From positions 1 through 64,000 of the IMG/VR virus record IMGVR_UViG_3300043427_003610: 64,000 nucleotides of DNA; one strand, given 5' to 3'. The position numbers and the translations under genes were made by a program. The notes below the pieces were generated by a model. That model did not search any database. It was not told the origin of the DNA and worked only from the letters and a program-made list of their open reading frames with translations. This document shows positions 1 to 64,000 of this stretch, piece by piece (positions within the stretch are counted from its first letter, which is position 1; the number at the start of each line of letters is the position of its first letter). The DNA is from a virus.

Positions 1-2
1 GT

Positions 3-932
3 GCGTACGCTCGGTTGCTGGGCGCGTCGGCTCGGACGATCGCCTCGTACTTCGAGGCTTTGGAGCGTTGGGGGTTGGTGACCAGGGAAGGCAGCACCCG
101 GTCGCGGAAGTTCGTGTTGGGTCCGACGCCGAACGTGCTTTTCTGCGAGGACGTGGTGGTTGGGATGTACGGCGACCAGGTCCTCGAGTCGGTGAAGGCT
201 GGAACGATTACCGCCGGAATTTCGGTAATTGAGGGCCAAGGCAACCCTGTATCTGACTACGCAGTCCAGCAGCTGCTTGGGGTATACGGCGCTCAAACCT
301 TTGTCACGTATGCACTTCCGGAGCCGTCGACTCTCACGGGAACCGGATCGGTCGTTCTTCCGGATTACCGCAACTTCTCCTCTCTCGTAGTTAATCTCAG
401 TACGTATTCTAACTACGTACAGATTAAAGCACATGGAGAATTTGCAGAAATCGGGTTCCTGACGTACTCGGTCGATCTGCCCCCTGGCCTGGAAGTGGAT
501 AAGCGCATCACCTCCCCGAAGGAACGCGCGGCCCGCACGAAGACCTACACCCTGCCGCAGAAGTCCTGGGCGTTCACCAAGCCCGGCTGGACCCTGGAGC
601 GGATCAAGGAAGTGGACACCGAGCGGTACCCGCAGGTCATCGAGATCCTGGACTACTGGAACGAGCAGTTCCAGAACGAAGACCGGCTCAGCCCGTACAG
701 CTACGCGATCATCCGGACGCTGCTGTCTGAAGAGGCCATTCCGCTCGAGGGCGTGAAGCGCGGGATTCGCGCAGCCCGCCTGGACCCCTGGTGGGCCGAC
801 AAGGCCAACCTGGACAACTTTCTGAACAAGCCGTCGCGAGTCCGCCAGCTGTCCAAGAAGTCCACCCACGACCGGTACGGCCGCAACATGGACGTGCACC
901 CCAAGGGCGAAGTCATCGCCGTCGAGTTCTAG
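3..932 (+). CDS. Replisome organizer-like protein, 5' truncated
   Basis: The reading frame is open from the window edge, so the N-terminus is missing; an internal TTG at 15 is unlikely to be the true start. The first ~40 residues form a helix-turn-helix (LLGASARTIASYFEALERWG), as in phage replication initiators that bind the origin. The last ~110 residues (YWNEQF, then DPWW and LDNFLNKPSRVRQL) resemble the conserved C-terminal domain of phage replisome organizers. Between them, about residues 60-160 are unlike the flanks: rich in Ser/Thr/Tyr/Val and encoded by visibly A+T-richer DNA (about 200-480). By family knowledge such proteins recruit a helicase loader and helicase, which fits the DnaC-like gene nearby. 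The function call is by motif only; the middle domain is not recognised. Confidence 0.55.
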   Translation, partial: AYARLLGASARTIASYFEALERWGLVTREGSTRSRKFVLGPTPNVLFCEDVVVGMYGDQVLESVKAGTITAGISVIEGQGNPVSDYAVQQLLGVYGAQTFVTYALPEPSTLTGTGSVVLPDYRNFSSLVVNLSTYSNYVQIKAHGEFAEIGFLTYSVDLPPGLEVDKRITSPKERAARTKTYTLPQKSWAFTKPGWTLERIKEVDTERYPQVIEILDYWNEQFQNEDRLSPYSYAIIRTLLSEEAIPLEGVKRGIRAARLDPWWADKANLDNFLNKPSRVRQLSKKSTHDRYGRNMDVHPKGEVIAVEF

Positions 933-935
933 GCT

Positions 936-962
936 GTAAGGTTCTCCTACCTACCGTCAATT
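936..962 (+). promoter_or_regulatory. Class A promoter (GTAAG-N15-GTCAATT)
   Basis: GTAAG at 936-940 and GTCAATT at 956-962 are separated by 15 bases, immediately after the stop of the preceding gene and 29 bases before the next start at 991. It is one of seven sites with the same two elements and 15-16 base spacing. The GTC-containing -10 is of the kind bound by ECF-type sigma factors. The promoter role is inferred from recurrence and position. Confidence 0.72.
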
Positions 963-990
963 CACATAGACACCTCTACCACGCGAAAAG

Positions 991-1350
991 ATGGCTGACG
1001 GAACTGATAAGGCACATGCGTTGCGCGCCGGGCGTTCGATGCTCCAGGAATGCCATGACTGTCATGGCAAGCCCTTGGGGCAGCATGTGTGTGCGTTCTT
1101 GACCGGCACGTTTGACCAGAACAACTGGAATTGCGGGACCTGGGCGCGGCTGGAGCGGACCGCGACCCGTTTTGAGGGCAGTGAGTTGGAAGTGCTGCTG
1201 CACGAGACCCCCAACGGGACCACGGTGGTCTGGTTCCGGCGGGTCGGGAACGCGCAGCGGGTCCGCAAGGCGCTGGCCTTCACCGCCAACTTCCAGCTCG
1301 TGCCCGTCACCCTGGAACTACTCGAGTCTATTCATGTCCGAACCGCTTAA
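991..1350 (+). CDS. Small Cys/His-containing protein, unknown function
   Basis: A 119-residue protein, the first gene after a class A promoter. Near the N-terminus it has C-H-D-C-H (residues 21-25) and a further Cys at about 33, which could make a partial metal site; another Cys falls at about 48. The rest is mixed alpha/beta with no membrane segment. No ribosome binding site stands out upstream of the ATG. Its last 17 bases overlap the next gene. I do not recognise the family; it is reported as a real gene because of its position in a tightly overlapping operon. Confidence 0.6.
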   Translation: MADGTDKAHALRAGRSMLQECHDCHGKPLGQHVCAFLTGTFDQNNWNCGTWARLERTATRFEGSELEVLLHETPNGTTVVWFRRVGNAQRVRKALAFTANFQLVPVTLELLESIHVRTA

Positions 1351-1591
1351 GGCGGTAGTTGTGTTTTCGACCGCGTTCGTGTTGGACGTCTGCTGGGCGA
1401 TCTATATCCGGCGGACGGCGGCCGGGAAGGCGGCGGCGGCGGCGAGCTTCGCCACCGTGCTGTACCTCCTGGGCGCCTACAACACCATGTCGTTTGTGAA
1501 TCAGCCGTGGCTTTTGGCCCCGATCGCGGCGGGCGCCTGGCTCGGCACTTACACTGTGGTCCGGTGGGAGCACCGGGGAGGGGAGTCGTGA
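1334..1591 (+). CDS. Small membrane protein, three predicted helices
   Basis: This 85-residue protein starts at an ATG inside the end of the preceding gene. Hydrophobic stretches at about residues 6-25, 33-50 and 57-75 suggest three membrane-spanning helices joined by short loops (the first loop carries IRR), with a charged tail WEHRGGES. Size and topology are compatible with a class I holin or a small phage membrane protein, but no lysis enzyme is next to it and there is no direct evidence for lysis. The ATG at 1334 is chosen because earlier in-frame starts would bury the upstream gene. Confidence 0.6.
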   Translation: MSEPLKAVVVFSTAFVLDVCWAIYIRRTAAGKAAAAASFATVLYLLGAYNTMSFVNQPWLLAPIAAGAWLGTYTVVRWEHRGGES

Positions 1592-1815
1592 GCACTCGTC
1601 GTCGTCGTAGTCAGCGGGAAGAGATCTACTCGTTCATCAAGCGTCGGCCTGCGAACGGGGCCACCCGGAAGGAGCTGACCACCCGCCTGGGCATCCTGCA
1701 CCAGTCCGTGGGCCCGCGGGTGCTGGAGCTGATCTCTGCTGGCCTGGTCAAGCAGACCAAGGACACGCGGAACGGCTGCCACGTGCTGGTGCCGCGCGCG
1801 CGGAGGACCAAGTGA
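1588..1815 (+). CDS. Winged-helix DNA-binding protein
   Basis: A 75-residue basic protein starting at a GTG that overlaps the preceding stop (GTGA). It opens with an Arg-rich segment (STRRRRSQREE), followed by a helix-turn-helix/wing pattern: an IYSFIKRRP helix, GATRKELTTRLG, then HQSVGPRVLELISAGLVKQT. This is the arrangement of small winged-helix regulators in which the second helix reads the DNA. It is probably a transcription regulator of the phage acting in the cytoplasm. The target is unknown; the adjacent excisionase-like gene suggests a regulatory cassette. Confidence 0.6.
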   Translation: MSTRRRRSQREEIYSFIKRRPANGATRKELTTRLGILHQSVGPRVLELISAGLVKQTKDTRNGCHVLVPRARRTK

Positions 1816-1994
1816 TGGACGCCCAGCTTTCGGAAAATTTGCTGACGGCCAAGGAGGTCGCCAAGCGGCTCAAGGTGTCCCTGCGTCGGGTGCACCAGCT
1901 GGAAGTCCCCAAGATCCGGCTGGGCGCGCGCACCGTGCGGTTCCGGGAGCGCGACATCGTGTCCCTCATCGATTCGCGTGCTTCGCGCAGCTGA
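1812..1994 (+). CDS. Excisionase/AlpA-type HTH protein
   Basis: A 60-residue protein with the pattern of helix-turn-helix proteins of the excisionase (HTH_17) family: LLTAKEVAKRLKVSLRRVHQ, then KIRLGARTVRFRERDIVSLI. These bind DNA through a small winged helix and serve as excisionases or transcription factors. The start may be GTG 1812 (overlapping the upstream stop as GTGA) or ATG 1815. No integrase is present in the window, so a regulatory role is more likely than excision, but the rest of the genome is unseen. Its end overlaps the next gene by 17 bases. Confidence 0.72.
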   Translation: MMDAQLSENLLTAKEVAKRLKVSLRRVHQLEVPKIRLGARTVRFRERDIVSLIDSRASRS

Positions 1995-2568
1995 CCTGCT
2001 GCACCTCCAGCTCACCCCGACAGAACTCGAACGCTCCCGCTTTTTCGCCGGGAACGCCGAAGTCGGCGGCCGCAGCCAGGTTCGCCAGGCCCAGGACCGG
2101 AAGGATTCCTTGGCCACGGACCAGGCTGTCGGCCAGCTCGGGGAGATGGCCCTGAGCAAGTACCTGGGCGGCACCCCGCTGTTCTACGAGGTCACGCGCA
2201 GCATTCGGGACCTGGACCCCACGCGCGGGGACGACGGCGGCGACCTGCTGGCGTCGAACCTGGACGTCAAGTGCAGCCTGATGCGGGCAAGCACGGACCC
2301 GCTCAAGTACCGACTGCTTGTAAGACCGAGGGAGCGCCACGTCAATTCTGTATACCTGCTCGCGCTGGTGGAGCAGGACGTATGGCAGACCGGCAAGGTC
2401 TGTCTGGTCGGCTGGTGCCGGGATCGAGACCTGCCTGCCGAGTGTGCGCGAGACGGACCGTTCGCCGGTGCCTACGTCATCCCCGCCACCCAGCTGTACC
2501 CGTTGCCCCCGCTCGAATTCAACTGGCTCTGGAACTTCAACGAGATCACGTGTCGCACGACTGGCTGA
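1978..2568 (+). CDS. Putative PD-(D/E)XK-fold nuclease
   Basis: A 196-residue protein with a GTG start inside the preceding gene. Around residues 54-61 is GQLGEMAL, typical of the helix carrying the first acidic residue of restriction-like nucleases. Then GDDGGD (84-89) and DVKCS (96-100) give the D...D-x-K pair, followed by a strand pattern (VYLLALVE, VCLVGWC) usual in the fold. Small phage proteins of this kind are often annotated as hypothetical nucleases. The substrate is unknown; repair/recombination or host DNA cleavage are both possible. A class A promoter lies inside the coding sequence (2320-2347). Confidence 0.55.
   Translation: MLRAADLLHLQLTPTELERSRFFAGNAEVGGRSQVRQAQDRKDSLATDQAVGQLGEMALSKYLGGTPLFYEVTRSIRDLDPTRGDDGGDLLASNLDVKCSLMRASTDPLKYRLLVRPRERHVNSVYLLALVEQDVWQTGKVCLVGWCRDRDLPAECARDGPFAGAYVIPATQLYPLPPLEFNWLWNFNEITCRTTG
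2320..2347 (+). promoter_or_regulatory. Class A promoter inside nuclease gene (GTAAG-N16-GTCAATT)
   Basis: GTAAG at 2320-2324 and GTCAATT at 2341-2347 with a 16-base spacer lie within the upstream nuclease reading frame. The match to all 12 fixed positions makes chance unlikely. It would give transcripts for the genes from 2550 onward. There is no conventional intergenic space, which is why it is easily overlooked. Confidence 0.55.
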
Positions 2569-3050
2569 CCCAAGACCACCTCGAGTTCCTCAAGGCACTC
2601 CTGCCGGAACTGGAAGACCGCACCGCCAAGCGCCGCGCGCGCGAAATGTTGTACGGGCTCACCGTGCAGCTCACCCAGCAGCTCACCGAAGACGCCGGTG
2701 AAGAGCTGATGTCCGAGCAGGAAGTCCCGCTCACCGAATCGGACCTGCAGGACGTGAACGCCCTGCTGGCCAAGGGGGTGCAGCACAACGGGGTGTTCCC
2801 GGAGCTGTCGGCCGTGCGGGTCGGCCGTGCGCTGCGGGTGGTGAGCGAACTGCTGGGCCGGGCCGCGGTCGGGGTCCTGGACCTGGAAGACCAGGAAGGC
2901 CTGGCGTGGATCTTCGACGTCGCGGCGGACGCCAATGAGGGCGTGAACCGCGGCAACGTGCGGCGGCTGGAGAACCTCGTCCGGGCGGGGCTCGGCCTGG
3001 ACGTTCGGCTCACCAACTACTCGCCGGTCAACAGCGAGTTCCCGGCCTGA
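2550..3050 (+). CDS. Helical protein of unknown function
   Basis: A 166-residue, acidic, mainly helical protein. The start is taken at GTG 2550 (V-S-H-D-W), overlapping the preceding gene by 19 bases. Charged helices run through about residues 10-60, followed by a segment with LSAVRVGRALRVV and DQEGLAWIFDVAADANEG. No catalytic motif, Cys cluster or membrane segment is seen. Its stop overlaps the following ATG (TGATG). The family is not recognised; its place between a nuclease and a helicase-loader block suggests a DNA-metabolism or regulatory role at most. Confidence 0.55.
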   Translation: MSHDWLTQDHLEFLKALLPELEDRTAKRRAREMLYGLTVQLTQQLTEDAGEELMSEQEVPLTESDLQDVNALLAKGVQHNGVFPELSAVRVGRALRVVSELLGRAAVGVLDLEDQEGLAWIFDVAADANEGVNRGNVRRLENLVRAGLGLDVRLTNYSPVNSEFPA

Positions 3051-3376
3051 TGCGGTTCCCGGGCGCGAAGTGCATGGAGTGCGGGCGTCCGCTCGGGGAA
3101 TCCGTCATGCCGGATCGTCCGATGTCCATGCTCGACGTGTTGTGCCCGCAGTGCATGCTCGACCTCGAATTCATCTCTCCACCACCACTCAATGACCCTG
3201 AAGACAGCGAAGACCGATTGGGACTGGCTCGAAGGCACGATCGAGTACCCGGAGTTTCGTCCATTTCTGATCGGCGTGCTCGAACGCTGTGGGATGCCCT
3301 TGGTGCTCTGCTACGACCGTTCCGCCGTATTGGACTACCTGACCGAGCAGCTTGGAAACGCGGACGACGCACTTGA
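3050..3376 (+). CDS. Zinc-ribbon-like small protein with doubtful C-terminus
   Basis: The first ~45 residues look like a real zinc ribbon: C-M-E-C (residues 8-11) and C-P-Q-C (32-35), with a following hydrophobic strand. After about residue 48 the sequence becomes an Arg-rich stretch that lies wholly under the next gene in another frame and looks like out-of-frame translation of it. Either the gene truly overlaps its neighbour by 185 bases, or a frame change or base error near 3190 hides an earlier end. The N-terminal part is credible, the C-terminal part is not. Function unknown; possibly a nucleic-acid-binding accessory protein. Confidence 0.45.
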   Translation: MRFPGAKCMECGRPLGESVMPDRPMSMLDVLCPQCMLDLEFISPPPLNDPEDSEDRLGLARRHDRVPGVSSISDRRARTLWDALGALLRPFRRIGLPDRAAWKRGRRT

Positions 3377-3503
3377 ACACTTTGAATTCAATGTCCTTGG
3401 CGGATATGTCGGACCCACAACACCCTTCTTCCTCGATCGCACCGTGGCTGCTGAACTCGGTGGAATGGCACCCGGCCCTGATGGGGAAGGCGCCGATCCC
3501 TGA
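3192..3503 (+). CDS. Small phage protein with YFEFNVxGxYVG-type motif
   Basis: A 103-residue protein whose core (LVLCYDRSAVLDYL, then DDALEHFEFNVLGGYVGPTT) follows a pattern I recall from short hypothetical proteins of many phages: an LVYD-like strand, a helix, then HFEFN-x-x-G-x-YVG. No function is established to my knowledge. It overlaps the zinc-ribbon gene upstream by 185 bases and the loader gene downstream by about 113 bases if that gene starts at 3391. The last ~20 residues (GGMAPGPDGEGADP) lie under the downstream gene and are low complexity. Confidence 0.6.
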   Translation: MTLKTAKTDWDWLEGTIEYPEFRPFLIGVLERCGMPLVLCYDRSAVLDYLTEQLGNADDALEHFEFNVLGGYVGPTTPFFLDRTVAAELGGMAPGPDGEGADP

Positions 3504-4041
3504 GCAGTTCTCCGACGCCTCGATCGACATCGTGCCGCACCGCACCCTGAAGGAGTGCGTGCTGCGCTACGGCAAGGAGTTCTGGCAGGCGGCCAGCAAG
3601 GGCATGGCCCCGCTCTTCCTGGGCCCGCCCGCGCTGTACAAGTCGTACGCCGCCGCCGCCCTGGCCAAGGCGCTCCACGAGCGGGCGTGTATCCACGTGG
3701 CCTGGTGCGACGTGCCGATCACCCTGAACGGCCTGGAGCGGCGCCGGTTCGACCGGGCGACCGACGAGCAGATCGACCGCTGGAAGCAGGTCCCCTTCCT
3801 GGTCATGGACGACTTCGGCATGACCAAGCTCGACAGCTGGCAGTACGGGGTCATGGCCGAGATCGGCATGGCCCGGTTCGACACCGGCCGCCCGACCTGC
3901 TGGACCGGGAATATCGAGGTCGACAGCCCGCCCACGGTCGAGAAAGTGAACGAAGCCCTCCGGACCACTGCCGGGGTCCAGCTGGCCCGGCGGATCATGG
4001 AAAGGAGCGAAGGCTACCGAGTCTACGTCCGCGGCGTGTAA
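3391..4041 (+). CDS. DnaC/IstB-like AAA+ ATPase, probable helicase loader
   Basis: A 216-residue protein (from ATG 3391; ATG 3406 and 3481 are alternatives). Layout follows DnaC-type loaders: the P-loop region FLGPPALYKS (about 76-85), Walker B FLVMDDFG (136-143), a sensor-1-like WTGNIEV, and a C-terminal LARRIMERSEGYRVYVRG carrying the arginine positions typical of the family. Such proteins deliver the replicative helicase to the origin; the partner here would be the DnaB-like domain encoded at 14227. Odd feature: the P-loop reads G-P-P-A-L-Y-K-S, lacking the usual Gly before Lys, so ATP binding may be altered. Loader identity is likely; the ATPase activity is open. Confidence 0.7.
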   Translation: MSLADMSDPQHPSSSIAPWLLNSVEWHPALMGKAPIPEQFSDASIDIVPHRTLKECVLRYGKEFWQAASKGMAPLFLGPPALYKSYAAAALAKALHERACIHVAWCDVPITLNGLERRRFDRATDEQIDRWKQVPFLVMDDFGMTKLDSWQYGVMAEIGMARFDTGRPTCWTGNIEVDSPPTVEKVNEALRTTAGVQLARRIMERSEGYRVYVRGV

Positions 4042-4065
4042 GAATCCCCACCCCTTCCGTCATTT
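4038..4065 (+). promoter_or_regulatory. Class A promoter (GTAAG-N16-GTCATTT)
   Basis: GTAAG at 4038-4042 overlaps the stop codon of the loader gene, and GTCATTT at 4059-4065 follows after 16 bases. It has one mismatch to the GTCAATT consensus. The next ATG (4079) lies 13 bases past the -10 with no Shine-Dalgarno sequence between, so the message may be nearly leaderless. Confidence 0.62.
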
Positions 4066-4078
4066 CTAATTGCCCACC

Positions 4079-4408
4079 ATGCAGATCACCTTCGAGCTGG
4101 CTGTCGTCGATTACGACATCATCGAACTCCGCTGGCCTGTGTCGTTCGGCCGGGTCACCGCCGAGCCGTACCATGCCATTGCAGAGGCCTTGGAGCCTGT
4201 TAAGGGCGTTGATCGCGTGGAGGTCCTCAGGTACACCGCCCACATCGAAATAGCGGAGCATGTGGAGAACCTGGGGACCGTGCTTGAGGACATCCGGGAC
4301 CACCTCCTGGATGACAAGAACTTGGCGCATGTCCTGGCCGAGGCTGGGGTGACGAACTACGGCGTCACCGTGTGTCCGGGTGTGGTGACTCGGCGTAACG
4401 AACCGTAG
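4079..4408 (+). CDS. Small alpha/beta protein, unknown
   Basis: A 109-residue protein starting at ATG 4079, only 13 bases after a class A -10 element. The middle (VTAEPYHAIAEALEPVKGVD, then RVEVLRYTAHIEI and LGTVLEDIRDHLLDD) has a beta-alpha-beta pattern faintly like ferredoxin-like or Nfu N-terminal domains, in which a central GV is followed by a strand. The similarity is weak and no cysteine pair for metal is present; the single Cys is near the C-terminus. Function unknown. It appears to be its own short transcription unit. Confidence 0.55.
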   Translation: MQITFELAVVDYDIIELRWPVSFGRVTAEPYHAIAEALEPVKGVDRVEVLRYTAHIEIAEHVENLGTVLEDIRDHLLDDKNLAHVLAEAGVTNYGVTVCPGVVTRRNEP

Positions 4409-4476
4409 GGGCTGGACAAAGGGTTGGGGAGCGGCGCCATCCGGAGCTTCGGCTTCGGGTGGCGTCTGCTCTTTCC

Positions 4477-4484
4477 GACCTATT
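4477..4484 (+). promoter_or_regulatory. Class B promoter -10 (CGACCTATT)
   Basis: GACCTATT preceded by C matches the class B motif CGACYTATT. The start codon of the peptidase-like gene is only 8 bases downstream (4492), so transcription would begin at or next to the ATG, giving a leaderless message. No conserved -35 element is seen. Role inferred from recurrence before virion genes. Confidence 0.55.
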
Positions 4485-4491
4485 ACCGCCT

Positions 4492-5001
4492 ATGCACGCC
4501 TTTCTGCACTCCCAGCAACGCAATGCAACCTGTGCGGTGGCGGCCGTTCGAACGGTGCTCCACCGGCAGTTCGGCGCGCGTATCGCCGAGGCCGCCCTGG
4601 TGGCCCTCGGCACGGAGGCCCACGACCCGATCGTCAAGACCGGGAGCGACACCAGCGACATCCGCCGGATGGTCCGGCACGCCTCCCGGGCCTACAACCT
4701 GGGTCCGCCCTGGACGCTCCGGGCCCGGAAGCACGGCAGCTGGCGGCAGCTGCAGTACTGGACCAGGCAGGGCCGCTGGCCGATCTGCCAGGTGTTCGTG
4801 CCGGAAGCCCTGGAGCACCACGCCGTTGTGATCATCGCGGTCGAATCCGACCGGATCCAGTACTTCGATCCCGACCCTTCCGTAGGCAAGAAACCCCGGT
4901 GGATGTCCAAGGCGCGGTTTCTCGAGTGGTGGGCTTCGCCGCTCACCGGCGAGACGTGGTGGGCCGTGGTGAACGGCGGCGATTTGCTGCAGTACGAGTG
5001 A
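4492..5001 (+). CDS. C39-like cysteine peptidase domain protein
   Basis: A 169-residue protein. Residues 8-20 (QQRNATCAVAAVR) match the Gln-x(4-5)-Cys start of papain-like C39 peptidase domains, with C14 as candidate nucleophile and Q8/Q9 as oxyanion-hole residue. EHHAVVIIAVESD (H109/H110) and YFDPD (D126) supply the His and Asp. No signal peptide or membrane segment. C39 domains cleave leader peptides at double-Gly sites in bacteriocin export; free phage versions may cut virion or host proteins, or degrade cell-wall cross-links. It sits alone after a class B (virion-type) promoter, which argues for late expression. ATG 4492 is chosen over upstream GTG 4459, which would precede the promoter. 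Confidence 0.62.
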   Translation: MHAFLHSQQRNATCAVAAVRTVLHRQFGARIAEAALVALGTEAHDPIVKTGSDTSDIRRMVRHASRAYNLGPPWTLRARKHGSWRQLQYWTRQGRWPICQVFVPEALEHHAVVIIAVESDRIQYFDPDPSVGKKPRWMSKARFLEWWASPLTGETWWAVVNGGDLLQYE

Positions 5002-5022
5002 CGCTTAACCCCGTGTCGCTTC

Positions 5023-5030
5023 GACCTATT
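5023..5030 (+). promoter_or_regulatory. Class B promoter -10 (CGACCTATT)
   Basis: The motif lies 22 bases before the first gene of the appendage cluster, which has its own GGAGG ribosome binding site at about 5044-5048. A transcript starting about seven bases after the motif would keep that site. No firm -35. Confidence 0.6.
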
Positions 5031-5052
5031 GGTAGCCCGCGCTGGAGGATCG

Positions 5053-5403
5053 ATGGCCGCTGGAACGTATGACATGGTGTGTGAGCAGGGAGCCACGTTC
5101 CAGCGCTCGCTGGTGTGGCAGGACGAGACGGAGTCGCCGATCAATCTGACCGGCTACTCGGCCCGTATGCAGGTGCGCCCGTCGATCAAGTCGACTGAGG
5201 TCGTCACCGAGCTGACCACGGCCAACGGCCGGATCGTGCTGTACCCGCTGCTCGGCAAGATCGAGCTGAACCTGACGGCCGTGCAGACCGCGGCGCTCGC
5301 CGCCAAGCAGTGCGTGTACGACCTCGAGCTGGTCTCCGGATCCGGATTCGTGACGCGGCTGCTGCAGGGCGCGTTCACGATCACGCCTGAGGTTACCCGG
5401 TGA
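5053..5403 (+). CDS. Phage virion/appendage protein (GTYD...EQGATF family)
   Basis: A 116-residue protein following a good GGAGG ribosome binding site. The pattern GTYDMVCEQGATFQRSLVWQ, then INLTGYSARMQVRPS and YDLELVSGSGFVTRLLQGAF, is one I recognise from a common small protein of siphovirus tail or neck appendage clusters, usually placed just before a collagen-like protein as here. It is rich in beta-strands with no catalytic motif. It likely forms part of a tail or neck appendage in the virion. Its stop overlaps the next GTG start (GTGA). The exact role is not established. Confidence 0.68.
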   Translation: MAAGTYDMVCEQGATFQRSLVWQDETESPINLTGYSARMQVRPSIKSTEVVTELTTANGRIVLYPLLGKIELNLTAVQTAALAAKQCVYDLELVSGSGFVTRLLQGAFTITPEVTR

Positions 5404-5855
5404 GCAACACCGTCCAGCTAGAGTCGACGCCGACCCAGGTCATCGTCGAGCAGGACGTGGTCCGGGTGGTCGCCGAGCAGACCTCGGTGCGCGTGGTCTC
5501 GGCTGGTGTGCAGGGACCCGCGGGTGGCTCTGGGCCGCTCCGCACGGCGAATCCGACCTGGGCGGCGACGATGGCGCTCGACTGGTCGAATGCCGATGTG
5601 GTACGGATCACTCTCGCAGGGAACACGACGTTCACGTTCACGGGGGCGCAGAACGACCAGCGCCTCATGCTCGAGTTGACGCAGGACGCTACCGGTGGCC
5701 GCTCGGTCACCTGGCCCGCGAATCTGCGCTATTCGGGAACCATCCCCGCAATTGCGCTCAGCACCGCGGGCGGCAGGCTCGACCGTATCGGCTTCATCTA
5801 CCGCGCAGGAACCAACACCTACGACGTGATCGCGATTGCGATCGGCTTCATCTGA
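5400..5855 (+). CDS. Virion appendage protein with short collagen-like segment
   Basis: A 151-residue protein with a GTG start overlapping the previous stop. The N-terminal part is beta-rich and Val-rich (QVIVEQDVVRVV), followed by a short collagen-like GVQGPAGGSGP (about 36-46) and a jelly-roll-like C-terminal domain (ADVVRITLAGNTTFTFTG, GRLDRIGFIYR). This organisation is usual for head fibres or tail appendages: an attachment strand, a trimerising Gly-X-Y segment and a globular tip. Co-transcribed with its neighbours. Assignment as a structural protein is fairly safe; its exact location on the virion is not. Confidence 0.65.
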   Translation: MSNTVQLESTPTQVIVEQDVVRVVAEQTSVRVVSAGVQGPAGGSGPLRTANPTWAATMALDWSNADVVRITLAGNTTFTFTGAQNDQRLMLELTQDATGGRSVTWPANLRYSGTIPAIALSTAGGRLDRIGFIYRAGTNTYDVIAIAIGFI

Positions 5856-5869
5856 GGAGGAGTACATAA

Positions 5870-6271
5870 ATGGCTAACGCGATCTATCCCAAGGCGAAGG
5901 AGCAGTTCCTTCAGGCTGGTATCAACATGTCGTCGGCGACCATCAAGGTGGCGCTCGTCGATACCGGCACCTACACCTACTCGGCTGCGCACGAGTTCCT
6001 GTCTTCGGTGAGCGGCATCGTCGGCACCGCGCAGACGCTCGGCAGCAAGGCGTTCACGAACGGCGTGTTCGATGCGGCCGACGTGACCTTCCCGGCGGTG
6101 ACGGGCAACACGGCCGAGGCGCTGCTGATCTACGTGGACACCGGTGTGGCTGGCACCAGCCGCTTGATCCTGTTCCAGGACACGGGCGTCACGGGCCTCC
6201 CGGTCACCCCGAACGGCGGTGACATCAACCTCGTGTTCGACAACGGCGCCAACAAGATCTTCGCTCTGTAA
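5870..6271 (+). CDS. Virion structural protein, unknown location
   Basis: A 133-residue protein after a strong GAGGAGG ribosome binding site. The sequence (YPKAKEQFLQAGINMSSATI, KVALVDTGTYTY, then SRLILFQDTG and NLVFDN) matches a family I recall in the appendage regions of many tailed phages, where it is a beta-rich virion component. It is the last gene before a clear stem-loop terminator at 6294-6342, which closes the small operon begun at 5053. No enzymatic motif or membrane segment is seen. Confidence 0.62.
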   Translation: MANAIYPKAKEQFLQAGINMSSATIKVALVDTGTYTYSAAHEFLSSVSGIVGTAQTLGSKAFTNGVFDAADVTFPAVTGNTAEALLIYVDTGVAGTSRLILFQDTGVTGLPVTPNGGDINLVFDNGANKIFAL

Positions 6272-6293
6272 TCGACATCGAGTAGGCGGAGCA

Positions 6294-6342
6294 CGGCGCC
6301 TTTCTGGACATTGCGGTTCAGGAAGGCGCCGTTGCTGCTTTA
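6294..6342 (+). terminator. Rho-independent-like terminator
   Basis: CGGCGCCTT (6294-6302) pairs with AAGGCGCCG (6323-6331), with extra pairing possible from TCTGGA and the complementary bases inside the loop, followed by TTGCTGCTTT. It closes the 5053-6271 operon. The U-tract is imperfect. Confidence 0.6.
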
Positions 6343-6388
6343 AGCACCTAAGACTGAAAGGTAGGGATTACACACCGAGGGCCGACGT

Positions 6389-7633
6389 ATGGCAAGCAGC
6401 ACAGAGGGGGCAGCCGCGCTAAAGTTTCCGTGGATGACCGTCACTAGTCCGACGTTCACGAACTTTACGCTTGATGTCTCCGGGGAGCGGTTCGGGTTTG
6501 TGTTTCGTGTTCCGAAGACCGGAACCCTAAAGTACCTGCGATTCCGCATTGCAAGTATCGTGTCATCGGCGGCGATCCGCGCTGGTGTGTATGCGGTTGA
6601 CGTTGCCACGGGATTTCCGACCACGCAGATCCCGGGGTCGTCTAACGGTACGGTGACGCCTACGGCTCCGGGGCAATGGGATATCACGCTGAGCGCTGGA
6701 GCCTCAGTAACCGTTGGTGACGTCGTGGCGGTCGTTGTTGAGTTTGACAGCACGATTGGTAACCTTGGCGTCGGCCGCTACGCGACGAATCTGCCGTTCC
6801 CGTACGCGGTCTCGTTTAACGGCACATCGTGGAGCAAAGCCACCGGCCAGCCCGCCATGGTTATAGGCTACGACGACGACACGTATCCGATGTTTGATGG
6901 AGTCCAGAATCCGTCGTTTGCGTCCGTTACCTACAACCCAGCCAGCACGCCGTACGACGAGTACGGCCTCGCCTGGACTCCGGCTGCACCTGTGCGCCTC
7001 AAGGCAGTGATGGCGTACCTCGCGCTCGTAAGTGCGAACGGAAACTATGACGTGGTGCTCTATCAGGGCACGACCGCGTTGGCCACCAAATCCGTTGATG
7101 GGCATGTGTTGTCGCTGATTACAGGGACCCAGCACCTGGTATCGTTCGACAACCCGGTCAACCTGACGGCAGGTCAGCAGTATCGTCTGGTGATCAAGCC
7201 CACGGTATCAAGCCAAGGTGTGCAGCTGTGGTATAGCGGCATTGCAAGTGCCGCTGAACTGAATGCGTGGAATGGACCCGACTACTATTTGACGCGCCGA
7301 GTTGATGGTGGCGCGTGGAGTGATGATTCTGGAGCGGTACCGTGGATCACCCCGATCTTCGATCAGATTGACGACGGCACTGGTCCGGACATCACGGGCA
7401 CGTACACGATCAGCGGTGTGGTGACGCAAGCCGGGAACCCCGTGAGCGGGGCAACGGTGCGACTGATTCGTCAGAGCGACAACGGCATTGCTTCGACCAC
7501 CACGAACGCGCAGGGCCAGTATTCGTTCAGCGTGGCAAGCGGGCATTTGTACCATGCGATCGCGGAGTGGACCGACGGCGGGCAGAAGTACAATGCCAAG
7601 AGCCTGTGGGACCTCACGCCGGTCGCACCGTAA
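6389..7633 (+). CDS. Appendage protein with C-terminal carboxypeptidase-regulatory-like domain
   Basis: A 414-residue beta-rich protein. The body carries two lectin-like or jelly-roll halves: about 15-140 (RFGFVFRVPKTGTLKYLRFR; PGQWDITLSAGASVTVGDVV) and about 170-320. The last ~75 residues (YTISGVVTQAGNPVSGATVR, then TTTNAQGQYSFSVASG) are a clear carboxypeptidase-regulatory-like (Ig-type) domain, common at the end of phage fibres and useful for weak binding to cell-surface sugars. Its codons are less G+C-rich than those of the replication genes. Probable receptor-contact or decoration protein. No promoter was recognised in the 47 bases between the upstream terminator and its ATG. Confidence 0.62.
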   Translation: MASSTEGAAALKFPWMTVTSPTFTNFTLDVSGERFGFVFRVPKTGTLKYLRFRIASIVSSAAIRAGVYAVDVATGFPTTQIPGSSNGTVTPTAPGQWDITLSAGASVTVGDVVAVVVEFDSTIGNLGVGRYATNLPFPYAVSFNGTSWSKATGQPAMVIGYDDDTYPMFDGVQNPSFASVTYNPASTPYDEYGLAWTPAAPVRLKAVMAYLALVSANGNYDVVLYQGTTALATKSVDGHVLSLITGTQHLVSFDNPVNLTAGQQYRLVIKPTVSSQGVQLWYSGIASAAELNAWNGPDYYLTRRVDGGAWSDDSGAVPWITPIFDQIDDGTGPDITGTYTISGVVTQAGNPVSGATVRLIRQSDNGIASTTTNAQGQYSFSVASGHLYHAIAEWTDGGQKYNAKSLWDLTPVAP

Positions 7634-7645
7634 CGGAGACCAGGT

Positions 7646-7951
7646 ATGCCGACCAGGCAGATTGGAGCCGAGATGGTGGGGTGGGAAGGTCACGATAACA
7701 CGTGGTCGATTTGGTGCGACGACTTTGATTGGGACAACGTGGTAGCCGGGCGCGCGTACGGAAAGCCGCTTACGGATATGTTCGCCACAGAGTTGCCTTC
7801 GACATTGCAGCTCGGCCGAGACAAGCGCTTGGTGGTGGACATTTCGGGCATGCCGGTGGGCGAAGACTTCCGGCTCTGGCTTGAGTTCGACATGAATGAC
7901 AACACGATGGTACGCGTGCCGGACGCGTACGACCTGCTCACGATTCGATGA
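7646..7951 (+). CDS. Unknown small protein, possible fibre accessory
   Basis: A 101-residue acidic protein beginning 12 bases after the previous stop. It has Trp/Asp-rich motifs (NTWSIWCDDFDWDNV) and a strand-rich second half (LVVDISGMPVGEDFRLWLEF). No domain is recognised. It overlaps the next start (ATGA at 7948). Its place between two appendage genes suggests a chaperone or a minor component of the same structure, but this is context only. Confidence 0.55.
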   Translation: MPTRQIGAEMVGWEGHDNTWSIWCDDFDWDNVVAGRAYGKPLTDMFATELPSTLQLGRDKRLVVDISGMPVGEDFRLWLEFDMNDNTMVRVPDAYDLLTIR

Positions 7952-8166
7952 TCTCGGACATTGATCAGCTCAACGTGCGGATTAACGCCTTGCAGCAGCA
8001 GTTCCTGACGCTGCACGAGGAAGTCCGGCACATGCAGAAGCAACTGAGTACGCTCGGGTCGCCCTGGTGGCGGCGGGTCTTGTTTCGTCTCGACGGCTGG
8101 CCGCCGTGGTGGATTGTGGCCGAACGACCGAAGTGGCGTCCCTGGCGGCGCTGGTGGAGGAGTTAG
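7948..8166 (+). CDS. Coiled-coil peptide with Trp/Arg-rich tail
   Basis: A 72-residue protein with two very different halves. Residues 1-37 form an amphipathic helix/coiled coil (INALQQQFLTLHEEVRHMQK). The last 35 residues hold nine Trp and eight Arg, as in PWWRR, WPPWW and PWRRWWRS. Short Trp/Arg-rich cationic segments of this kind partition into membranes and are typical of antimicrobial peptides such as indolicidin. It could be a virion component with a membrane-active tip or a lysis factor; nothing proves either. It is real by context: ATGA overlap upstream and three bases before the next gene. Confidence 0.6.
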   Translation: MISDIDQLNVRINALQQQFLTLHEEVRHMQKQLSTLGSPWWRRVLFRLDGWPPWWIVAERPKWRPWRRWWRS

Positions 8167-8169
8167 GCA

Positions 8170-9744
8170 ATGAGCGCATTGTACTTACACGACGAATTGT
8201 CTGACATCAGCCTTGGGACGAACAACACCAACAAGGCTGGGGCGGCCGTTGCGTGGCGTGCGCGTGTGGCCAAGCCGACCCCGGAGACTACGGCGAATGT
8301 GACCGCTACGGTCGCGTCGGTAACAGGACCCACGAACGGTCTGGAGACGGGCAACCCGGTCAACGAGTGGATCAGTGCTCCGTTGGCGGCCGCGGTGACG
8401 ATCAGCGGTACGATCAGGTTCAATATGTGCGCGCGCGAATCAAACGCCATGGCTAACGCTGGCGTGGGTGTCGTGGTGCAGCGACTCAACAACGTAGGAA
8501 CCGTGGTCTCGACAATTGTCGACTCGGTTCAAGGAACGGAGCTAGGTACCACTAATGCCCGTCGCACCTGGACGGCGACGCCAACCAGCACCGCGATGGC
8601 GGTGGGCGATCGATTCCGTATTCGCGTGTATTTCGACGACGCTGGTGGTACCATGGTTACGGGGTACACCCTAACACTGACGTACGACGGGACCAACGCA
8701 GCAATCGGCGATTCCAACGTGGACTTTGCCGAAACGCTCTCGTTCATGTCGGGGTCATCAGGCGGCCTTGGGGCGTTTACACCGGTGACCACAGGCATTC
8801 CCACTGGGCGAATTATTAATACGGTCGCTTATGCCAATAATCTGTTTGTTGCAACGGCGACGAATTTTACTCAGCAGACTTCAGTATACACTGCGTCAGA
8901 CGTCGCTGGTCCGTGGTCTCTTGTTGGCACACTTCCAACAGTTAACTCGGTAGCACGCCTTAAGTATGTAAACAATATTTGGATCGCATTGGCTGGGGGG
9001 TTATATACCGCAACCAACCTAAGCGGCCCATGGACAGACAGAACTCCGGCAGACGCAAACAACAGTGAAGATTTTGTGTTCGAGAATAATCAGTATGTGC
9101 TGGTAGGAGCGAGTTCTGGTGTAGGAGCGGTATGGTTCACTTCAGACATACTGCAACCGTCCTGGACGCGGACCACGATTGCGGGTACGAGCATACTGGC
9201 GGGCATCGCCTATGGCGACGGACTATGGGCTACCTGCGATTCCTCAGGTGCTTCCGGCAAGGTGTACACCGCAGCGTCTCCGTCTGGCCCATGGACTCAA
9301 CGTACGAGCCCGACAGCCAACTACACGTCAATGTACTATAGCAACGGCTATTGGGCTGCCGGTACTGGATCGTTGGGTGTGGTATATACTACCAATCCTA
9401 CAGGTACATGGACTCTTACAGGCTCCACTGAATTTGACGGCCTTTCTACTGACGTGATTGTCTATAGTGCAAGTACCGGTTTTTGGTATACAACCGCTGG
9501 TTCACGCTTAGCTTGCACCAGCAATTTTACCAGTTGGACGTTAATTGACAATGTGCTTTCAGGGAGTAGCCTGGAAGGCATCGCCTTGTATGATACGGGC
9601 ATTTTTGTAGGCGGGCAAAGCGGAAAGTCTGCTTACGCTCCGCTGTCATCGCCGTTGTTTCTTACAGACGTGATCAGTTCAATTACTGACCAAGGCGCAA
9701 GTGTTACGGAACTGACTGCGTGGACTAGCCGAGGGAACGGTTAA
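8170..9744 (+). CDS. Fibre/receptor-binding protein with propeller-like repeats
   Basis: A 524-residue protein. Residues 1-~190 form a beta-rich domain that is clearly related to the N-terminus of the next gene product (shared pattern: AVGDRFRIRVYFDD here, AAGQRLRFRFSLDD there), probably the virion-attachment part. Residues ~200-500 contain repeats ending in SGPW or AGPW (VAGPWSLVGTLP, LSGPWTDRTP, PSGPWTQRTSP), as in sialidase-like beta-propellers. DNA for the propeller (about 8790-9720) is markedly A+T-richer than its surroundings, suggesting acquisition of a new tip domain. The Asp-box itself is not clear, so enzyme activity is not claimed. The stop overlaps the next ATG (TAATG). Confidence 0.65.
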   Translation: MSALYLHDELSDISLGTNNTNKAGAAVAWRARVAKPTPETTANVTATVASVTGPTNGLETGNPVNEWISAPLAAAVTISGTIRFNMCARESNAMANAGVGVVVQRLNNVGTVVSTIVDSVQGTELGTTNARRTWTATPTSTAMAVGDRFRIRVYFDDAGGTMVTGYTLTLTYDGTNAAIGDSNVDFAETLSFMSGSSGGLGAFTPVTTGIPTGRIINTVAYANNLFVATATNFTQQTSVYTASDVAGPWSLVGTLPTVNSVARLKYVNNIWIALAGGLYTATNLSGPWTDRTPADANNSEDFVFENNQYVLVGASSGVGAVWFTSDILQPSWTRTTIAGTSILAGIAYGDGLWATCDSSGASGKVYTAASPSGPWTQRTSPTANYTSMYYSNGYWAAGTGSLGVVYTTNPTGTWTLTGSTEFDGLSTDVIVYSASTGFWYTTAGSRLACTSNFTSWTLIDNVLSGSSLEGIALYDTGIFVGGQSGKSAYAPLSSPLFLTDVISSITDQGASVTELTAWTSRGNG

Positions 9745-12700
9745 TGGCAGCGTCAACCGCAGTACGTACTACCCTGGCGGGCTTTGTCACGCAACTGCAG
9801 TGGACTGCCACGGCGAACGGCAACGCTGTCGAGTGGTATACGCCGCGGCTGTCAGCCGCCACGCTCTCGGGCCTGGTGTCCGCAAATGTGCGGGTCTCGC
9901 TAAGCAATGCTCTGGCCAACGCGACCGTGCGGTTGCAGATCGCCGTAGTCGATAACGACGGTACCAATCAAGTTATCTATGGCGCAGGCAACGCTAATGT
10001 CGAGCCCGGTACAACGGAGACCGTGTGTACGGTCGTAGTCGCTGGCCCGGACACTGCTATTGCGGCGGGACAGCGCCTTCGCTTCAGGTTCTCCCTTGAT
10101 GACTTCGAAGCGGCGATGGGTGCCGGGTACACGGCGACGCTGTACTACAACAGCGCCACGGCTGATGTGTCTGGTGATACGTACATCACCCTGCCGGTGG
10201 TGCTGGCGGAGTACAATCAAACATTAACGCTTACTGGCGTCGAGTCCACAAATGCGTTTGGTGCGCCGACAGTGTCGGCGGCTGTCCAGTCACAGACGAT
10301 CGAAGCGACCGCCGTCGACGATTCGACCGACGCGTTTGGTGCGCACGCGCTTCAGCTCAATCTGACGGCCACTGCTGTCGACGACAGCACAGAAGCGTTC
10401 GGGACGCCGACGGTCGACGCTGGTGCGGTTTCGCTTACGGCCTCTGCGGTTGACGACAGCACGGACGCGTTTGGAACGGCTACCGTTGAGGTCGGTGCGG
10501 TTACGCTTACCGCGTCGGCCGTTGACGATAGCACTGACGCCTTCGGCACCCCGACGGTGGCCGCTGGTGCGGTTTCGCTTACGGCCTCTGCGGTTGACGA
10601 CAGCACGGACGCGTTTGGAACGGCTACCGTTGAGGTCGGTGCGGTTACGCTTACCGCGTCGGCCGTTGGCGATAGCACGGACGCGTTTGGAACGGCTACC
10701 GTTGAGACTGGTGCGGTTACGCTCACCGCGTCGGCGGTGGACGACAGCACGGACGAGTTCGGCGCGCCGACGATCGCAGCCGGTGCGGTTACGCTTACGG
10801 CCTCAGCATTTGACGATAGCACGGACGCTTTCGGATCTGCGGTAGTTACGCCGCAGGCAGTAACGCTGACCCAGGCCGGTGTTGACGACTCGACGGATTT
10901 GTTTGGTAGTCCGACGGCGAGTGCTGGTGCGGTTACGCTGCAAAGCGAAGGGTACGACGACTCCACCGACTTCTTCGGCCTTCCGACTGTAAGCGTTGGT
11001 GCGGTAACGCTGACGCAGACGTCAGTTGTCAATGTCACGCTGTTCGGGCACCCAGAGAGCGACGCGCCGTTCCAAGCGCACGACCTCACGGCTGAAGCGG
11101 TATTCAACACACAGCAGTTTGGTACGGCACAGGTAATTCCTGGGGCGGTGACGCTTACCGCGACCGGGGTTAGCGAGTTCACCTACACGGCACCGGTAGG
11201 CAACGACGGCAACCTGGCCCTCGAGCCGTACAACCCACCGTCCGGCAACTTTGCCAACTTCGACCTGGCCAGCCGGTTCGGGCTGCACACGGTCACGGCC
11301 GGGGCGGCTACCCTTACGGCGTCAGCGGTTGACGATGGCACGGACCTCTTCGGTTCAGCTTCGATCACCACGGGTGCGGTAACGCTAGTTGCTGCGGCGG
11401 TCGACGACAGCACGGGTGACTTTGGCTCGGCCACGGTTACCACTGGTGCGGTCCTGGTCCAGCAGTCGGCCTTTGACGACAGCACGGACGCCTTTGGCTC
11501 GCCCACCGTCGCACAGGGTGCTGTCACCCTTACGGCAAGTGGCTACGACGATAGCACGGACGCGTTCGGCACTCCAAGCCTCGGGCTGAGCCTCGCAGCG
11601 AGCGGCGTTGACGACTCGACGGATACGTTCGGGTCGGCGCAGCTCCGGCTGAATCTGTCGGCATCTGGAGTTGATGACGCGACCGACGCTTTTGGTGCGG
11701 CAACGGTTACGGTTGGTGCGACGACGCTTGCGGCCAGTGGTGTTGACGATAGCACCGACAACTTCGGGTTCCCGGTCATTGCGACGGGGCCGGTGCTGGT
11801 CCAGCAGTCAGCATTTGATGACAGCACGGACGCCTTTGGTGCGCCGACAGTAAACCGTGGGGCGGTCACTGTCACGGCGACCGGATATGACGATTCCACG
11901 GATGCTTTCGGCTCTCCGAACCTTGGGCTGAGGCTTACTGCGAGCAGTGTTGACGATTCGAGCGACGCTTTCGGGTCGGCGCAACTCCAGCTGAATCTGT
12001 CGGCTGCTGGAGTCGACGACTCCACGGACGCGTTCGGTACGGCTACGGTCACTGCTGGCGGTACAACCCTGGTGGCCAGTGCGGTCAATGATAGCACGGA
12101 CGGCTTCGGCACGCCGGTCATTGCCACGGGTCCAGTGCTTGTTCAACAGTCGGCCTTTGACGACAGCACGGACGTCTTCGGTGCTCCGACGGTCAACCGC
12201 GGCGCAGTTACGCTCACGGCGGCCGCGTACAACGATTCCACGGATTCGTTCGGTGCCCCTCAGCTCAATCTGCGTCTTACAGCTACGGCTGTCGATGACA
12301 GTACGGATTCCTTTGGCGCTGCCGCGCTGCGGCTCAACCTGGTCGTCAGCGGGGTTGACGACACTACCGATGCGTTTGGCGGCGCAAGCCTACGGCTGAA
12401 TCTTACGGCTGCCGGAGTCAATGACAGCACGGATTCGTTTGGCTCAGCCAGCATTACCACTGGCGCAGTGCTGGTCCAGCAGTCGGCTTTTGACGACAGC
12501 ACGGACGCGTTTGGTACGCCCACGGTCACGTTGGGCGGTGTCGCCCTGGTCGCGTCTGGTGTTGATGATAGCACCGACGGTTTCGGTTCTGCGGTTGTCA
12601 GCACAGGCGCGGTTACGCTATCGGCGTCTGGCGTTGACGATAGTACGGACCAGTTCGGTACCCCGGTGTTGTCCACCGGGGCGCTCACGATCGTTGCCAC

Positions 12701-13490
12701 CGGGGTGGCCAATGCGCAGGCCTTCGGGACGGCGGCGTTTACAGCGGGCTCCGTCACGATCACCAGTTCCGCGGTGGTCAGTGGGGGTCAGTTCGGTGCT
12801 CCGGTCGTTGCTCCGCAGGCGGTCACGCTGCAGGCGGCCGCGGTAGACGATTCGACCGACGCCTTCGGTACGCCGGTTGTCTCGACCGGGCAGATCGTTC
12901 TTGCGCAGAGCAGTGTCGACGATTCGACGGATGGGTTTGGTGCTCCGACGGTCACGTCTGGTGCGGCGTCGCTCCTGGCGACGGGTGTCAGCGACGGCGA
13001 TACCTTCGGCTCGCCGCTGGTCGTTGCCGCCACCGTCCTGAGTGCCCAGTCGGTCGACGATTCTGTCGATGTCTTTGGTGCGCCCACCGTAGCGCCCGGT
13101 GCGCGGACGCTCTCGGCCAGTGGTGTCGCCGAAGCTGACCAGTTTGGGTCACCTGTCGTGGCGCCGGGGGCCGTCACGGTCACGGCAGCCGGTGCGGTAA
13201 ATCCGAGTGCCTTCGGCCTGGCGACCGTCAACCGCGGCGCGTTCACGCTGTCGGCCACCGGCGTCGATGATCGGACGGATGGGTTTGGGGCACCGACAAC
13301 CGCGGTCGGGCCGGTAACGCTTTCTGGCAGCGGGTTCGCTGACCCTGACCAGTTTGGGGCCCTGGTTGTCTCTCCTGGGCCGGTGTCAGTCGCTCCGACC
13401 TCGGTCGACGACGCAACCGATCAGTTTGGGGCGCACAGGATTCTTGACTACGGTAACGGACAAGTCTCCGCCTTCTTCGCGTTCTTTTAG
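9744..13490 (+). CDS. Giant 24-residue-repeat virion protein
   Basis: A 1248-residue protein. Residues 1-~160 resemble the N-terminal domain of the preceding fibre. Almost all the rest is a tandem repeat of about 24 residues with consensus V-D-D-S-T-D-A-F-G-x-P-x-V-x-x-G-A-V-T-L-T-A-S, of which I count about 45 copies by the FG mark; late copies are more diverged (for example VAEADQFGSP). The regular beta-type pattern suggests a long solenoid or fibrous stalk. The acidic DDSTD turn could bind Ca2+, but this is a guess. The end (GQVSAFFAFF) is hydrophobic and may be the tip. Repeats are also near-identical at DNA level early on. Probable tail/head fibre. Confidence 0.7.
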   Translation: MAASTAVRTTLAGFVTQLQWTATANGNAVEWYTPRLSAATLSGLVSANVRVSLSNALANATVRLQIAVVDNDGTNQVIYGAGNANVEPGTTETVCTVVVAGPDTAIAAGQRLRFRFSLDDFEAAMGAGYTATLYYNSATADVSGDTYITLPVVLAEYNQTLTLTGVESTNAFGAPTVSAAVQSQTIEATAVDDSTDAFGAHALQLNLTATAVDDSTEAFGTPTVDAGAVSLTASAVDDSTDAFGTATVEVGAVTLTASAVDDSTDAFGTPTVAAGAVSLTASAVDDSTDAFGTATVEVGAVTLTASAVGDSTDAFGTATVETGAVTLTASAVDDSTDEFGAPTIAAGAVTLTASAFDDSTDAFGSAVVTPQAVTLTQAGVDDSTDLFGSPTASAGAVTLQSEGYDDSTDFFGLPTVSVGAVTLTQTSVVNVTLFGHPESDAPFQAHDLTAEAVFNTQQFGTAQVIPGAVTLTATGVSEFTYTAPVGNDGNLALEPYNPPSGNFANFDLASRFGLHTVTAGAATLTASAVDDGTDLFGSASITTGAVTLVAAAVDDSTGDFGSATVTTGAVLVQQSAFDDSTDAFGSPTVAQGAVTLTASGYDDSTDAFGTPSLGLSLAASGVDDSTDTFGSAQLRLNLSASGVDDATDAFGAATVTVGATTLAASGVDDSTDNFGFPVIATGPVLVQQSAFDDSTDAFGAPTVNRGAVTVTATGYDDSTDAFGSPNLGLRLTASSVDDSSDAFGSAQLQLNLSAAGVDDSTDAFGTATVTAGGTTLVASAVNDSTDGFGTPVIATGPVLVQQSAFDDSTDVFGAPTVNRGAVTLTAAAYNDSTDSFGAPQLNLRLTATAVDDSTDSFGAAALRLNLVVSGVDDTTDAFGGASLRLNLTAAGVNDSTDSFGSASITTGAVLVQQSAFDDSTDAFGTPTVTLGGVALVASGVDDSTDGFGSAVVSTGAVTLSASGVDDSTDQFGTPVLSTGALTIVATGVANAQAFGTAAFTAGSVTITSSAVVSGGQFGAPVVAPQAVTLQAAAVDDSTDAFGTPVVSTGQIVLAQSSVDDSTDGFGAPTVTSGAASLLATGVSDGDTFGSPLVVAATVLSAQSVDDSVDVFGAPTVAPGARTLSASGVAEADQFGSPVVAPGAVTVTAAGAVNPSAFGLATVNRGAFTLSATGVDDRTDGFGAPTTAVGPVTLSGSGFADPDQFGALVVSPGPVSVAPTSVDDATDQFGAHRILDYGNGQVSAFFAFF
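10419..10668 (+). repeat. Near-identical 144-base higher-order repeat inside the repeat gene
   Basis: The segment starting GCTGGTGCGGTTTCG at 10419 recurs at 10563 with almost no change for about 100 bases. The distance is two 72-base units (48 codons). This shows recent duplication of repeat pairs on top of older divergence elsewhere in the array, and marks a region likely to vary in copy number. Confidence 0.7.
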
Positions 13491-13524
13491 CGTTAACGTG
13501 TCCGCGGCCTGAGCTGCTTGACGC

Positions 13525-13532
13525 GACGTATT
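13525..13532 (+). promoter_or_regulatory. Possible class B-like -10 (CGACGTATT)
   Basis: Differs from the class B motif CGACYTATT at one position. It lies in the 149-base gap after the repeat protein, about 107 bases before the next gene. A weak candidate. Confidence 0.25.
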
Positions 13533-13639
13533 GCTGAACTCTTCACCTCGCCATTATGCCACCCCGAACTAGCCGCCTTCTCCGCTGGGCGCTCGGCCTC
13601 GGTCGGTGGATATACACCTACCAAATAACGAGGACCATT

Positions 13640-13990
13640 ATGAACGCTATTGTGTCGCTTCTGCTTCGTGTTGCCCTGGCGGATATCGCCAAGGGTATTG
13701 TCGCTGGTCTCGCTCCGACGCTCCGCGCGGTGCAGGCGTACAACCTTCAGCCCGCCGACCTGGCCGCGTTGTTCGGACATGTCGCGATGCTGGCAAAGGG
13801 CGCAACGCCCCAGTACGCCCCGCTGGCCCACATGGCGGCCGAAGATGTCAAGGATATGGCCGAGGCGCTGTTCGGCCTGCTGAAGTCGCTGATGACGGAG
13901 TACGGGATTGCCCTGACGAATGAGCAGATCGGTACCTTGCTGGCGGCCGTCGTGGCGCGCGTCCAGGTCAAGTTCCCGGCAGCGGCCTAA
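13640..13990 (+). CDS. Small helical protein, unknown (possible virion or lysis accessory)
   Basis: A 116-residue protein. ATG 13640 is chosen because it follows a GAGG ribosome binding site; an in-frame ATG at 13556 has none. The N-terminal ~30 residues are hydrophobic with a few charges (IVSLLLRVALADIAKGIVAG), and the rest forms Ala/Leu-rich helices (LAALFGHVAMLAKG, DMAEALFGLLKSLM). Holin-like behaviour is possible but the hydrophobic segment is amphipathic, not clearly membrane spanning. Its stop overlaps the start of the next small membrane protein, so the two are probably made together. Confidence 0.55.
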   Translation: MNAIVSLLLRVALADIAKGIVAGLAPTLRAVQAYNLQPADLAALFGHVAMLAKGATPQYAPLAHMAAEDVKDMAEALFGLLKSLMTEYGIALTNEQIGTLLAAVVARVQVKFPAAA

Positions 13991-14145
13991 TGGAGTCCAT
14001 TTTTGACACGGAAACCGCCATCGTCCTCGGTCTGGCGATCGCCCTGGGCGTGTGGTGGTTGTGGAAAAACCCCAATCCGCCTCCCAAGCCACCGGAAGAG
14101 GTCGATCCTGACCAGCCGGTTAGCGACGAGCCCAAAGCGGAGTAA
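13990..14145 (+). CDS. 51-residue single-pass membrane protein
   Basis: Starts at an ATG overlapping the previous stop (TAATG). Residues ~9-26 (TAIVLGLAIALGVWWLW) form one membrane helix. The remainder is a Pro-rich, acidic tail (NPNPPPKPPEEVDP). The layout (short N-terminus, one helix, proline-rich tail) occurs in small phage lysis or superinfection proteins, but no specific family is recognised. Codon use matches its neighbours. It is followed by the class A promoter/terminator hairpin. Confidence 0.55.
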   Translation: MESIFDTETAIVLGLAIALGVWWLWKNPNPPPKPPEEVDPDQPVSDEPKAE

Positions 14146-14169
14146 GTAGCACCCAATATCGGCGGTTCT

Positions 14170-14196
14170 GTAAGGAGTGGCACACCTTGGTCAATT
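14170..14196 (+). promoter_or_regulatory. Class A promoter of the replication operon
   Basis: GTAAG 14170-14174, 15-base spacer, GTCAATT 14190-14196. The -10 lies exactly in the loop of the inverted repeat 14177-14207. The primase-helicase gene begins 31 bases downstream (GTG 14227). Confidence 0.72.
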
Positions 14197-14218
14197 AGGT
14201 GTGCCACCCTTTGTTTTG
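14177..14218 (+). terminator. Terminator hairpin with class A -10 in its loop
   Basis: GTGGCACACCT (14177-14187) and AGGTGTGCCAC (14197-14207) form a perfect 11-bp stem. The nine-base loop holds GTCAATT, and CCCTTTGTTTT follows. As RNA from upstream it reads as a terminator; as DNA it frames the promoter of the next operon. Confidence 0.65.
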
Positions 14219-14226
14219 GATCCCTT

Positions 14227-16260
14227 GTGATTTCCCTTCTTGAAGCAACCACCCGCCTGTTCCGGGGCCGGGGCGACGTCTACGCCCGGGCCTTTGCCAA
14301 GGACGGGCAGCCTGGCAAGGTCGGCTACACCCTGGTCAAGGAGCCCCTGACCCAGGAGCTGCTCCAGGACCACCTGTCTGGCAAGACCCTGCTGGGTCAG
14401 TACCAGCTGCTGTCCGACTCCACGGTCTATTGGTTCGCCCTCGACTTTGACGACGACGGCGACGCTGGACAGGTCTATGACCAGGCTTCGCGTCAGCTCG
14501 AGGCGTTCCAGGAGGCGGGTCTCCAGACCTACCTCGAGCAGTCCCGTTCTGGTACCGGCTGCCACGTCTGGGGGTTCTTCGACAGCCCCGTCCCTGCCGT
14601 AGATGTCCGGAAGGCCCTGAAGCCGCTTCTGGTCGACGCTAGCAGCTTCGACCGTCTCTACCCTGTTCAGACGACCGTCAGCGAAGCCCGGCCGTACGGC
14701 AACCTGATCGCGCTCCCGTTCTTCGGCGCGGAGGCCCGGGCAGGCTGGTCGAGCCCCTTCGGCCCCGGCGTTCCTGGCGGCGCCAGCGTGTTCCTCAACA
14801 CCGAGACCCTCGAGCCCATCGGCCCGGCCGTGTTCGTGGAGACCGTCCGGTACAACAACCGATACGTGATCGAGGAGCTGGCGAGCAATGCGCCGTCCGA
14901 GCCCGCGCCGTCGACGTCTTCCCGGAGCGAGGACTATGAGCCGGTCGCGTACGGTGAGACGTACGCCGGAGGGCGGCCGGATAAGCCGCTCAACGGCGTG
15001 GTCAAGCTGGTGTCCGACTACGGCTGCCAGTTCATGTCGCACGCGTTCGTTAACCGCAAGAACCTGTCGGAGCCGATGTGGTATGCGGCCATCCAGCAGC
15101 TGACCTGTTTCCAGAACGGTCGGGACGCGGCGCACATGATCAGCCGCGACTATCCCACGTACTCCGAGTCCGAAACCGACGCCAAGTTCACCCAGGCCCT
15201 GCGGCATCCGCCGGTCGGGTGCCGGTACATCCAGGAGCACTTCCCGCAGCTCGCCTGTAAGGGATGCACCGCCAAGGCACCGTACCACCTCGCTGATCGT
15301 CCGCTCGCGGGGCTCGCGAAGGAAACCACCGAGCCGATGCTCCACTCGGACTACAAGGGCTCGTTGGACCGCATGCGCCGTCGCAACCGCGGCGAGATGC
15401 CGGTTGGGGCCTTGTGGGGCACGGCCGGACTGGACCAGTACACCCGCCTTCGTCCCAAGGAGCTGACGGTCGTTGGTGCGCTCCCGTCGATCGGTAAGAC
15501 CGCCCTCCTTGTGGATGCCGCGGTGTCGCTGGCTGAGCGCGGTGTCCCGGCGCTGGTGTTCAGCGCGGAGACCGGCCGTGAAGGCCTGGAGGAAAGGCTC
15601 CTGGCGCGCGTGTCGGGCGTCGACTCCCGTGCGATTCGTGGCGAGCGCATCTGGGCAGGCAACCCGATGCCGCTCACGGCCGACGAAGAGCGCGCCGTCG
15701 ACCAGGCGGCCGAGCGCCTGCACCGCCTGCCGCTGTACGCGCACTACTCCGCGAGTCAGCCGGACCTGATCATCAACCTGATTGAAGACACCGTGCTTCG
15801 CGAGCGCCTCAATCTCGGCGCGCCGATGGTGATCTTCATGGACTACCTGCAGTTCGGCTCGCTGGATGTGGACGGTGGGCTTACCGAGTACGAGAAGCTC
15901 AGTCGCCTCTCCATGGAGTTCAAGTATCTGGCAAAGGTTCTGCGCCAGCCGGTCGTGATCTTCTCGCAGCTGAAGCGCGAGAAGGAGTCGGACGACGAGC
16001 CGCAGATCAACTGGTTCAAGGGCACGGGCCGCATTGAGGCTGACGCGGACGTTGCCATGATCTTGACCGGTGAGCGCACCCCGGGCGCCATCGCCAAGCG
16101 CAAGCTCTCGATCGTCAAGCAGCGCGAAGGCGAAGCCGGAATCTCGATCGATCTCCTCCTGCATCAGACCATCGCCAAGTTCGAACCCGCCCCGACGGTG
16201 ACCGAGCAGACGGTTACCAAGGACATCTTCTCCATGTCTCCCAATGCTTTCGTTGACTGA
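14227..16260 (+). CDS. AEP primase-DnaB-type helicase fusion
   Basis: A 677-residue replication enzyme. The N-terminus has archaeo-eukaryotic-type primase features of the kind found in TOTE systems: ALDFDDD (71-77, metal-binding Asp), SRSGTGCHVWGFF (106-118) and GNLIALPFFG (158-167). A Cys-rich link (C332, C344, C347) probably binds zinc. The C-terminal half is a RecA/DnaB helicase domain: Walker A GALPSIGKT (417-425) and Walker B VIFMDYLQFG (535-544). It should lay primers and unwind DNA at the fork, together with the polymerase encoded next (17-base overlap) and the DnaC-like loader. The GTG start lies right after the class A promoter; no strong ribosome binding site. Confidence 0.85.
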   Translation: MISLLEATTRLFRGRGDVYARAFAKDGQPGKVGYTLVKEPLTQELLQDHLSGKTLLGQYQLLSDSTVYWFALDFDDDGDAGQVYDQASRQLEAFQEAGLQTYLEQSRSGTGCHVWGFFDSPVPAVDVRKALKPLLVDASSFDRLYPVQTTVSEARPYGNLIALPFFGAEARAGWSSPFGPGVPGGASVFLNTETLEPIGPAVFVETVRYNNRYVIEELASNAPSEPAPSTSSRSEDYEPVAYGETYAGGRPDKPLNGVVKLVSDYGCQFMSHAFVNRKNLSEPMWYAAIQQLTCFQNGRDAAHMISRDYPTYSESETDAKFTQALRHPPVGCRYIQEHFPQLACKGCTAKAPYHLADRPLAGLAKETTEPMLHSDYKGSLDRMRRRNRGEMPVGALWGTAGLDQYTRLRPKELTVVGALPSIGKTALLVDAAVSLAERGVPALVFSAETGREGLEERLLARVSGVDSRAIRGERIWAGNPMPLTADEERAVDQAAERLHRLPLYAHYSASQPDLIINLIEDTVLRERLNLGAPMVIFMDYLQFGSLDVDGGLTEYEKLSRLSMEFKYLAKVLRQPVVIFSQLKREKESDDEPQINWFKGTGRIEADADVAMILTGERTPGAIAKRKLSIVKQREGEAGISIDLLLHQTIAKFEPAPTVTEQTVTKDIFSMSPNAFVD

Positions 16261-18556
16261 TCCCCTTGCCGAACAGCGCGAGGACCTGGCCCGTTACGGG
16301 CAGAAGGTCCTCACCCTCGACGCTCCGACCGACACGCTGCCCCTCCGATTCACGATCGACCTCCAGCTGAGCAAGGACACGCGGCAGCCGGTCCGGTACT
16401 GGTACGTCACCAGGGCGTGCGAGCTTCCGGCGGTGCTGGCGTGGCTGGGGCCGCTCAAGATGATCGCCCTGGACCTCGAGACGTCCGGGCTGAACGCCTT
16501 CGACGCCAAGATTGCCACCCTGCAGCTGGGCACGCTCGAGACCACTAATCCCGACCAGCCGCATGCGGTTGTGCTGGACGTCCGGATGTTCAGCGACGCC
16601 GAGTTGCGCCCGATCTTCGACGTGCTGGAAAGCCGCGAGGTGACCAAGCTCGGCCAGAACGTCCGGTTCGAGTATCGGTTCCTCCGGGCCCAGTACGGTG
16701 TCATGTGCCGGAAGCTGGCGGACACCCAGGTCGCGGAGATGGTGATCCGCGCGGGTCTGCTGTCGCCGAAGGGACAGACGCGCGGCAAAGGCGAGGAGCG
16801 CAGCGCATACAAGCTCTGTTCGATGGCGGCCCTGATGGAGCGGTATGCGGGCGTCGAGATCGACAAGAGCGAAGACATCCGCACCGGGTTCTTCCGCACG
16901 GCGCCTGGACAGCACTCGCTGCGGCAGATCGTCTACGCCGCGAGCGACGTGATCTTCCCGTTCGTGATCGCTAAGGCCCAGCGCAAGCTGATCGAGGAGC
17001 GCGGCATCCGGGGGATCATCAAGGTCGAGATGGAGCTGATCCCTGTCCTGGGAGAATTGGAGCACCGCGGCATCCGGATTGAGAAGGTGCAGTGGCGCGC
17101 CCTGTGGCAGGAAGCACTCGCCAAGCGCGCGGAGGCGCAGGCCGAACTGGACGAGCTGATCCGCCAGTACACGATGCAGCCGGATCTGTTCGACACTGCG
17201 GAGCACAAGGAGCGGCCGATCTATCCGAAGGCGAATAGGCCGCTGAACTACTCGAGCGCAGAGCAGGTCAAGTGGGCGCTCAAGGAGCTGTGCCGTGGTC
17301 GCAACTGGCCGTTCGAGGTGGTGATTGACAAGGCCCGGCTGGCGCAACTGCGGGAGGAGTGGGGCGCGAGCTGGATGCGGCAGCAGGAGGAGAAGGGCCG
17401 CCTGATTACCGTGGACGACGTCCCCGACTGGCTCATCCCGGAGGACCGGTACTGCCTCCTGACTGAGGCTGACAAGAACACCCTGACGCTCCGCAAGTGC
17501 CGTGGCCAGCTTCCGACCGACGTGGTCGACCTGCTGATGACGTATTCCAAGTACGACATCCGGTGCGACACCTTCGGGAACGACTGGTTGCTCAAGAACG
17601 TCCGCACGGACACCGGTCGGGTGCACACGGAAGTCCACCAGGCTGTCACGAATACCGGGCGCCTCAGCACGACGCCGAATCTCCAGAACATCCCCGGGGA
17701 TGAGCGCTACCGCCACTGCTTCATCCCGGCAGACGGTTTCTCCTTTGTCATCGCCGACTACTCGCAGCAGGAGCCTCGGCTCCTGGCCCAGGTCTCCAGG
17801 GACCCGGTCTACCTGGGCACCTACGAGCGGAATGACGACCTCTACCTCTCGGTCGCCGAGGCGATGCTTGGGCACCGTCCGGACAAGCACACCCCGGAAG
17901 GCAAGCTCGAGAGAAAGATCTTCAAGGCCGTGGTGCTGGCGATGGCCTACCGGTCCGGTGCGCGGAAGCTGCGGGACCAGCTGACGCTCGGTCTTGCGGA
18001 CGCAATCGTCTCCGGACTGGTACCTGCCCCGTCGTTCGATTACGCCGCCGAGCTGCACAAGCGCTTCTTCGAGGTCCACGAAGCCGTCCTGGAGTTCCAG
18101 GACCGGTGCTCCAGCACCGCAGATCCCCGGAACAAGCAGGCGCCGAAGCTGTGGGACGACGTGGCGGGGGACATGGTCACCTACGTCCGCGGACCGTGCG
18201 GTCGGCTTCGGTTCTTCCCGTCGGACGCTATGAACACCTTCACGGAAGCGGCAAACGCTCCTATTCAGGGTAGTTCGGCGACTATGACCAAGGCGGCGGC
18301 AGGCATGATTCAGGAGATGATCGACAGCCGCGGATGGAAGGATAAGGCGTTTATCGTCAACCTGGTGCACGATGAGATCGTGTGTGAAGTGCACGACTCG
18401 ATCGCCGCGGAGTTCGCTCCGTTGATGCGCGACCTCATGGAACAGGCAGGAGCCTTCTACTGCCCCGACGTTCGTATCGTCGCGGAGTTCCCGGAGGGGT
18501 CGAATGGGGTCGTTCCGTACTGGACGAAGGAGATGGCGGCGAATGAGCCGGTTTGA
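16244..18556 (+). CDS. Family A DNA polymerase with 3'-5' exonuclease
   Basis: A 770-residue replicative polymerase. Exonuclease motifs: Exo I ALDLET (D77/E79), Exo II GQNVRFEYRF (137-146) in which the usual Asp appears to be Glu, and Exo III YAASD (231-235). Polymerase motif A ADYSQQEPRLLAQ (D505 region), motif B RKIFKAVVLAMAYRSG (about 555-570), and motif C VHDEIV (H709-D710-E711). No 5'-3' exonuclease domain. The start overlaps the primase-helicase gene, implying coupled translation of the fork enzymes. Genome replication is the clear role. The Glu in Exo II may lower proofreading, which the sequence alone cannot decide. Confidence 0.93.
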   Translation: MLSLTDPLAEQREDLARYGQKVLTLDAPTDTLPLRFTIDLQLSKDTRQPVRYWYVTRACELPAVLAWLGPLKMIALDLETSGLNAFDAKIATLQLGTLETTNPDQPHAVVLDVRMFSDAELRPIFDVLESREVTKLGQNVRFEYRFLRAQYGVMCRKLADTQVAEMVIRAGLLSPKGQTRGKGEERSAYKLCSMAALMERYAGVEIDKSEDIRTGFFRTAPGQHSLRQIVYAASDVIFPFVIAKAQRKLIEERGIRGIIKVEMELIPVLGELEHRGIRIEKVQWRALWQEALAKRAEAQAELDELIRQYTMQPDLFDTAEHKERPIYPKANRPLNYSSAEQVKWALKELCRGRNWPFEVVIDKARLAQLREEWGASWMRQQEEKGRLITVDDVPDWLIPEDRYCLLTEADKNTLTLRKCRGQLPTDVVDLLMTYSKYDIRCDTFGNDWLLKNVRTDTGRVHTEVHQAVTNTGRLSTTPNLQNIPGDERYRHCFIPADGFSFVIADYSQQEPRLLAQVSRDPVYLGTYERNDDLYLSVAEAMLGHRPDKHTPEGKLERKIFKAVVLAMAYRSGARKLRDQLTLGLADAIVSGLVPAPSFDYAAELHKRFFEVHEAVLEFQDRCSSTADPRNKQAPKLWDDVAGDMVTYVRGPCGRLRFFPSDAMNTFTEAANAPIQGSSATMTKAAAGMIQEMIDSRGWKDKAFIVNLVHDEIVCEVHDSIAAEFAPLMRDLMEQAGAFYCPDVRIVAEFPEGSNGVVPYWTKEMAANEPV

Positions 18557-18806
18557 TCCTCGCCGAGCGGTGATTGCCGTTACGATGGTATGGCAGCGGC
18601 AGGAGGATGGGTGCTGGGATCGGTACCTGATTCGTGAGCAGCGTAACACCTCGCCCCATCTTGAGAAGCTGATTAGTGTAAAAACGCACGTCCCGGTGTG
18701 TATGGCGTGTCTCAGCAACGATGTCGTTGTAGTCGAATCGATTAAGTATCCGGACGGTGAGCTGATTTGTCACGAGTGTGGCGTCCGATACGGCTTTCTG
18801 CTGTAA
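18543..18806 (+). CDS. Zinc-ribbon protein
   Basis: An 87-residue protein starting inside the polymerase gene (14-base overlap). The C-terminal half has C-M-A-C and C-H-E-C knuckles (about 57-60 and 76-79) about 15 residues apart, the layout of zinc ribbons that bind DNA, RNA or RNA polymerase. The N-terminus is basic (MSRFDPRRA) with a hydrophobic strand. The stop codon forms part of the -35 element of the class A promoter that follows. A replication or transcription accessory role is plausible; it is not a named family. Confidence 0.62.
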   Translation: MSRFDPRRAVIAVTMVWQRQEDGCWDRYLIREQRNTSPHLEKLISVKTHVPVCMACLSNDVVVVESIKYPDGELICHECGVRYGFLL

Positions 18807-18829
18807 GAAATTCGCCCGTTTGGTCAATT
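18803..18829 (+). promoter_or_regulatory. Class A promoter (GTAAG-N15-GTCAATT)
   Basis: GTAAG 18803-18807 overlaps the preceding stop codon and GTCAATT is at 18823-18829. The next ATG (18841) is 12 bases past the -10 with no Shine-Dalgarno, suggesting a leaderless or near-leaderless message. The bases after the -10 (N4-TAGACAC) match those of the 936 site. Confidence 0.72.
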
Positions 18830-18840
18830 AAAGTAGACAC

Positions 18841-19368
18841 ATGGCACAACACGCAAAGCGTCCTTTGGCAGATGAGCTGCGGATTCGGGTCAACCCGGAG
18901 TTCGACCACGAGGTCGAGCCGGACCAGAACGAGTTTGCCTACTGGAATCCGGTCAGCGCGACGAATGACCTGATCAAGCTGGCGAACGCCGCGCTCGAGA
19001 TTACCCAGGCAATCACCGACGCGATGCGGGACAGGACGCAGCTCAAGGTCGAGCTGCGGCAGGTCAACCGGGAGTTGGAGGAGCTGGACAACCTGGTCCT
19101 GGTCAATGACCCACTGACGCCGACCGAGGCCAAGACCCTGAAGACGGTATCGGCGGCCCTGGAGCGGCGCTTTCAGGTCCAGGGATACGAGGATGCGGCG
19201 AAGGCGCTTCGGGCTAAGCGGGACGCGCTGCTTGATCGGATTGAGAAGTTGGACGACCGCATCGACGCTGGGCATGCTTGGAACAAGACGAACGAGCGAG
19301 TCAGCGACAATCTGAAGACCGCGCTTTCGTTCTTCAAAGACGAGCGGAAACGTGCATATCAATATTGA
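18841..19368 (+). CDS. Coiled-coil protein, unknown
   Basis: A 175-residue acidic protein dominated by long helices: about residues 45-90 (LKVELRQVNRELEELDNLVL) and 115-150 (ALRAKRDALLDRIEKLDDRI). Heptad spacing of Leu/Ile suggests a coiled-coil dimer. No motif for an enzyme. It opens an operon of small proteins leading to the HNH nuclease, kinase and resolvase. Family not recognised. Confidence 0.6.
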   Translation: MAQHAKRPLADELRIRVNPEFDHEVEPDQNEFAYWNPVSATNDLIKLANAALEITQAITDAMRDRTQLKVELRQVNRELEELDNLVLVNDPLTPTEAKTLKTVSAALERRFQVQGYEDAAKALRAKRDALLDRIEKLDDRIDAGHAWNKTNERVSDNLKTALSFFKDERKRAYQY

Positions 19369-19546
19369 CGACGTCGAGTGCCCGTACTGCGGCAGCACCG
19401 ATGTCGAAGGGTTGAATCAGAGCTTTGTGTTGTACCGGTGTGCTGAGTGTGCCGCCCACTTTGAAGAGCAGGACGAAGTCGATACGCCGCCACGGGCGCT
19501 CAAGCAGCGCAAGATGCGGCATCACAAATACAAGGAGGATGAATGA
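19352..19546 (+). CDS. Small zinc-ribbon protein
   Basis: A 64-residue protein with a GTG start overlapping the preceding gene by 17 bases. C-P-Y-C (10-13) and C-A-E-C (about 30-33) with the intervening strand pattern form a typical zinc ribbon, followed by an acidic then basic tail (RALKQRKMRHHKYKEDE). Similar one-domain ribbons occur in phages next to replication genes; the binding partner is unknown. The stop overlaps the next ATG (ATGA). Confidence 0.65.
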   Translation: MHINIDDVECPYCGSTDVEGLNQSFVLYRCAECAAHFEEQDEVDTPPRALKQRKMRHHKYKEDE

Positions 19547-19854
19547 CCGCCGTTGTCGTGCTTGTTGTGCTTCTCGCCTGCATTGGGTATGCGACGTACG
19601 CCAGCTATAGCAAGGCGCCAGAGCCTTTGTTCCCGCCGAAGATCCCGTCCGGCGGTGGCGGCGGCGGCGGAGAGCCGGACGATCGTCCTGAGGCTGTCGA
19701 GGCGTGGCAGCTCGCCGGGACGGTGCACCTGGTCGAGGAGCCGGTAACCGATCCGGTCCGGAAGCCGAAGGCCGTGAAGAAGGCAGCCAAGGCAACTACG
19801 GGGAAGGCCAAGAAGCGGAGCACGAAGAAGCCGCAGGCCCGCCGCAAGCGGTGA
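19543..19854 (+). CDS. Membrane-anchored protein with Lys/Arg-rich tail
   Basis: A 103-residue protein. Residues 3-20 (VVVLVVLLACIGYATY) form a membrane anchor or uncleaved signal. A Pro segment, a seven-Gly linker (about 37-43), an acidic region, and a strongly basic tail (KKAAKATTGKAKKRSTKK) follow. The basic tail resembles nucleic-acid-binding or histone-like tails and would sit in the cytoplasm if the anchor is N-out. It could tether phage DNA or replication proteins to the membrane; this is inference from layout. ATGA overlap upstream, GTGA overlap downstream. Confidence 0.58.
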   Translation: MTAVVVLVVLLACIGYATYASYSKAPEPLFPPKIPSGGGGGGGEPDDRPEAVEAWQLAGTVHLVEEPVTDPVRKPKAVKKAAKATTGKAKKRSTKKPQARRKR

Positions 19855-20168
19855 TCCGGGACCTGGCTGGGCACGTCGCCAGGGAAGATCCGCGACAAAT
19901 ACCCGCCCGTACGCGACAAATAGTACTCGATCGCGACAATAATCAGTGTCAGCTATGTGGTACTGGCGGTGAAAACCGCCTCCAGCTCCACCACATCGAG
20001 TACCGCTCACAGGGCGGCACTCATGCGCCAGAAAACCTTGTCACTCTCTGCTTCGAATGTCATCAAAAGGTCCACCTTGGACGGGCCGACATCGTCCTCC
20101 TACAAACTTCGCCCGGCGTATGGGCGGCGTTCCCAAATTCACCCCGCCTACCGAGAACTACTTCATGA
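19851..20168 (+). CDS. HNH endonuclease
   Basis: A 105-residue protein from GTG 19851, which overlaps the previous stop. It has the complete HNH core: zinc pairs C33/C36 and C67/C70, LQLHHIEYRSQGG (H47-H48), N62 and the final H71/H75. HNH proteins of this size nick or cut DNA; in phages they act as homing enzymes or packaging-linked nucleases. Here it lies far from the terminase, within replication genes, so a free-standing homing or repair role is more likely. Codons around 19890-20110 are more A+T-rich than neighbours, a sign of transfer. The stop overlaps the next ATG (ATGA). Confidence 0.82.
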   Translation: MIRDLAGHVAREDPRQIPARTRQIVLDRDNNQCQLCGTGGENRLQLHHIEYRSQGGTHAPENLVTLCFECHQKVHLGRADIVLLQTSPGVWAAFPNSPRLPRTTS

Positions 20169-20632
20169 AGCTGCAGCAGTTGATCTACAAGGTTGAGGAG
20201 CTGAGAGCCCTCACGGACACGTACGAGCAGACCCAGAAGGCACTGGCCCAGGGGACGGCCTTGCAGGCCACCATGGGCGACGAGAGCACCGAGGAGGACA
20301 AGGCTACCGTCAACGGCAAGATCGATCAGCTCCGGACCCGTATGGCGACGGTCACCAAGCTGCTCCTCGAGCGGGCGGGTGGCTCAACCGAGGATGAGGC
20401 GGTGGAGCGGGTCCAGCAGCACGTGGCGCGCCTTCAGCAGTACCAGCATATCCGCGGGGAGCAGCTCCAGCTCCGCACCCAGCTGGACCTCGAACTGGCC
20501 ATGGGCGACGTGCCGCTGGAGACACGTCAGCAGGCGGAGTCGACCCTGCAGAGCATGCAGGCCCGTCTGGAGACGCTGGTGCTGCAGAGCGAGGATGCCT
20601 TCCCTGGTCCGCGCCTGGTGACGCTCGGATGA
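20165..20632 (+). CDS. Coiled-coil protein, unknown
   Basis: A 155-residue protein. The start is set at ATG 20165 (ATGA overlap with the HNH gene) because upstream in-frame codons lie within that gene. It is almost entirely helical with heptad repeats (LIYKVEELRALTDTYEQT; VERVQQHVARLQQYQHIRGE), consistent with a long coiled-coil dimer. No catalytic motif. The last codons overlap the kinase start (ATGA). Function unknown; position suggests a DNA-metabolism accessory. Confidence 0.6.
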   Translation: MKLQQLIYKVEELRALTDTYEQTQKALAQGTALQATMGDESTEEDKATVNGKIDQLRTRMATVTKLLLERAGGSTEDEAVERVQQHVARLQQYQHIRGEQLQLRTQLDLELAMGDVPLETRQQAESTLQSMQARLETLVLQSEDAFPGPRLVTLG

Positions 20633-21270
20633 GGGTAATCGGTCTGGCTGGTCGGTCGGGGGTGGGCAAGTCGACTCTGTCGACTACCTATCTCCGACCG
20701 CTTGGCTTTATGGAAGTGGCCCTGGCCGACGAGATCAAGATCCGAGCGATCGCAACCGGCGTTGCAACGTACGAGCAGGTCTTCGTTGGCAGTAAGCCGC
20801 CGCATGTGCGAACGTGGTTGCAGGAAGAGGGCACGGAGCGCGGCCGCGACGTGTTCGGTCAGGACGTCTGGGTGCGGGCGCTGCTTGCTCGGATGCGGAA
20901 GATCAGCGAGTCCTCGGACGTCAGGAACTTCGTTGTTACGGATGTTCGGTTCGTAAACGAGGTGCGCGGCATTCGGGCCGCTGGCGGCATTGTGCTGCGG
21001 GTCGATGCGCCGCGCCGAAATGCCAACAACGGCATGACGGCCGAGCAGCGACTCCACCCGTCCGAGACGGATCTGGATCAGCTCGCCGTGACTGATTACG
21101 ACGGCGTCATTCGGAATGACCCGGAGGACGCGGATACCGTTGGGTGGCAGATCCACGCCCACCTGTTCTACAACAATTTCGTTCGCGCGCCGTATGGTGG
21201 GAAGCAGCTGAGCACCGAGCAGCAGCAGGCGCTTATCAAGGACATGTTGCCGTATCTGCAACGTGCCTAA
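20629..21270 (+). CDS. Deoxynucleoside monophosphate kinase
   Basis: A 213-residue kinase that phosphorylates dNMPs to dNDPs for phage DNA synthesis. The P-loop GRSGVGKST is at residues 8-16. VTDVRFVNEVRGIRAAGG, a conserved stretch with the acidic base and nucleotide-contacting Arg of the phage dNMP-kinase family, follows in the second half, then HPSETDLDQ and VIRNDPED. Length is close to that of phage dNMP kinases. It is read from an ATGA overlap with the coiled-coil gene, and its end overlaps the resolvase start by 8 bases. Confidence 0.82.
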   Translation: MRVIGLAGRSGVGKSTLSTTYLRPLGFMEVALADEIKIRAIATGVATYEQVFVGSKPPHVRTWLQEEGTERGRDVFGQDVWVRALLARMRKISESSDVRNFVVTDVRFVNEVRGIRAAGGIVLRVDAPRRNANNGMTAEQRLHPSETDLDQLAVTDYDGVIRNDPEDADTVGWQIHAHLFYNNFVRAPYGGKQLSTEQQQALIKDMLPYLQRA

Positions 21271-21913
21271 GCGCAAGATTGGGAAGCGCCGAAAGCAGTG
21301 GGTGCCGAAGACTCCAAAGCGACGGGCCAAGGGTCCGCGTCGCCGCGAGCGGGCTCCGATCGCCCCGGTGGGGCAGGTCGAGCGGGTGCTCGCGCTGGAC
21401 TCCAGCTCTAGGGCGTGCGGCTGGTCGGTGATGGACGATGGGGTGCTGGTCGCCCACGGCTGCTACATACAGAAGGGCCCCGGCCACGGCGAGCGACTGA
21501 TGCGGTTCCGGTTGTGGCTGCTCGACATGCTCCGCGAGTGGCAGCCCCGCCTGCTGATCTACGAGGCACCCTACCAAGGCCGAATGAAGAACACCTTCGG
21601 CATCCTCTCGCGCTACGTCGGCGCGATTGAGTCCGCCCACTTTGAGCACTACGAGCGCGAAATCGAGAAGTCCGAGTCGGTTCCCGCGCACCTGGTCAAG
21701 AAGGCCATTGGGGCCCGGAAGGGCGAGAATCACGAGGCCAACAAGAAGATCGTCGTGCTGCTGGTCAACGAGACGTTCGGACTCGGCCTCAAGTTCAAGG
21801 CGAACGATACCACTAAGAAGGTCTCGCAGGATGACGAGGCGGACGCTATCGCGCTGAACTGGGCGTGGCATCGGCTCAACCGAGAGGCTGATGTGATCCC
21901 GGAGGCAGCGTAA
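21263..21913 (+). CDS. RuvC-like Holliday junction resolvase
   Basis: A 216-residue protein with the RNase H-fold pattern of RuvC: VLALDSSSRACGW (D46), LLIYEAPYQG (E101), and a C-terminal SQDDEADAIALNWAW (D190-D194) completing the acidic cluster. A basic extension of ~38 residues (KRKIGKRRKQW and following) precedes the domain and may bind DNA. It should cut branched DNA formed during replication and recombination so that concatemers can be packaged. The GTG start lies in the end of the kinase gene. The next gene begins directly after its stop. Confidence 0.82.
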   Translation: MPKRKIGKRRKQWVPKTPKRRAKGPRRRERAPIAPVGQVERVLALDSSSRACGWSVMDDGVLVAHGCYIQKGPGHGERLMRFRLWLLDMLREWQPRLLIYEAPYQGRMKNTFGILSRYVGAIESAHFEHYEREIEKSESVPAHLVKKAIGARKGENHEANKKIVVLLVNETFGLGLKFKANDTTKKVSQDDEADAIALNWAWHRLNREADVIPEAA

Positions 21914-22174
21914 ATGGAAGAAGATCTTCTGAACCGGATTTCGGTCGAGCAGCTGCTGGTGACTTTGTCCGACGAGCACCGCCTGGTCCTGGAGCTGGTC
22001 TTCGGGCTTAGGTATCCGCCCGACTGGCCCTGGCCCTACGTGGTCTGGCCGCCCACCTACGCCGCCATTGGCTGGTACGTAGGCCACAAAATGCGCGGTA
22101 AGCCGCTGTCCGAGGCCGCGATCCGCTATATCCGCACCGCCGCCCTCAGAAAACTGGCAGAAAACCACAAGTAG
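21914..22174 (+). CDS. Stand-alone sigma region 4-like protein
   Basis: An 86-residue protein. VTLSDEHRLVLELVFGLR (about 16-33) matches sigma-70 region 4.1. After a Trp/Pro-rich insert (PPDWPWPYVVWPP), TYAAIGWYVGHKMRG (48-62) and AAIRYIRTAALRKLAE (68-83) match the region 4.2 helix-turn-helix that reads the -35 element. There is no region 2; that is encoded separately 100 bases downstream. In T4 the sigma-4-like gp33 works with the sigma-2-like gp55; here the same split is proposed. It starts immediately after the resolvase stop, so it belongs to the replication operon. Confidence 0.68.
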   Translation: MEEDLLNRISVEQLLVTLSDEHRLVLELVFGLRYPPDWPWPYVVWPPTYAAIGWYVGHKMRGKPLSEAAIRYIRTAALRKLAENHK

Positions 22175-22237
22175 TTCCCGCAAACCGACGAAAATCGCTC
22201 CCCAGCTCCTGTTTTTCGTCTGAAATCGGGTTCGAAC

Positions 22238-22245
22238 GACCTAGT
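22238..22245 (+). promoter_or_regulatory. Class B promoter -10 (CGACCTAGT) before sigma-2 gene
   Basis: The motif lies in the 102-base gap between the two sigma-part genes and differs from the consensus only in the penultimate position. The ATG at 22277 follows 32 bases later with a GGGAG ribosome binding site. It would place the sigma-2 gene and the packaging genes under the late-type promoter, allowing self-amplification. Confidence 0.5.
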
Positions 22246-22276
22246 AACGGGCCGCAGTGCGGTTCACGGGAGCACC

Positions 22277-22669
22277 ATGACCAACGAAGAGTTCGAGAAC
22301 ATCTACCTACCGAAGTACGACCTGACCATTCGGGCGATCGCCAGGAAGCTGGCGCAGACCAATGACACCTTGGCCGAAGACCTCTATCAGGAGGGGCTGA
22401 TCGCGCTCTGGAACTGCACGCCGAACCGGGCCCGGGACAACCCCGACGCCTACATCCGGCAGTCCCTGAAGTTCCGAATGATCGATTACCTGCGGAAGGA
22501 GCGGATCTACAACACGGAGTCGCTTGAGGTCCGCCTGGAGCGCGGGGACCAGCTGGTGGTGGACGCCGCCGGTGGGTTCGACCTCGTCTCGTCGCCCGGA
22601 GCCTTGCATATGCGCCGCAACGATGCTGGCAAGGAGCCGCGGCGGTTCTACGAAGAGGAGGAGGAGTAA
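22277..22669 (+). CDS. Stand-alone sigma-70 region 2 protein
   Basis: A 130-residue protein. KYDLTIRAIARKLAQTND (13-30) is region 2.1, EDLYQEGLIALWNC (34-47) is region 2.2 (core RNA polymerase binding), and PDAYIRQSLKFRMIDYLRKE (56-75) covers regions 2.3-2.4 that melt and read the -10. No region 4 follows; the C-terminus is a short linker and an acidic FYEEEEE end. Being first in the packaging/head operon, it probably switches host RNA polymerase to late genes, alone or with the separate region-4 protein. Its stop overlaps the next start. Confidence 0.8.
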   Translation: MTNEEFENIYLPKYDLTIRAIARKLAQTNDTLAEDLYQEGLIALWNCTPNRARDNPDAYIRQSLKFRMIDYLRKERIYNTESLEVRLERGDQLVVDAAGGFDLVSSPGALHMRRNDAGKEPRRFYEEEEE

Positions 22670-23754
22670 TGCCCCGCGGTGGGAAGGTGCTGCGCGAGCC
22701 GTTCGTATACGAGGTAGGGAAGGACATCTCACCTGAGCGCTACCAGGAGGCGATTGAGAAGATCGCGGACTGGTTTGCCCAGACCAGGAACACGAAGGAG
22801 CCGGTGGCAGCGGCAAAGTATTACCTCGACTGCTGCCTCAAGGGTGTGACGGCGTCCGATGGCAAGTCCAAGTGGTTTGCCATGGCCACGTCAACCCTGG
22901 CGTCCCGGGTGCGGTCGGCCTGCCGGTTCGACATCGAGACGATGCAGCCGCTGGTTACGGCAGACGAGAAGAAAAAGGCCAAGAAGGTTAGGGAGAAGGA
23001 GCGGGAGAAGGCCAAGAAGGAGGCTGAGAAGGTCGACGCAAACCTGCCCGATGAATACCGGAAGAAGGTGGCCGGAGAGGCGACCTATGGGGACGACCCG
23101 TTGGTCTTCTTCACGTCGGCGGAGCTGGAGCGCCGCGAGCGCCTCAAGGACGCCTACCTGAAGGACTTTCCTCAGCTGCGGTCGGTCGCTTCGGAATCGA
23201 AGCTGGACATGCTGCTCGACCTGACCCTGCTGCTGGACCGCATCCGGTTCCGCCAGGCGAAGGACACGAAGGGGAAGACCGAGGAGTTCCAGATTCAGCA
23301 GCTCACGAAGCAGATCGTGGAGCTGGAAAAGGCCCTCAACATCCACCCGGACCAGCTGGCCAAGCAGCAGAAAGAGAAGGAGGGCGGCACGATCGGCGAG
23401 GCCGTGCGCCGCTTGGAGGAGACCAACGCGATCGAGTTGCGGGAGCGGTGGCTGGCGGAGGAGCTGCTGGTCTTGTTCCAGATGTATCACACCCCGAGCC
23501 CCCGGTCGAACATGGGCGGCTATCAGCTGGACGAGGTCGGGCTGTTTGGGGCCACGCGGTGCCGCACCTGCAGCTGTGTCAAATGCGGGACGAAGAACTA
23601 CGCCGGGCTCGGCGTGGAAGAGATCGAAGAATGGCTCAAGACCAAGGGGTTCCTGAAGCCCGTGGTTGAGGAGCCCACTTGGGACGCGAATGCTGACGAT
23701 CAAGGACTGGACGAGACCACTCTCGGAGACGCTGAAGACCCCGCAGACGGCTGA
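22669..23754 (+). CDS. Unknown protein upstream of terminase, possible small terminase subunit
   Basis: A 361-residue charged, helical protein. Residues ~100-130 form a Lys/Glu-rich coiled coil (KKAKKVREKEREKAKKEAEK), and a long helical region with LDMLLDLTLLLDRIRFRQ follows. Near the C-terminus, CRTCSCVKCGTKNYAGLG (from about residue 301) gives four Cys suited to one zinc. Position directly before, and overlapping by 65 bases, the large terminase gene is where small terminase subunits usually lie, but the length is large for one and no DNA-binding helix-turn-helix is obvious. The call is positional only. Confidence 0.5.
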   Translation: MPRGGKVLREPFVYEVGKDISPERYQEAIEKIADWFAQTRNTKEPVAAAKYYLDCCLKGVTASDGKSKWFAMATSTLASRVRSACRFDIETMQPLVTADEKKKAKKVREKEREKAKKEAEKVDANLPDEYRKKVAGEATYGDDPLVFFTSAELERRERLKDAYLKDFPQLRSVASESKLDMLLDLTLLLDRIRFRQAKDTKGKTEEFQIQQLTKQIVELEKALNIHPDQLAKQQKEKEGGTIGEAVRRLEETNAIELRERWLAEELLVLFQMYHTPSPRSNMGGYQLDEVGLFGATRCRTCSCVKCGTKNYAGLGVEEIEEWLKTKGFLKPVVEEPTWDANADDQGLDETTLGDAEDPADG

Positions 23755-25798
23755 ACAGGCGATCGAAGCAGAACGCCTGTACAAGCCGCTTCTGCGGTGG
23801 CGCCAGTGGCCTGACGTTGCACTCAGGTCACTGAGCGGCATCTTCATTCCCCCGCATCAGCGCATCATGCTGTATGCGGCCCACCTGGGTGCGCCGACCA
23901 CGGTCTATGTATGCAGCCGTGGAACGTCCAAGTCCGCCGTGGTGGACGTGCTGTACGCCTCCTATCGAGCGCTGTTCTTCCCCAAGCGTAAGGGCGTCAC
24001 TCTGTCCGCGGGCGGCTTCCGCGGCGGGCAGCTGCTGTACGACGACGCGGAGAAGTGGATCAACGGCGCCTGGTTCGATCAGGAGTCTGGTCTGGAGTTC
24101 ATTCGCAACTCCGTGGTCTACGACAAGGTCGTGCTTCGCCAGCAGAACTACTGGCGGATCGACTTTACGTCTGCGTCGCACCTGATGACGGTTCCGACTA
24201 ATGACCCGGAAAAGATCCGAGGCATCCGCGGCAACGACCTATACGTCGACGAGGCTAACTTCACCGACCTCGAGTTGATGAGCAAGGTCGCTGACTCGTT
24301 CTTGAACGTGCTCGGCGACTTCAAGACGGGCGGCGAAAACGCGGCCACGAACTCGGTGTTCTACACCACGACGATCGACTACGGCTGGCGCGATTTCCAA
24401 AAGACGGCCACCGCGGCGTACGAGGGCATGGCCCGCGACCACGCTGCGTTGCTGGCGGTGCGCAAGGGGGACGAGACGCTGTACGAGGAGTTCCGTCGGA
24501 AGGGCCTCCTCCAGAGCGTCTACGTGTCGTTCGACTATACCGACACCATCGTGCGGCGGCGCATCGAGACGCGGGACGGCCGGGCCTTGGAGATGGTGTG
24601 GCCGGACCAGACGCGCCGATTCAAGCGGGATATCCGCGGCCTGCCGTTCACCGTGCGTGGGGAGAACGGACGCTTTCAGATGCAGGGCGTCCCGATCGAA
24701 ATCATCACGACGTATCCGATCAACCGGAACGTCGAAGACAAGCTGCTGACTGGCGAGACGCCGGAGGCGATCTGGCTGGCCGAGCAGCGAAACGTGGTGG
24801 ACACCTCGACCGGTGACGTCTACCCGCACCACACCGTAGATGCGGCTTCGTGCAAAGGCGCCCGGTATGTGATTGCCCACGAAGACTGTGGCTCGGAGTG
24901 GAAGAAGAAGTTCCCCGACCCGGACACGCACTTCGTTCCGCCCGTGATGTGGAGCTGCTCTGATCCGTGCGTGCTTGGCGTCGACTACGCGCCTGGCAGC
25001 CGGGACTTCTCCGCGTTCGTGGTGATCCGCGTGGGCCAGCTCGCCGACGGCGAGTTCAACCCGGTGACCGGTCTGGGGCGCACGCCCTGGTCCAATGTGA
25101 TTTGGGCCGAGCAGCACCGGATGACCAGTCACGCCGATGTGGCGAACAAGATCCGGGAGTTCAAGGACCGGTACAACCTGGTCTTCTACCATGACCCGCA
25201 CGAGAACGACACCTGGAAGCTGTGCCGGGCGGTCGGCCTCGACATGCGCGGTGGTGGCTCCGGCGTCCGTGACGAGCTGGTGCACATCAATAAGCAGGAC
25301 CTGGGTCCGGAAGAGTACCGGATATACGATCCGCTTGACCCGGACGAGCGGGTGCAGGCGTTTGCGACCGCCTCGCGATCGCTGCCGATGCTGGACGCAA
25401 TCTACCCGTCGGACCAGCTGAACGACCGCCTGGTCGAGTTCACGCTCGGCCAGATGACCCAGAAGCTGCTCTACATCCCGAAGGATATCCCGGAATCCGA
25501 GCGGCCGTTCGACGTCAAGATCGACGTCGGCTATAACGGTGCGAAGATCCTGGCGCACCAGCTTCGGGCCCTGCAGCAGAAGCCCACCAAGAATTTTCGG
25601 CAGTTCTTCATGAAAGGCGACACCGAGCAGGCGTCGAACAAGAAGGACCTGTGGGCCGCGTTCATCTATGCGGCCAAGCAGATGCGCGCCCACGTGATTC
25701 GGCAGCGCATGATCGAAGACACTCCACCGCCGCTCGGGGCGGTGGTCACCCGTATCGGAGGAAGACCCAATGGAAGATCGCGATTCAGTCTCTACTAA
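23690..25798 (+). CDS. terL: Terminase large subunit
   Basis: A 702-residue packaging motor from ATG 23690. The N-terminal ATPase has Walker A CSRGTSKS (about 74-81), of the R-G-x-S-K-S type common in terminases, and Walker B LYVDEANF (about 184-191). The C-terminal nuclease domain carries acidic motifs: GVDYAPGSRDF, FYHDPHEND and a late Asp/Asn-rich segment. It would translocate and cut concatemeric DNA at the portal encoded downstream. It overlaps the gene before by 65 bases and the Cys-rich gene after by 29. Packaging strategy (cos or headful) cannot be told from this window. Confidence 0.86.
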   Translation: MLTIKDWTRPLSETLKTPQTAEQAIEAERLYKPLLRWRQWPDVALRSLSGIFIPPHQRIMLYAAHLGAPTTVYVCSRGTSKSAVVDVLYASYRALFFPKRKGVTLSAGGFRGGQLLYDDAEKWINGAWFDQESGLEFIRNSVVYDKVVLRQQNYWRIDFTSASHLMTVPTNDPEKIRGIRGNDLYVDEANFTDLELMSKVADSFLNVLGDFKTGGENAATNSVFYTTTIDYGWRDFQKTATAAYEGMARDHAALLAVRKGDETLYEEFRRKGLLQSVYVSFDYTDTIVRRRIETRDGRALEMVWPDQTRRFKRDIRGLPFTVRGENGRFQMQGVPIEIITTYPINRNVEDKLLTGETPEAIWLAEQRNVVDTSTGDVYPHHTVDAASCKGARYVIAHEDCGSEWKKKFPDPDTHFVPPVMWSCSDPCVLGVDYAPGSRDFSAFVVIRVGQLADGEFNPVTGLGRTPWSNVIWAEQHRMTSHADVANKIREFKDRYNLVFYHDPHENDTWKLCRAVGLDMRGGGSGVRDELVHINKQDLGPEEYRIYDPLDPDERVQAFATASRSLPMLDAIYPSDQLNDRLVEFTLGQMTQKLLYIPKDIPESERPFDVKIDVGYNGAKILAHQLRALQQKPTKNFRQFFMKGDTEQASNKKDLWAAFIYAAKQMRAHVIRQRMIEDTPPPLGAVVTRIGGRPNGRSRFSLY

Positions 25799-26102
25799 CA
25801 AGTGTGCCCATTGCGGTCAGGAGCTTCCGACCGCGAGCTGCGACGTGGCGGACTGCCAGGCTGTGGAGTCGGCCATGACCGCCGAGCCAGGAGCCTGTCA
25901 GAAGTGTGGTGCTACGGAGATTCCGTGCGCCGAGCCGGAGTGCCCGGCCGTGCTTGCGCACGATGTCGTCACGTACGTCTGCCAGGTCTGCGAGCGGTCT
26001 GTCGCGGAAGGGGAGATGTGCGATCGTCCGGACTGTCCGCGGGTCGCCGCGGCCCAGATCCGCAAGGCCAGTATCGACACCCCCTTCAAGTTGGGGCTTT
26101 GA
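25770..26102 (+). CDS. Triple zinc-finger protein between terminase and portal
   Basis: A 110-residue protein with twelve Cys arranged as three successive units of C-x2-C-x(6-9)-C-x4-C: C12/15/24/29, C43/46/53/58 and C71/74/84/89. Each should bind one zinc. The units share a G-x-x or E-x-x turn and a D/E-x-P/A-D/E-C end (for example MCDRPDC, PCAEPEC), so they arose by duplication. There is no other domain. It begins within the end of the terminase gene and precedes the portal by 10 bases, so it is made with the packaging machine. Its role is unknown; it could bind DNA or bridge terminase and portal. Confidence 0.66.
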   Translation: MEDRDSVSTNKCAHCGQELPTASCDVADCQAVESAMTAEPGACQKCGATEIPCAEPECPAVLAHDVVTYVCQVCERSVAEGEMCDRPDCPRVAAAQIRKASIDTPFKLGL

Positions 26103-26112
26103 GGACTAGAAC

Positions 26113-27828
26113 ATGACGGACTTTACCACCCTGCCTGAAGTTGCGACCCAGACACTGTCCGGGCGCATGATGCTGGAAGACCTGTTTTCCGGCGATGACC
26201 ACAAGGACCTCCGCCAGGAGATCATCCAGACCGGTAAGTATGCTCCCCGCCACAGCACGAAGGAGCTGCGGATTCAGACCCGTGAGCTTGAGGACGGGCG
26301 GCATGAGATCATGGCGCTCGCGGCCCTGAGTCGCGACCCCGGGAAGACCTCTGACTACATCGGCACGATTGCCGATTTCGCCGACCTCGGCACGAAGGCC
26401 ACCACCAACCTCACGACCAAGGTCAAGCAGTACCGGGAGATCTACAAGAACGAAGGAATCATCAATAACGCTGTCAACAAGTCGGCGGCGTTGATCGGCG
26501 TGGGCGGGCGCTACAAGGTGCGTCACGCACGGCGCGGCAAGTCCCGCCGGGCGCTCGACGACCTGCAGATGCTCCTGGACTACTTCACCGTGAACGTGAA
26601 CAACTCGCCGCTGTCGGGCGTGGTGACCAGCGAGCGCGGCATGAAGTCGGTCATCCATAACGGCGTCCGGCATGCCTTGGTCGAGGGTGACTGGGTGGCC
26701 CGCCAGCAGTGGACGAAGGTGCAGCTGCCTACCTCGAGCGGGGGCACGGCCAGCCTGCCCATGACCCTCCAGACGATCTCGATGGTGAACCTGGAGCCGG
26801 TGAACGAGCTGGCAGGCCTGGGCGAGCTGTGGTACTGGAAGCCGGACAGCACGCTACTCAACCTGATCGTGAATGGAAGCAAGGTTAAGGAGATCAACGA
26901 CGTCATCAAGAAGCTCGTTGATACCAAGACTCGGGACGAGCTGAAGAAGAACCAGAAGGTCCTGCTCACCCCGGCGCTACTTCTGCACGTCAAGCACCGC
27001 GGATTCGCCACCGACCCGGTGGGTGAGTCGATGATCGAGCCCGCCAAGCTCGGTATCCGCTTTAGCCGGGCGCTGACGGCGATCGACCTGGTCAGCATGG
27101 AGAACGTCATCAACCGGCTCACCATCGTCCAGGTTGGGTCGGCCGACCCGAAGTCGCCGTACTCGAAGGCAGATGTGGCGGCGGCTCGCGCTGCCCTGAT
27201 GCAGTCCTTCTTTGAAGACGTCTCCCCCTCGATGGTGATCGTCTGGCAGGGCGACGACGTGAAGGTGACGGACGTCGGTAGCCAGCAGTCGGTCCTCGAC
27301 CTTAACAAGCGCTACGAGATCGCCGACGAGAAGATCAAGATGGCGCTCGGGCTTCCGGATGCCTTGCTGCTCGGCAACGTGGGCAACGGGGCCGGGGCCA
27401 GCTGGGCCTCGATGGTCGGGGCGGCTGCCCAGATGCAGGAGCTGGCGAACAGCTTCTCCGCGGTGCTGACCACCATCGGCGAGCGTATCGCGATCGAGAA
27501 CGGGTACGACGGCGTTGACCTGATCTGGGAGTTCGACCAGTCCCTCATGGCCGATTACAAGGAAACCCGTACTCAGAACCGGGCGGACTACCTGGCTGGC
27601 GCGACCTCGCTGCACTCGCTCATCTCGGGCTCCGGCCGCGACCCGAACGCGGAGTTCATGCTCAAGTGCCAGGAGCGCGGGTTGAACCCGGACACCACCA
27701 CCTGGGAGCAGGCGTTCGCTCCGCCGCAGGGCCTCCAGGGCCAGGCGACGGGTGGCATCCAGGGACAGGGGGAAGGGAAGGACCCTGGCGCTGGCCGGAC
27801 CCCGGACGACCAGATCACCACGCCGTAA
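26113..27828 (+). CDS. Portal protein
   Basis: A 571-residue protein directly after the terminase block. Typical portal features: a long mixed N-terminal region with EIYKNEGIINNAVNKSAALI (about 112-131), a wing/clip beta section, and the conserved stretch of long helices near the C-terminus with LGLPDALLLGNVGNGAGA and an AAAQMQELANSF segment as in the portal stem/crown. A Gln/Gly-rich tail (GLQGQATGGIQGQGEGK) ends the protein. As a dodecamer it forms the DNA entry gate of the capsid. Identification rests on position plus overall pattern. A promoter/terminator hairpin follows its stop. Confidence 0.8.
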   Translation: MTDFTTLPEVATQTLSGRMMLEDLFSGDDHKDLRQEIIQTGKYAPRHSTKELRIQTRELEDGRHEIMALAALSRDPGKTSDYIGTIADFADLGTKATTNLTTKVKQYREIYKNEGIINNAVNKSAALIGVGGRYKVRHARRGKSRRALDDLQMLLDYFTVNVNNSPLSGVVTSERGMKSVIHNGVRHALVEGDWVARQQWTKVQLPTSSGGTASLPMTLQTISMVNLEPVNELAGLGELWYWKPDSTLLNLIVNGSKVKEINDVIKKLVDTKTRDELKKNQKVLLTPALLLHVKHRGFATDPVGESMIEPAKLGIRFSRALTAIDLVSMENVINRLTIVQVGSADPKSPYSKADVAAARAALMQSFFEDVSPSMVIVWQGDDVKVTDVGSQQSVLDLNKRYEIADEKIKMALGLPDALLLGNVGNGAGASWASMVGAAAQMQELANSFSAVLTTIGERIAIENGYDGVDLIWEFDQSLMADYKETRTQNRADYLAGATSLHSLISGSGRDPNAEFMLKCQERGLNPDTTTWEQAFAPPQGLQGQATGGIQGQGEGKDPGAGRTPDDQITTP

Positions 27829-27855
27829 GTAAGGAATCGGTGGGTTCCGTCAATT
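27829..27855 (+). promoter_or_regulatory. Class A promoter (GTAAG-N15-GTCAATT)
   Basis: GTAAG 27829-27833 directly follows the portal stop and GTCAATT lies at 27849-27855. The -10 is in the loop of the inverted repeat 27839-27869. It serves the inserted nuclease/glycosyltransferase pair, making that cassette independent of the head operon. Confidence 0.7.
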
Positions 27856-27874
27856 AAAAGGAGCCCACCTTTTT
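27839..27874 (+). terminator. Terminator hairpin with class A -10 in its loop
   Basis: GGTGGGTTCC (27839-27848) pairs with GGAGCCCACC (27860-27869) with one T-G wobble. The loop is GTCAATTAAAA and TTTTT follows. It ends the packaging/portal transcript and at the same time frames the promoter for the next two genes. Confidence 0.66.
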
Positions 27875-27884
27875 CCCCTTCCTC

Positions 27885-28277
27885 GTGGACGATTCACACA
27901 CGTTCTTCTGGTTGGTTGGCGTATTGGAGGGCGAGGCGTACTTCGGGTACGACAAGAGCAATCGCTCCCCTCGCCTGGAAGTGGAAATGAAGGACGAGCA
28001 TGTCATCGCGCGCATCGCTGCGCTCTTTGACAAGTCGTATTCGCGACGAGACCGTCGGGCCCAGAATCCGAAAACGTCAGTGACGTATCGGGTGAGGCTC
28101 GGCGGTCCTCGTGCTTTGCAGGTGATGAAGCGCGTCCAGCCATATATGAGTCCTCGCCGGGCCCGGGCAATCCAGCTGGTCGAAGACTCGTACTGCGCGG
28201 ACCACAAGGGCGCGCTGGACTATAACCGAATCCCTCTGCCGCCCCTGGTAGAGGTGCCTTACACGTTGGAGAAATAG
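27885..28277 (+). CDS. LAGLIDADG-type homing endonuclease
   Basis: A 130-residue protein starting at GTG 27885. FWLVGVLEGEAYFGY (about 8-22) is a LAGLIDADG motif of the single-copy type (consensus LAG-x-x-E-G-E), and the second half (ALQVMKRVQPYMSPRRARAI) matches the helical part of such enzymes. One motif implies a homodimer that cuts a long DNA site. It stands alone, outside any intron, between the portal and a glycosyltransferase, with its own promoter. No ribosome binding site is seen before the GTG. Spread by homing is likely; its target site is unknown. Confidence 0.75.
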   Translation: MDDSHTFFWLVGVLEGEAYFGYDKSNRSPRLEVEMKDEHVIARIAALFDKSYSRRDRRAQNPKTSVTYRVRLGGPRALQVMKRVQPYMSPRRARAIQLVEDSYCADHKGALDYNRIPLPPLVEVPYTLEK

Positions 28278-28278
28278 C

Positions 28279-29649
28279 ATGCGGCGTGTCGTGATGGTTG
28301 CTGATGGTGCATGGCCGACCGGGTTCGAGCGTGTGGCTCGGGCGGTCGGAACGCATTTGCAGGCCACCGGCCAGTACGAGGTGGTGCACCGTGCGCTTGG
28401 CTACGGCGGGCCGGAACAGGAGCTTCGCGTTCCGCCCTATCCGTACGAGCTGAAGTCGGCGGACCAGATGTCCTATGATCCGTTGGCGGTGACCAACATG
28501 CCGAAGTGGATCAAGGAGGACCGCCCGGACGTCGTCCTGTTCATTCAGGACCTCTGGAATATCACGAACTATATGGGGTACGTGCCGCGCGATCTTCCGA
28601 CGGTCGGCTACTACCCGGTAGATACTCCGAATATCAAGTGGAGCTACGCCATGGGCGCGGCGTCCCTGACCGAGGCGGTTACCTACACCGACTTCGGGGC
28701 CAAGGAGACCGCCCTGGGCATGCGCGACCTGGTCGACGTGGTCTTGAACTCCTACTCGAACCAGGGTGTGGACATGTCCCAGAAGGCGTCCTGGATGACG
28801 CTGCCTAAGGACAAGATGGAGCTGCACCTGCGGGTGGACAACATGGCCGCCCGGCAGAACCGGAATGGGTTCAGCGTCATCCCCCACGGGATCGACCACG
28901 AGATGTTCTATCCGATGGACAAGGCGGAATGCCGCCAGATGTGGAACTTCCCACAGGACGCCTTCATCGTCCTTAACGTCAATACCAACCAGTTCCGGAA
29001 GCGTCAGGACATCACCATCCGCGCGTTTGCGGAAATGGCCGCCAAGGTACCGAACGCGTTGCTGGTACTGCACTGCATGGGCGGTAAGGACCGGGAGGGC
29101 TGGGACTTGGCCCAGCTGGCCCGGCTGTACGGGGTGGAGGACAAGGTCATCTGCACCCACTGGGCCTATCCCGAGCTGACGGACGAGCAGCTCCTGATGC
29201 TGTATAACAGCGCCGACGTCCAGATTAACACGGGCGGCGGCGAGGGTTGGGGGCTGACGGCGGTGGAAGCTGCCCTGTGCGGCGTCCCCCAGTTCGTGCC
29301 GGACTGGTCGGCCACCCGGGAGATCTGGAGCGGGCACGGGGTTCTCTTGCCGGTCTCCGACTACCGGTTTGAGCCCAGGTACATCAACACGGCCCACGCC
29401 ATGGTCGATGTCCGCGGGACTGCGGCCCTCCTGGCGCAGTATGCGACCGACCGAGACTTGCTGCAGGCCACCGGGGAGGCGTGTCGCAACCGTGCCCTGC
29501 AGATGCCGACCTGGGATGAAGTCGGCGCTCAGTTTGCCAAGCGAATCGCCCGCGCGCTGTCCAGCGATCCGGCGGTGCCGATGCGACTTAATGAGATCAG
29601 GGATTCCCGCCGCGACGTTCTGCAGTCTGATCTGCTGATTCAAAGATAA
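28279..29649 (+). CDS. GT4-type glycosyltransferase
   Basis: A 456-residue enzyme, starting one base after the previous stop. It has GT-B architecture: the N-terminal domain opens RRVVMVADGAWPTGFERVAR with the Gly-rich acceptor-side loop. The C-terminal nucleotide-sugar domain has NTNQFRKRQDITIRAFAEM (the R-K pair contacting phosphate) and EGWGLTAVEAALCGVPQ (E322 region, E-x7-E) typical of family 4. It would move a sugar from an activated donor to a phage or host acceptor: virion protein, phage DNA or host surface. No hydroxymethylated-base enzyme is seen in the window, so protein or surface modification is more likely. It sits oddly inside head genes. Confidence 0.82.
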   Translation: MRRVVMVADGAWPTGFERVARAVGTHLQATGQYEVVHRALGYGGPEQELRVPPYPYELKSADQMSYDPLAVTNMPKWIKEDRPDVVLFIQDLWNITNYMGYVPRDLPTVGYYPVDTPNIKWSYAMGAASLTEAVTYTDFGAKETALGMRDLVDVVLNSYSNQGVDMSQKASWMTLPKDKMELHLRVDNMAARQNRNGFSVIPHGIDHEMFYPMDKAECRQMWNFPQDAFIVLNVNTNQFRKRQDITIRAFAEMAAKVPNALLVLHCMGGKDREGWDLAQLARLYGVEDKVICTHWAYPELTDEQLLMLYNSADVQINTGGGEGWGLTAVEAALCGVPQFVPDWSATREIWSGHGVLLPVSDYRFEPRYINTAHAMVDVRGTAALLAQYATDRDLLQATGEACRNRALQMPTWDEVGAQFAKRIARALSSDPAVPMRLNEIRDSRRDVLQSDLLIQR

Positions 29650-29708
29650 GCTGAAGATCCCGAAGGACTAAACCGCCCGATCCTCTGCGTTTTCGCGTCG
29701 TTTCGCAC

Positions 29709-29716
29709 GACTCATT
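29709..29716 (+). promoter_or_regulatory. Class B promoter -10 (CGACTCATT)
   Basis: Before the head-protease gene. One mismatch to CGACYTATT. A second related string, CGACTATTT, lies at 29735-29743 but would start transcription inside the ribosome binding site. A weaker class A-like pair (ATAAG-N15-GACTAAA) overlaps the glycosyltransferase stop at about 29646-29672. Confidence 0.45.
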
Positions 29717-29755
29717 CGATGATGGGTAGTGCGTCGACTATTTCGGAGGGTCGGC

Positions 29756-31513
29756 ATGGCCGAAGACGACAACCGACAGGAAGGTCTGAACAGCCTGTCG
29801 GCTGCGTCGGACGACCGAATCCGCTTCATCACTGCGCGCGCCACGGTTACTGAAACGACCGGGGCTGCTGCGGACGACGCGGTCCTTCAGCAGGCGATGA
29901 GGTCTGCCGCCTTCATGCCGATGGTCACGGACGGCGAGCCGACGAAGCTGTTGGTTACTGCCTGGATGGTTCACGAGGGCAAGAATAACAACAACCTCGT
30001 GTTCCGCCCCGAGGACCTGGAACCGGCCGCGGCGAAGCTGGCCTCTCCGAATTTCCTTCCGATGGACTGGAACCACAGCGCCGTCATCCCAAAGGACGGC
30101 ATCCCGAAGGCGATCGGGGTGTGGTATTCGGCCGAAGCGCTGTACGACGAGGCCGCTTATGAGGGGCGCGGCGCGTTGGGGATTCAGGCGAAGGGCGTGG
30201 TCTGGGCCTGGGCGTTTCCGGAATATGCGACGGAAATGCTTTCCATTCAGCGGGAGCGTGGGTTCATCGAGTTCTCGATGGCGTGCATTCCCACCGATGT
30301 GGAGCGAGGTCGCGACCAGAACGGCGCCTACGAAATTGCCATCGATCCCGTGTTCTTCACGCTTTCTGCGCTGAACGTGCCGCCGGGTGATCCTGACGCG
30401 AAGGGTGTGGTCGAGAACATGGAAGAGGTTCCTCGGCCTGCGCCGTTGGAGTGGTGGGAGACGATGGCGGCGTCTGCCGAAGAGTTCACGGACGGAGACC
30501 TTGAGAGCGAGGCTGCTGTCGAGGTGCTGTCCGGAGCCAAGAAGTCCAAGACCGACTTCCCCACGCGTGGGGAGGACAAGGCGGTCAGCCTTCGGAACAG
30601 CCAGTGGAAGCTCTTTCCGCTGGACGAGGCGATGGATCTGAAGGAGAACTGGCCGGAAATCTGGTCTCGTGGCGGCAATATCCGCGGCAACGATCAGTTC
30701 CGCCGGTTGACCCCAGTAGCTCGTCGGGGCGGCAAGGTCACTACTGCCACCGAGGAGTATGCGGTCAGGCTCAGGGAAGCGTGGGTGGCCCGGCACTACG
30801 AGGACTTCCAGCTCCCGGGTGTGATCGCGCAGGTGAAGTGGCTTGCCATCGGCTCTCGTGGCCTCGACCACATGCGGTCAGTGATAAACGAAGCCAAGGA
30901 GCGCGTGAAGGCCCGTCGGGCATCGGCGCGCACGGAGGAGGAGACTATGGAGAATCAGAACGACATGGCTCAGGCGGCGCTCGAGGCCGCTCTTGAGGCG
31001 AATGCGGTGCTGAAGGCTGAGGTGGAAGCGGCGGGCGTGGCGGCCGATGAGGTGCTGAACAAGGCGGCCGAGATGGAGACCAAGCTCGCGGAGATGACTG
31101 TCCGTGCTGAGGAGGCCGAGCTGAAGCGGGATGCGCTCCAGGCGGAGTTGGCGGCGGCGGTCGAGCAGCTTTCGGCTGTGGTGGCCGAGTTCGAGACGGC
31201 CAAGGTGCAGCTCGCTGAGATCGCTGCGGAGCAGGAGAAGCTCGCGATTGAGCAGCGCTGGACTGCCCGCTTCGCGGAGCTGCCGGAGTCGTACCGTGCC
31301 GCGTTCGGCAAGCGGTCGGAGGATGAGCAGGACCGTTTTAAGACTCGCTGGTCGGTGGCTTCGGATGAGGCCTGGGGCGAGTTCAAGAGTGACCTGATTG
31401 TCGGGTTTGCTGATACGAAGATCAGCTACCTGAAGCTCTCCGAGGAGGAGGGCGCTCTGCCTGCTGGCAGTGTCACGGACCTGGGCGCCAAGGTTTCGGC
31501 GCTCATCAAGTAA
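29756..31513 (+). CDS. Capsid maturation protease fused to scaffold
   Basis: A 585-residue protein from ATG 29756, after a GGAGGG ribosome binding site. Residues ~15-220 look like a herpesvirus/HK97-type prohead serine protease: PMDWNHSAV supplies the candidate His (H107) and FIEFSMAC the Ser (S174), with the strand GVVWAWAFPEYAT between. Residues ~280-395 form a second domain (ENWPEIWSRGGNIRGNDQF; LPGVIAQVKWLAIGSRGLDHM) that I recall in phage head proteins. The C-terminal ~190 residues are a coiled-coil scaffold with its own internal start. The protease should digest the scaffold during capsid maturation. Confidence 0.72.
   Translation: MAEDDNRQEGLNSLSAASDDRIRFITARATVTETTGAAADDAVLQQAMRSAAFMPMVTDGEPTKLLVTAWMVHEGKNNNNLVFRPEDLEPAAAKLASPNFLPMDWNHSAVIPKDGIPKAIGVWYSAEALYDEAAYEGRGALGIQAKGVVWAWAFPEYATEMLSIQRERGFIEFSMACIPTDVERGRDQNGAYEIAIDPVFFTLSALNVPPGDPDAKGVVENMEEVPRPAPLEWWETMAASAEEFTDGDLESEAAVEVLSGAKKSKTDFPTRGEDKAVSLRNSQWKLFPLDEAMDLKENWPEIWSRGGNIRGNDQFRRLTPVARRGGKVTTATEEYAVRLREAWVARHYEDFQLPGVIAQVKWLAIGSRGLDHMRSVINEAKERVKARRASARTEEETMENQNDMAQAALEAALEANAVLKAEVEAAGVAADEVLNKAAEMETKLAEMTVRAEEAELKRDALQAELAAAVEQLSAVVAEFETAKVQLAEIAAEQEKLAIEQRWTARFAELPESYRAAFGKRSEDEQDRFKTRWSVASDEAWGEFKSDLIVGFADTKISYLKLSEEEGALPAGSVTDLGAKVSALIK
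30947..31513 (+). CDS. Nested in-frame scaffold protein
   Basis: An internal ATG at 30947 is preceded by GGAGGAGGAG ending four bases earlier, as good a ribosome binding site as any in the window, and lies exactly at the border between the upstream domains and the scaffold. The 188-residue product is Ala/Glu-rich coiled coil (ETKLAEMTVRAEEAELKR, then AEIAAEQEKLAIEQRW) with a compact C-terminal end. This copies the lambda C/Nu3 plan, in which the scaffold is made separately and in excess from the same frame. Confidence 0.66.
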   Translation: MENQNDMAQAALEAALEANAVLKAEVEAAGVAADEVLNKAAEMETKLAEMTVRAEEAELKRDALQAELAAAVEQLSAVVAEFETAKVQLAEIAAEQEKLAIEQRWTARFAELPESYRAAFGKRSEDEQDRFKTRWSVASDEAWGEFKSDLIVGFADTKISYLKLSEEEGALPAGSVTDLGAKVSALIK

Positions 31514-31547
31514 CCCGCGATAGCGGCAACCCTGTAGGAGGAAAACT

Positions 31548-32045
31548 ATGAAGCTGCACATTGCGAATTTCTACGACGCGCCGCGTCACACCGCCTTCGC
31601 GGGCGAGGCCATCGCTCTCGGCGCGGTCATCAAGATCGACCAGGGCCCGGCCGGTGAGCGTCGCGCTCTCCAGGTGACGGACGCGGATTCCGCGCTCCTC
31701 GTCGCTGGCAAGTACGGCGTGGCCGTCAAGGTCTCGGCGGACCAGCTCCAGGTGTCGGAGACGCTCTACGGCGTCCCGGCTGATTGGGGCTCCCGCGTGG
31801 TCGCGATCGCCTCGGGCGACGCGATCGTCCAGGTCGGCAAGGGCGCGATCATCGAGTACGAGCCGTCCCTGCTCCACGCTTCGCTCGACCCGGCTAACGG
31901 CGGCGCGCTGCCGACGGTTGGCACGGCTCTCGGCCTCAAGGGCGGGAAGTTCTGCACCACTGCCACGGCCAGCGCGATCACCAACCCGGTGGTCGGCCGT
32001 GTGTTCGACGTGCTCGGCGGCAAGGTCCGCATCGAGCTGGTCTAA
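31548..32045 (+). CDS. Capsid decoration/stabilising protein-like
   Basis: A 165-residue beta-rich protein with a strong GGAGG ribosome binding site. Patterns such as GEAIALGAVIKIDQG, SALLVAGKYGVAVKVS and VVGRVFDVLGGKVRIELV resemble the DUF2190-like/head decoration proteins that precede the major capsid gene in many tailed phages. Such proteins bind the outside of the expanded capsid as trimers. Position between scaffold and capsid supports this. No catalytic motif. Confidence 0.66.
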   Translation: MKLHIANFYDAPRHTAFAGEAIALGAVIKIDQGPAGERRALQVTDADSALLVAGKYGVAVKVSADQLQVSETLYGVPADWGSRVVAIASGDAIVQVGKGAIIEYEPSLLHASLDPANGGALPTVGTALGLKGGKFCTTATASAITNPVVGRVFDVLGGKVRIELV

Positions 32046-32086
32046 ATAAGACCTGGACCTTGATCACCGAATAGGAGGAATCACAC

Positions 32087-33055
32087 ATGCAGTTCAAGAC
32101 GGCGAATCGGACCGCGGCTGAGATCGCGGACCATAAGGCGGAGCTGGACCGGATCTTCAAGGCGGCTGTCGGCCACGACAAGAAGGGCCGCATCGATCCG
32201 AAGGGGCTCAAGGAGCTTGAGTCCAACAAGTTCGAGATCGCGCAGCTTGTCGTCCAGCTCGTGGAGGACACTGTGGCGGTCACCGACCCGACCCCGTTCA
32301 TGGTCGATCGGCGCACCTACAACCTTGGCGACCAGATCCTCTTCCAGGAGATGAAGGGCGACCTCAAGGTCACCAAGCGTGCCTATGGCACGAAGGCGCT
32401 CTCGCAGCGTCTTACGAAGGCTGAGTGGGGCATGACCACCTCGGCCAAGGAACTCGCCATGGAAATCCCGCTCGAGGAGATTGCCTCGGGTGCCATGTCG
32501 GCCTCTGATGCGGTGAACTCGATGGCCGAGGCCATCAACCGCTACAACGTCCAGTTCGTGCTCGACGGCATCGACGCCGGTGTTCCGGCGCTCACCGGCG
32601 ACCGGACCGGGCTGAACGGCTTCACGCTCCGCTACAGCGGGCTCACCAAGGACAACCTCGAGAAGGCCCTCGACGGCCTCAAGGACGACGGCGAGGCGCC
32701 GAGCATCTTCGGCCGCCACACGGCGCTCTATCCCGAGATCCGTAGCTTCCAGGGCTGGTCGGACGAGGGGCTCCGTGAGTTCGAGCTTCGCGGCGTGACC
32801 GGCGTCTTCCAGGGCTCCCCGGTGGTGACCCTGGTCGACAAGTTCTCGCGCAAGTTCGGGTCGCACGTGATCCGCAACGACCGCGTGTACATCGCTGGCG
32901 GCACGAAGGGCGCCGTCATGGCCGAGGTCGACCTCAGCTTCCTCAACTACGCTGAGACCGATCCCCGCGCTGGCGTCTTCACGACCGGCATGCGCATGGA
33001 GTCCGGCCTCCTGGTCTGGAACCCGTACGCCTACCGCATCATCGAGATCGCGTAA
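32087..33055 (+). CDS. Major capsid protein, HK97 fold
   Basis: A 322-residue protein after an AGGAGG ribosome binding site. The order decoration protein, capsid, terminator is typical. Likely HK97 elements: the N-arm with KAELDRIFKAAVGH, an E-loop-like section (RRTYNLGDQILFQEMKGDLK), a long spine helix (LTKDNLEKALDGLKDDGEAP) and the P-domain strands ending LVWNPYAYRIIEIA. The initial ~45 residues may be a delta domain removed by the protease encoded upstream. A terminator directly follows, so it closes the head operon, as expected for the most abundant product. Confidence 0.83.
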   Translation: MQFKTANRTAAEIADHKAELDRIFKAAVGHDKKGRIDPKGLKELESNKFEIAQLVVQLVEDTVAVTDPTPFMVDRRTYNLGDQILFQEMKGDLKVTKRAYGTKALSQRLTKAEWGMTTSAKELAMEIPLEEIASGAMSASDAVNSMAEAINRYNVQFVLDGIDAGVPALTGDRTGLNGFTLRYSGLTKDNLEKALDGLKDDGEAPSIFGRHTALYPEIRSFQGWSDEGLREFELRGVTGVFQGSPVVTLVDKFSRKFGSHVIRNDRVYIAGGTKGAVMAEVDLSFLNYAETDPRAGVFTTGMRMESGLLVWNPYAYRIIEIA

Positions 33056-33080
33056 GCATCTCGTGCAGGAATAACGACCT

Positions 33081-33113
33081 GGGGACCGGCTTCGGCCGGT
33101 CCCCTTGTCGTTT
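33081..33113 (+). terminator. Strong terminator after capsid gene
   Basis: GGGGACCGGC (33081-33090) and GCCGGTCCCC (33095-33104) form a perfect 10-bp stem with a TTCG tetraloop, followed by TTGTCGTTT. It is the cleanest terminator in the window and isolates the head operon. Confidence 0.88.
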
Positions 33114-33120
33114 CCTGGAG

Positions 33121-33147
33121 GTAAGGTTTTGGGAAGTTCCGTCAATT
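33121..33147 (+). promoter_or_regulatory. Class A promoter (GTAAG-N15-GTCAATT)
   Basis: GTAAG 33121-33125 and GTCAATT 33141-33147 start eight bases after the capsid terminator. It is followed 49 bases later by a class B motif, so the connector/tail genes have tandem promoters of both kinds. The 211-base gap 33056-33266 holds the terminator and these two promoters and no gene. Confidence 0.7.
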
Positions 33148-33195
33148 TATAGGCATGGGTGTGTCCCGAGCGCACCGCTTTTGACGGCTGGTCAC

Positions 33196-33203
33196 GACTT
33201 ATT
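33196..33203 (+). promoter_or_regulatory. Class B promoter -10 (CGACTTATT)
   Basis: A perfect match, second of two tandem promoters before the connector operon. The ATG at 33267 follows 64 bases later with a GCGGGAG ribosome binding site. Confidence 0.62.
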
Positions 33204-33266
33204 GTCGGGACCTCGAGTTTCGGGGACCTGGGCAGGACACTAGCGCTAGAGGCGCGGGAGAACACA

Positions 33267-33989
33267 ATGGCGAGAAAGTCTGAGCAGGATAAGCTGGCTG
33301 AGCTGGAGTCGCGGTACGCCAAGGCGCTGGAGACCATCGAGCGGATGGCCCAGCAGCAGGCGCAGATGGCGGCGCAGCTCGGGGCCAGCAGCAAGCAGTA
33401 CAGCGGCGGTCAGCTGGTCGTCGGGATTCGTAACGTCTCGAACTACAGCGTCGGGCTGATCGACAAGACGTCCGGGCAGGCGATCGAGTACAACCTCAAT
33501 CCCGAGATCGAGGGGTCGGCGGACCCGCGGACTTCCGCGGTCGTCAGCTACGCCTTCTGGCAGCAGCTCCGGACCGGTAACCAGGTCGGTCGTGGGCTCA
33601 TCGTTCGGGATGACTCGATCCTCGGCCCGGCCGAGAATGCGGCCCCGGAGGATCGCCCGCAGGACGTGCATCCGGATCACGCGAAGAACGTGATCATGAA
33701 CGTTCGGGAGTGGATCCTCAGCCGCACGGAAGACCAGCTGCGCGAGGACATCACGGCGATGACGTCCGAGCCCAGCCTGCGTCGCCTGCAGTACGCGGTG
33801 GACCAGGAGATCCTGCGGATCGGCGAGTCGAAGTACAACGGGGACCCCGAGCGGGCCCGTAAGGCCATCCGCGACCTTCCGGCGGTGTTCCGGGTCGTGG
33901 AGGAGTTGGCGGACGAGCGGCTCGACGAGCTGAACCCGGTGAGCAAGGTCCGCCACCTCGAGCTGGAAGGTAGCCTGAAGGCCCGATAA
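33267..33989 (+). CDS. Structural/head-completion-region protein, unknown
   Basis: A 240-residue protein. Residues 1-40 form a coiled coil (LAELESRYAKALETIERMAQ), residues ~45-125 are beta-rich (GGQLVVGIRNVSNYSVGLID; VVSYAFWQQLRTG), and the C-terminal half is charged helix (REWILSRTEDQLREDI; RLQYAVDQEILRIGESKYNG). It lies between capsid and connector genes, where head-completion or minor capsid proteins are found. The family is not recognised. ATG 33267 is taken for its ribosome binding site; in-frame upstream codons would run into the promoters. Confidence 0.58.
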   Translation: MARKSEQDKLAELESRYAKALETIERMAQQQAQMAAQLGASSKQYSGGQLVVGIRNVSNYSVGLIDKTSGQAIEYNLNPEIEGSADPRTSAVVSYAFWQQLRTGNQVGRGLIVRDDSILGPAENAAPEDRPQDVHPDHAKNVIMNVREWILSRTEDQLREDITAMTSEPSLRRLQYAVDQEILRIGESKYNGDPERARKAIRDLPAVFRVVEELADERLDELNPVSKVRHLELEGSLKAR

Positions 33990-34013
33990 GCATAACGCGC
34001 GGAGGAAGCGGCT

Positions 34014-34454
34014 GTGACGACTGACCAGTGGATGAAGATGCTTCGTAGGAAGCTCAATGACGTCGACACGGCCGCCCAGCGCCGTACGGACGCCCAGCTC
34101 TTGGCCACGGCGGAAGACGTGCGCTTTGAGCTGGCGGTCCGTGAGGTGAAGGATTTTGGTTCCGTGACGGTCGGGACCAACAAGCAGGACGTCGCGAATT
34201 ACGGCATCAAGAACGCCTCGGACGCGCAGATGGCCATCATGATCTACGGGGTGGCCTACGAGGTCCTGTCGTCCACCTACCGGGAGCGGGTCGACCGCGG
34301 CGAGCTGGGCATCAGCTGGCGCTCGGGGCTTGAGGAAGAGTCGACCATCTCGGCGGAGAAGGCCTACAAGGCCATGCTGGACGACGTCCGGTACAGCTAC
34401 GAGCAGCTCCTGATCACGTATCAGCGGACCACGGCTAACGCCAGGAAGCACTAA
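34014..34454 (+). CDS. Head-tail connector candidate (adaptor position)
   Basis: A 146-residue mostly helical protein starting at GTG 34014 after a GGAGGA ribosome binding site. Helices (TTDQWMKMLRRKLNDVDTAA; SAEKAYKAMLDDVRYSYEQL) bracket a short strand-rich section. Adaptor proteins that dock beneath the portal are small and helical and lie at this point in gene order. No sequence signature was recognised, so the name is positional. Its stop overlaps the following ATG. Confidence 0.5.
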   Translation: MTTDQWMKMLRRKLNDVDTAAQRRTDAQLLATAEDVRFELAVREVKDFGSVTVGTNKQDVANYGIKNASDAQMAIMIYGVAYEVLSSTYRERVDRGELGISWRSGLEEESTISAEKAYKAMLDDVRYSYEQLLITYQRTTANARKH

Positions 34455-34936
34455 TGCCGGTCAGCGGCAATCGCGTGACCGAGCGGGTCATCAAGCGGAT
34501 TCGTGAGAGCGAGTATCGCCTCACGGTCTACTATCCGATCGCGAAGACCAAGCCGACTGGCAACGTCCCGGTTTCCCTGCCCGTCTCTCCGCTCCTGGCT
34601 GCCCCAAACCCGCAGCCGGAGAGCGGGGAAGACCCCGAGCGCATCCTGCCCGAGGTCACCCTCCAGTGCTTGCTGACCGAGGTGTCGCTCATGGGCGAAT
34701 ACCGCCGGGATCGCATGGAGGTGGAGGTGGGCGGCTGGAGCCGTGAGACGACCGCCCTGGCCCGCGTGATCGCCTCGGAGGCCGCCCTGTCCACCGGCGG
34801 GACGGTGTTCGACGGGTGCGACTTCGTGGAGGTCAACGGGAGCAGGTACAAGGTCCTCAACGTCGTTCGCCAGACGGCGAGTACGACGAAACTGGGCACG
34901 TTTTACGTCTTGCTAACGGGGGCCGTCAAGTCGTGA
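34454..34936 (+). CDS. Head-tail stopper/connector candidate
   Basis: A 160-residue beta-rich protein overlapping the preceding stop (TAATG). Strand-forming segments (SEYRLTVYYPI, ILPEVTLQCLLTEVSLM, VEVNGSRYKVLNVVRQ and LGTFYVLLTGAV) give an SH3-like or stopper-like barrel pattern, with a Pro-rich loop at about 36-60. In comparable gene orders this slot holds the head-closure (stopper) protein. Positional call; no direct motif. Confidence 0.5.
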   Translation: MPVSGNRVTERVIKRIRESEYRLTVYYPIAKTKPTGNVPVSLPVSPLLAAPNPQPESGEDPERILPEVTLQCLLTEVSLMGEYRRDRMEVEVGGWSRETTALARVIASEAALSTGGTVFDGCDFVEVNGSRYKVLNVVRQTASTTKLGTFYVLLTGAVKS

Positions 34937-35154
34937 GCACGGTGAAAGGGGAGGAGCAGAGGCGGATTGAAGCCGAGGTAAACGCCACGATCAAGCTGCT
35001 GATGGGCACGATGGAGGAGCTGGCGGCGCTGGACCCCCTAGAGGCGGGACAGCCACTGGCCTTCAACGACCTGAGAAATCAGGTGATCCGCCGGGTGTGG
35101 AACCTGGCTAAGGAGTGTATCCGGTATGGCGCTAGCGGCGTTCACGACGTCTAA
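34933..35154 (+). CDS. Small helical connector-region protein
   Basis: A 73-residue protein from GTG 34933, overlapping the previous stop (GTGA). Fully helical and charged (EEQRRIEAEVNATIKLLMGT; NQVIRRVWNLAKECIRYG). No domain recognised. Its end overlaps the next gene by 29 bases, so it is embedded in the connector operon; the start upstream at 34816 would lie within the previous gene and is rejected. Confidence 0.5.
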   Translation: MSTVKGEEQRRIEAEVNATIKLLMGTMEELAALDPLEAGQPLAFNDLRNQVIRRVWNLAKECIRYGASGVHDV

Positions 35155-35755
35155 CCTCACCAACAGCATGGCGGACAAGCTGGCCACCGAGCTGTTGGCG
35201 GCTGGCTACCTGCTGTACTGGCTCTCCCTGGACGCCCTCCAGACCGCTGACGGGGTCTACCTGAACTATCAGGCCAACCAGGCCTCGATTCTACAGGACG
35301 TGGATGTGGCCGAGGAGCTGGCTAGCTCCAAGGGAATCCTCACGTTGCGGAATGACGACTTTTCGTTTCCGCAGTATCCGACTCGACCTACTAGCGATGG
35401 GGCTGTAGCTGCGCCGGAAGACATCCCGGTTCCGGCCATTGCCTTGCGCGTTCAGCATATGCCCAACGGGCGTCTGCTGGGCATCGGATCGAGAGAGCGG
35501 GCTCGCTTTGCGAGCCTTGAGCTATACGGTCTCGCGCGAGACAAGGGCGAACAGCTTTATCTGACGGACGTGCTTCGGGTGGCATTCGACGAGAGCCAGT
35601 TCCTTTCGGTCCTGGATCATGATGCAGGAACGCGAGCCTCCGTGGGAGCAGTAGAAGTGCAACGAACGGAAGTGGGCACGTTGATTTACCCGCTTGGCCC
35701 TGAGAGCAGGGCCTTTGAATTCACGTTGAACGCGCGCCTCCGTTACGAGGCGTAG
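35126..35755 (+). CDS. Tail-completion/terminator-like protein
   Basis: A 209-residue protein just before the tail-tube gene, the slot normally held by the tail terminator. It has an N-terminal helix pair (LTNSMADKLATELLAAGYLL), a central beta sheet with PVPAIALRVQHMPNGRLLGI, and a C-terminal strand pair (EFTLNARLRYEA). The DEVxAL signature of an enzyme is absent. By gene order it would cap the tail tube and meet the connector. Start ATG 35126 lies in the end of the previous gene. Confidence 0.55.
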   Translation: MALAAFTTSNLTNSMADKLATELLAAGYLLYWLSLDALQTADGVYLNYQANQASILQDVDVAEELASSKGILTLRNDDFSFPQYPTRPTSDGAVAAPEDIPVPAIALRVQHMPNGRLLGIGSRERARFASLELYGLARDKGEQLYLTDVLRVAFDESQFLSVLDHDAGTRASVGAVEVQRTEVGTLIYPLGPESRAFEFTLNARLRYEA

Positions 35756-35809
35756 GCAGAGTGATCGCCAGTCTCGTGACGCGATCGACAACCACAGGAG
35801 GATAGGGAA

Positions 35810-37300
35810 ATGGCAGTGACTCAGGTTCTCGGTACTGATAAGGCGCTGCGCCTTAACAACTACAACACGCTCGGACTCGTCCAGAACTTCAACTGGGCCC
35901 CGAACTTCAACGCGCAGGACGTGAACGAACTCGGTCGCACGACCCGCGTTGACACCCTGCTCGAGCTGGAGACCTCCGGCTCGTTCGAGCTGCAGTCGCC
36001 CGGCAACCTCGCCGGTGTGATTGCGCGCATGAAGTCGGAGTACTCCGCTGGCCAGTTCAACGGCTACAAGTACAACCCGGTTGCGTCCGGCGCTACGCTC
36101 GGTTCGAACGGCTACACCTTCACGCAGGACGACCTCGCGCAGCTCAAGTTCGACGCGATCATCCACGAGAAGACGGAGCAGTCGACCTTCAACCGCTCGG
36201 TCTACCTCGGGTGCTGCTACCCGACGACCATCTCCGGCCGCGTCGACGCGAACGGCATGGCGATGGACACCGTCAACTGGGCCGGTCAGTTCGTCGTTGG
36301 GTTCCCGACGCCGTACCATGACATCCGCTCGGTTGCGGCCAAGTACGCCACCAGCACGACGGCGACCCTGCTCGACGTCACCTACAGCACGGCCAGCAAC
36401 TGGAAGCTCGCCTACGTCTCGGTCGAGGGCATCCCCTTCACCGCGGTCGCCGCGGTTTCCACGGCGAACATCGCGAACCTCTCGGCCCCGGGCTCGACCT
36501 TCGCGGTCGGCACGCCGGTGGCTGGTGACCGCGTCCTCCTGACCGGTCAGACCACGACCTCGCAGAACGGCCTCTATCGCTACAACGGCGCGGCCTCGCC
36601 GCTCACGCTCCTCGCGGGCGCTGGCGCGTCGTACGCCGTCATGAACACCACGACCATCAGCCTCTACGGCGGTGCCTCGATCCCGTCCGGAGCCCACGTC
36701 CAGGCGGTGGTCTTCAAGGCGGTCTCGCCGACCACCAGCTGGGCCTCGGTCCACACCCCGGACACGATCGGCGCTGGCGCGACCCTCGTCAGCGGCATCC
36801 GCGGCTTCCAGGCGAACGTCTACATCGCCCCGGCCAACGCGGCGGCCCCGACCGGGACCGAGCAGTGGCTCAAGGTGCAGTCGCTCGACTACAACATCGA
36901 CTTCCGGGTTGAGGCGCTCCGCCAGATCGCGTTCAACACCCAGGGGTCCTCGATCTACAGCCGCGTCCCGACCTTCCCCTTCCAGACCTCGGTCAACGCC
37001 ACGGTCAACGAGGCGGATTGGGCCGACTGGAAGCAGCTCACGAACAGCACCAAGAAGGCCTTCAACTCGTCCAACGACTGGTACGACAACAGCTACGACT
37101 TCGCTCCGAACAACCTCGACTCGACCTTCGCGGTCGTGGTCGACTACCTGACGAAGGACGGCACCCTCATTCAGCGCCTGACCTTCGGCGACCTCCGGGT
37201 CGACGGGATGGGCAGCCGGGTCGCGGTGGGCGGCCGTGGCGAGATCACCTGGAGCTTCCGCGGGTCGCAGTTCACGATCGCGGGCACCAACATCGCGTAA
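35810..37300 (+). CDS. Major tail tube protein with inserted decoration domain
   Basis: A 496-residue protein after an AGGAGGA ribosome binding site; tail-tube proteins are usually 150-300 residues. The N-terminal (ALRLNNYNTLGLVQNFNWAP; LLELETSGSFELQSPG) and C-terminal parts (VAVGGRGEITWSFRGSQFTI) share the tube pattern. Residues ~205-345 form an insert with TANIANLSAPG, AGDRVLLTGQTTTSQNGLYR and similar strings, resembling a domain common in phage fibres. It would project from the outer face of the tail and could bind host surface or saccharides. A terminator follows the gene. Confidence 0.76.
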   Translation: MAVTQVLGTDKALRLNNYNTLGLVQNFNWAPNFNAQDVNELGRTTRVDTLLELETSGSFELQSPGNLAGVIARMKSEYSAGQFNGYKYNPVASGATLGSNGYTFTQDDLAQLKFDAIIHEKTEQSTFNRSVYLGCCYPTTISGRVDANGMAMDTVNWAGQFVVGFPTPYHDIRSVAAKYATSTTATLLDVTYSTASNWKLAYVSVEGIPFTAVAAVSTANIANLSAPGSTFAVGTPVAGDRVLLTGQTTTSQNGLYRYNGAASPLTLLAGAGASYAVMNTTTISLYGGASIPSGAHVQAVVFKAVSPTTSWASVHTPDTIGAGATLVSGIRGFQANVYIAPANAAAPTGTEQWLKVQSLDYNIDFRVEALRQIAFNTQGSSIYSRVPTFPFQTSVNATVNEADWADWKQLTNSTKKAFNSSNDWYDNSYDFAPNNLDSTFAVVVDYLTKDGTLIQRLTFGDLRVDGMGSRVAVGGRGEITWSFRGSQFTIAGTNIA

Positions 37301-37322
37301 GTCACCACACGCGAGTAACGAG

Positions 37323-37356
37323 CCGCCGCCCCACAAGGGCGGCGGTTTCGTTTTAG
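37323..37356 (+). terminator. Strong terminator after tail tube gene
   Basis: CCGCCGCCC (37323-37331) and GGGCGGCGG (37337-37345) form a perfect 9-bp stem with loop CACAA, then TTTCGTTTT. It separates the abundant tube protein from downstream tail genes. Confidence 0.87.
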
Positions 37357-37369
37357 GTCCGCCCGAAGC

Positions 37370-37377
37370 GACTTATT
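37370..37377 (+). promoter_or_regulatory. Class B promoter -10 (CGACTTATT)
   Basis: A perfect motif 14 bases past the tube-gene terminator. It should start the tail-chaperone/tape-measure transcript; the ATG at 37440 lies 63 bases downstream with a GGGGGAG ribosome binding site. Confidence 0.62.
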
Positions 37378-37439
37378 GACGACGGTATGGCGCACCCGTA
37401 GTGCGCAGGGAACACAACACGGCAGAGCCGGGGGAGACT

Positions 37440-38531
37440 ATGGACGAGCAGACGCGCAAGCGACTGGACAGCGTACTGGAAGACGAGCTGCAGCGGGGCT
37501 ATCGGATCAAGGAATTGCCGGAAGCGCTGCAGAAGCAGCTCGAGTTTGAATGCGGGGCCGCGGTATCGCGGGTCCGCTTTACGCGTTTGAACCCGGCCAA
37601 GCGCCGGAAGATCGCGCAGGTGGTTCAGCGCCAGTACCACAAGGACCTGCAGAACTCGGACATCCTGAGCCATGAGCAGATCCTGAAGCTCGTCCAGGAG
37701 CGCGGGGAGTGGAACTCCGGCATGGACGAGGAGATGAAAACCCTGCAGCAGTCCACGGCCCGGGACATGGGCGACCTGTTCGTGGACGGCGTCGCCCAGG
37801 ACAGCTGGACGATCGACCTGCTCGAGGCGGCCAGCGCTTTCCGGAAGAAGGTCGAGGACCTGGTGCCGAAGGCTGAGCAGGAGGCGGTCATTGACCGCTT
37901 CAACCGCTGGCTCGAGTACTCGCCGGACCGGAAGGGCTTCTACACCGAGCAGTATGCCGCCTCCCAGAGCAAGGAGGCCTACAGCCCCGATTACGACCTG
38001 CACAAGCTGATGCAGGAGGTTTCGGATATCGAGGCCGCGGAAAGCCTCAACACGATCGACGAGCTGCGGGACAAGCTGACCCGGTACGTGAAGCTCCAGA
38101 AGGACCGGCTCCGTCTGGCCGAGATGCAGCTCAAGCACGCCAAGATCTTCGCGGACTCGGTGGAGCAGCGCCGGGACAACGCGGAGGAGATGGCCCGCCT
38201 CTATTTCACCACCGAGGTGGTGGACGAGGCCGACAAGCCGGTGGCCCCGCTGGTCCCGGAGTTCGACCAGCTCTGGGACTTTCCGGAGCCGGTGATCCAG
38301 TGGTTCCTGGTCGAGGCGTACTTCTTCCTCAACGGCATTCCCGATGAGGCCAGGGAGTATCTGCAGACCTTCGGTTTTCTCGCGGCGGACGCGGGCAAGG
38401 AGACGATCTCAGCGAATGGGGAGTCCGAGCAATCCGCCGAATCGCCCGCTCCGCCGACTTCCAAGCTCGACTCAAGTCCTGTGGAGGAGACGCTCTCCGT
38501 CTCTACGGCGTCCGGAGTGGCTACGACCTAG
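37440..38531 (+). CDS. Tail assembly chaperone (G-like)
   Basis: A 363-residue, soluble, mostly helical protein lying between the tail tube and the tape measure, the fixed place of the tail assembly chaperones. N-terminal helices (RIKELPEALQKQLEFECGAA; AKRRKIAQVVQRQYH), a coiled coil (LTRYVKLQKDRLRLAEMQLK) and a disordered, Ser/Pro-rich C-terminus (about 335-363) are seen. The start at 37440 follows a GGGGGAG site; a GTG at 37401 is less good. A second long open frame in the -1 phase overlaps its end (see the next feature), as in the G/GT pair of lambda. It should coat the tape measure before tube assembly. Confidence 0.66.
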   Translation: MDEQTRKRLDSVLEDELQRGYRIKELPEALQKQLEFECGAAVSRVRFTRLNPAKRRKIAQVVQRQYHKDLQNSDILSHEQILKLVQERGEWNSGMDEEMKTLQQSTARDMGDLFVDGVAQDSWTIDLLEAASAFRKKVEDLVPKAEQEAVIDRFNRWLEYSPDRKGFYTEQYAASQSKEAYSPDYDLHKLMQEVSDIEAAESLNTIDELRDKLTRYVKLQKDRLRLAEMQLKHAKIFADSVEQRRDNAEEMARLYFTTEVVDEADKPVAPLVPEFDQLWDFPEPVIQWFLVEAYFFLNGIPDEAREYLQTFGFLAADAGKETISANGESEQSAESPAPPTSKLDSSPVEETLSVSTASGVATT

Positions 38532-38746
38532 ACGACGCGCAGATGACGGTGTTGGGGTACGCGAGGTTCTACGACTCCATCGCCTCCATGCTGCCTTCGG
38601 ACAAGCCGTCGGACGACGTAATTGAGAACGACGCCGAGCTGGACCGGTGGTACCAGAACTACGTCCGTGAGATGGCGATCAAGTCTGGAAAGAAGCAGAA
38701 GGTCGGGGGTGACTCGCAGGTTCCCATGTACGATCCATCCAAGTAA
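38348..38746 (+). CDS. -1 frame extension of tail chaperone (GT-like T part)
   Basis: The -1 frame is open from 38348 to 38746 with no start codon before ATG 38543, yet it reads as good helical protein well upstream of that ATG (EWGVRAIRRIARSADFQARL, then LRLYGVRSGYDLDDAQMTVL and ENDAELDRWYQNYVREMAIK). That is what a programmed -1 frameshift from the preceding chaperone gene would need, giving a fusion ending at 38746. I could not find a textbook slippery heptamer; candidates are CGGTTTT at 38372-38378 and the GGGGAG run near 38418. A separate small protein from ATG 38543 (67 residues) is the alternative. Confidence 0.6.
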   Translation, partial: GQGVSADLRFSRGGRGQGDDLSEWGVRAIRRIARSADFQARLKSCGGDALRLYGVRSGYDLDDAQMTVLGYARFYDSIASMLPSDKPSDDVIENDAELDRWYQNYVREMAIKSGKKQKVGGDSQVPMYDPSK

Positions 38747-38748
38747 CC

Positions 38749-39756
38749 ATGGCACCTCGCAAACCAAATGAACCGGCACAGAGCGGAAAGCGACCGACGC
38801 GCGCGTCGGATATAGTGTCCGCGGTGGAGGTGCCGGTTGAATGGACGGTACAGTTTCGAGAGCGAGCACCTCTACCTCCGCCCGGGGACTTCACGATGAC
38901 CGTGAAGTTTCAGATGACCACGTCTGGATTTGATGAGGCGGCGGCAAGGTTGAAAAAGCTGATCGAGGCAAATGACGTGGTCGTGAAGTTGTTTGAGCGG
39001 GCCGTGTTGCAAAGCATCGTGGTCAATGTGCGTAAGCGCTTCCTCGCCAACGCGACCAAGGCGCTGGAAATGAAAGTGCTGGAGCAGAATGGTCTCAAGG
39101 TCCAGGTGTCGCCGCGGGAGCGCATGAATGACATCGACATGCAAAATCGCTTGTCGCAGGCTATGGCTGACCTCAACGAGGCGCAGTTTGAGGGAAAGGA
39201 TGAAGACACGATAGCTAGTTTGCGGGAACGCACGCTCAAGCTAGGCGAGCGGCTACGAAACCGCATGGGCCAAGATCCAAAAGGTCGCCCGATAGGTCAT
39301 CGATTGAGTCAGATCGCTGGAAACAATTTCCGGCGAATGATGCTGCGAATGCTGGCCCTGATTGTTGATGCGCAGTTCGTTCGCGGAGAGCGCAGCGGTG
39401 GCAGCATTACAGTGGGTGTTGGACCGACTTATTGGTTGGACCAGCTGGAAACCCCGTCGGCCACCATGGCGCTGACGGGGCTTCCGACCCGGTCCAAGTA
39501 CAAGTCGTTCTGGCGGCATTTGGAGTTCGGTACCGGTGCCAGGAGAAGTGCGGCGAAGGACAAGCTAAATCCAGGTGTACGGCCGCCCTCGACGTGGTGG
39601 TACGGCAAGCGGCAGAAGAACAGCTTGCTGCTGGAAGGAACTGCTCCGATGAACTTCCTGACTGACGCTGGTGGGCAGCTCTATCCGGAAGACATGACGG
39701 CGCTGGCGAAGGCACTCACGAAGGCGCTCGACGACCTCTTGTCGGTGAAGGCATAG
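38749..39756 (+). CDS. Minor tail protein, partly HK97 gp10-like
   Basis: A 335-residue protein starting two bases after the chaperone frame. A disordered, basic N-terminus (~1-45) leads to long helices (EAAARLKKLIEANDVVVKLF) and a C-terminal section with FWRHLEFGTGARRS, then LNPGVRPPSTWWYG. The pattern W-x-x-L/x-E-F-G-T resembles HK97-gp10-type tail completion proteins. Its codons are less G+C-rich than those of the tail tube gene. An internal class B-like string (39426) lies in the coding sequence. Called by that motif and its slot before the tape measure. Confidence 0.55.
   Translation: MAPRKPNEPAQSGKRPTRASDIVSAVEVPVEWTVQFRERAPLPPPGDFTMTVKFQMTTSGFDEAAARLKKLIEANDVVVKLFERAVLQSIVVNVRKRFLANATKALEMKVLEQNGLKVQVSPRERMNDIDMQNRLSQAMADLNEAQFEGKDEDTIASLRERTLKLGERLRNRMGQDPKGRPIGHRLSQIAGNNFRRMMLRMLALIVDAQFVRGERSGGSITVGVGPTYWLDQLETPSATMALTGLPTRSKYKSFWRHLEFGTGARRSAAKDKLNPGVRPPSTWWYGKRQKNSLLLEGTAPMNFLTDAGGQLYPEDMTALAKALTKALDDLLSVKA
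39426..39433 (+). promoter_or_regulatory. Possible class B -10 within coding sequence
   Basis: CGACTTATT inside the gene before the tape measure is a perfect match to the motif. About one such eight-base match by chance is expected per window of this size, so it is only a candidate for an extra promoter of the tape-measure operon. Confidence 0.25.
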
Positions 39757-39765
39757 GAGAAGCGA

Positions 39766-42700
39766 ATGGCAACCTCTGGTTTGAATTATCTCATTTCGGT
39801 GCAGCTGGACCAGCTTCAGGGTCTCCAGAAGCTGCACGACACCATTGTTGGCATTCAGCAACTCTCCCAGAAGGGCGCAGACTTTAATGTCCGCGTCAAT
39901 GCGTCGTCGCTTAGCGCGCTCACGAGGGAAATCTCGGACTCTGTCAGCAAGGGCTTTGGCCGCGCGAGCGCCAACGTAGCCAGCGGCGGCACCAGCGGAC
40001 CCAGCGTCAGCGTCGACACGACGAAGCTCGAATCCTCGATCTCCCGCCTGGCCGAGGTGGTCGGCCGCATGGGCACTGGCGGCGGCGGTGGCGTCGCTGC
40101 TCCGCCGTCTGCGTCGCGGATGTCTACTGCGTCCCGCAACGTGCTGCGCGAGCTGGACGAAGTCATCAAGATGTACGACGACGTGTTGGCGCAGCGCGCA
40201 GAGATGACTAAGGAGATGGCTGCCAAGCTTCGCCGCTATGTCACGAAGATCAGCGATCCCGGGGCTGGCGAGGCGGGCATTCGCCAGGACCTCCTAGACT
40301 TCCGGGAGCGGGTGGCGAGCCGCGCTGGGCGCTATGGCGGCAGCGGAACGCCTGGGGTGGCCGTGGATGCGTCGGTGCTCAAGCAGGTCTTTGAGTCTGG
40401 GTCGCAGCAGCTTGCCGGTGCCATGCGCAAGGGTATTGAGGATGCCACCGCTGGTCTGTCCGCGGCGATCACCGATGCTGTGCTGAAGGGCTTTGCTGGT
40501 GGTGGCGGCGGAGGCGGCTCTCCTTATGCGAGCAGCCTTGGCGCACCGGAGGGGGCAGTAGCGCGTGTGGCCAACCGCTACCTGGGCGGTCTCAGCACGC
40601 GCGACCAAGGACTGTTTGTTGACGCGGCGGCTGGCGGCGTTATGGCGTTGCCCCAGCAGTACAAGGAGCTGCTCACGCTGCGTGTGCGCAGCACTGGGGA
40701 AGTGCTGCGGATCGAAGAACAGATCGGAGCGTTAATTAGGCGCCGCGGGAAGGGCCAGGATCTAGTGGCCTCCGCAACTGATGACCAGTCGCGTGAGCGC
40801 TATCAGCGGGGCGTTGACAAGCTTCAGGCCGAGATCGCGCAGGCATACCTCGATAAGGATAGGGCAATTACGGCCGCACTCAATCGTCAGATTGACTCGG
40901 CGGTAGTCCAGTACCGGGCGGTGCTCGCTGGACAGCGCGGATCAAATCAGATCACGCCAGACGAGTACAAGCGAAAGATTGGGGCGTTGTCGTACGCCGA
41001 CGAGCGTCGCCAGTCTCTTGAAAGCAACAATCCAAATATCAACCGGGAGATGCTGCTCCTTCCGGATGCTCTTGCGCAGTACATTCGCGAAACACTGACG
41101 AAGTACGTTGAGCAAGTAAAGCGCTTCAAGACCAGCGGCCAGGCTATCGACCCCACGCTGCTGAGTGAGCTGCAGTCGAACGACTTTTTGGCCAACATTG
41201 CTGGCAGAGCCCCGACAGACAACGCGCAAGCCGCGGCAATTCTGAAGCGCCTGGTCCCCGTTGCTGCCGAGTTCGGCCGCACGAAGACGACCTACGAGTT
41301 TCTCAAGCAGCGAGCGACGATTGGGCTACCGACGTTCAATCCAAATCTCAATGTGGACACTGCGCCGTATCTCCCTGGCGAGGACGACCCTGGTCGACTG
41401 CCGATGGAAGATCGCGAGCGGTATCTAAAGACGTTCCTCGCGCGTGGGGGCATGTTTGCGTCACAGACGGCGGAGCGCAAGGCGTACGCGGAAAAGCAGC
41501 TGGAGTTGATGTACCAGCAGCAGCGTGCGGGGACGTTGGGTGAGGTTGGCGAGCGTCGGTTGCTCGATTACCAGCGCGAGTTGGAGTTTGGCGGGCGGTA
41601 CTACTACCCGCAGTCTGGCATGGCCCGTGGCATTATGTCCAACGGGATTCTCATGGCACCGCAGGAAAGTGCCCGCGTTCGTGGCGGCGGCGCCCGGTCC
41701 GAAGTGATCGGCGGGTCGCTTGGAGCCGCGCAGGCTGCCCTGTCGAGCGAGACCAAGGCCGCCCAAGAGCTGTACCAGGCCATGGGCTATGTCGAGGGTG
41801 CGCTCGGCCGGGTGACTCGCGCTATTGGCGACCTGGGTAAGGTCAAGTTCGACCCCATCGTGGCGGAGTTCCAGAAGCTGTCGGCGGTCCTGCAGCCGTA
41901 CGCGGCGAGCCTGGAGCGCGTCTCGAAGGCGTTGGACATGCAGTACGCGGCCAAGAAGATCACGGACGCCAAGGCCAAGCAGGAAGCCGTCGAGCAGGCC
42001 AAGACGGCCGGGCTCGCCGACCGCCTCGCCCTGGCGCAGTCCCTGGGCATTTCGGTCGCAGGCCCGGCATTCGCGGCACCGCGCCCGGGCAGCCAGTCGG
42101 CCTCTGGAATCCCGCTCATCTCCCAGGACCCCGAGACGCTCCGCGCCATGGTGCTCCGCGGGGCCAAGCAGATCGCCGGGCTTCAGGCTAAGTCCCAGGA
42201 CCTCTTGTCCCTGGAGGCGGCTCAGCTCGCCGCCGGGCTGCCCTCCGCGGCTACGGCACGACGCCTCGGCCAGACTGGGGCACAATACAATGCCACCCTG
42301 GGCACCTTTGCGACGAACGCCTCTGCCCTGGCCGGAATGGACCCCAGGTTCTTCGGCCGCTCCTCCCAGGACGTTATTGCGGCGTCCAGTGGTCTGCTCG
42401 GGGCGCAGGGTCGGAGCGTCCAGCTTGGAGACGAGATCCGGGTCCTGAAGACGTCCTTGGAGCAGTTCAAGGAAATTCAGGGTGAACTCAAGCGCCTTGA
42501 GGGCAATAAGAGCGATTCGGCGAATCTCCGTCGGCAGAGCCTGACCGACCTTCGCAACAAGCTCGTGGAGACTCGGGACGCCTCGCTGGACCGGCTGCTC
42601 AAGGGCGGCGTGCTGCAGCCCGGCGAGGCCAGCTCCAACACCGCCAAGGTCCTGGACACGCTGAAGACCAAGCAGCGTGAGCTGAACGCCGAGGTGGCCA

Positions 42701-45700
42701 AGTACTCCGACCTGCTCCTTAAGACCACCGAAAATTCGGTCAAGGCGGAGATGGCCGGTGGCGGGTTCCTGGACCGGGTCATTAACAAGTTCCAGAATTT
42801 GTCGGCGTATCTGTTCGCTGGTGGTGCACTCTTCACCATTGCGAACCAGCTTCGTCAGGCCTCGGCTGCGGCGATCGGTCTTGAGGCGGACATCGCGCGC
42901 ATTCAGGGCGTGTTGTCCAGCAAGTCTGCCGGACAGGCCGGAATTATCGGCTCTGGAATCATGGGCGCTGCCTCGGATTACGGTGTTGACCTGCGACAGG
43001 CGGTGCAGTCGGGTAAGATCTTCGCGCAGACCGGTGCCACGCCGAGCCAGACCGTAGAGTTGACTCGGGCCGCCCTCGCCGCGCAGGTCGGCGCCGGGCT
43101 GGAAGCTGGGCAGGCCACCGAGCTGCTCATTGCGGTTGAGAACATTACGAACCGGCAGGTCAAGGCGTTCGACATTCTGGACCGCATTTCTAAGATCGAA
43201 TCACAGTACGCCGTGTCCGCGCAGGACCTGTCCAACGCGATCCAGCGGGCCGGGTCTCTTGCTACGCAGCTTCAGCCGCAGGCTCTTGGCGCTGTGGACG
43301 CGCTCGACCTGATTATCGGCAGCGCGACTACTATCATCGAGCGCACGCGAGTTACCGGCGAACAAGCCGCGACTTCGCTTCGCTTTATCATCTCCCGCTT
43401 GGCCGCTCCAGAAGTATCTCGTTCCCTGCAGGATCGTTTTGGTATCAAATTGGCGGGCGACGATCCGAATACCCTCCGGCCGCTACAGGACATCTTGAAG
43501 GACGTGGCGGACCGCTACCGTCAGCTCCGCGAGTCTGGCCAGACCGTGCAGGCGCAGCAGCTCCTGACGACATTCGCCGGTGCTCGCCAGTCCAACGTGG
43601 CGGCCGCGCTCCTTGAAGGCTTCAACGACGCGCTCCGTATCGCACAGGAAAGCTCGCTCGCGTACGGCGATACCCAGGAGCGTGTCAAAATCCAGCTTGA
43701 CACCCTGCAGTCGAAATTTGAGCAGTTCAACACGGCCTTTACTGGATTCGCGGCGTCGCTGTTCAATGACACCGGCCTGAGTGCTATCCTGAAGCGCCTG
43801 CTCGATGCTGGAACGGCGGGGCTTCAGGCTTCGTCAAGCGGCCTTGGAGCTATCGGTGTCGGCGCCGGTCTGGGCCTTACCAGCATGATCGCGCGCACAG
43901 GCTCAACCGCTCTTCTGACGGCGGCCACGAATCCGGGAGCCGCTAGGCTTACAACGACTGTCGCCGGTGGTGCCGCAACTTTGCTTGGTGGCGCGGGCTC
44001 CGTGGCCGCTACTGGCGGGACCATTCTTGCGATTGTGGGTGCCCTGGAGCTGGCGGCGCGGTCCCTCGAGCGCATTGCCAAGCGTGAGGATGTGCGCACG
44101 GCGGAACGGTTTGACCGCGATATGTTCCGCGAGTCGCCTTTCTTCCAGGCATACCAAGAGCGCGCGCTGCAGTTTGGCTTGTCTACTGACGACATGTCGG
44201 CGACGTTCCGTGCCGCGCTGACAAAAGCGGATACGCAGGTACAGAAGGAGCTGGCGGCGGGTACGCTGCGACAGGACCAGTCGTATAACAGAACGACGCT
44301 CCTGCTAGTGGAGGAGCTGGATAAGACCATTCCTGGATTTGCGACGCTGGGCGATCAGGCGCAGCGCACGGCTAAGGCGCTTGAGCTGCTGCGTGAATCG
44401 GCGCGGTATTCTGCGGCTATTCCGCAGACGTACACGAACGAGTTCATTAAGGACCTCGACAACCTAACGTCGGAATTCGACAAGAGCGCTCCCGACCTGG
44501 GCAGGGCACTTCGCAACTCGCTGACCGCGTACGCCGCACCTGGCGGAATCCGTAACTCGCTTGGTCTCCAGCAATACACGTATCGCTTCAATATCAACGA
44601 GTTCAGCAAGCAGTTTATGTACGCGGGTAGAAACTGGCTGAACGTCGGTGGTCTGACTGCGGCGGGCACTGGTAACACCTTCCAGAACCTAATTCGGCAG
44701 GGCGGCGTCGGCAATGAGATTGCCACGCTTGACAATTATGCGCGTCAGTTCCTGCTTGTCAGCGGTACGCAGCGCGCCCGGCTTGAAACGATTGAATCGC
44801 AGCTTCGTGCCCAGAACAAGCCGGTCAATGCGACGACCGTGCAGGGAGTCCTAAACGCAGACCGGAGCCTTACGGACGCGCAACGCCAGAACTTTGGGAC
44901 CGCGTACTACCGTCTTGGCAATCAGCGACAGTTGTCTGATCAGATCATTCAGTCAATGAACACGGCGCTCGGAAACGAGCGCGGCCAGCGCCTGGTTCAG
45001 ATGTATCGCGATAGCGGCGCGATTGGCACTGAGCCTGGTGAGGTGTTTGCCACAGCGTTCCGGTCAGCAATTGAAGACGCTCGTAAGAAGCTAATCGAGT
45101 TTGCGCGTTCCTCTAACTACTCCACCGCCGAGATTGCAGAGCTAAACGCTCAGCTGAATCGTATGGCGGACAGTTCGGGCCGTGCCGCCAAGATGGCGAA
45201 TCTGGCGATCACGAGCATCTCGGTTCGCGATCGTATGTTCGAACCGATTGTTGCGTACGGCAGCCAGATGGCGGAAATCGGGACGCGCGAGCGCATTTCC
45301 CGCCGGTTCGGAACATCATTTGACGGGGTTGGGGCTCGGTCGCAGGCGGCGCAGCAGTTGCTCGTGGGTCTTGATCAGGTGCCAATGCGGCTCTTGCAAG
45401 ACCGTATTCGTGAGGCGGCCCGCCTGGTCGCCGGTGGTACTGGGACGATGACGGCGGAGATCCCGCTGACGGAAGACGGCGGCGGGGCGCGTGGATCGCG
45501 GGTGCGTCTGACGGAATCGGCGATGGTTAATGGATTTCTGCTCGGCCGTTCGGATGACATCGCGAAGGTCAACGCGCTGAAGGATCAGTATATCAGCGCC
45601 ACGCAGCAGGGCCTGGGCGGATTCATTGAGCAAGGCATGAACTCCGACAACGCTCAGCTGGCGGCGGTCGCCATGAACTTGAAGGACGCCCTTGACGCAC

Positions 45701-47124
45701 TGGGAGCGTTTGGCGACGTCCGCACCAAGGATGACCTCCAGGAGCTTGCGCGTCTTGAAGGCGTACTGGAAGAACAGCGAAAGCAAGCCATTGAGGTCGT
45801 TGACGACTATATCGACACCGAGGTGAGGCGGACGACGCGTGGTCGCGAGATAGCCCGGGCTGGTCAGAGCACTAATCTAGACCTGCAACTTGCTGGCAAT
45901 CGTGAGCAGGCGTTGCTGCAGGCGCGGCTCGGTAGCCTGCAGTCAGATCCGCGCATGGCCAAGCAAGCGCTTGACACGCAGCTTGAGCTGTTGACGGTAC
46001 AGCGCAACGTTCGTGTGGCCGTAGCGACAAGCACTAGGGATAACGCGATTGAAACTGCGCGGAACAACCTGGCGGCAGGTAGTGTTGAGTTGGGGCAGGC
46101 AATCGCTGACGCCACGGCGACGTTTGATCGCGAGGTGCAATCGGCGAACTCTGAACGAGCCCTCGGAGCCTACGGGCAAGTGTCGCAAATCAACACGCAG
46201 CTTACCCGTCGTCGGCAGGAAGAGGCGAATCAGCTGGTGCAGGACCTGACCAGCCCGCTTGCGGAGTTGCTGAGCAGCTCGAAGAACTTCTCTCGGGCAG
46301 GTTACGAGCGGGCGTTCGAGGGCGTTGGGCAGGCGGCGCAGCGCCGCCTGGTCGACATGTTCATGAAGAACACCTTCAGCGAGACCGGGATGCTCGGGGC
46401 GACGCTTCGAGACGCGTTCAACACTGGTGCGCTGTCTACGCAGACGGCGATCGAGGCCGGGTTCACCGCAGGGGTGGCTCAGCTGCAGGCCGCGATGGCT
46501 GGCCAGCTGCCCGGACAACTGTACAATGGTGAGGGCGCGATTACGTTTGGTGGTACCGGGGGCGCTGATGGTGCGGCGGCGGCTGGGTCCCAGGTTGCTG
46601 GTAAGCTGACGATGAGGCAGCGCCTCGGGAACTTCGCCAACGCGGCGCTCCCGCTGGCCGGGTCGTTGCTTGGTGGTTCGATCAATACGGGCGTCGACAA
46701 CTCGTCGGCTGGAGAGGGTGCGGCGATCGGTGCCATGATCGGTAACATGATCGTGCCTGGCCTTGGCGGCCTGGCGGGCGGTCTGCTCGGCGGCCTCTTT
46801 GGAAGCCGGATCGGAAAGGGCGATGACGCCCAGGAACTGCAGGTTTCGGCCCTGGAGCGCATTGAGCGTAACACCAGGCAGCAGATCGAGGCGATTGAGA
46901 ACCAGACGAAGATGCTCACGCTGGACAGCCGGTTCATGAACGTGCCGACCGGCTTCACGGTCCCTGGGTTCCGCCCGTTCGGCGTTGGCGGTGGCGACGT
47001 GAATCTTACGGTGAACATCAGCGGAACGAAGGGTGATGCGCAGGAAACGGCTGATCTGGTGTCGTCGGCCATCCGGCGCGAGCTGCGCGGCCTCGGCACG
47101 AGCTACAACGTCCTGAATAACTAA
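39766..47124 (+). CDS. Tail tape measure protein
   Basis: A 2452-residue protein, the longest in the window, sitting after the chaperones and before the tail-tip genes. Long helical and coiled-coil parts alternate with hydrophobic patches: about 1010-1045 (LSAYLFAGGALFTIANQL), 1365-1445 (VGAGLGLTSMIARTGSTALL and following) and ~2285-2345 (GAMIGNMIVPGLGGLAGGLL), which may enter the host membrane during DNA delivery. From the usual rule of ~0.15 nm per residue it predicts a tail near 370 nm. No peptidase or lysozyme motif was recognised. Base composition alternates between G+C-rich and less G+C-rich blocks, hinting at mosaic history. Confidence 0.9.
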   Translation: MATSGLNYLISVQLDQLQGLQKLHDTIVGIQQLSQKGADFNVRVNASSLSALTREISDSVSKGFGRASANVASGGTSGPSVSVDTTKLESSISRLAEVVGRMGTGGGGGVAAPPSASRMSTASRNVLRELDEVIKMYDDVLAQRAEMTKEMAAKLRRYVTKISDPGAGEAGIRQDLLDFRERVASRAGRYGGSGTPGVAVDASVLKQVFESGSQQLAGAMRKGIEDATAGLSAAITDAVLKGFAGGGGGGGSPYASSLGAPEGAVARVANRYLGGLSTRDQGLFVDAAAGGVMALPQQYKELLTLRVRSTGEVLRIEEQIGALIRRRGKGQDLVASATDDQSRERYQRGVDKLQAEIAQAYLDKDRAITAALNRQIDSAVVQYRAVLAGQRGSNQITPDEYKRKIGALSYADERRQSLESNNPNINREMLLLPDALAQYIRETLTKYVEQVKRFKTSGQAIDPTLLSELQSNDFLANIAGRAPTDNAQAAAILKRLVPVAAEFGRTKTTYEFLKQRATIGLPTFNPNLNVDTAPYLPGEDDPGRLPMEDRERYLKTFLARGGMFASQTAERKAYAEKQLELMYQQQRAGTLGEVGERRLLDYQRELEFGGRYYYPQSGMARGIMSNGILMAPQESARVRGGGARSEVIGGSLGAAQAALSSETKAAQELYQAMGYVEGALGRVTRAIGDLGKVKFDPIVAEFQKLSAVLQPYAASLERVSKALDMQYAAKKITDAKAKQEAVEQAKTAGLADRLALAQSLGISVAGPAFAAPRPGSQSASGIPLISQDPETLRAMVLRGAKQIAGLQAKSQDLLSLEAAQLAAGLPSAATARRLGQTGAQYNATLGTFATNASALAGMDPRFFGRSSQDVIAASSGLLGAQGRSVQLGDEIRVLKTSLEQFKEIQGELKRLEGNKSDSANLRRQSLTDLRNKLVETRDASLDRLLKGGVLQPGEASSNTAKVLDTLKTKQRELNAEVAKYSDLLLKTTENSVKAEMAGGGFLDRVINKFQNLSAYLFAGGALFTIANQLRQASAAAIGLEADIARIQGVLSSKSAGQAGIIGSGIMGAASDYGVDLRQAVQSGKIFAQTGATPSQTVELTRAALAAQVGAGLEAGQATELLIAVENITNRQVKAFDILDRISKIESQYAVSAQDLSNAIQRAGSLATQLQPQALGAVDALDLIIGSATTIIERTRVTGEQAATSLRFIISRLAAPEVSRSLQDRFGIKLAGDDPNTLRPLQDILKDVADRYRQLRESGQTVQAQQLLTTFAGARQSNVAAALLEGFNDALRIAQESSLAYGDTQERVKIQLDTLQSKFEQFNTAFTGFAASLFNDTGLSAILKRLLDAGTAGLQASSSGLGAIGVGAGLGLTSMIARTGSTALLTAATNPGAARLTTTVAGGAATLLGGAGSVAATGGTILAIVGALELAARSLERIAKREDVRTAERFDRDMFRESPFFQAYQERALQFGLSTDDMSATFRAALTKADTQVQKELAAGTLRQDQSYNRTTLLLVEELDKTIPGFATLGDQAQRTAKALELLRESARYSAAIPQTYTNEFIKDLDNLTSEFDKSAPDLGRALRNSLTAYAAPGGIRNSLGLQQYTYRFNINEFSKQFMYAGRNWLNVGGLTAAGTGNTFQNLIRQGGVGNEIATLDNYARQFLLVSGTQRARLETIESQLRAQNKPVNATTVQGVLNADRSLTDAQRQNFGTAYYRLGNQRQLSDQIIQSMNTALGNERGQRLVQMYRDSGAIGTEPGEVFATAFRSAIEDARKKLIEFARSSNYSTAEIAELNAQLNRMADSSGRAAKMANLAITSISVRDRMFEPIVAYGSQMAEIGTRERISRRFGTSFDGVGARSQAAQQLLVGLDQVPMRLLQDRIREAARLVAGGTGTMTAEIPLTEDGGGARGSRVRLTESAMVNGFLLGRSDDIAKVNALKDQYISATQQGLGGFIEQGMNSDNAQLAAVAMNLKDALDALGAFGDVRTKDDLQELARLEGVLEEQRKQAIEVVDDYIDTEVRRTTRGREIARAGQSTNLDLQLAGNREQALLQARLGSLQSDPRMAKQALDTQLELLTVQRNVRVAVATSTRDNAIETARNNLAAGSVELGQAIADATATFDREVQSANSERALGAYGQVSQINTQLTRRRQEEANQLVQDLTSPLAELLSSSKNFSRAGYERAFEGVGQAAQRRLVDMFMKNTFSETGMLGATLRDAFNTGALSTQTAIEAGFTAGVAQLQAAMAGQLPGQLYNGEGAITFGGTGGADGAAAAGSQVAGKLTMRQRLGNFANAALPLAGSLLGGSINTGVDNSSAGEGAAIGAMIGNMIVPGLGGLAGGLLGGLFGSRIGKGDDAQELQVSALERIERNTRQQIEAIENQTKMLTLDSRFMNVPTGFTVPGFRPFGVGGGDVNLTVNISGTKGDAQETADLVSSAIRRELRGLGTSYNVLNN

Positions 47125-47142
47125 GCTGCAACTTACGAACAG

Positions 47143-47177
47143 CTCCCCGTGACTCGACTTATTAGAGTCACGGGGAG
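47143..47177 (+). repeat. 13-bp perfect inverted repeat framing a class B -10
   Basis: CTCCCCGTGACTC (47143-47155) and GAGTCACGGGGAG (47165-47177) are perfect complements around the nine-base loop GACTTATTA. No U-tract follows, so it is less like a terminator than like a protein-binding palindrome around the promoter, or the start of a structured RNA. Confidence 0.8.
47156..47163 (+). promoter_or_regulatory. Class B promoter -10 (CGACTTATT) in hairpin loop
   Basis: A perfect motif located in the loop of the 13-bp palindrome. Transcription would start near 47170 and meet a terminator at 47207-47243 before reaching the gene at 47261. Confidence 0.55.
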
Positions 47178-47206
47178 TGCCGCATAGGGGAGTTTTCTAG
47201 TGCAAC

Positions 47207-47243
47207 GGCGTCCCGTGTCTTTCAGGCCACGGAACGCCTTTTT
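47207..47243 (+). terminator. Terminator before tail-tip genes
   Basis: GGCGTCCCGTG (47207-47217) pairs with CACGGAACGCC (47228-47238) with one mismatch, followed by TTTTT. It ends the tape-measure transcript and would also end any RNA begun at the 47156 promoter. Confidence 0.75.
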
Positions 47244-47260
47244 GCGTTAGGGGGATTGGG

Positions 47261-47989
47261 ATGCCGACGACGTTGACGACTGCCCCGCTGAACGGGTTCT
47301 ACATCGCGATGGCGGATGCCGCTGGCGCGAAGACGGCCCGGGAGACTCGGCTCAATCCAGCCCCGGTGCGCGTGGATTACCCGAACCGTACGCTCGGGGA
47401 GATGATCGAGACCGCGGACGGCCGGGTCGTGGTCCAGGTCTCGAACAAGGACCCCCGTCGGCGCTCCTGGATGTGGGCCAACATGGGCCCCGAAATGACC
47501 ATTGCGGAGCGCCAGCACCGGTGGCTCCAGCAGCTGGTCGCCCGCACCCGCCTCGCCCTCGGCCTCCCCCAGTACGTGTATGTCTACGACGGGGTGACTG
47601 GCCTCATGAACGTGAACCGGTCGCTGACGATTACGCCCTCTTCGCTGAGCGGCGACCGGCTGACCATCACGGTTCCGACCACCGTCTCCCAGGTCTATGC
47701 CCCGAACCTGGTCCACGGTGTCGTCGAAGTCCTCAACAACCCCAGCGGCGGCAGCAGCTTCCCGTACGAGCGCCGGTCCATCGTGTCGGCCACGAGCACG
47801 ACGCTGGTCCTGGATACCGCCTTGAGCGGCACTCTGGGCACCAGCCAGATCATCGTGACCTGGTCCGAGCCTGCCTGGTGGAAGGCCCGCATCCTGGACA
47901 CTACCCGCGAGCTGCGGACCGAAGGCGGCCCGCCGCGCTACACACAGAGCATGCTCACGTTCGTTCTTGAAGAGGAGATCCCGGCCTAA
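47261..47989 (+). CDS. Distal tail protein-like
   Basis: A 242-residue protein, first after the tape measure. It is beta-rich, with strand segments RVVVQVSNKDPRRRSWMW (the RRRSW turn recalls distal-tail proteins), RLTITVPTTVSQVYAPNLVH, a SYERRSIV-like stretch and TLVLDTALSG. Distal tail (Dit) proteins form a ring joining the tube to the baseplate and lie at this point in siphovirus genomes. No ribosome binding site stronger than GGGGG (about 47251) is seen. Its stop overlaps the next start (TAATG). Positional call plus weak pattern. Confidence 0.58.
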   Translation: MPTTLTTAPLNGFYIAMADAAGAKTARETRLNPAPVRVDYPNRTLGEMIETADGRVVVQVSNKDPRRRSWMWANMGPEMTIAERQHRWLQQLVARTRLALGLPQYVYVYDGVTGLMNVNRSLTITPSSLSGDRLTITVPTTVSQVYAPNLVHGVVEVLNNPSGGSSFPYERRSIVSATSTTLVLDTALSGTLGTSQIIVTWSEPAWWKARILDTTRELRTEGGPPRYTQSMLTFVLEEEIPA

Positions 47990-50900
47990 TGCGCCCATCG
48001 CCTACGCCGTCGACCTTCTTTGCGGCGGACCAGGACTGGCTCTTTCGGGTTCGCACGTGGGATACGCCGCAGACAACGCTCGAGAATGACACCGCCTCCG
48101 CCGGGATGCGGCTGCGTGTCTACCAGCCGATCGCGGAGACGACGAACTGGACGACCTACGCGGACGCCCTGAAGGCCGTCGCGGACGGCAGCTCGCCCGA
48201 GACGGCTTTCACCAGCGCGACCTACGCGACCTCGGCGCTCAAGAACAGCTCCGGCACGCCCGTGGACGGTCGTTGGCCGCTGGTCCAGGCCTATTGGGGC
48301 AGTGGTGCCCCGAACTGGTGGGGCGGGGCCCGCTCTCGGCGGGTCGCACTCTGCTACCAGGGCACGATCGTCCCGGCCGCGCAGCGCGCGTGGCTCTCGG
48401 CCAGTAACGACTACACCTTCGCGCTCGCCGGGTCCGGCTGGGCGCGTATCGACGTGGTCGACGGTGTCACCCGGACCACGATCTTCCGCGGGGACTTGTC
48501 CGAGCCGGTCTTCCTGAGCGCCGGGTTTAGCTACTCCAAGACCCACACCTTCACGGCCACCAGCGAGCTGCACGTCTACTACGTTCAGACCACGAACGAG
48601 CCGTGGGGTGGCCTGGTGGTCAAGGCGATCGCCGGAAGCCGTCCTACGGGCCTTTCCGCCAACGGAACGGCCATGTCCTACACGGGCACGGCTGCGACGG
48701 AGGCGATTGCGGCTGCGGCCCCGGTGGCCAGCTGCGGCCTGTTCTCCTATGCGGCGGTCTCGCCGGTCATCCTGCCGTTCATCGAGTCGGTCAACGTCGT
48801 CCAGGAGCCTGGGGCGGCGACCCGGGCGGATATCGAGATCCCGCTCGTCAACCCGAACGTGAACGACGGGAACGGATGGACCTTCTATCAGTCCGATCCG
48901 GAGTTGGATCCGGGTTCCCTGCGGGTCTATGACGGCGGCACCCTGACCCACACGCTCAAGCGGAAGCGGCTCATCCAGCTCCAGGTGGCCCGCAACGCCA
49001 CCAGCCCGTCCTGGTCGACGATCTTCACCGGCGTGGTGGACGACTTTGACGGCGGCGGCGGTAAGGGTCGCATGACGATCCGCTGTGTCAGCTTCGAAGG
49101 ACGCATGGTCGAGCAGTTCGAGCAGGCCCCGGATCGCATCAGCTACATGGCTCGCGGCTTCCGGGTGCTGGACTACGAGCGCTCCGCCCCGGCCGACCGC
49201 AAGGAGCCGGTCTACAACGTCCCCGCCTTCGACAACTGGCCGCTGGAATGGGCTATCGAGGAGATGGGGAACCGGGCCGGAATCGATCCCAGTTGCTTCA
49301 GGAAGGCCTACCAGGCGGTCAAGAGTGACGGGACAGGGGCAAGCGTCACGCTGCCCTGGGGAACGGCCCAGCGCTTCGCCGCCCGGTCCCTGTCGGGCGA
49401 GCAGGTCCGCCTGCCCCGGCCCGTGCATTACGGGAATGTCGGGCTCTCCTTCACGGAGAAGCGGCCCTACGACGACGACTACGTCTTCAAGATCGAGCCG
49501 ACCAAGGACCTCTGGTCTCGTGTCCGGGAGCTGACCGACAAGCTCGGATACGTGTGCCGGTTCGACGTGGAAGGCGCGGCGATCCTGTACCCGGCGACCT
49601 CGCCGTCCTTTGTCCGTGAGTTGGTGGTGGCTGACGCGACCTCCGGCGGCGTCAACGTCACGGCGGTCACCAACCCCTCGGCGTACGGGGCCAAGTACCT
49701 CCAGGTCGCTACGAACACCGCCGCCACCCTGCAAGCCACGGTCTCGGCCTCCCGCATCGACGTGTCCTTCCCGCGCATCACCGGGGCCCGCAACTGGACG
49801 GCCACGGTCACGCGGGTGTCGGACTCGACGGTGGTCTTTACCGGGACGATCAGCCAGACCAGCTCCGCGGCCTCGCTCGAGCTGTTCTTCGACGCGACCG
49901 TGGCCCAGCCGGGCAGCAATAGCACGGTGGTCACGCTGTACTCCGGCGACTACACCAGCTACCAGGTCACCCTCACGGCTGCGTCGGCGGCGAGCCTGGC
50001 CTACGTGGACTGCCTGCTCTGCTACGCGCAGGACCCGGACACGGCCAAGCTCCCGACCCTGTCGACCTCGGACGCGGCCCTCTCGGTGGCGCTCAGGTCC
50101 CAGCAGGACGCGGTCCGGAATAAGGTCACGATCGTGGGCCGCCGGAAGGCCGCGGTGACCGACAGCGACAAGTTCGACGAAGCCCAGGGGCCGACCGAGC
50201 AGGAGTTCGTGGTCCAGAACGCGGTGGACATTAACTCGATCTCGAATCCGTCGGCCCTCAACTACATCGGCTACTTGAAGCAGGCCGTGATCTACGACGA
50301 GTCGATCGCGGACGACGGGCTCGCCCGCTACCTGGCCCAGGTCTTCATCTACCGCCAGTCCGTGCCCCGGGCAGGTACGAACGTGACGCACACGCTGCTC
50401 CCCATGCTCGAGCCTGGCGACCCGGTCGCCGTCAACGAGTCGATGTTCGACACGATGACCTCGAGCATGACGCAGTACGTGCGGAAGGTGAGCCACCAGA
50501 TCGCCGCTAACAAGTTCACGACGACGGTCGAGACCGAGGCCTGGCCGGACTACCCGGCCTACCAGCCCCGCACGGACATCAACCTGGCCGACTTTAACAA
50601 CAAGCCGGTCACGGGCATGACAATCAACTACGTGTCCATCAGCGGCCAGACCATTACGGACCCTGGTGCGGACGACGTCAAGCGGGTCGAGGGCAATCTG
50701 GTCGAGCAGTCCAACGTCACGTTCACGGGCAGCACGCTGAACGTGAACACGGGTCTGCAGTGGCCGCCGGTGCCGGGCACGTTCCAGATCAAGCCGAACT
50801 ACGTCGCAGGAACGACACGCACCGCGGTGCAGACAGATCGAGCAGACGTCACCGGCTCCTGGGCTACGGGCGCACGGCTGCACACGTTCACCATGAGCGA

Positions 50901-53900
50901 AGACTGGTTCTTTTCCGGTCTCCTGGTGAAGCTGTACAAGGCCGATGGTAGCCTGACGTTGTCGTCCTCTGCAACAGACGGAAATGTCAGCCGCACGGGG
51001 TACTTCTACTATCACGTGGCCGATCGCACGGTCACCGTGTTCCGCGGATCGAAGGCGTTCACCAGCACGGAAAGCCAGTACGTCCGGGGCGAGGCTGTTC
51101 TGCAGTACACCCGCTCGACCGGCGACGCGCGTAACGCCTGGCTGACCAACAATCCGTATCACCGCTTCCTCAACATCAACTACACGGACGCGGCGAGCCC
51201 GCGCGTGCAGCTTCCCTGGGAGCAGACCACCGGTGTCACGCGCGACGACGGCATCACGTCCTTCAACGTCCGCTACAGGAGTCTGTTCGAGGACGTGGGT
51301 CGTACCGATCCGAACGGTGCTGCTATCGGTGGCGTCGCGCAGAGCCCGTTCTACGACCCGTACACCAGCGAGCTGGGCTACCTGGTGTCCTTCCGGTGCT
51401 CGGTGCTGGCCGAAGGCCTCTACCGTGTGTCCATCCGCAACTGGGAAGACGACACGATCGTCGCCTGGCTGACCAACCCCGCGGGTGACGCGTCCGAGCC
51501 GGAAGAGCACTGGGAGTACCTCCCAGTCATGGCTAACCGCCAGTTCACATGGGATGGCGTCGACCAGCTCGGGATTTGGAATGCTACCCAGTCTGAGCTG
51601 TATTCCACGCTGGTGGAGGGCACCTTCGAGGACGGCGAGCGGCCGCGCGTCGGGAGGGGCTACTACTGCTGGAATCGGGAGATCAGTGGTGGTGACCTGG
51701 GCCCGCTGGCGTACATCTGGATGCAGCGTGACCCGAGCACCGGCCTGCCGTACATCGGGCAGGGTACGTATGGCCGCTGGTACGTCTTCGTCGAGGCGCA
51801 GACCACGACGGACGCCGAGAACGAGGTCAGCAGCCGCGACAGTGACCTGGCCATCCTGACGCACCTGCCGGAGCCGACCAAGGTCGAGCTGTCGGTCCAG
51901 GATTGGAGCGGCAGCGCCTGGGTCACCCCGACCACTGGCGTCTCGACCTCCACCATTGGCGCCTACATCAACAACACGAAGCCGGTTCGTATTCGCTTCC
52001 GGGTCGCGCAGCGCCCTGGTCAGCTCTGGACTGCGACCAATAAGGGCGAGGTGTCGGTCAAGCTCACGCGCGAGGCGCATCTGCGTGCGGTCCTGGCCGA
52101 CCAGACGGTGGTCTATCGCGGGAAGGAGTTTGCCGGGACCAGTGTCGAAGACCGGGCGATCTATAACCGCCGCTTGGTGAACGACGAGCACACCCGGCAG
52201 TACGTCGACACCGGCTACCGGAAGGCCAAGACCTTCAAGTGGAACGATGGTACCGATACCGGCGACGCCGTGACGGAGTGGGTGTTCCAGCCCTCGGATT
52301 TCAAGAAGGACTTCATGATCCAGGGCTACGAGGAGTCTCTCGAATTCGGCAATTACCTGCAGCTTGAGGAAGTGCCTGAGTGGAACGGCACTCGCGAGCT
52401 GACGGCAGCGCGTGCCCGGCTCCACTTCGCGCTGATGAGCTACCTGTTCTACCTGTCGGCCTATGTGACCGACCGGTCCGGGCGCTCGAGCTGGGGCATC
52501 AACCGGAGCTTCGTCGACAAGTCCAAGATCTACATCAACACGGCAACCCTCGATTGGCCGACGGACCCCATGTACGAGCATCGTCGAACGGTGGTCTGCC
52601 GTCAGTGGACGGAAGAGACTGCTTGGAAGACCGGCCAGCTGTCGACGTTCGGCTATGACGCCAACACGCTGTTCAACCAGCTGTTGCAGGCGTTCTGGTG
52701 GCAGCACGATGTCACTTCGATAACGATCGGCACCGGTATGGTGTTTTGGGGTGACTATGTGTTGCCTACTGATCCCTACTCCAACTTCCACGTGGTGTCT
52801 GGGAGCGGGTTGTCTGAGCCGTTTGTGTTGCCGAACACCTACACCATCTACAACCGGCAGCTCGGCAACGTGGTGTCTGGTGCCCCGACGTGCTTGCTGG
52901 GCAAGCGCACGACGGCGCAGGGCGGTGGGACGCTCACTGGCAGCTGGAACTGGGAGTCCAGCCCGATCTGGATTCCCAACATTACGCGAGACCTGCACCC
53001 GTTCTTCCTGCTGCCGCCGATGATCTCGCCTCCCAAGCCTGCGGGTACGACCCCGGCATGGGGTCTTGAGCGCGATTATCGTCCGATCAACTGCTACTGG
53101 ACGATCGGTGGGCCGGACGTATCGGTGAGGGGACGTGGTGGATACGACCAAAGCGGATCGGTAACGAACTCGTACTACGTCACGAGTGACGCCGCCGCGG
53201 CCGAGACGTGGACCAGCCCTGTGGGAGACTTCACGTACTCGACCTCCCGCTTCTGGCCTGGACAGTCGGTAGACGTGAAGGAGAAGCCGTTCAAGGACTT
53301 GAGTGCCTCCGACAAGGCGAAGTTCATGAACTATGTTCGCCAGGACGAGATGGTGCACTACGAGGACCTGCGCGGCGTCTACAGCCGCGGCCGCTATCCG
53401 ACGGCTCCGGCGGTTAAGGTCCCGGCGGGCTCGGCGTACTACCTCAATCCGTTCCGCTATTTGGGCATCGAAGTCAGCAACACCCTCAACGATTCCCCGT
53501 ATCCGCAGTATCACGTGATCGTGGATCGCCAGGCCTTGTCGACGGGAATTGAGTGGTTCCGTACGGCCTTCCGCAGCGAGTACGTCTGGGAGTCGGGGTC
53601 GATGTTCCCGAGCAGCCTGACCGGCCGCGAGCGGCTGGAAGGTGTGCTCTGGTGGCGGCACCGGTACTCGACGGTGGTGCCGAGCACGCTCTACTACGAC
53701 TTCGGCGCCTGGACGGGCTGGAAGGACGACCGCCTGGCCTCGCTGGGTGCCGCGGCCGTCGTGGGCGGCAAGCGGACGGGCGGTGACTACACCTCGACAA
53801 ATATCACAGTCGGCAACCCCTTCACCACGGGCTTCATGCCGGTCGGCGTCGGGCCGGTCCTGCCGGAGACGACAGAGCTGGTCTGTCACATGATTCTTCT

Positions 53901-53922
53901 CAACGAACGGCGTGGGAGCTAA
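47989..53922 (+). CDS. Giant tail-hub protein with PA14-like domain
   Basis: A 1977-residue protein. Residues ~100-220 (VALCYQGTIVPAAQRAWLSA, SNDYTFALAGSGWARIDVVD, ending NEPWGGLVVKAI) resemble a PA14-type carbohydrate-binding domain. Residues ~260-420 match tail-hub/baseplate proteins (SLRVYDGGTLTHTLKRKRLI; TIFTGVVDDFDGGGGKGRMT; VRELTDKLGYVCRFD). The long remainder is beta-rich with many Trp/Tyr/Thr and recurrent linker motifs, as in receptor-binding extensions. It should form the tail-tip hub on which fibres dock. A minus-strand frame of similar length under it is a G+C artefact. Domain borders are approximate. Confidence 0.68.
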   Translation: MRPSPTPSTFFAADQDWLFRVRTWDTPQTTLENDTASAGMRLRVYQPIAETTNWTTYADALKAVADGSSPETAFTSATYATSALKNSSGTPVDGRWPLVQAYWGSGAPNWWGGARSRRVALCYQGTIVPAAQRAWLSASNDYTFALAGSGWARIDVVDGVTRTTIFRGDLSEPVFLSAGFSYSKTHTFTATSELHVYYVQTTNEPWGGLVVKAIAGSRPTGLSANGTAMSYTGTAATEAIAAAAPVASCGLFSYAAVSPVILPFIESVNVVQEPGAATRADIEIPLVNPNVNDGNGWTFYQSDPELDPGSLRVYDGGTLTHTLKRKRLIQLQVARNATSPSWSTIFTGVVDDFDGGGGKGRMTIRCVSFEGRMVEQFEQAPDRISYMARGFRVLDYERSAPADRKEPVYNVPAFDNWPLEWAIEEMGNRAGIDPSCFRKAYQAVKSDGTGASVTLPWGTAQRFAARSLSGEQVRLPRPVHYGNVGLSFTEKRPYDDDYVFKIEPTKDLWSRVRELTDKLGYVCRFDVEGAAILYPATSPSFVRELVVADATSGGVNVTAVTNPSAYGAKYLQVATNTAATLQATVSASRIDVSFPRITGARNWTATVTRVSDSTVVFTGTISQTSSAASLELFFDATVAQPGSNSTVVTLYSGDYTSYQVTLTAASAASLAYVDCLLCYAQDPDTAKLPTLSTSDAALSVALRSQQDAVRNKVTIVGRRKAAVTDSDKFDEAQGPTEQEFVVQNAVDINSISNPSALNYIGYLKQAVIYDESIADDGLARYLAQVFIYRQSVPRAGTNVTHTLLPMLEPGDPVAVNESMFDTMTSSMTQYVRKVSHQIAANKFTTTVETEAWPDYPAYQPRTDINLADFNNKPVTGMTINYVSISGQTITDPGADDVKRVEGNLVEQSNVTFTGSTLNVNTGLQWPPVPGTFQIKPNYVAGTTRTAVQTDRADVTGSWATGARLHTFTMSEDWFFSGLLVKLYKADGSLTLSSSATDGNVSRTGYFYYHVADRTVTVFRGSKAFTSTESQYVRGEAVLQYTRSTGDARNAWLTNNPYHRFLNINYTDAASPRVQLPWEQTTGVTRDDGITSFNVRYRSLFEDVGRTDPNGAAIGGVAQSPFYDPYTSELGYLVSFRCSVLAEGLYRVSIRNWEDDTIVAWLTNPAGDASEPEEHWEYLPVMANRQFTWDGVDQLGIWNATQSELYSTLVEGTFEDGERPRVGRGYYCWNREISGGDLGPLAYIWMQRDPSTGLPYIGQGTYGRWYVFVEAQTTTDAENEVSSRDSDLAILTHLPEPTKVELSVQDWSGSAWVTPTTGVSTSTIGAYINNTKPVRIRFRVAQRPGQLWTATNKGEVSVKLTREAHLRAVLADQTVVYRGKEFAGTSVEDRAIYNRRLVNDEHTRQYVDTGYRKAKTFKWNDGTDTGDAVTEWVFQPSDFKKDFMIQGYEESLEFGNYLQLEEVPEWNGTRELTAARARLHFALMSYLFYLSAYVTDRSGRSSWGINRSFVDKSKIYINTATLDWPTDPMYEHRRTVVCRQWTEETAWKTGQLSTFGYDANTLFNQLLQAFWWQHDVTSITIGTGMVFWGDYVLPTDPYSNFHVVSGSGLSEPFVLPNTYTIYNRQLGNVVSGAPTCLLGKRTTAQGGGTLTGSWNWESSPIWIPNITRDLHPFFLLPPMISPPKPAGTTPAWGLERDYRPINCYWTIGGPDVSVRGRGGYDQSGSVTNSYYVTSDAAAAETWTSPVGDFTYSTSRFWPGQSVDVKEKPFKDLSASDKAKFMNYVRQDEMVHYEDLRGVYSRGRYPTAPAVKVPAGSAYYLNPFRYLGIEVSNTLNDSPYPQYHVIVDRQALSTGIEWFRTAFRSEYVWESGSMFPSSLTGRERLEGVLWWRHRYSTVVPSTLYYDFGAWTGWKDDRLASLGAAAVVGGKRTGGDYTSTNITVGNPFTTGFMPVGVGPVLPETTELVCHMILLNERRGS

Positions 53923-53924
53923 CG

Positions 53925-56900
53925 ATGGCACTCTCCCTTCTTGAATCTCTTCGCAAGCTGATCCGCCAGGACACCGTCAAGGTCGGCGGGTCCATCGGCA
54001 ACATGCACGGCGCAGTGCGTGTCGACCTGGCCAGCACGGCGGACTCGGCGACCCAGACCTGGCTCGGCATGACCATTCCGAGCCGGGACCTGCCTACGTT
54101 GCCGCAGTTCCTGGCGACCTTCGCCGAAGATCCGTCGGCCATGGAGCTGGAGGTAGCGTCGGAGGGTGTGCTCAGCCTCACGCTGACGCCCTACTCGGCG
54201 ACGTTGCTGCGCACCGTGGTCAACGCGGACCGCACGCTCAACTTCAACCTTGAGATCACTGTCCCGACCACCGGCGGGGTGGCGGCCGTGTACGTGGACG
54301 GCAACCTGGTCCGCACGATCCGTGGGACCGCGGCCGCGCCGGTCACCCTGTCCTCCGGGCAGCATACGCTCTATGTCCTGGTGGTGTCGCCGAGCATCAC
54401 GATTACGGCTCCCAAGCGCCTCAGCTTTGTCGGCGAGACGGACGTTCCCAGCGCGCCACAATGGGAGTCCTCGACGACGGGCTACCTGGACCAGATCTCC
54501 GGCACGTCGGCCAACATCCTGCGCTGGCTTGCTGATCCCGAGGTGGGCCACTACCGGGTGCTGCGCCGCGAGCCCAAGCTGATCGCCAACCTGGCGGTGC
54601 CTGGTGACGGCGAGGTGCTGGGCGTCAGTGCCCTCACGACCAACGACACATTCAGCATCACCATCGACGGAGACCATGCGGCGGAGATCCCGCTGCAGGC
54701 CGTGCTGCTCAACGGAGGCGAATCGATCGGCGTGGTCACCGGGGTCCAGGTGGATACCGGCGACACGATCATTACGTGTCGTCTTCCGCTTGGGGTCGCG
54801 GAGCCGCCCACGACCGGCCTCCTCAACCAGCTGCTCTACATCGGCACGTTCACCGAGCTGAGCCGGGTGACGCGAGTCGCCAACACGGCAATTCTGGAGT
54901 ACGTGGACGGTGCCGTGACCAAGGACGTCGCCTACGAGTACGCGCTGCAGGCGGCGGGGCTGGTGGACGAAACCATCCTGAGCCCGCTGAGCCAGATCCG
55001 CTACCTCGTGACCGGCGATTTCACTGCGCCCGGCCCGATCGTGTTCGAGAGCGGCTACCCGACGGTGCTGAATAAGAACGTCACGGTGCGCTTTACGACG
55101 CCTGCCGACCTCGACTACGCGGGCGTCAATGTCTACTTCCGCCAGCGCATCCTGAACGGGGCCAATCCGTACGACGCCACGAACGTGAGCGGTACGACCG
55201 TGACGGTGACGCCGACCACGCTGCCCACCGCGGCTGGCGGGCTGGCCGGGTACAAGCTGCGGTTCGTGAACGCCACTTACGGCGCCTACACCTTCGAGAT
55301 TGCAAGCAACACGGCCAGTGCCATTACGCTGACCGAGACGGTGCCGACGGAAATCCAGACGGTCATCAACGCCGCCCAGCCGGTGGACCTGACTATCTAC
55401 AAGGACACGGCGCTCCGGACGGACCGCGGGCTGCCGAACCGCCCGGACGAGCTGAACTTCGAGGCCCAGGACTACGGTCAGTACTACTTCGCCACGTTCG
55501 ACCGGTCCGGCAATGAGCAGGATTTCGCCACGGCCGTGACCTGGGACTACGACCCTACGGACGACAACTTCACCAGCCCGCCGGTGCTGGCACTCCGGCA
55601 GCTCGTGGCGTCAGAGCAGGCGTACTTCTTCCTCTCCGGGACCGGCACGGTCAGCATTACGACTGGCGGCGCGGCCACCTTCAGCACCAGCCAGACGTTC
55701 GGCGTGGGCTCGCAGATCCGGGTCAGCTCGACGAACTACACGATCACGGCGGGCAGCGGCACCAGCTATACCGTGACGCCCAACCCTGGCGCGACGATCA
55801 CCACGCAGCCCTTCAGCTACTGGGCGGACTCGGTGAACTACGCGGTGATCGAGGTGTGGGCCTATGACCCGTCCTTGCCGACCGCGAACCAGTACGACGG
55901 CGTGTCGGTCAAGTACCAGCGGGGGAACGGCACGATTGAGTCGCTTCCGATGGACGGGGCGACCGCTCTGGGCACGCCCGCCTATCCGAACCTCGTGACG
56001 AGCACGGCTGAAGCCATCCTGGACACTCCGCCGACAACCCGCTCGCGCTTCATCCTGGTCAATCGGAACGACGAGGGGATCAACGTGTGGGCCGAGAATG
56101 CCTCAGGCCTCACGACGGACAAGACCACGTTCATCGCGGACCTGGACACCACCCCGGAAGCCACCCTCGAGACCACCATCAGCACGCTGACCAATACGGT
56201 GCAGTTCGTGGTGGTCGTAGACGATGACACCAAGTCCTTCAAGTGGCAGGTAGACGAGGGGACGACGTACACGGTCGACACGACGACCCAGAAGCGGATC
56301 TCCATTGACGGGGCGACGAAGACCACCGGCGGTGCCCTGCTGTACCCTGAGCTGACCCTGGAGCTGGGGCAGCTCAAGCAGCTCAAGGTCCGGCCGTACG
56401 CGGACAACCCGCCGACGACCCCGTATGGTGGTGAGCTGATCGTGCGTGACTTGGTTCGTACGCCCCGGTCGTCCGTCACCTTCGACAACAAGGACGCAAA
56501 CGGCAACTACCTGGTCACGCAGACCAAGGCCATCTTCTCGATGGCTCCGGCGCAGACCAAGACGGTCACCGGTCGCACGGGCACCTTGGCCACGGTCGGC
56601 AATAACCAGGTGCTCACGGACTCCGGGTCCCCCGGCTGGACCGTGAACCAGTTCCAGACCGGCTCGACCAAGTTCTACTACCTGCTGCTCTTCCCGACCT
56701 CGGCCCAGGGGCGCGAGGCGATTTCAGTCCCGATCGTCAGCAACACGGCGAATACCGTCACGGTGACCGGGCTCAGCCAGTACGTGGGGCTCAGCCCCAG
56801 CTCGTTGAATTACGAGATCCATGATGGTGCGGTGCTTTTCCGGCAGGTGATCGGCGGTGTGGCGCAGGGCAACTTCCAGCCGTCGACCGGCACCAAGGTG

Positions 56901-58091
56901 TTCAGCAAGACGGCCGATTTCGACCTCGAGTTCTACGCGACCAAGACGGGCTGCTACCCGGAGAGCCCGCGCCGGGTTACGGTCGACGCGGACGACCTGC
57001 CCAGCCTGAGCGGCTTCCAGTACACCCCGCTGACGATCTCGACCGTGGACTACCTGCAGCTCGGGTTTGGTGGCTACGACGACGATGCGACGTTCTGGGA
57101 AGTCTACGAGAAGAAGGGCGGTTGGCCGACCACGGATGCCGCGCAGCCCTCGAGTACGGTCGTCATGGACATGTCCAAGATCGACCGGAACTTCCTGCGG
57201 TTCTCGGGCAGCGTGGACCAGTCCTACTACCGGCGGGCCCGGGCCAGCATGACGGCCGGGGACGTGTGGTACGCGGTTGCGGTGCCCAAGAACTCCTTCG
57301 GCCAGGTCGGCTATCCGTCGACCGCTCAGTTCACGGTGGGCGGTACCGTTAACGCCATCACGGACATCACCCTGACGCCTAGCGTCAACAACACGTACGT
57401 AAACGTCACGTTCAGCTACACCGGATCTGGCACCACCAACGTGTCGCTCAGCTCCGTCCGGAGCGACGATCCGAACACGACGGTCACCGGATCGGTGCAG
57501 GTCAGTTCGACTTATCAATTGCCGATCACTGAGAAGGTGGTGGCGAGCGGCGGGATCACCCGGACGTGGACGGTGACGGCCACGCTCACCGGCGGCAACA
57601 CGGTTACCAGGTCGGTGACCTTCCAGGTGGAAGAATCGACATCGACGGGCTCCACGCTGTCATTGACCGGCACGGCGAGCATCTACTCGATGGGTCTCTG
57701 CTCCAATGCGGACTGCACGAGTTTGTTCTCGGCCCCGCATCAGCGGTTGGTGACCTGGGCGTTGACGGTGACGGGAACCGGGGTGGTGAGCAACCCGGCT
57801 ACGCCGTACCGGATCAACATCGACGTGGCGAAAGAATTCACCGCCACGAACTGGTACCCGCTGGTGGTCGGCCTCAACGCGGCAGATCGGTCGTACATCG
57901 ACACGACCGGGTGCGCGTACAGCGATGGTACTGGTGGTCTGACGGAGTACTGGCACTATCGCCTGACGGTGACGGACCAGTACGGCGTGGATGTGAGCCC
58001 GGCGGTGACGTACACTATCGCGCGGGTTACAGAGAACAACATGCGGTCGTGTACGGGTGGCATCGGTGGTGGTGGCGGGAACGCGTTCTAA
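53925..58091 (+). CDS. Giant tail-tip protein with immunoglobulin-like repeats
   Basis: A 1388-residue protein two bases after the hub gene. Repeated beta-sandwich segments are seen, including FN3/Ig-like ones (NVTVRFTTPADLDYAGVNVY; LNFEAQDYGQYYFATFD; ITLTPSVNNTYVNVTFSYTG), with strings such as SGTTVTVTPTTLPTAAGG between them. No enzyme motif. A short segment with several Cys (about LCSNADCTSLF) and a Gly-rich end (GGIGGGGGNAF) close the chain. It is likely a tail-tip spike or fibre adaptor that contacts the host envelope. Family not named. Confidence 0.62.
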   Translation: MALSLLESLRKLIRQDTVKVGGSIGNMHGAVRVDLASTADSATQTWLGMTIPSRDLPTLPQFLATFAEDPSAMELEVASEGVLSLTLTPYSATLLRTVVNADRTLNFNLEITVPTTGGVAAVYVDGNLVRTIRGTAAAPVTLSSGQHTLYVLVVSPSITITAPKRLSFVGETDVPSAPQWESSTTGYLDQISGTSANILRWLADPEVGHYRVLRREPKLIANLAVPGDGEVLGVSALTTNDTFSITIDGDHAAEIPLQAVLLNGGESIGVVTGVQVDTGDTIITCRLPLGVAEPPTTGLLNQLLYIGTFTELSRVTRVANTAILEYVDGAVTKDVAYEYALQAAGLVDETILSPLSQIRYLVTGDFTAPGPIVFESGYPTVLNKNVTVRFTTPADLDYAGVNVYFRQRILNGANPYDATNVSGTTVTVTPTTLPTAAGGLAGYKLRFVNATYGAYTFEIASNTASAITLTETVPTEIQTVINAAQPVDLTIYKDTALRTDRGLPNRPDELNFEAQDYGQYYFATFDRSGNEQDFATAVTWDYDPTDDNFTSPPVLALRQLVASEQAYFFLSGTGTVSITTGGAATFSTSQTFGVGSQIRVSSTNYTITAGSGTSYTVTPNPGATITTQPFSYWADSVNYAVIEVWAYDPSLPTANQYDGVSVKYQRGNGTIESLPMDGATALGTPAYPNLVTSTAEAILDTPPTTRSRFILVNRNDEGINVWAENASGLTTDKTTFIADLDTTPEATLETTISTLTNTVQFVVVVDDDTKSFKWQVDEGTTYTVDTTTQKRISIDGATKTTGGALLYPELTLELGQLKQLKVRPYADNPPTTPYGGELIVRDLVRTPRSSVTFDNKDANGNYLVTQTKAIFSMAPAQTKTVTGRTGTLATVGNNQVLTDSGSPGWTVNQFQTGSTKFYYLLLFPTSAQGREAISVPIVSNTANTVTVTGLSQYVGLSPSSLNYEIHDGAVLFRQVIGGVAQGNFQPSTGTKVFSKTADFDLEFYATKTGCYPESPRRVTVDADDLPSLSGFQYTPLTISTVDYLQLGFGGYDDDATFWEVYEKKGGWPTTDAAQPSSTVVMDMSKIDRNFLRFSGSVDQSYYRRARASMTAGDVWYAVAVPKNSFGQVGYPSTAQFTVGGTVNAITDITLTPSVNNTYVNVTFSYTGSGTTNVSLSSVRSDDPNTTVTGSVQVSSTYQLPITEKVVASGGITRTWTVTATLTGGNTVTRSVTFQVEESTSTGSTLSLTGTASIYSMGLCSNADCTSLFSAPHQRLVTWALTVTGTGVVSNPATPYRINIDVAKEFTATNWYPLVVGLNAADRSYIDTTGCAYSDGTGGLTEYWHYRLTVTDQYGVDVSPAVTYTIARVTENNMRSCTGGIGGGGGNAF

Positions 58092-58103
58092 CCGGGACAG
58101 CTA

Positions 58104-61100
58104 ATGGCCAAATACAGAGCATTTACGAACGACCTCAGCTCGGAAGCGGTTGGCGAGCTGGTCAGCCTGTCTGGCGCTCGCCTTGTCGAGCTGCCGGACG
58201 GGCTTCCGCACCTTCGGATCGAGCCGCGGGTCGGCAACGGCCTGCAGATCGAGAATGAGTCGATCAACGCCTTTGGCCATACGGGTATTCAGGCCAGCAA
58301 GGTCAGCATCAAGCTGGCGGCTGGTGGTGGGCTGTCGTTCAACGGCAGCGGCGAGCTGCAATCGAGCGCGTCTGGTGCCCCGTCGATTACGGATGACACG
58401 ACGACGAACGCCACGCGGTACATTCTGTTCGAGGACGCGACCAGCGGAAGCGCATCTACCGTGTTGGTGTCGTCGACAAAGCTCACGTACAACCCCTCTA
58501 CCGGTGTCCTGGCCGCTACGGGCGGGTTCTCCGGCAATGCTAGCACGGCGACAACTCTGCAGACGTCCCGGACTTTGTGGGGTCAATCGTTCAACGGGTC
58601 AGCAAATATCGGTGGTCGTCTCGAGATGCGGGCGAGCCAGGGTGAAATCCTGATGGGCTACGCGCAGGGCATCACCTGGAACGCGACCGTCGCCCTACTC
58701 AATAATCTGACATATGTCACCGGCAACGTGGCGCTGGCCTCAAGCTACACGTACATCGGTGACGCAAATTCGGCAGGCTCGACGACTCGTGCAGGATCCG
58801 CCCTGGTCACGTACGCAAACGGCAACACCCTAGCCTGGCTCGTGGCACCGACCAGCACGGGCGCTGGTGTGGCGCCAGCTAGCCTGACAAGTGTGTTCTC
58901 TGTCAACGGGTCAGGCAACGGTACGTTCGCAGGCACCTTGGCTGCTGGGTCGGTCACGGCCCGGGCCGCAGCAAGCCAGGACGGCGTCATCCTGGCGGGT
59001 CGAGCGGGTGGTACCGGGACGTACGCAGTCACGATCACCCCGACCACGCTGAGCGCGAACCGTACCCTGACTCTGGCAGACGGGAACACGACGCTGGTGG
59101 CCGGAACCATGCTTACGACCGCGCGTCAGCTGACGATCAACGGCACGGCTAACCAGGTGACGGTTTCGGGCGGTGCGCAGGACCTGAGCGCAGACCGCAC
59201 CTGGACGATCTCGCTACCGGCGGATGTCGATGTCACGACGACGCTGGACGTCGGCTCGGTTGGAGCGATTTCCGCGGCTACCATGCGGGTGGGCGGGGAT
59301 ATCCGGAGTAGCGGGATTATCTATGCATCTGACTTCGTACTCACCGGCGGCTCGGGGAGTGGCATCGGCCTGGAGCTTGACGATCTTTCGGATGTCGTCA
59401 TTACGTCGCCATCGACTAACCAGCTGCTGCAGTACAACGGCACGAACTGGGTCAACGCGACGGTGTCGACCGGCGGCGGGTCGGTTAGTATCGCCGACGA
59501 CACGACTACGAACGGCAATCGGTACCTGAGCTTTTTGGCGACCACGTCCGGTACGGCCTCAACGCTCAATGTAGCATCCACAAAGCTGACGTTTAATCCC
59601 TCGACGGGAACGCTTACTACTACGGCTTTCAGCGGGTCCGGCGCATCGCTGACCAGTCTGAACGCCAGCAATGTGTCGTCCGGCACGCTGGCGCTCGCGC
59701 GCGGCGGTACGGGCGCGACGACGCAGGCGGGAGCCGCAAATGCCATTCTGCCGTCTCAGACTTCTCAGAGCGGTAAATACCTCACGACGGACGGCACCAA
59801 CGTGTCGTGGGGAACGGTGTCCACTGGGACGTCGGTCACGGTGGCGGACGACACGACGACCAACGCTACGCGCTACGTGGTGTTTGAAGACGTCACCAGC
59901 GGCACCTCGTCGACCATCAATGTCTCTTCCACCAAGCTGACCTTTAACCCCTCGACCGGCACGCTCGCGGCGACGGTGTTCAGCGGATCTGGGGCGTCGG
60001 TGACGAGCTTGAATGCGAGTAACGTGTCCACCGGCACGCTGGCCGTGGCGCGAGGCGGGACCGGGATTAGCAGCTACACGACCGGCAATTACATCTACGC
60101 CAGCGGCACGACCACCCTGGCGCAGCGGACACCGACTCAGGTGCGGTCGGACATTAGCGCCGAGTTCCAGCAGACCCTGGGCGTACCGCGCATGAACCTG
60201 GGCGACCCAACGGTTCGTGAGATGGCCTTGTTCGACGGACAGTTCGACAACAAGGTGGAGCGCTTCCCGGTCGCAAACTTCTGGTGCGAGACTTCTGCGG
60301 ACGGCGTCACCTGGTCGAACGCCTCACCGACGCAGAACCAGATGGAGCGGCTCGTCGGTGGAGACGCGAACAACTCTTCGCTCTCGATCGCACACAGCAC
60401 GGCGTATTATCGTATTCGCTTCCGGGCGAACAGCTACGTCTACCTGAATGCCGTCTATGCGTACATGTCGACGCAGGGCAATTCCACGCAGGTGCAAGTC
60501 TTCCGCAAGCATGACAATGATGCAGGCTGGACGGCGGTAGCCAACTCGGCCACGACGGTCAATAGTTGGCCCGGACACATGTTCCTGCAGCACGCCACCA
60601 TTCCGTTCAACCCGTCTGCTACGCTGGGCACGCATTATCACGAGGTCGCGGTCGTCTTCATCCCGACCTGGAGCCACGTAAGTAACCCTATCCTGCTCTA
60701 CAAGCTGCAGTGGTGGGGTGGCTATCCGGCAGGGCGTCGCAATGTGTACTCGACAGACGAGTTCGGGGATGTGACCTTCCCGGCAGCCCTCACGGCAACG
60801 AAGGCGATGACCTCGACCGCCTCGCTGAATAGGTTCGGATCGGCAACTGGTACGAATGGGACCAAGGCTGACCAGAACATTCTGCTGTACGACAATTCGA
60901 CGAACAACTGGGCTGGTATCCAGGCGGGATCGTCCGGCGCCGTCACGATCAACGCGGGGACCGGTACGCGGTACTCGTACGTGTTCGGCCAGGACGGTAA
61001 CGCGGCATTCCCGGGCGCGACGACGGTTACCGGTGGCTCTGTTACAGTGCGGGCGGCGGCGACTCAGGACGCGGTGATCCTCGCCGGACGCGCCGGTGGG

Positions 61101-63776
61101 ACGGCGAGCTACGCGGTGACGATCACGCCCGCTACGCTCACGGCAAGCCGGACGGTCACCCTCGCTGACGGAAACACCACGCTGGTCGCTGGCACGATGG
61201 TGCCCACCGCGCGCACGCTGACCATTGCCAACGGGACCGGGATCACTGGTGGTGGGGCGGCGGTAGACCTGTCAGCCAATCGCTCCTGGACGATCGGCCT
61301 TACTGGCCAGGCGCTTGCGTTCCATAACCTGGCGTCCAACGGGATCGTGGCTCGCACGGGGGCTGGTACGGTCGCGGCGCGAACCATTACCGGCACCGCC
61401 AATCAGATCACCGTCACGAACGGCGACGGCGTCTCGGGCAACCCCACGCTCTCCCTGCCTGCCGATGTTGACGTGACCACGACGCTGGACGTCGGCACGG
61501 TCACCGGAATTTCCGCTGCCACGATGCGCGTAGGCGGGGACGTCCGTGCAAGTGGCATCGTGTACGCGTCAGACTTTGTTCTGACAGGTGGGTCTGGCAG
61601 CGGCACCGGCCTGGTGCTGGACAATCTGGCGGATGTCGTCATTACGTCGCCCGCGACCAACCAGTTGCTGCAGTACAACGGCACGAATTGGGTCAACGCG
61701 ACGGTGTCGACCGGCGGCGGGTCGGTTAGTATCGCCGACGACACGACTACGAACGGCAATCGGTACCTGAGCTTTTTGGCGACCACGTCCGGTACGGCCT
61801 CAACGCTCAATGTGGCATCCACAAAGCTGACGTTCAATCCGTCTACTGGTGCGCTGACGGCGACCTCGTTTAGTGGGTCTGGAGCGTCGCTGACCAGTCT
61901 GAACGTCAACAATGTGTCGTCCGGCACGCTGCCGCTCGCGCGTGGTGGCACGGGTGCCACGACGCAGGCGGGAGCCGCAAATACGATTCTGCCCTCGCAG
62001 ACGTCACAGAGTGGCAAGTTTCTTACGACTGACGGCGCCAACGTCTCGTGGGCCACGGTGTCTGGCGGCGGCGGTACCACCACAAACGCGCTGACGTTTA
62101 ACAATGCTGGCTCCGGCGCCGCGAGCGGATCGACATTCAATGGCTCCGCGGCCGTTTCGGTAAGCTTTAATACCATTGGCGCCCTGTCGTCGTCTACTAC
62201 GTCGACACAGTCGGGCTACTTTGGCAACATCTTCCTGTACGACGACTCCACGCCGTCGCACTACCTGGGCATCACGAACAGCGCCAACCTGACGGCTGCT
62301 CGTACTCTTAGCCTTAACGTTAACGACGCGGACCGAACGATCTCGCTTAGCGGCAATCTGACGGTCTCTGCTGCGGCCACGGTGTCTGGCACCAATACGG
62401 GCGACCAGACCATTACTCTGACAGGTGACGTCACTGGCACAGGCACCGGGTCGTTTGCCGCGACGCTGGCCAATACCGCAGTAACGGCAGGCTCGTATAC
62501 GAACGCCAACATCACCGTCGACGCAAAGGGACGCATCACGGCAGCCTCGAATGGCAGCGCTGGTGGCGGCGGCACAACTACAAACGCGCTGACGTTCAAC
62601 AACGCCGGGTCTGGTGCAGCCAGCGGCACGACATTCAACGGCAGTGCTGCGGTTACGATCAGTCACAACTCGATCGGAGCCTCGGCCCGGGCCAGCTTCG
62701 GCACCGGTGCCGACGCGTCGGTCAAGTCCGTAGACATCCGCAACATTACGAACCCGTCGACGGGCCTTGGGTATGCGGGTGGAATGCGCGTTCGGTTCTC
62801 CGCGCTGAACGACGATAGCTCCTCGCCATGGGCCGACGTGATTGACCTGTCGACGTACACGGATAGCAGCGGCGGCGGCTACAACGCGATGTATTTCGGC
62901 AAGAACTCGCAGGTCCTGCTGCACAAGTACGCTGCGGCTGCAGGAACCAGCTGGACGACCAAGACAATTGCGTATACCGATAGCAATATTACGGGTAGCG
63001 CCGCAACGCTGACGACAGCCCGTACGATTAACGGCACGTCCTTCAACGGCTCGGCCAACATTACAACGTCCAGCTGGGGTACGGCGAGGACACTGACCAT
63101 CGGCAGCACGGGAAAGTCTGTTGATGGGTCGGCAGCCGTATCATGGACGTTGGCGGAAATCGGCGCGGTGCCCACGACCCGCACCTTGACGATGACCGGC
63201 ACCACCAATCAGGTGACGGTGACGAACAGCGGTACCGCGCAGGACCTGTCGGCGAACAGAACATGGACGTTTTCGCTGCCGCAAAACATTCACACGGCAG
63301 CCACGCCGACGTTTGCCCAGTTGATCCTGGGCACCGATCCCAGCGGAACAAACCTGCTCCGGGTTGGCGGCTCCGCTAGAATTACGTCGCTCGGCGTGGG
63401 CATGAACGCCAGCGGAACAACGGGACGGATCTCGGCAAGCGACGACATTATTGCGTATGCGACGTCGGATGCGCGACTCAAAGATCGCATTGCGCCGATT
63501 ACGGGGGCGATGGCGATGGTCCAGCGAATCACTGGTGTGCGCTATCACTGGAAGCAGGACGAGGAGTCGAAGGCCATTCACCAGTACGGGGACGATGAGG
63601 AGATCGGCGTGCTGGCGCAGGAAGTCGAGGCCGTCCTTCCGCAACTGGTCCACACGCGCGAAAACGGTTACAAGGCCCTTCGCTACGAGCGTCTTGTGCC
63701 GGTGCTGATTGAAGCATTGAAGGAACAGGCACAGCAGATCGCTGAGTTGCAGGCGGCGATTCTCAGGAGGCCGTAA
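58104..63776 (+). CDS. Tail fibre with S74 intramolecular chaperone
   Basis: A 1890-residue trimeric-fibre-type protein. The last ~100 residues (from about 1785: SDARLKDRIAPI, then GVLAQEVEAVLPQLVHTREN and YERLVPVLIEALKEQAQQIA) are a peptidase S74 domain, which trimerises the fibre and then cuts itself off before the S-D-x-R motif. The shaft is built of repeating GSSG/SGNAST and NALTFNNAGSGAAS-type elements. One block of ~190 residues occurs twice (about 370-560 and 1125-1300), also nearly identical in DNA. Probably the main receptor-binding fibre. Its stop overlaps the next start (TAATG). Confidence 0.85.
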   Translation: MAKYRAFTNDLSSEAVGELVSLSGARLVELPDGLPHLRIEPRVGNGLQIENESINAFGHTGIQASKVSIKLAAGGGLSFNGSGELQSSASGAPSITDDTTTNATRYILFEDATSGSASTVLVSSTKLTYNPSTGVLAATGGFSGNASTATTLQTSRTLWGQSFNGSANIGGRLEMRASQGEILMGYAQGITWNATVALLNNLTYVTGNVALASSYTYIGDANSAGSTTRAGSALVTYANGNTLAWLVAPTSTGAGVAPASLTSVFSVNGSGNGTFAGTLAAGSVTARAAASQDGVILAGRAGGTGTYAVTITPTTLSANRTLTLADGNTTLVAGTMLTTARQLTINGTANQVTVSGGAQDLSADRTWTISLPADVDVTTTLDVGSVGAISAATMRVGGDIRSSGIIYASDFVLTGGSGSGIGLELDDLSDVVITSPSTNQLLQYNGTNWVNATVSTGGGSVSIADDTTTNGNRYLSFLATTSGTASTLNVASTKLTFNPSTGTLTTTAFSGSGASLTSLNASNVSSGTLALARGGTGATTQAGAANAILPSQTSQSGKYLTTDGTNVSWGTVSTGTSVTVADDTTTNATRYVVFEDVTSGTSSTINVSSTKLTFNPSTGTLAATVFSGSGASVTSLNASNVSTGTLAVARGGTGISSYTTGNYIYASGTTTLAQRTPTQVRSDISAEFQQTLGVPRMNLGDPTVREMALFDGQFDNKVERFPVANFWCETSADGVTWSNASPTQNQMERLVGGDANNSSLSIAHSTAYYRIRFRANSYVYLNAVYAYMSTQGNSTQVQVFRKHDNDAGWTAVANSATTVNSWPGHMFLQHATIPFNPSATLGTHYHEVAVVFIPTWSHVSNPILLYKLQWWGGYPAGRRNVYSTDEFGDVTFPAALTATKAMTSTASLNRFGSATGTNGTKADQNILLYDNSTNNWAGIQAGSSGAVTINAGTGTRYSYVFGQDGNAAFPGATTVTGGSVTVRAAATQDAVILAGRAGGTASYAVTITPATLTASRTVTLADGNTTLVAGTMVPTARTLTIANGTGITGGGAAVDLSANRSWTIGLTGQALAFHNLASNGIVARTGAGTVAARTITGTANQITVTNGDGVSGNPTLSLPADVDVTTTLDVGTVTGISAATMRVGGDVRASGIVYASDFVLTGGSGSGTGLVLDNLADVVITSPATNQLLQYNGTNWVNATVSTGGGSVSIADDTTTNGNRYLSFLATTSGTASTLNVASTKLTFNPSTGALTATSFSGSGASLTSLNVNNVSSGTLPLARGGTGATTQAGAANTILPSQTSQSGKFLTTDGANVSWATVSGGGGTTTNALTFNNAGSGAASGSTFNGSAAVSVSFNTIGALSSSTTSTQSGYFGNIFLYDDSTPSHYLGITNSANLTAARTLSLNVNDADRTISLSGNLTVSAAATVSGTNTGDQTITLTGDVTGTGTGSFAATLANTAVTAGSYTNANITVDAKGRITAASNGSAGGGGTTTNALTFNNAGSGAASGTTFNGSAAVTISHNSIGASARASFGTGADASVKSVDIRNITNPSTGLGYAGGMRVRFSALNDDSSSPWADVIDLSTYTDSSGGGYNAMYFGKNSQVLLHKYAAAAGTSWTTKTIAYTDSNITGSAATLTTARTINGTSFNGSANITTSSWGTARTLTIGSTGKSVDGSAAVSWTLAEIGAVPTTRTLTMTGTTNQVTVTNSGTAQDLSANRTWTFSLPQNIHTAATPTFAQLILGTDPSGTNLLRVGGSARITSLGVGMNASGTTGRISASDDIIAYATSDARLKDRIAPITGAMAMVQRITGVRYHWKQDEESKAIHQYGDDEEIGVLAQEVEAVLPQLVHTRENGYKALRYERLVPVLIEALKEQAQQIAELQAAILRRP
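59459..59589 (+). repeat. Direct repeat copy 1 within tail fibre gene
   Basis: This ~130-base stretch (starting CGACGGTGTCGACC) recurs at 61699 with almost no change. It lies in the larger duplicated module (59220-59820 and 61460-62060), in which the second half is more diverged. Confidence 0.72.
61699..61829 (+). repeat. Direct repeat copy 2 within tail fibre gene
   Basis: Second copy of the 59459 repeat, 2240 bases downstream and in the same frame. Near-identity at third codon positions shows recent duplication or gene conversion, and offers a site for deletion of the intervening shaft. Confidence 0.72.
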
Positions 63777-64000
63777 TGGCACTACCGGCTTCAGGCAATT
63801 CCCTATCGATCAGCCAAATCAATACAGAGTTCGGGCGCGCGTCGAATACCGCTGACACCTCACTGGCCAATTTGAGCACGGGCTTCTACGCGACGATTAA
63901 CCTGAACTCGACATCGTATCCTGATGCAACGCCGCCCCACGCGATGTCGGAGTTCTACAGCTACAATCACAGCGCGTCATCTCCCCCGAGCCTTACGTCC
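63776..64000 (+). CDS. Virion protein, 3' truncated by window
   Basis: The first 75 residues are visible. The start (MALPASGNSLSISQINTEFG) is a motif I recognise from the N-termini of many phage tail or fibre proteins (LPxSGxxSxSQI-xxEFG), followed by PHAMSEFYSYNHS, another part of the same motif set (a M-S-E-F-Y turn). It begins at an ATG overlapping the fibre stop and is likely another appendage component. The remainder lies outside the window. Confidence 0.62.
   Translation, partial: MALPASGNSLSISQINTEFGRASNTADTSLANLSTGFYATINLNSTSYPDATPPHAMSEFYSYNHSASSPPSLTS

Follow-up and report, generated by a model that had tools for sequence, protein, structure and literature searches.

What is a phage protein of 1248 residues, nearly all of it one short repeat, and what might it do for the virus? 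The gene lies in a 64-kb window, the stretch of DNA analyzed here, taken from an 84.5-kb IMG/VR virus record. The layout of the window is that of a long-tailed phage, with a weak portal match at 26113 (E 0.001), a tape-measure match at 39766-47124, and large tail proteins reaching to 63776; a primase-helicase (14227) and a DNA polymerase (16244) are also present. Two very large proteins of the tail region (1977 and 1388 residues, 47989-58091) have no PHROG match at E 0.01. The repeat gene was confirmed as an open reading frame at 9744-13490 on the plus strand, starting with ATG and free of internal stops, and about 85% of its product is tandem repeat. The protein contains no lysine and has a net charge of about -117. 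Its features are as follows.

9744..13490, plus strand: repeat protein gene, 1248 residues, phrog_13352 match with E 3.4e-51
9744..10235, plus strand: N-terminal domain, residues 1-164, predicted jelly-roll beta-sandwich (upstream-gene similarity, AF2, Foldseek)
10236..13430, plus strand: tandem repeat array, residues 165-1229, 45 FG-ended units, mostly of 24, 23 or 21 residues
10404..10835, plus strand: recently homogenized unit block, with a 107-nt exact repeat at 144-bp offset
11049..11282, plus strand: pair of eroded units, an insertion in the second; 53-residue spacing
11449..12253, plus strand: five-unit higher-order repeat of 342 bp (24-24-21-21-24), from TRF and the unit list
12660..13430, plus strand: C-terminal units, several of them 23-mers of the GVxxxxxFG form known from relatives
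13431..13490, plus strand: aromatic C-terminal end AHRILDYGNGQVSAFFAFF and stop, similar to the sister-phage end VRYGDLQASFFLLF

The 45 FG motifs define 44 spacings, of which 24 (25 units), 23 (8), and 21 residues (8) are the commonest; one eroded stretch spans 53 residues (461-513). The preliminary description had counted about 45 tandem 24-residue repeats. The number stands, but "tandem 24-residue" is a simplification, as only 25 of the 44 units are 24-mers. These have the consensus T[PA]TVxxGAVTLTAS[AG]VDDSTDAFG, in which Asp-18 and Thr-20 are invariant and Asp-21 is 96% conserved, and the 21-mers follow xxxLxLxLxAxGVDDSTDAFG. A DNA pattern for D-D-S/T-T-D-x-F-G matches 23 times in the window, always within the repeat gene, where shuffled sequences lead one to expect 0.00 matches. 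Some C-terminal units retain a form found in relatives, e.g. GVANAQAFG and GVAEADQFG. At the DNA level, blocks of two and of five units are visible: TRF reports repeats of 72/144/216 bp at 10365-10939 and, at 11449-12253, about 2.4 copies of a 342-bp repeat, corresponding to the five units listed above. The longest exact copy in the array is 107 nt, from 10418 at an offset of 144 bp, and the pair at 10419/10563, previously described as identical over 144 bases, agrees at 132 of the 144 positions. The 342-bp repeat is older than the one at 144-bp offset. Differences among 24-mer units fall mostly at third codon positions (2597, 1906, and 4228 at positions 1, 2, and 3), a pattern as in a maintained coding frame.

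We compared the protein with known repeat families. Pfam gave no match above the cut-off, the PDB sequence search no solved relative, and the RTX/Ca2+ nonapeptide repeat profile (GGxGxDxUx) in Pfam did not match. The spacing, mostly 21-24 residues, is not the 15-16 residues of the triple beta-spiral, and no beta-spiral family was matched in Pfam. Among PHROGs profiles, phrog_13352 ("minor tail protein") matched over 11 stretches, and phrog_8501, also a "minor tail protein", matched as well; in a six-frame search of the whole record, the phrog_13352 match was confined to the repeat gene. A loose DNA pattern based on the usual unit, G-I-x-x-A-E-A-F-G-x-P, matched at least 120 viral stretches; an open reading frame with at least three FG spacings of 19-26 residues is found in 86 of the 120 viral stretches listed, compared with 4 of 114 bacterial stretches matched by the same pattern. 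Sixty of 62 array-bearing relatives, all found beforehand with the repeat pattern, match phrog_13352. Their unit consensus is TPTVxxGAVxVxPxGIASAEAFG (23 residues) or TPxLxLxIxPxGIASAEAFG (20 residues), and 624 of their units share with the window both the unit layout and a 3-residue length step at the identical position (24/21 versus 23/20).

The window protein thus resembles the PHROG 13352/8501 class in its FG-ended unit of 20-24 residues, its two forms 3 residues apart, and its phage structural context. It differs in that V-D-D-S-T-D-x-F-G replaces G-I-x-S-x-E-x-F-G in most units and in that its units are one residue longer. As most window units lack G-I-x-S-x-E-x-F-G, the relatives' commonest motif, which we treat as typical rather than defining, we filed the protein as a variant of the phrog_13352 class. 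Its number of regularly spaced FG motifs (43 spacings) is the highest among the proteins compared, followed by 28 in L081. Judged by its sequence, it is a greatly lengthened member or variant of a widespread, uncharacterized phage repeat class. The initial view that the repeat belongs to no named family holds insofar as Pfam is silent and no solved sequence relative was found, but the class is widespread in phages and already carries a PHROGs label. Searches of viral contigs with the whole protein, a DDSTD profile, or a Microcystis relative returned no relatives, and no DNA-level relative of the gene was found among phage records. A DDSTDxFGxP pattern gave a single match, rejected since it is not a repeat. 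No relevant paper emerged from literature searches on the motif or on minor tail proteins with repeats. In Pseudanabaena phage Pam2 (L003:7911-9530), SLFTNTNSFY repeats show a similar strand pattern and are possibly a distant form of the FG-repeat stalk.

The relatives indicate where such arrays are attached. Seven contigs, which fall into three groups by sequence, have a head-closure domain of the lambda gpFII type (PF05354, phrog_82) at the C-terminal end of the array. The domain is 31-47% identical between the groups, and contigs of one group are identical over it. Two groups begin with DUF2341/LamG, and in the third (L047) the sequence starts inside the array. In each of six records searched, which may be fragments, the fused gene is the only PF05354 match. 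In two further contigs, minor tail protein sequence (phrog_1885) comes after the array, a second type of anchor.

L046:4064-6760: gpFII-type fusion gene with LamG/DUF2341 N-terminal end
L032:6755-9418, minus strand: gpFII-type fusion gene with LamG/DUF2341 N-terminal end
L020:1699-4431, minus strand: gpFII-type fusion gene with LamG/DUF2341 N-terminal end
L047:1-1734: gpFII-type fusion gene, start of the gene not included
L008:891-2912, minus strand: array, then phrog_1885 minor tail protein sequence
L118:3366-5792, minus strand: array, then phrog_1885 minor tail protein sequence

Of the 62 relatives, 7 carry a LamG lectin domain, and the LamG-array-gpFII fusion is likely a neck fibre within one chain. 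In L046, protease-like, decoration-like, and capsid-like genes and two small genes precede the fused gene, and sheath- and tube-like genes follow (names assigned by eye); in G006, G015, and G041, a PF10145 tape-measure match follows the fused gene at a distance of about 4 kb. Elsewhere the array is located between portal and capsid genes (G027), before the portal (G026), or, in an M. abscessus prophage, after the tape measure and before the lysis genes. The repeat protein of Microcystis phage Mwe-JY26 (XAI96042), encoded between the major capsid and tail-tube genes, has IQDGDTFG-type units with an acidic turn; it differs from the window protein in having about 10 FG motifs, other flanking domains, and no DDSTD. 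A functional parallel to the LamG-repeat-gpFII fusions is the neck passage structure of lactococcal 936 siphophages, in which, according to the excerpted text of PMC6669499, a neck protein bears carbohydrate-binding modules. That excerpt notes no FG-type repeat, and in the window protein a Pfam search detected no C-terminal gpFII-type domain (PF05354). Bacterial fibrillar adhesins, whose repeat stalk projects a binding domain in the part of PMC9210967 drawn on here, are parallel to the proposed stalk in function, but they are bacterial surface proteins with no family match.

We next consider the fold. For eight units and a self-made alignment, AF2 predicted an all-beta structure (pLDDT 72, pTM 0.73). 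With the N-terminal domain included and a natural alignment containing relatives, the values were pLDDT 74 and pTM 0.59; here, the N-terminal domain reached a pLDDT of about 90 over residues 30-120, and the units, with three short strands each, mostly 60-90. AF2 modeled the chain as a monomer. The beta-solenoid first proposed for this protein is in line with such a solenoid-like, all-beta prediction of moderate confidence. Fold searches with the repeat model returned nothing better than E 0.001, and the repeats alone matched no PDB fold. Given this and the moderate AF2 confidence, "beta-solenoid" is a reading of the strand pattern rather than a demonstrated fold. As to whether the repeat is a known, solved family, the class is known to PHROGs and has neither a solved relative nor a fold match in these searches. 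The N-terminal domain is 36% identical to the N terminus of the upstream gene product (8170-9744, E 4e-13). Foldseek matched its model to CocE-type hydrolases, in a region which we take to be their C-terminal jelly-roll, and to a short tail fibre domain of cyanophage A-1(L) (E 4e-6 to 5e-4); as modeled, the domain looks like a jelly-roll/CBM-type module. A search of phage records with the domain gave no match, and viral contigs gave three, two of them with other kinds of repeat. In L132:267-1967 and L133:3887-5476, the domain is combined with short tandem repeats of very different kinds (SIRMHKMGISAAG and ISGGGxLAAxGxK types).

Three viral records have a DNA polymerase (78, 66, and 66% identity) and a primase-helicase (79, 66, and 66%) in common with the window. 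Comparison with the sister phage L128 reveals a swapped cassette, window 6272-14226 versus L128:863-7980, between conserved borders.

5870..6271, plus strand: phrog_644 gene (no assigned function), conserved left border of the cassette, 54% identity to L128
6389..7633, plus strand: cassette gene with CarboxypepD_reg (prealbumin-like) domain, Pfam PF13620 E 3e-9
8170..9744, plus strand: adjacent gene, 524 residues, N-terminal domain of the repeat protein, then a propeller-like repeat region (propeller by eye)
14227..16260, plus strand: primase-helicase gene, conserved right border of the cassette, 66-79% identity to the sister phages

None of the tested window genes between the phrog_644 gene and the helicase was found in L128 by tblastn at E 1e-3. 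Directly upstream of its helicase, L128 encodes a 129-residue protein (7510-7896) with about four units of the ordinary form, which matches phrog_13352 (E 5e-6) and, in a single comparison, the C-terminal region of the repeat protein (E 3e-6). The C-terminal ends, RYGDLQASFFLLF in L128 and DYGNGQVSAFFAFF in the window, are only suggestively alike: 266 of 20,000 shuffles score as well in a test with the L128 end truncated by one residue. Because of its position and the two matches, we call the L128 protein the orthologue of the repeat protein. The number of units differs about tenfold, about 4 versus 45, between phages with 78% identical DNA polymerases, and the expectation of variable length between isolates is borne out in that unit number varies widely between related phages. 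The window N-terminal domain was not found in L128, and the repeat profile had no match in the L129 or L130 record.

We consider it reasonably probable that the protein is a virion fibre, a solenoid-like stalk of variable length within a swappable adhesin cassette. In this model, about 44 beta-rich coils, most of them 21-24 residues long, would stack into a beta-solenoid-like stalk flanked by a jelly-roll, CBM-like N-terminal domain and the short aromatic C-terminal tail. The stalk would be an adjustable spacer between the sugar-binding-like domain and the virus particle, its length altered by unequal in-frame recombination of unit blocks, and the gene would belong to a cassette of exchangeable structural and adhesin genes extending from the phrog_644 gene to the primase-helicase. 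We infer the solenoid fold, from the models, as well as sugar binding and, from the PHROGs label and the relatives' fusions, a virion location in the window phage. The C-terminal end probably, if not firmly, serves as the virion anchor; we favor it because of the gpFII fusions, the likeness of the C-terminal end to that of L128, and the absence of the N-terminal domain from L128. The "N-terminal attachment domain" of the preliminary description may thus be reversed. Against a C-terminal anchor, the N-terminal domain is common to the neighboring gene, as would also be expected of an N-terminal virion anchor.

The stalk reading has against it the moderate confidence of the monomer AF2 repeat model and the lack of a solved fold matching the repeats. 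Both would also suit chains forming trimeric extended fibres (a triple beta-spiral or similar) in place of a monomeric solenoid, and phage fibres are often trimers. We find this doubtful: a beta-spiral unit has a period of 15-16 residues, whereas the unit here has 20-24 residues and three short predicted strands, no beta-spiral family was matched, and the relatives' array is fused to a gpFII-type domain, which does not require a trimer, gpFII being a hexamer in lambda. It is unlikely, in our estimate, that the repeats are themselves the binding surface, a ladder of acidic DDSTD turns that binds Ca2+ and/or a receptor with array length setting avidity. The near-complete conservation of Asp-18, Thr-20, and Asp-21 in the 24-mers, the spread and retention of DDSTD through duplication, and the strongly negative, lysine-free composition speak for this, but DxSxD is a weak motif, no Ca2+-repeat family was matched in Pfam, and the relatives' units carry GIASAE, with one acidic residue, at the same place. 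Metal is hence not a class feature. As the acidic turn is lineage-specific and absent from relatives of the same layout, Ca2+ is not needed for the fold in general, and calcium binding as a class trait is unsupported.

The virion fibre reading also has to accommodate a gene that is not adjacent to the head and tail genes of the window (portal at 26113, tape measure at 39766-47124). This location, near replication genes and a possible holin gene (weak phrog_608 match), could be that of an intracellular or released decoy protein outside the virion; we regard this as very unlikely, since relatives have head-closure and minor-tail domains within the same chain and those in cultured phages are located in structural regions. 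Slighter still is the chance that misassembly of a repetitive locus produced the array length. The assembly is metagenomic and contains one 107-nt exact repeat, but most units can be placed by their differences, the reading frame is unbroken, and many contigs independently contain long arrays.

The FG repeat is very common in phages, yet it has no Pfam entry, structure, or description in the literature searched. The head-closure fusions indicate where it probably sits and what it probably does, and the pair of sister phages represents a natural length series. We tentatively suggest that the FG repeat could represent a new beta-solenoid family and a stalk module general to phages, interchangeable at the neck (fused to head closure, about six per virion) and the tail, whose length would be tuned by rapid gain and loss of units, as between the sister phages, to set the reach of the binding domain. 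Together, the fusions and the sister pair make the tuning of fibre length in phages a testable question.
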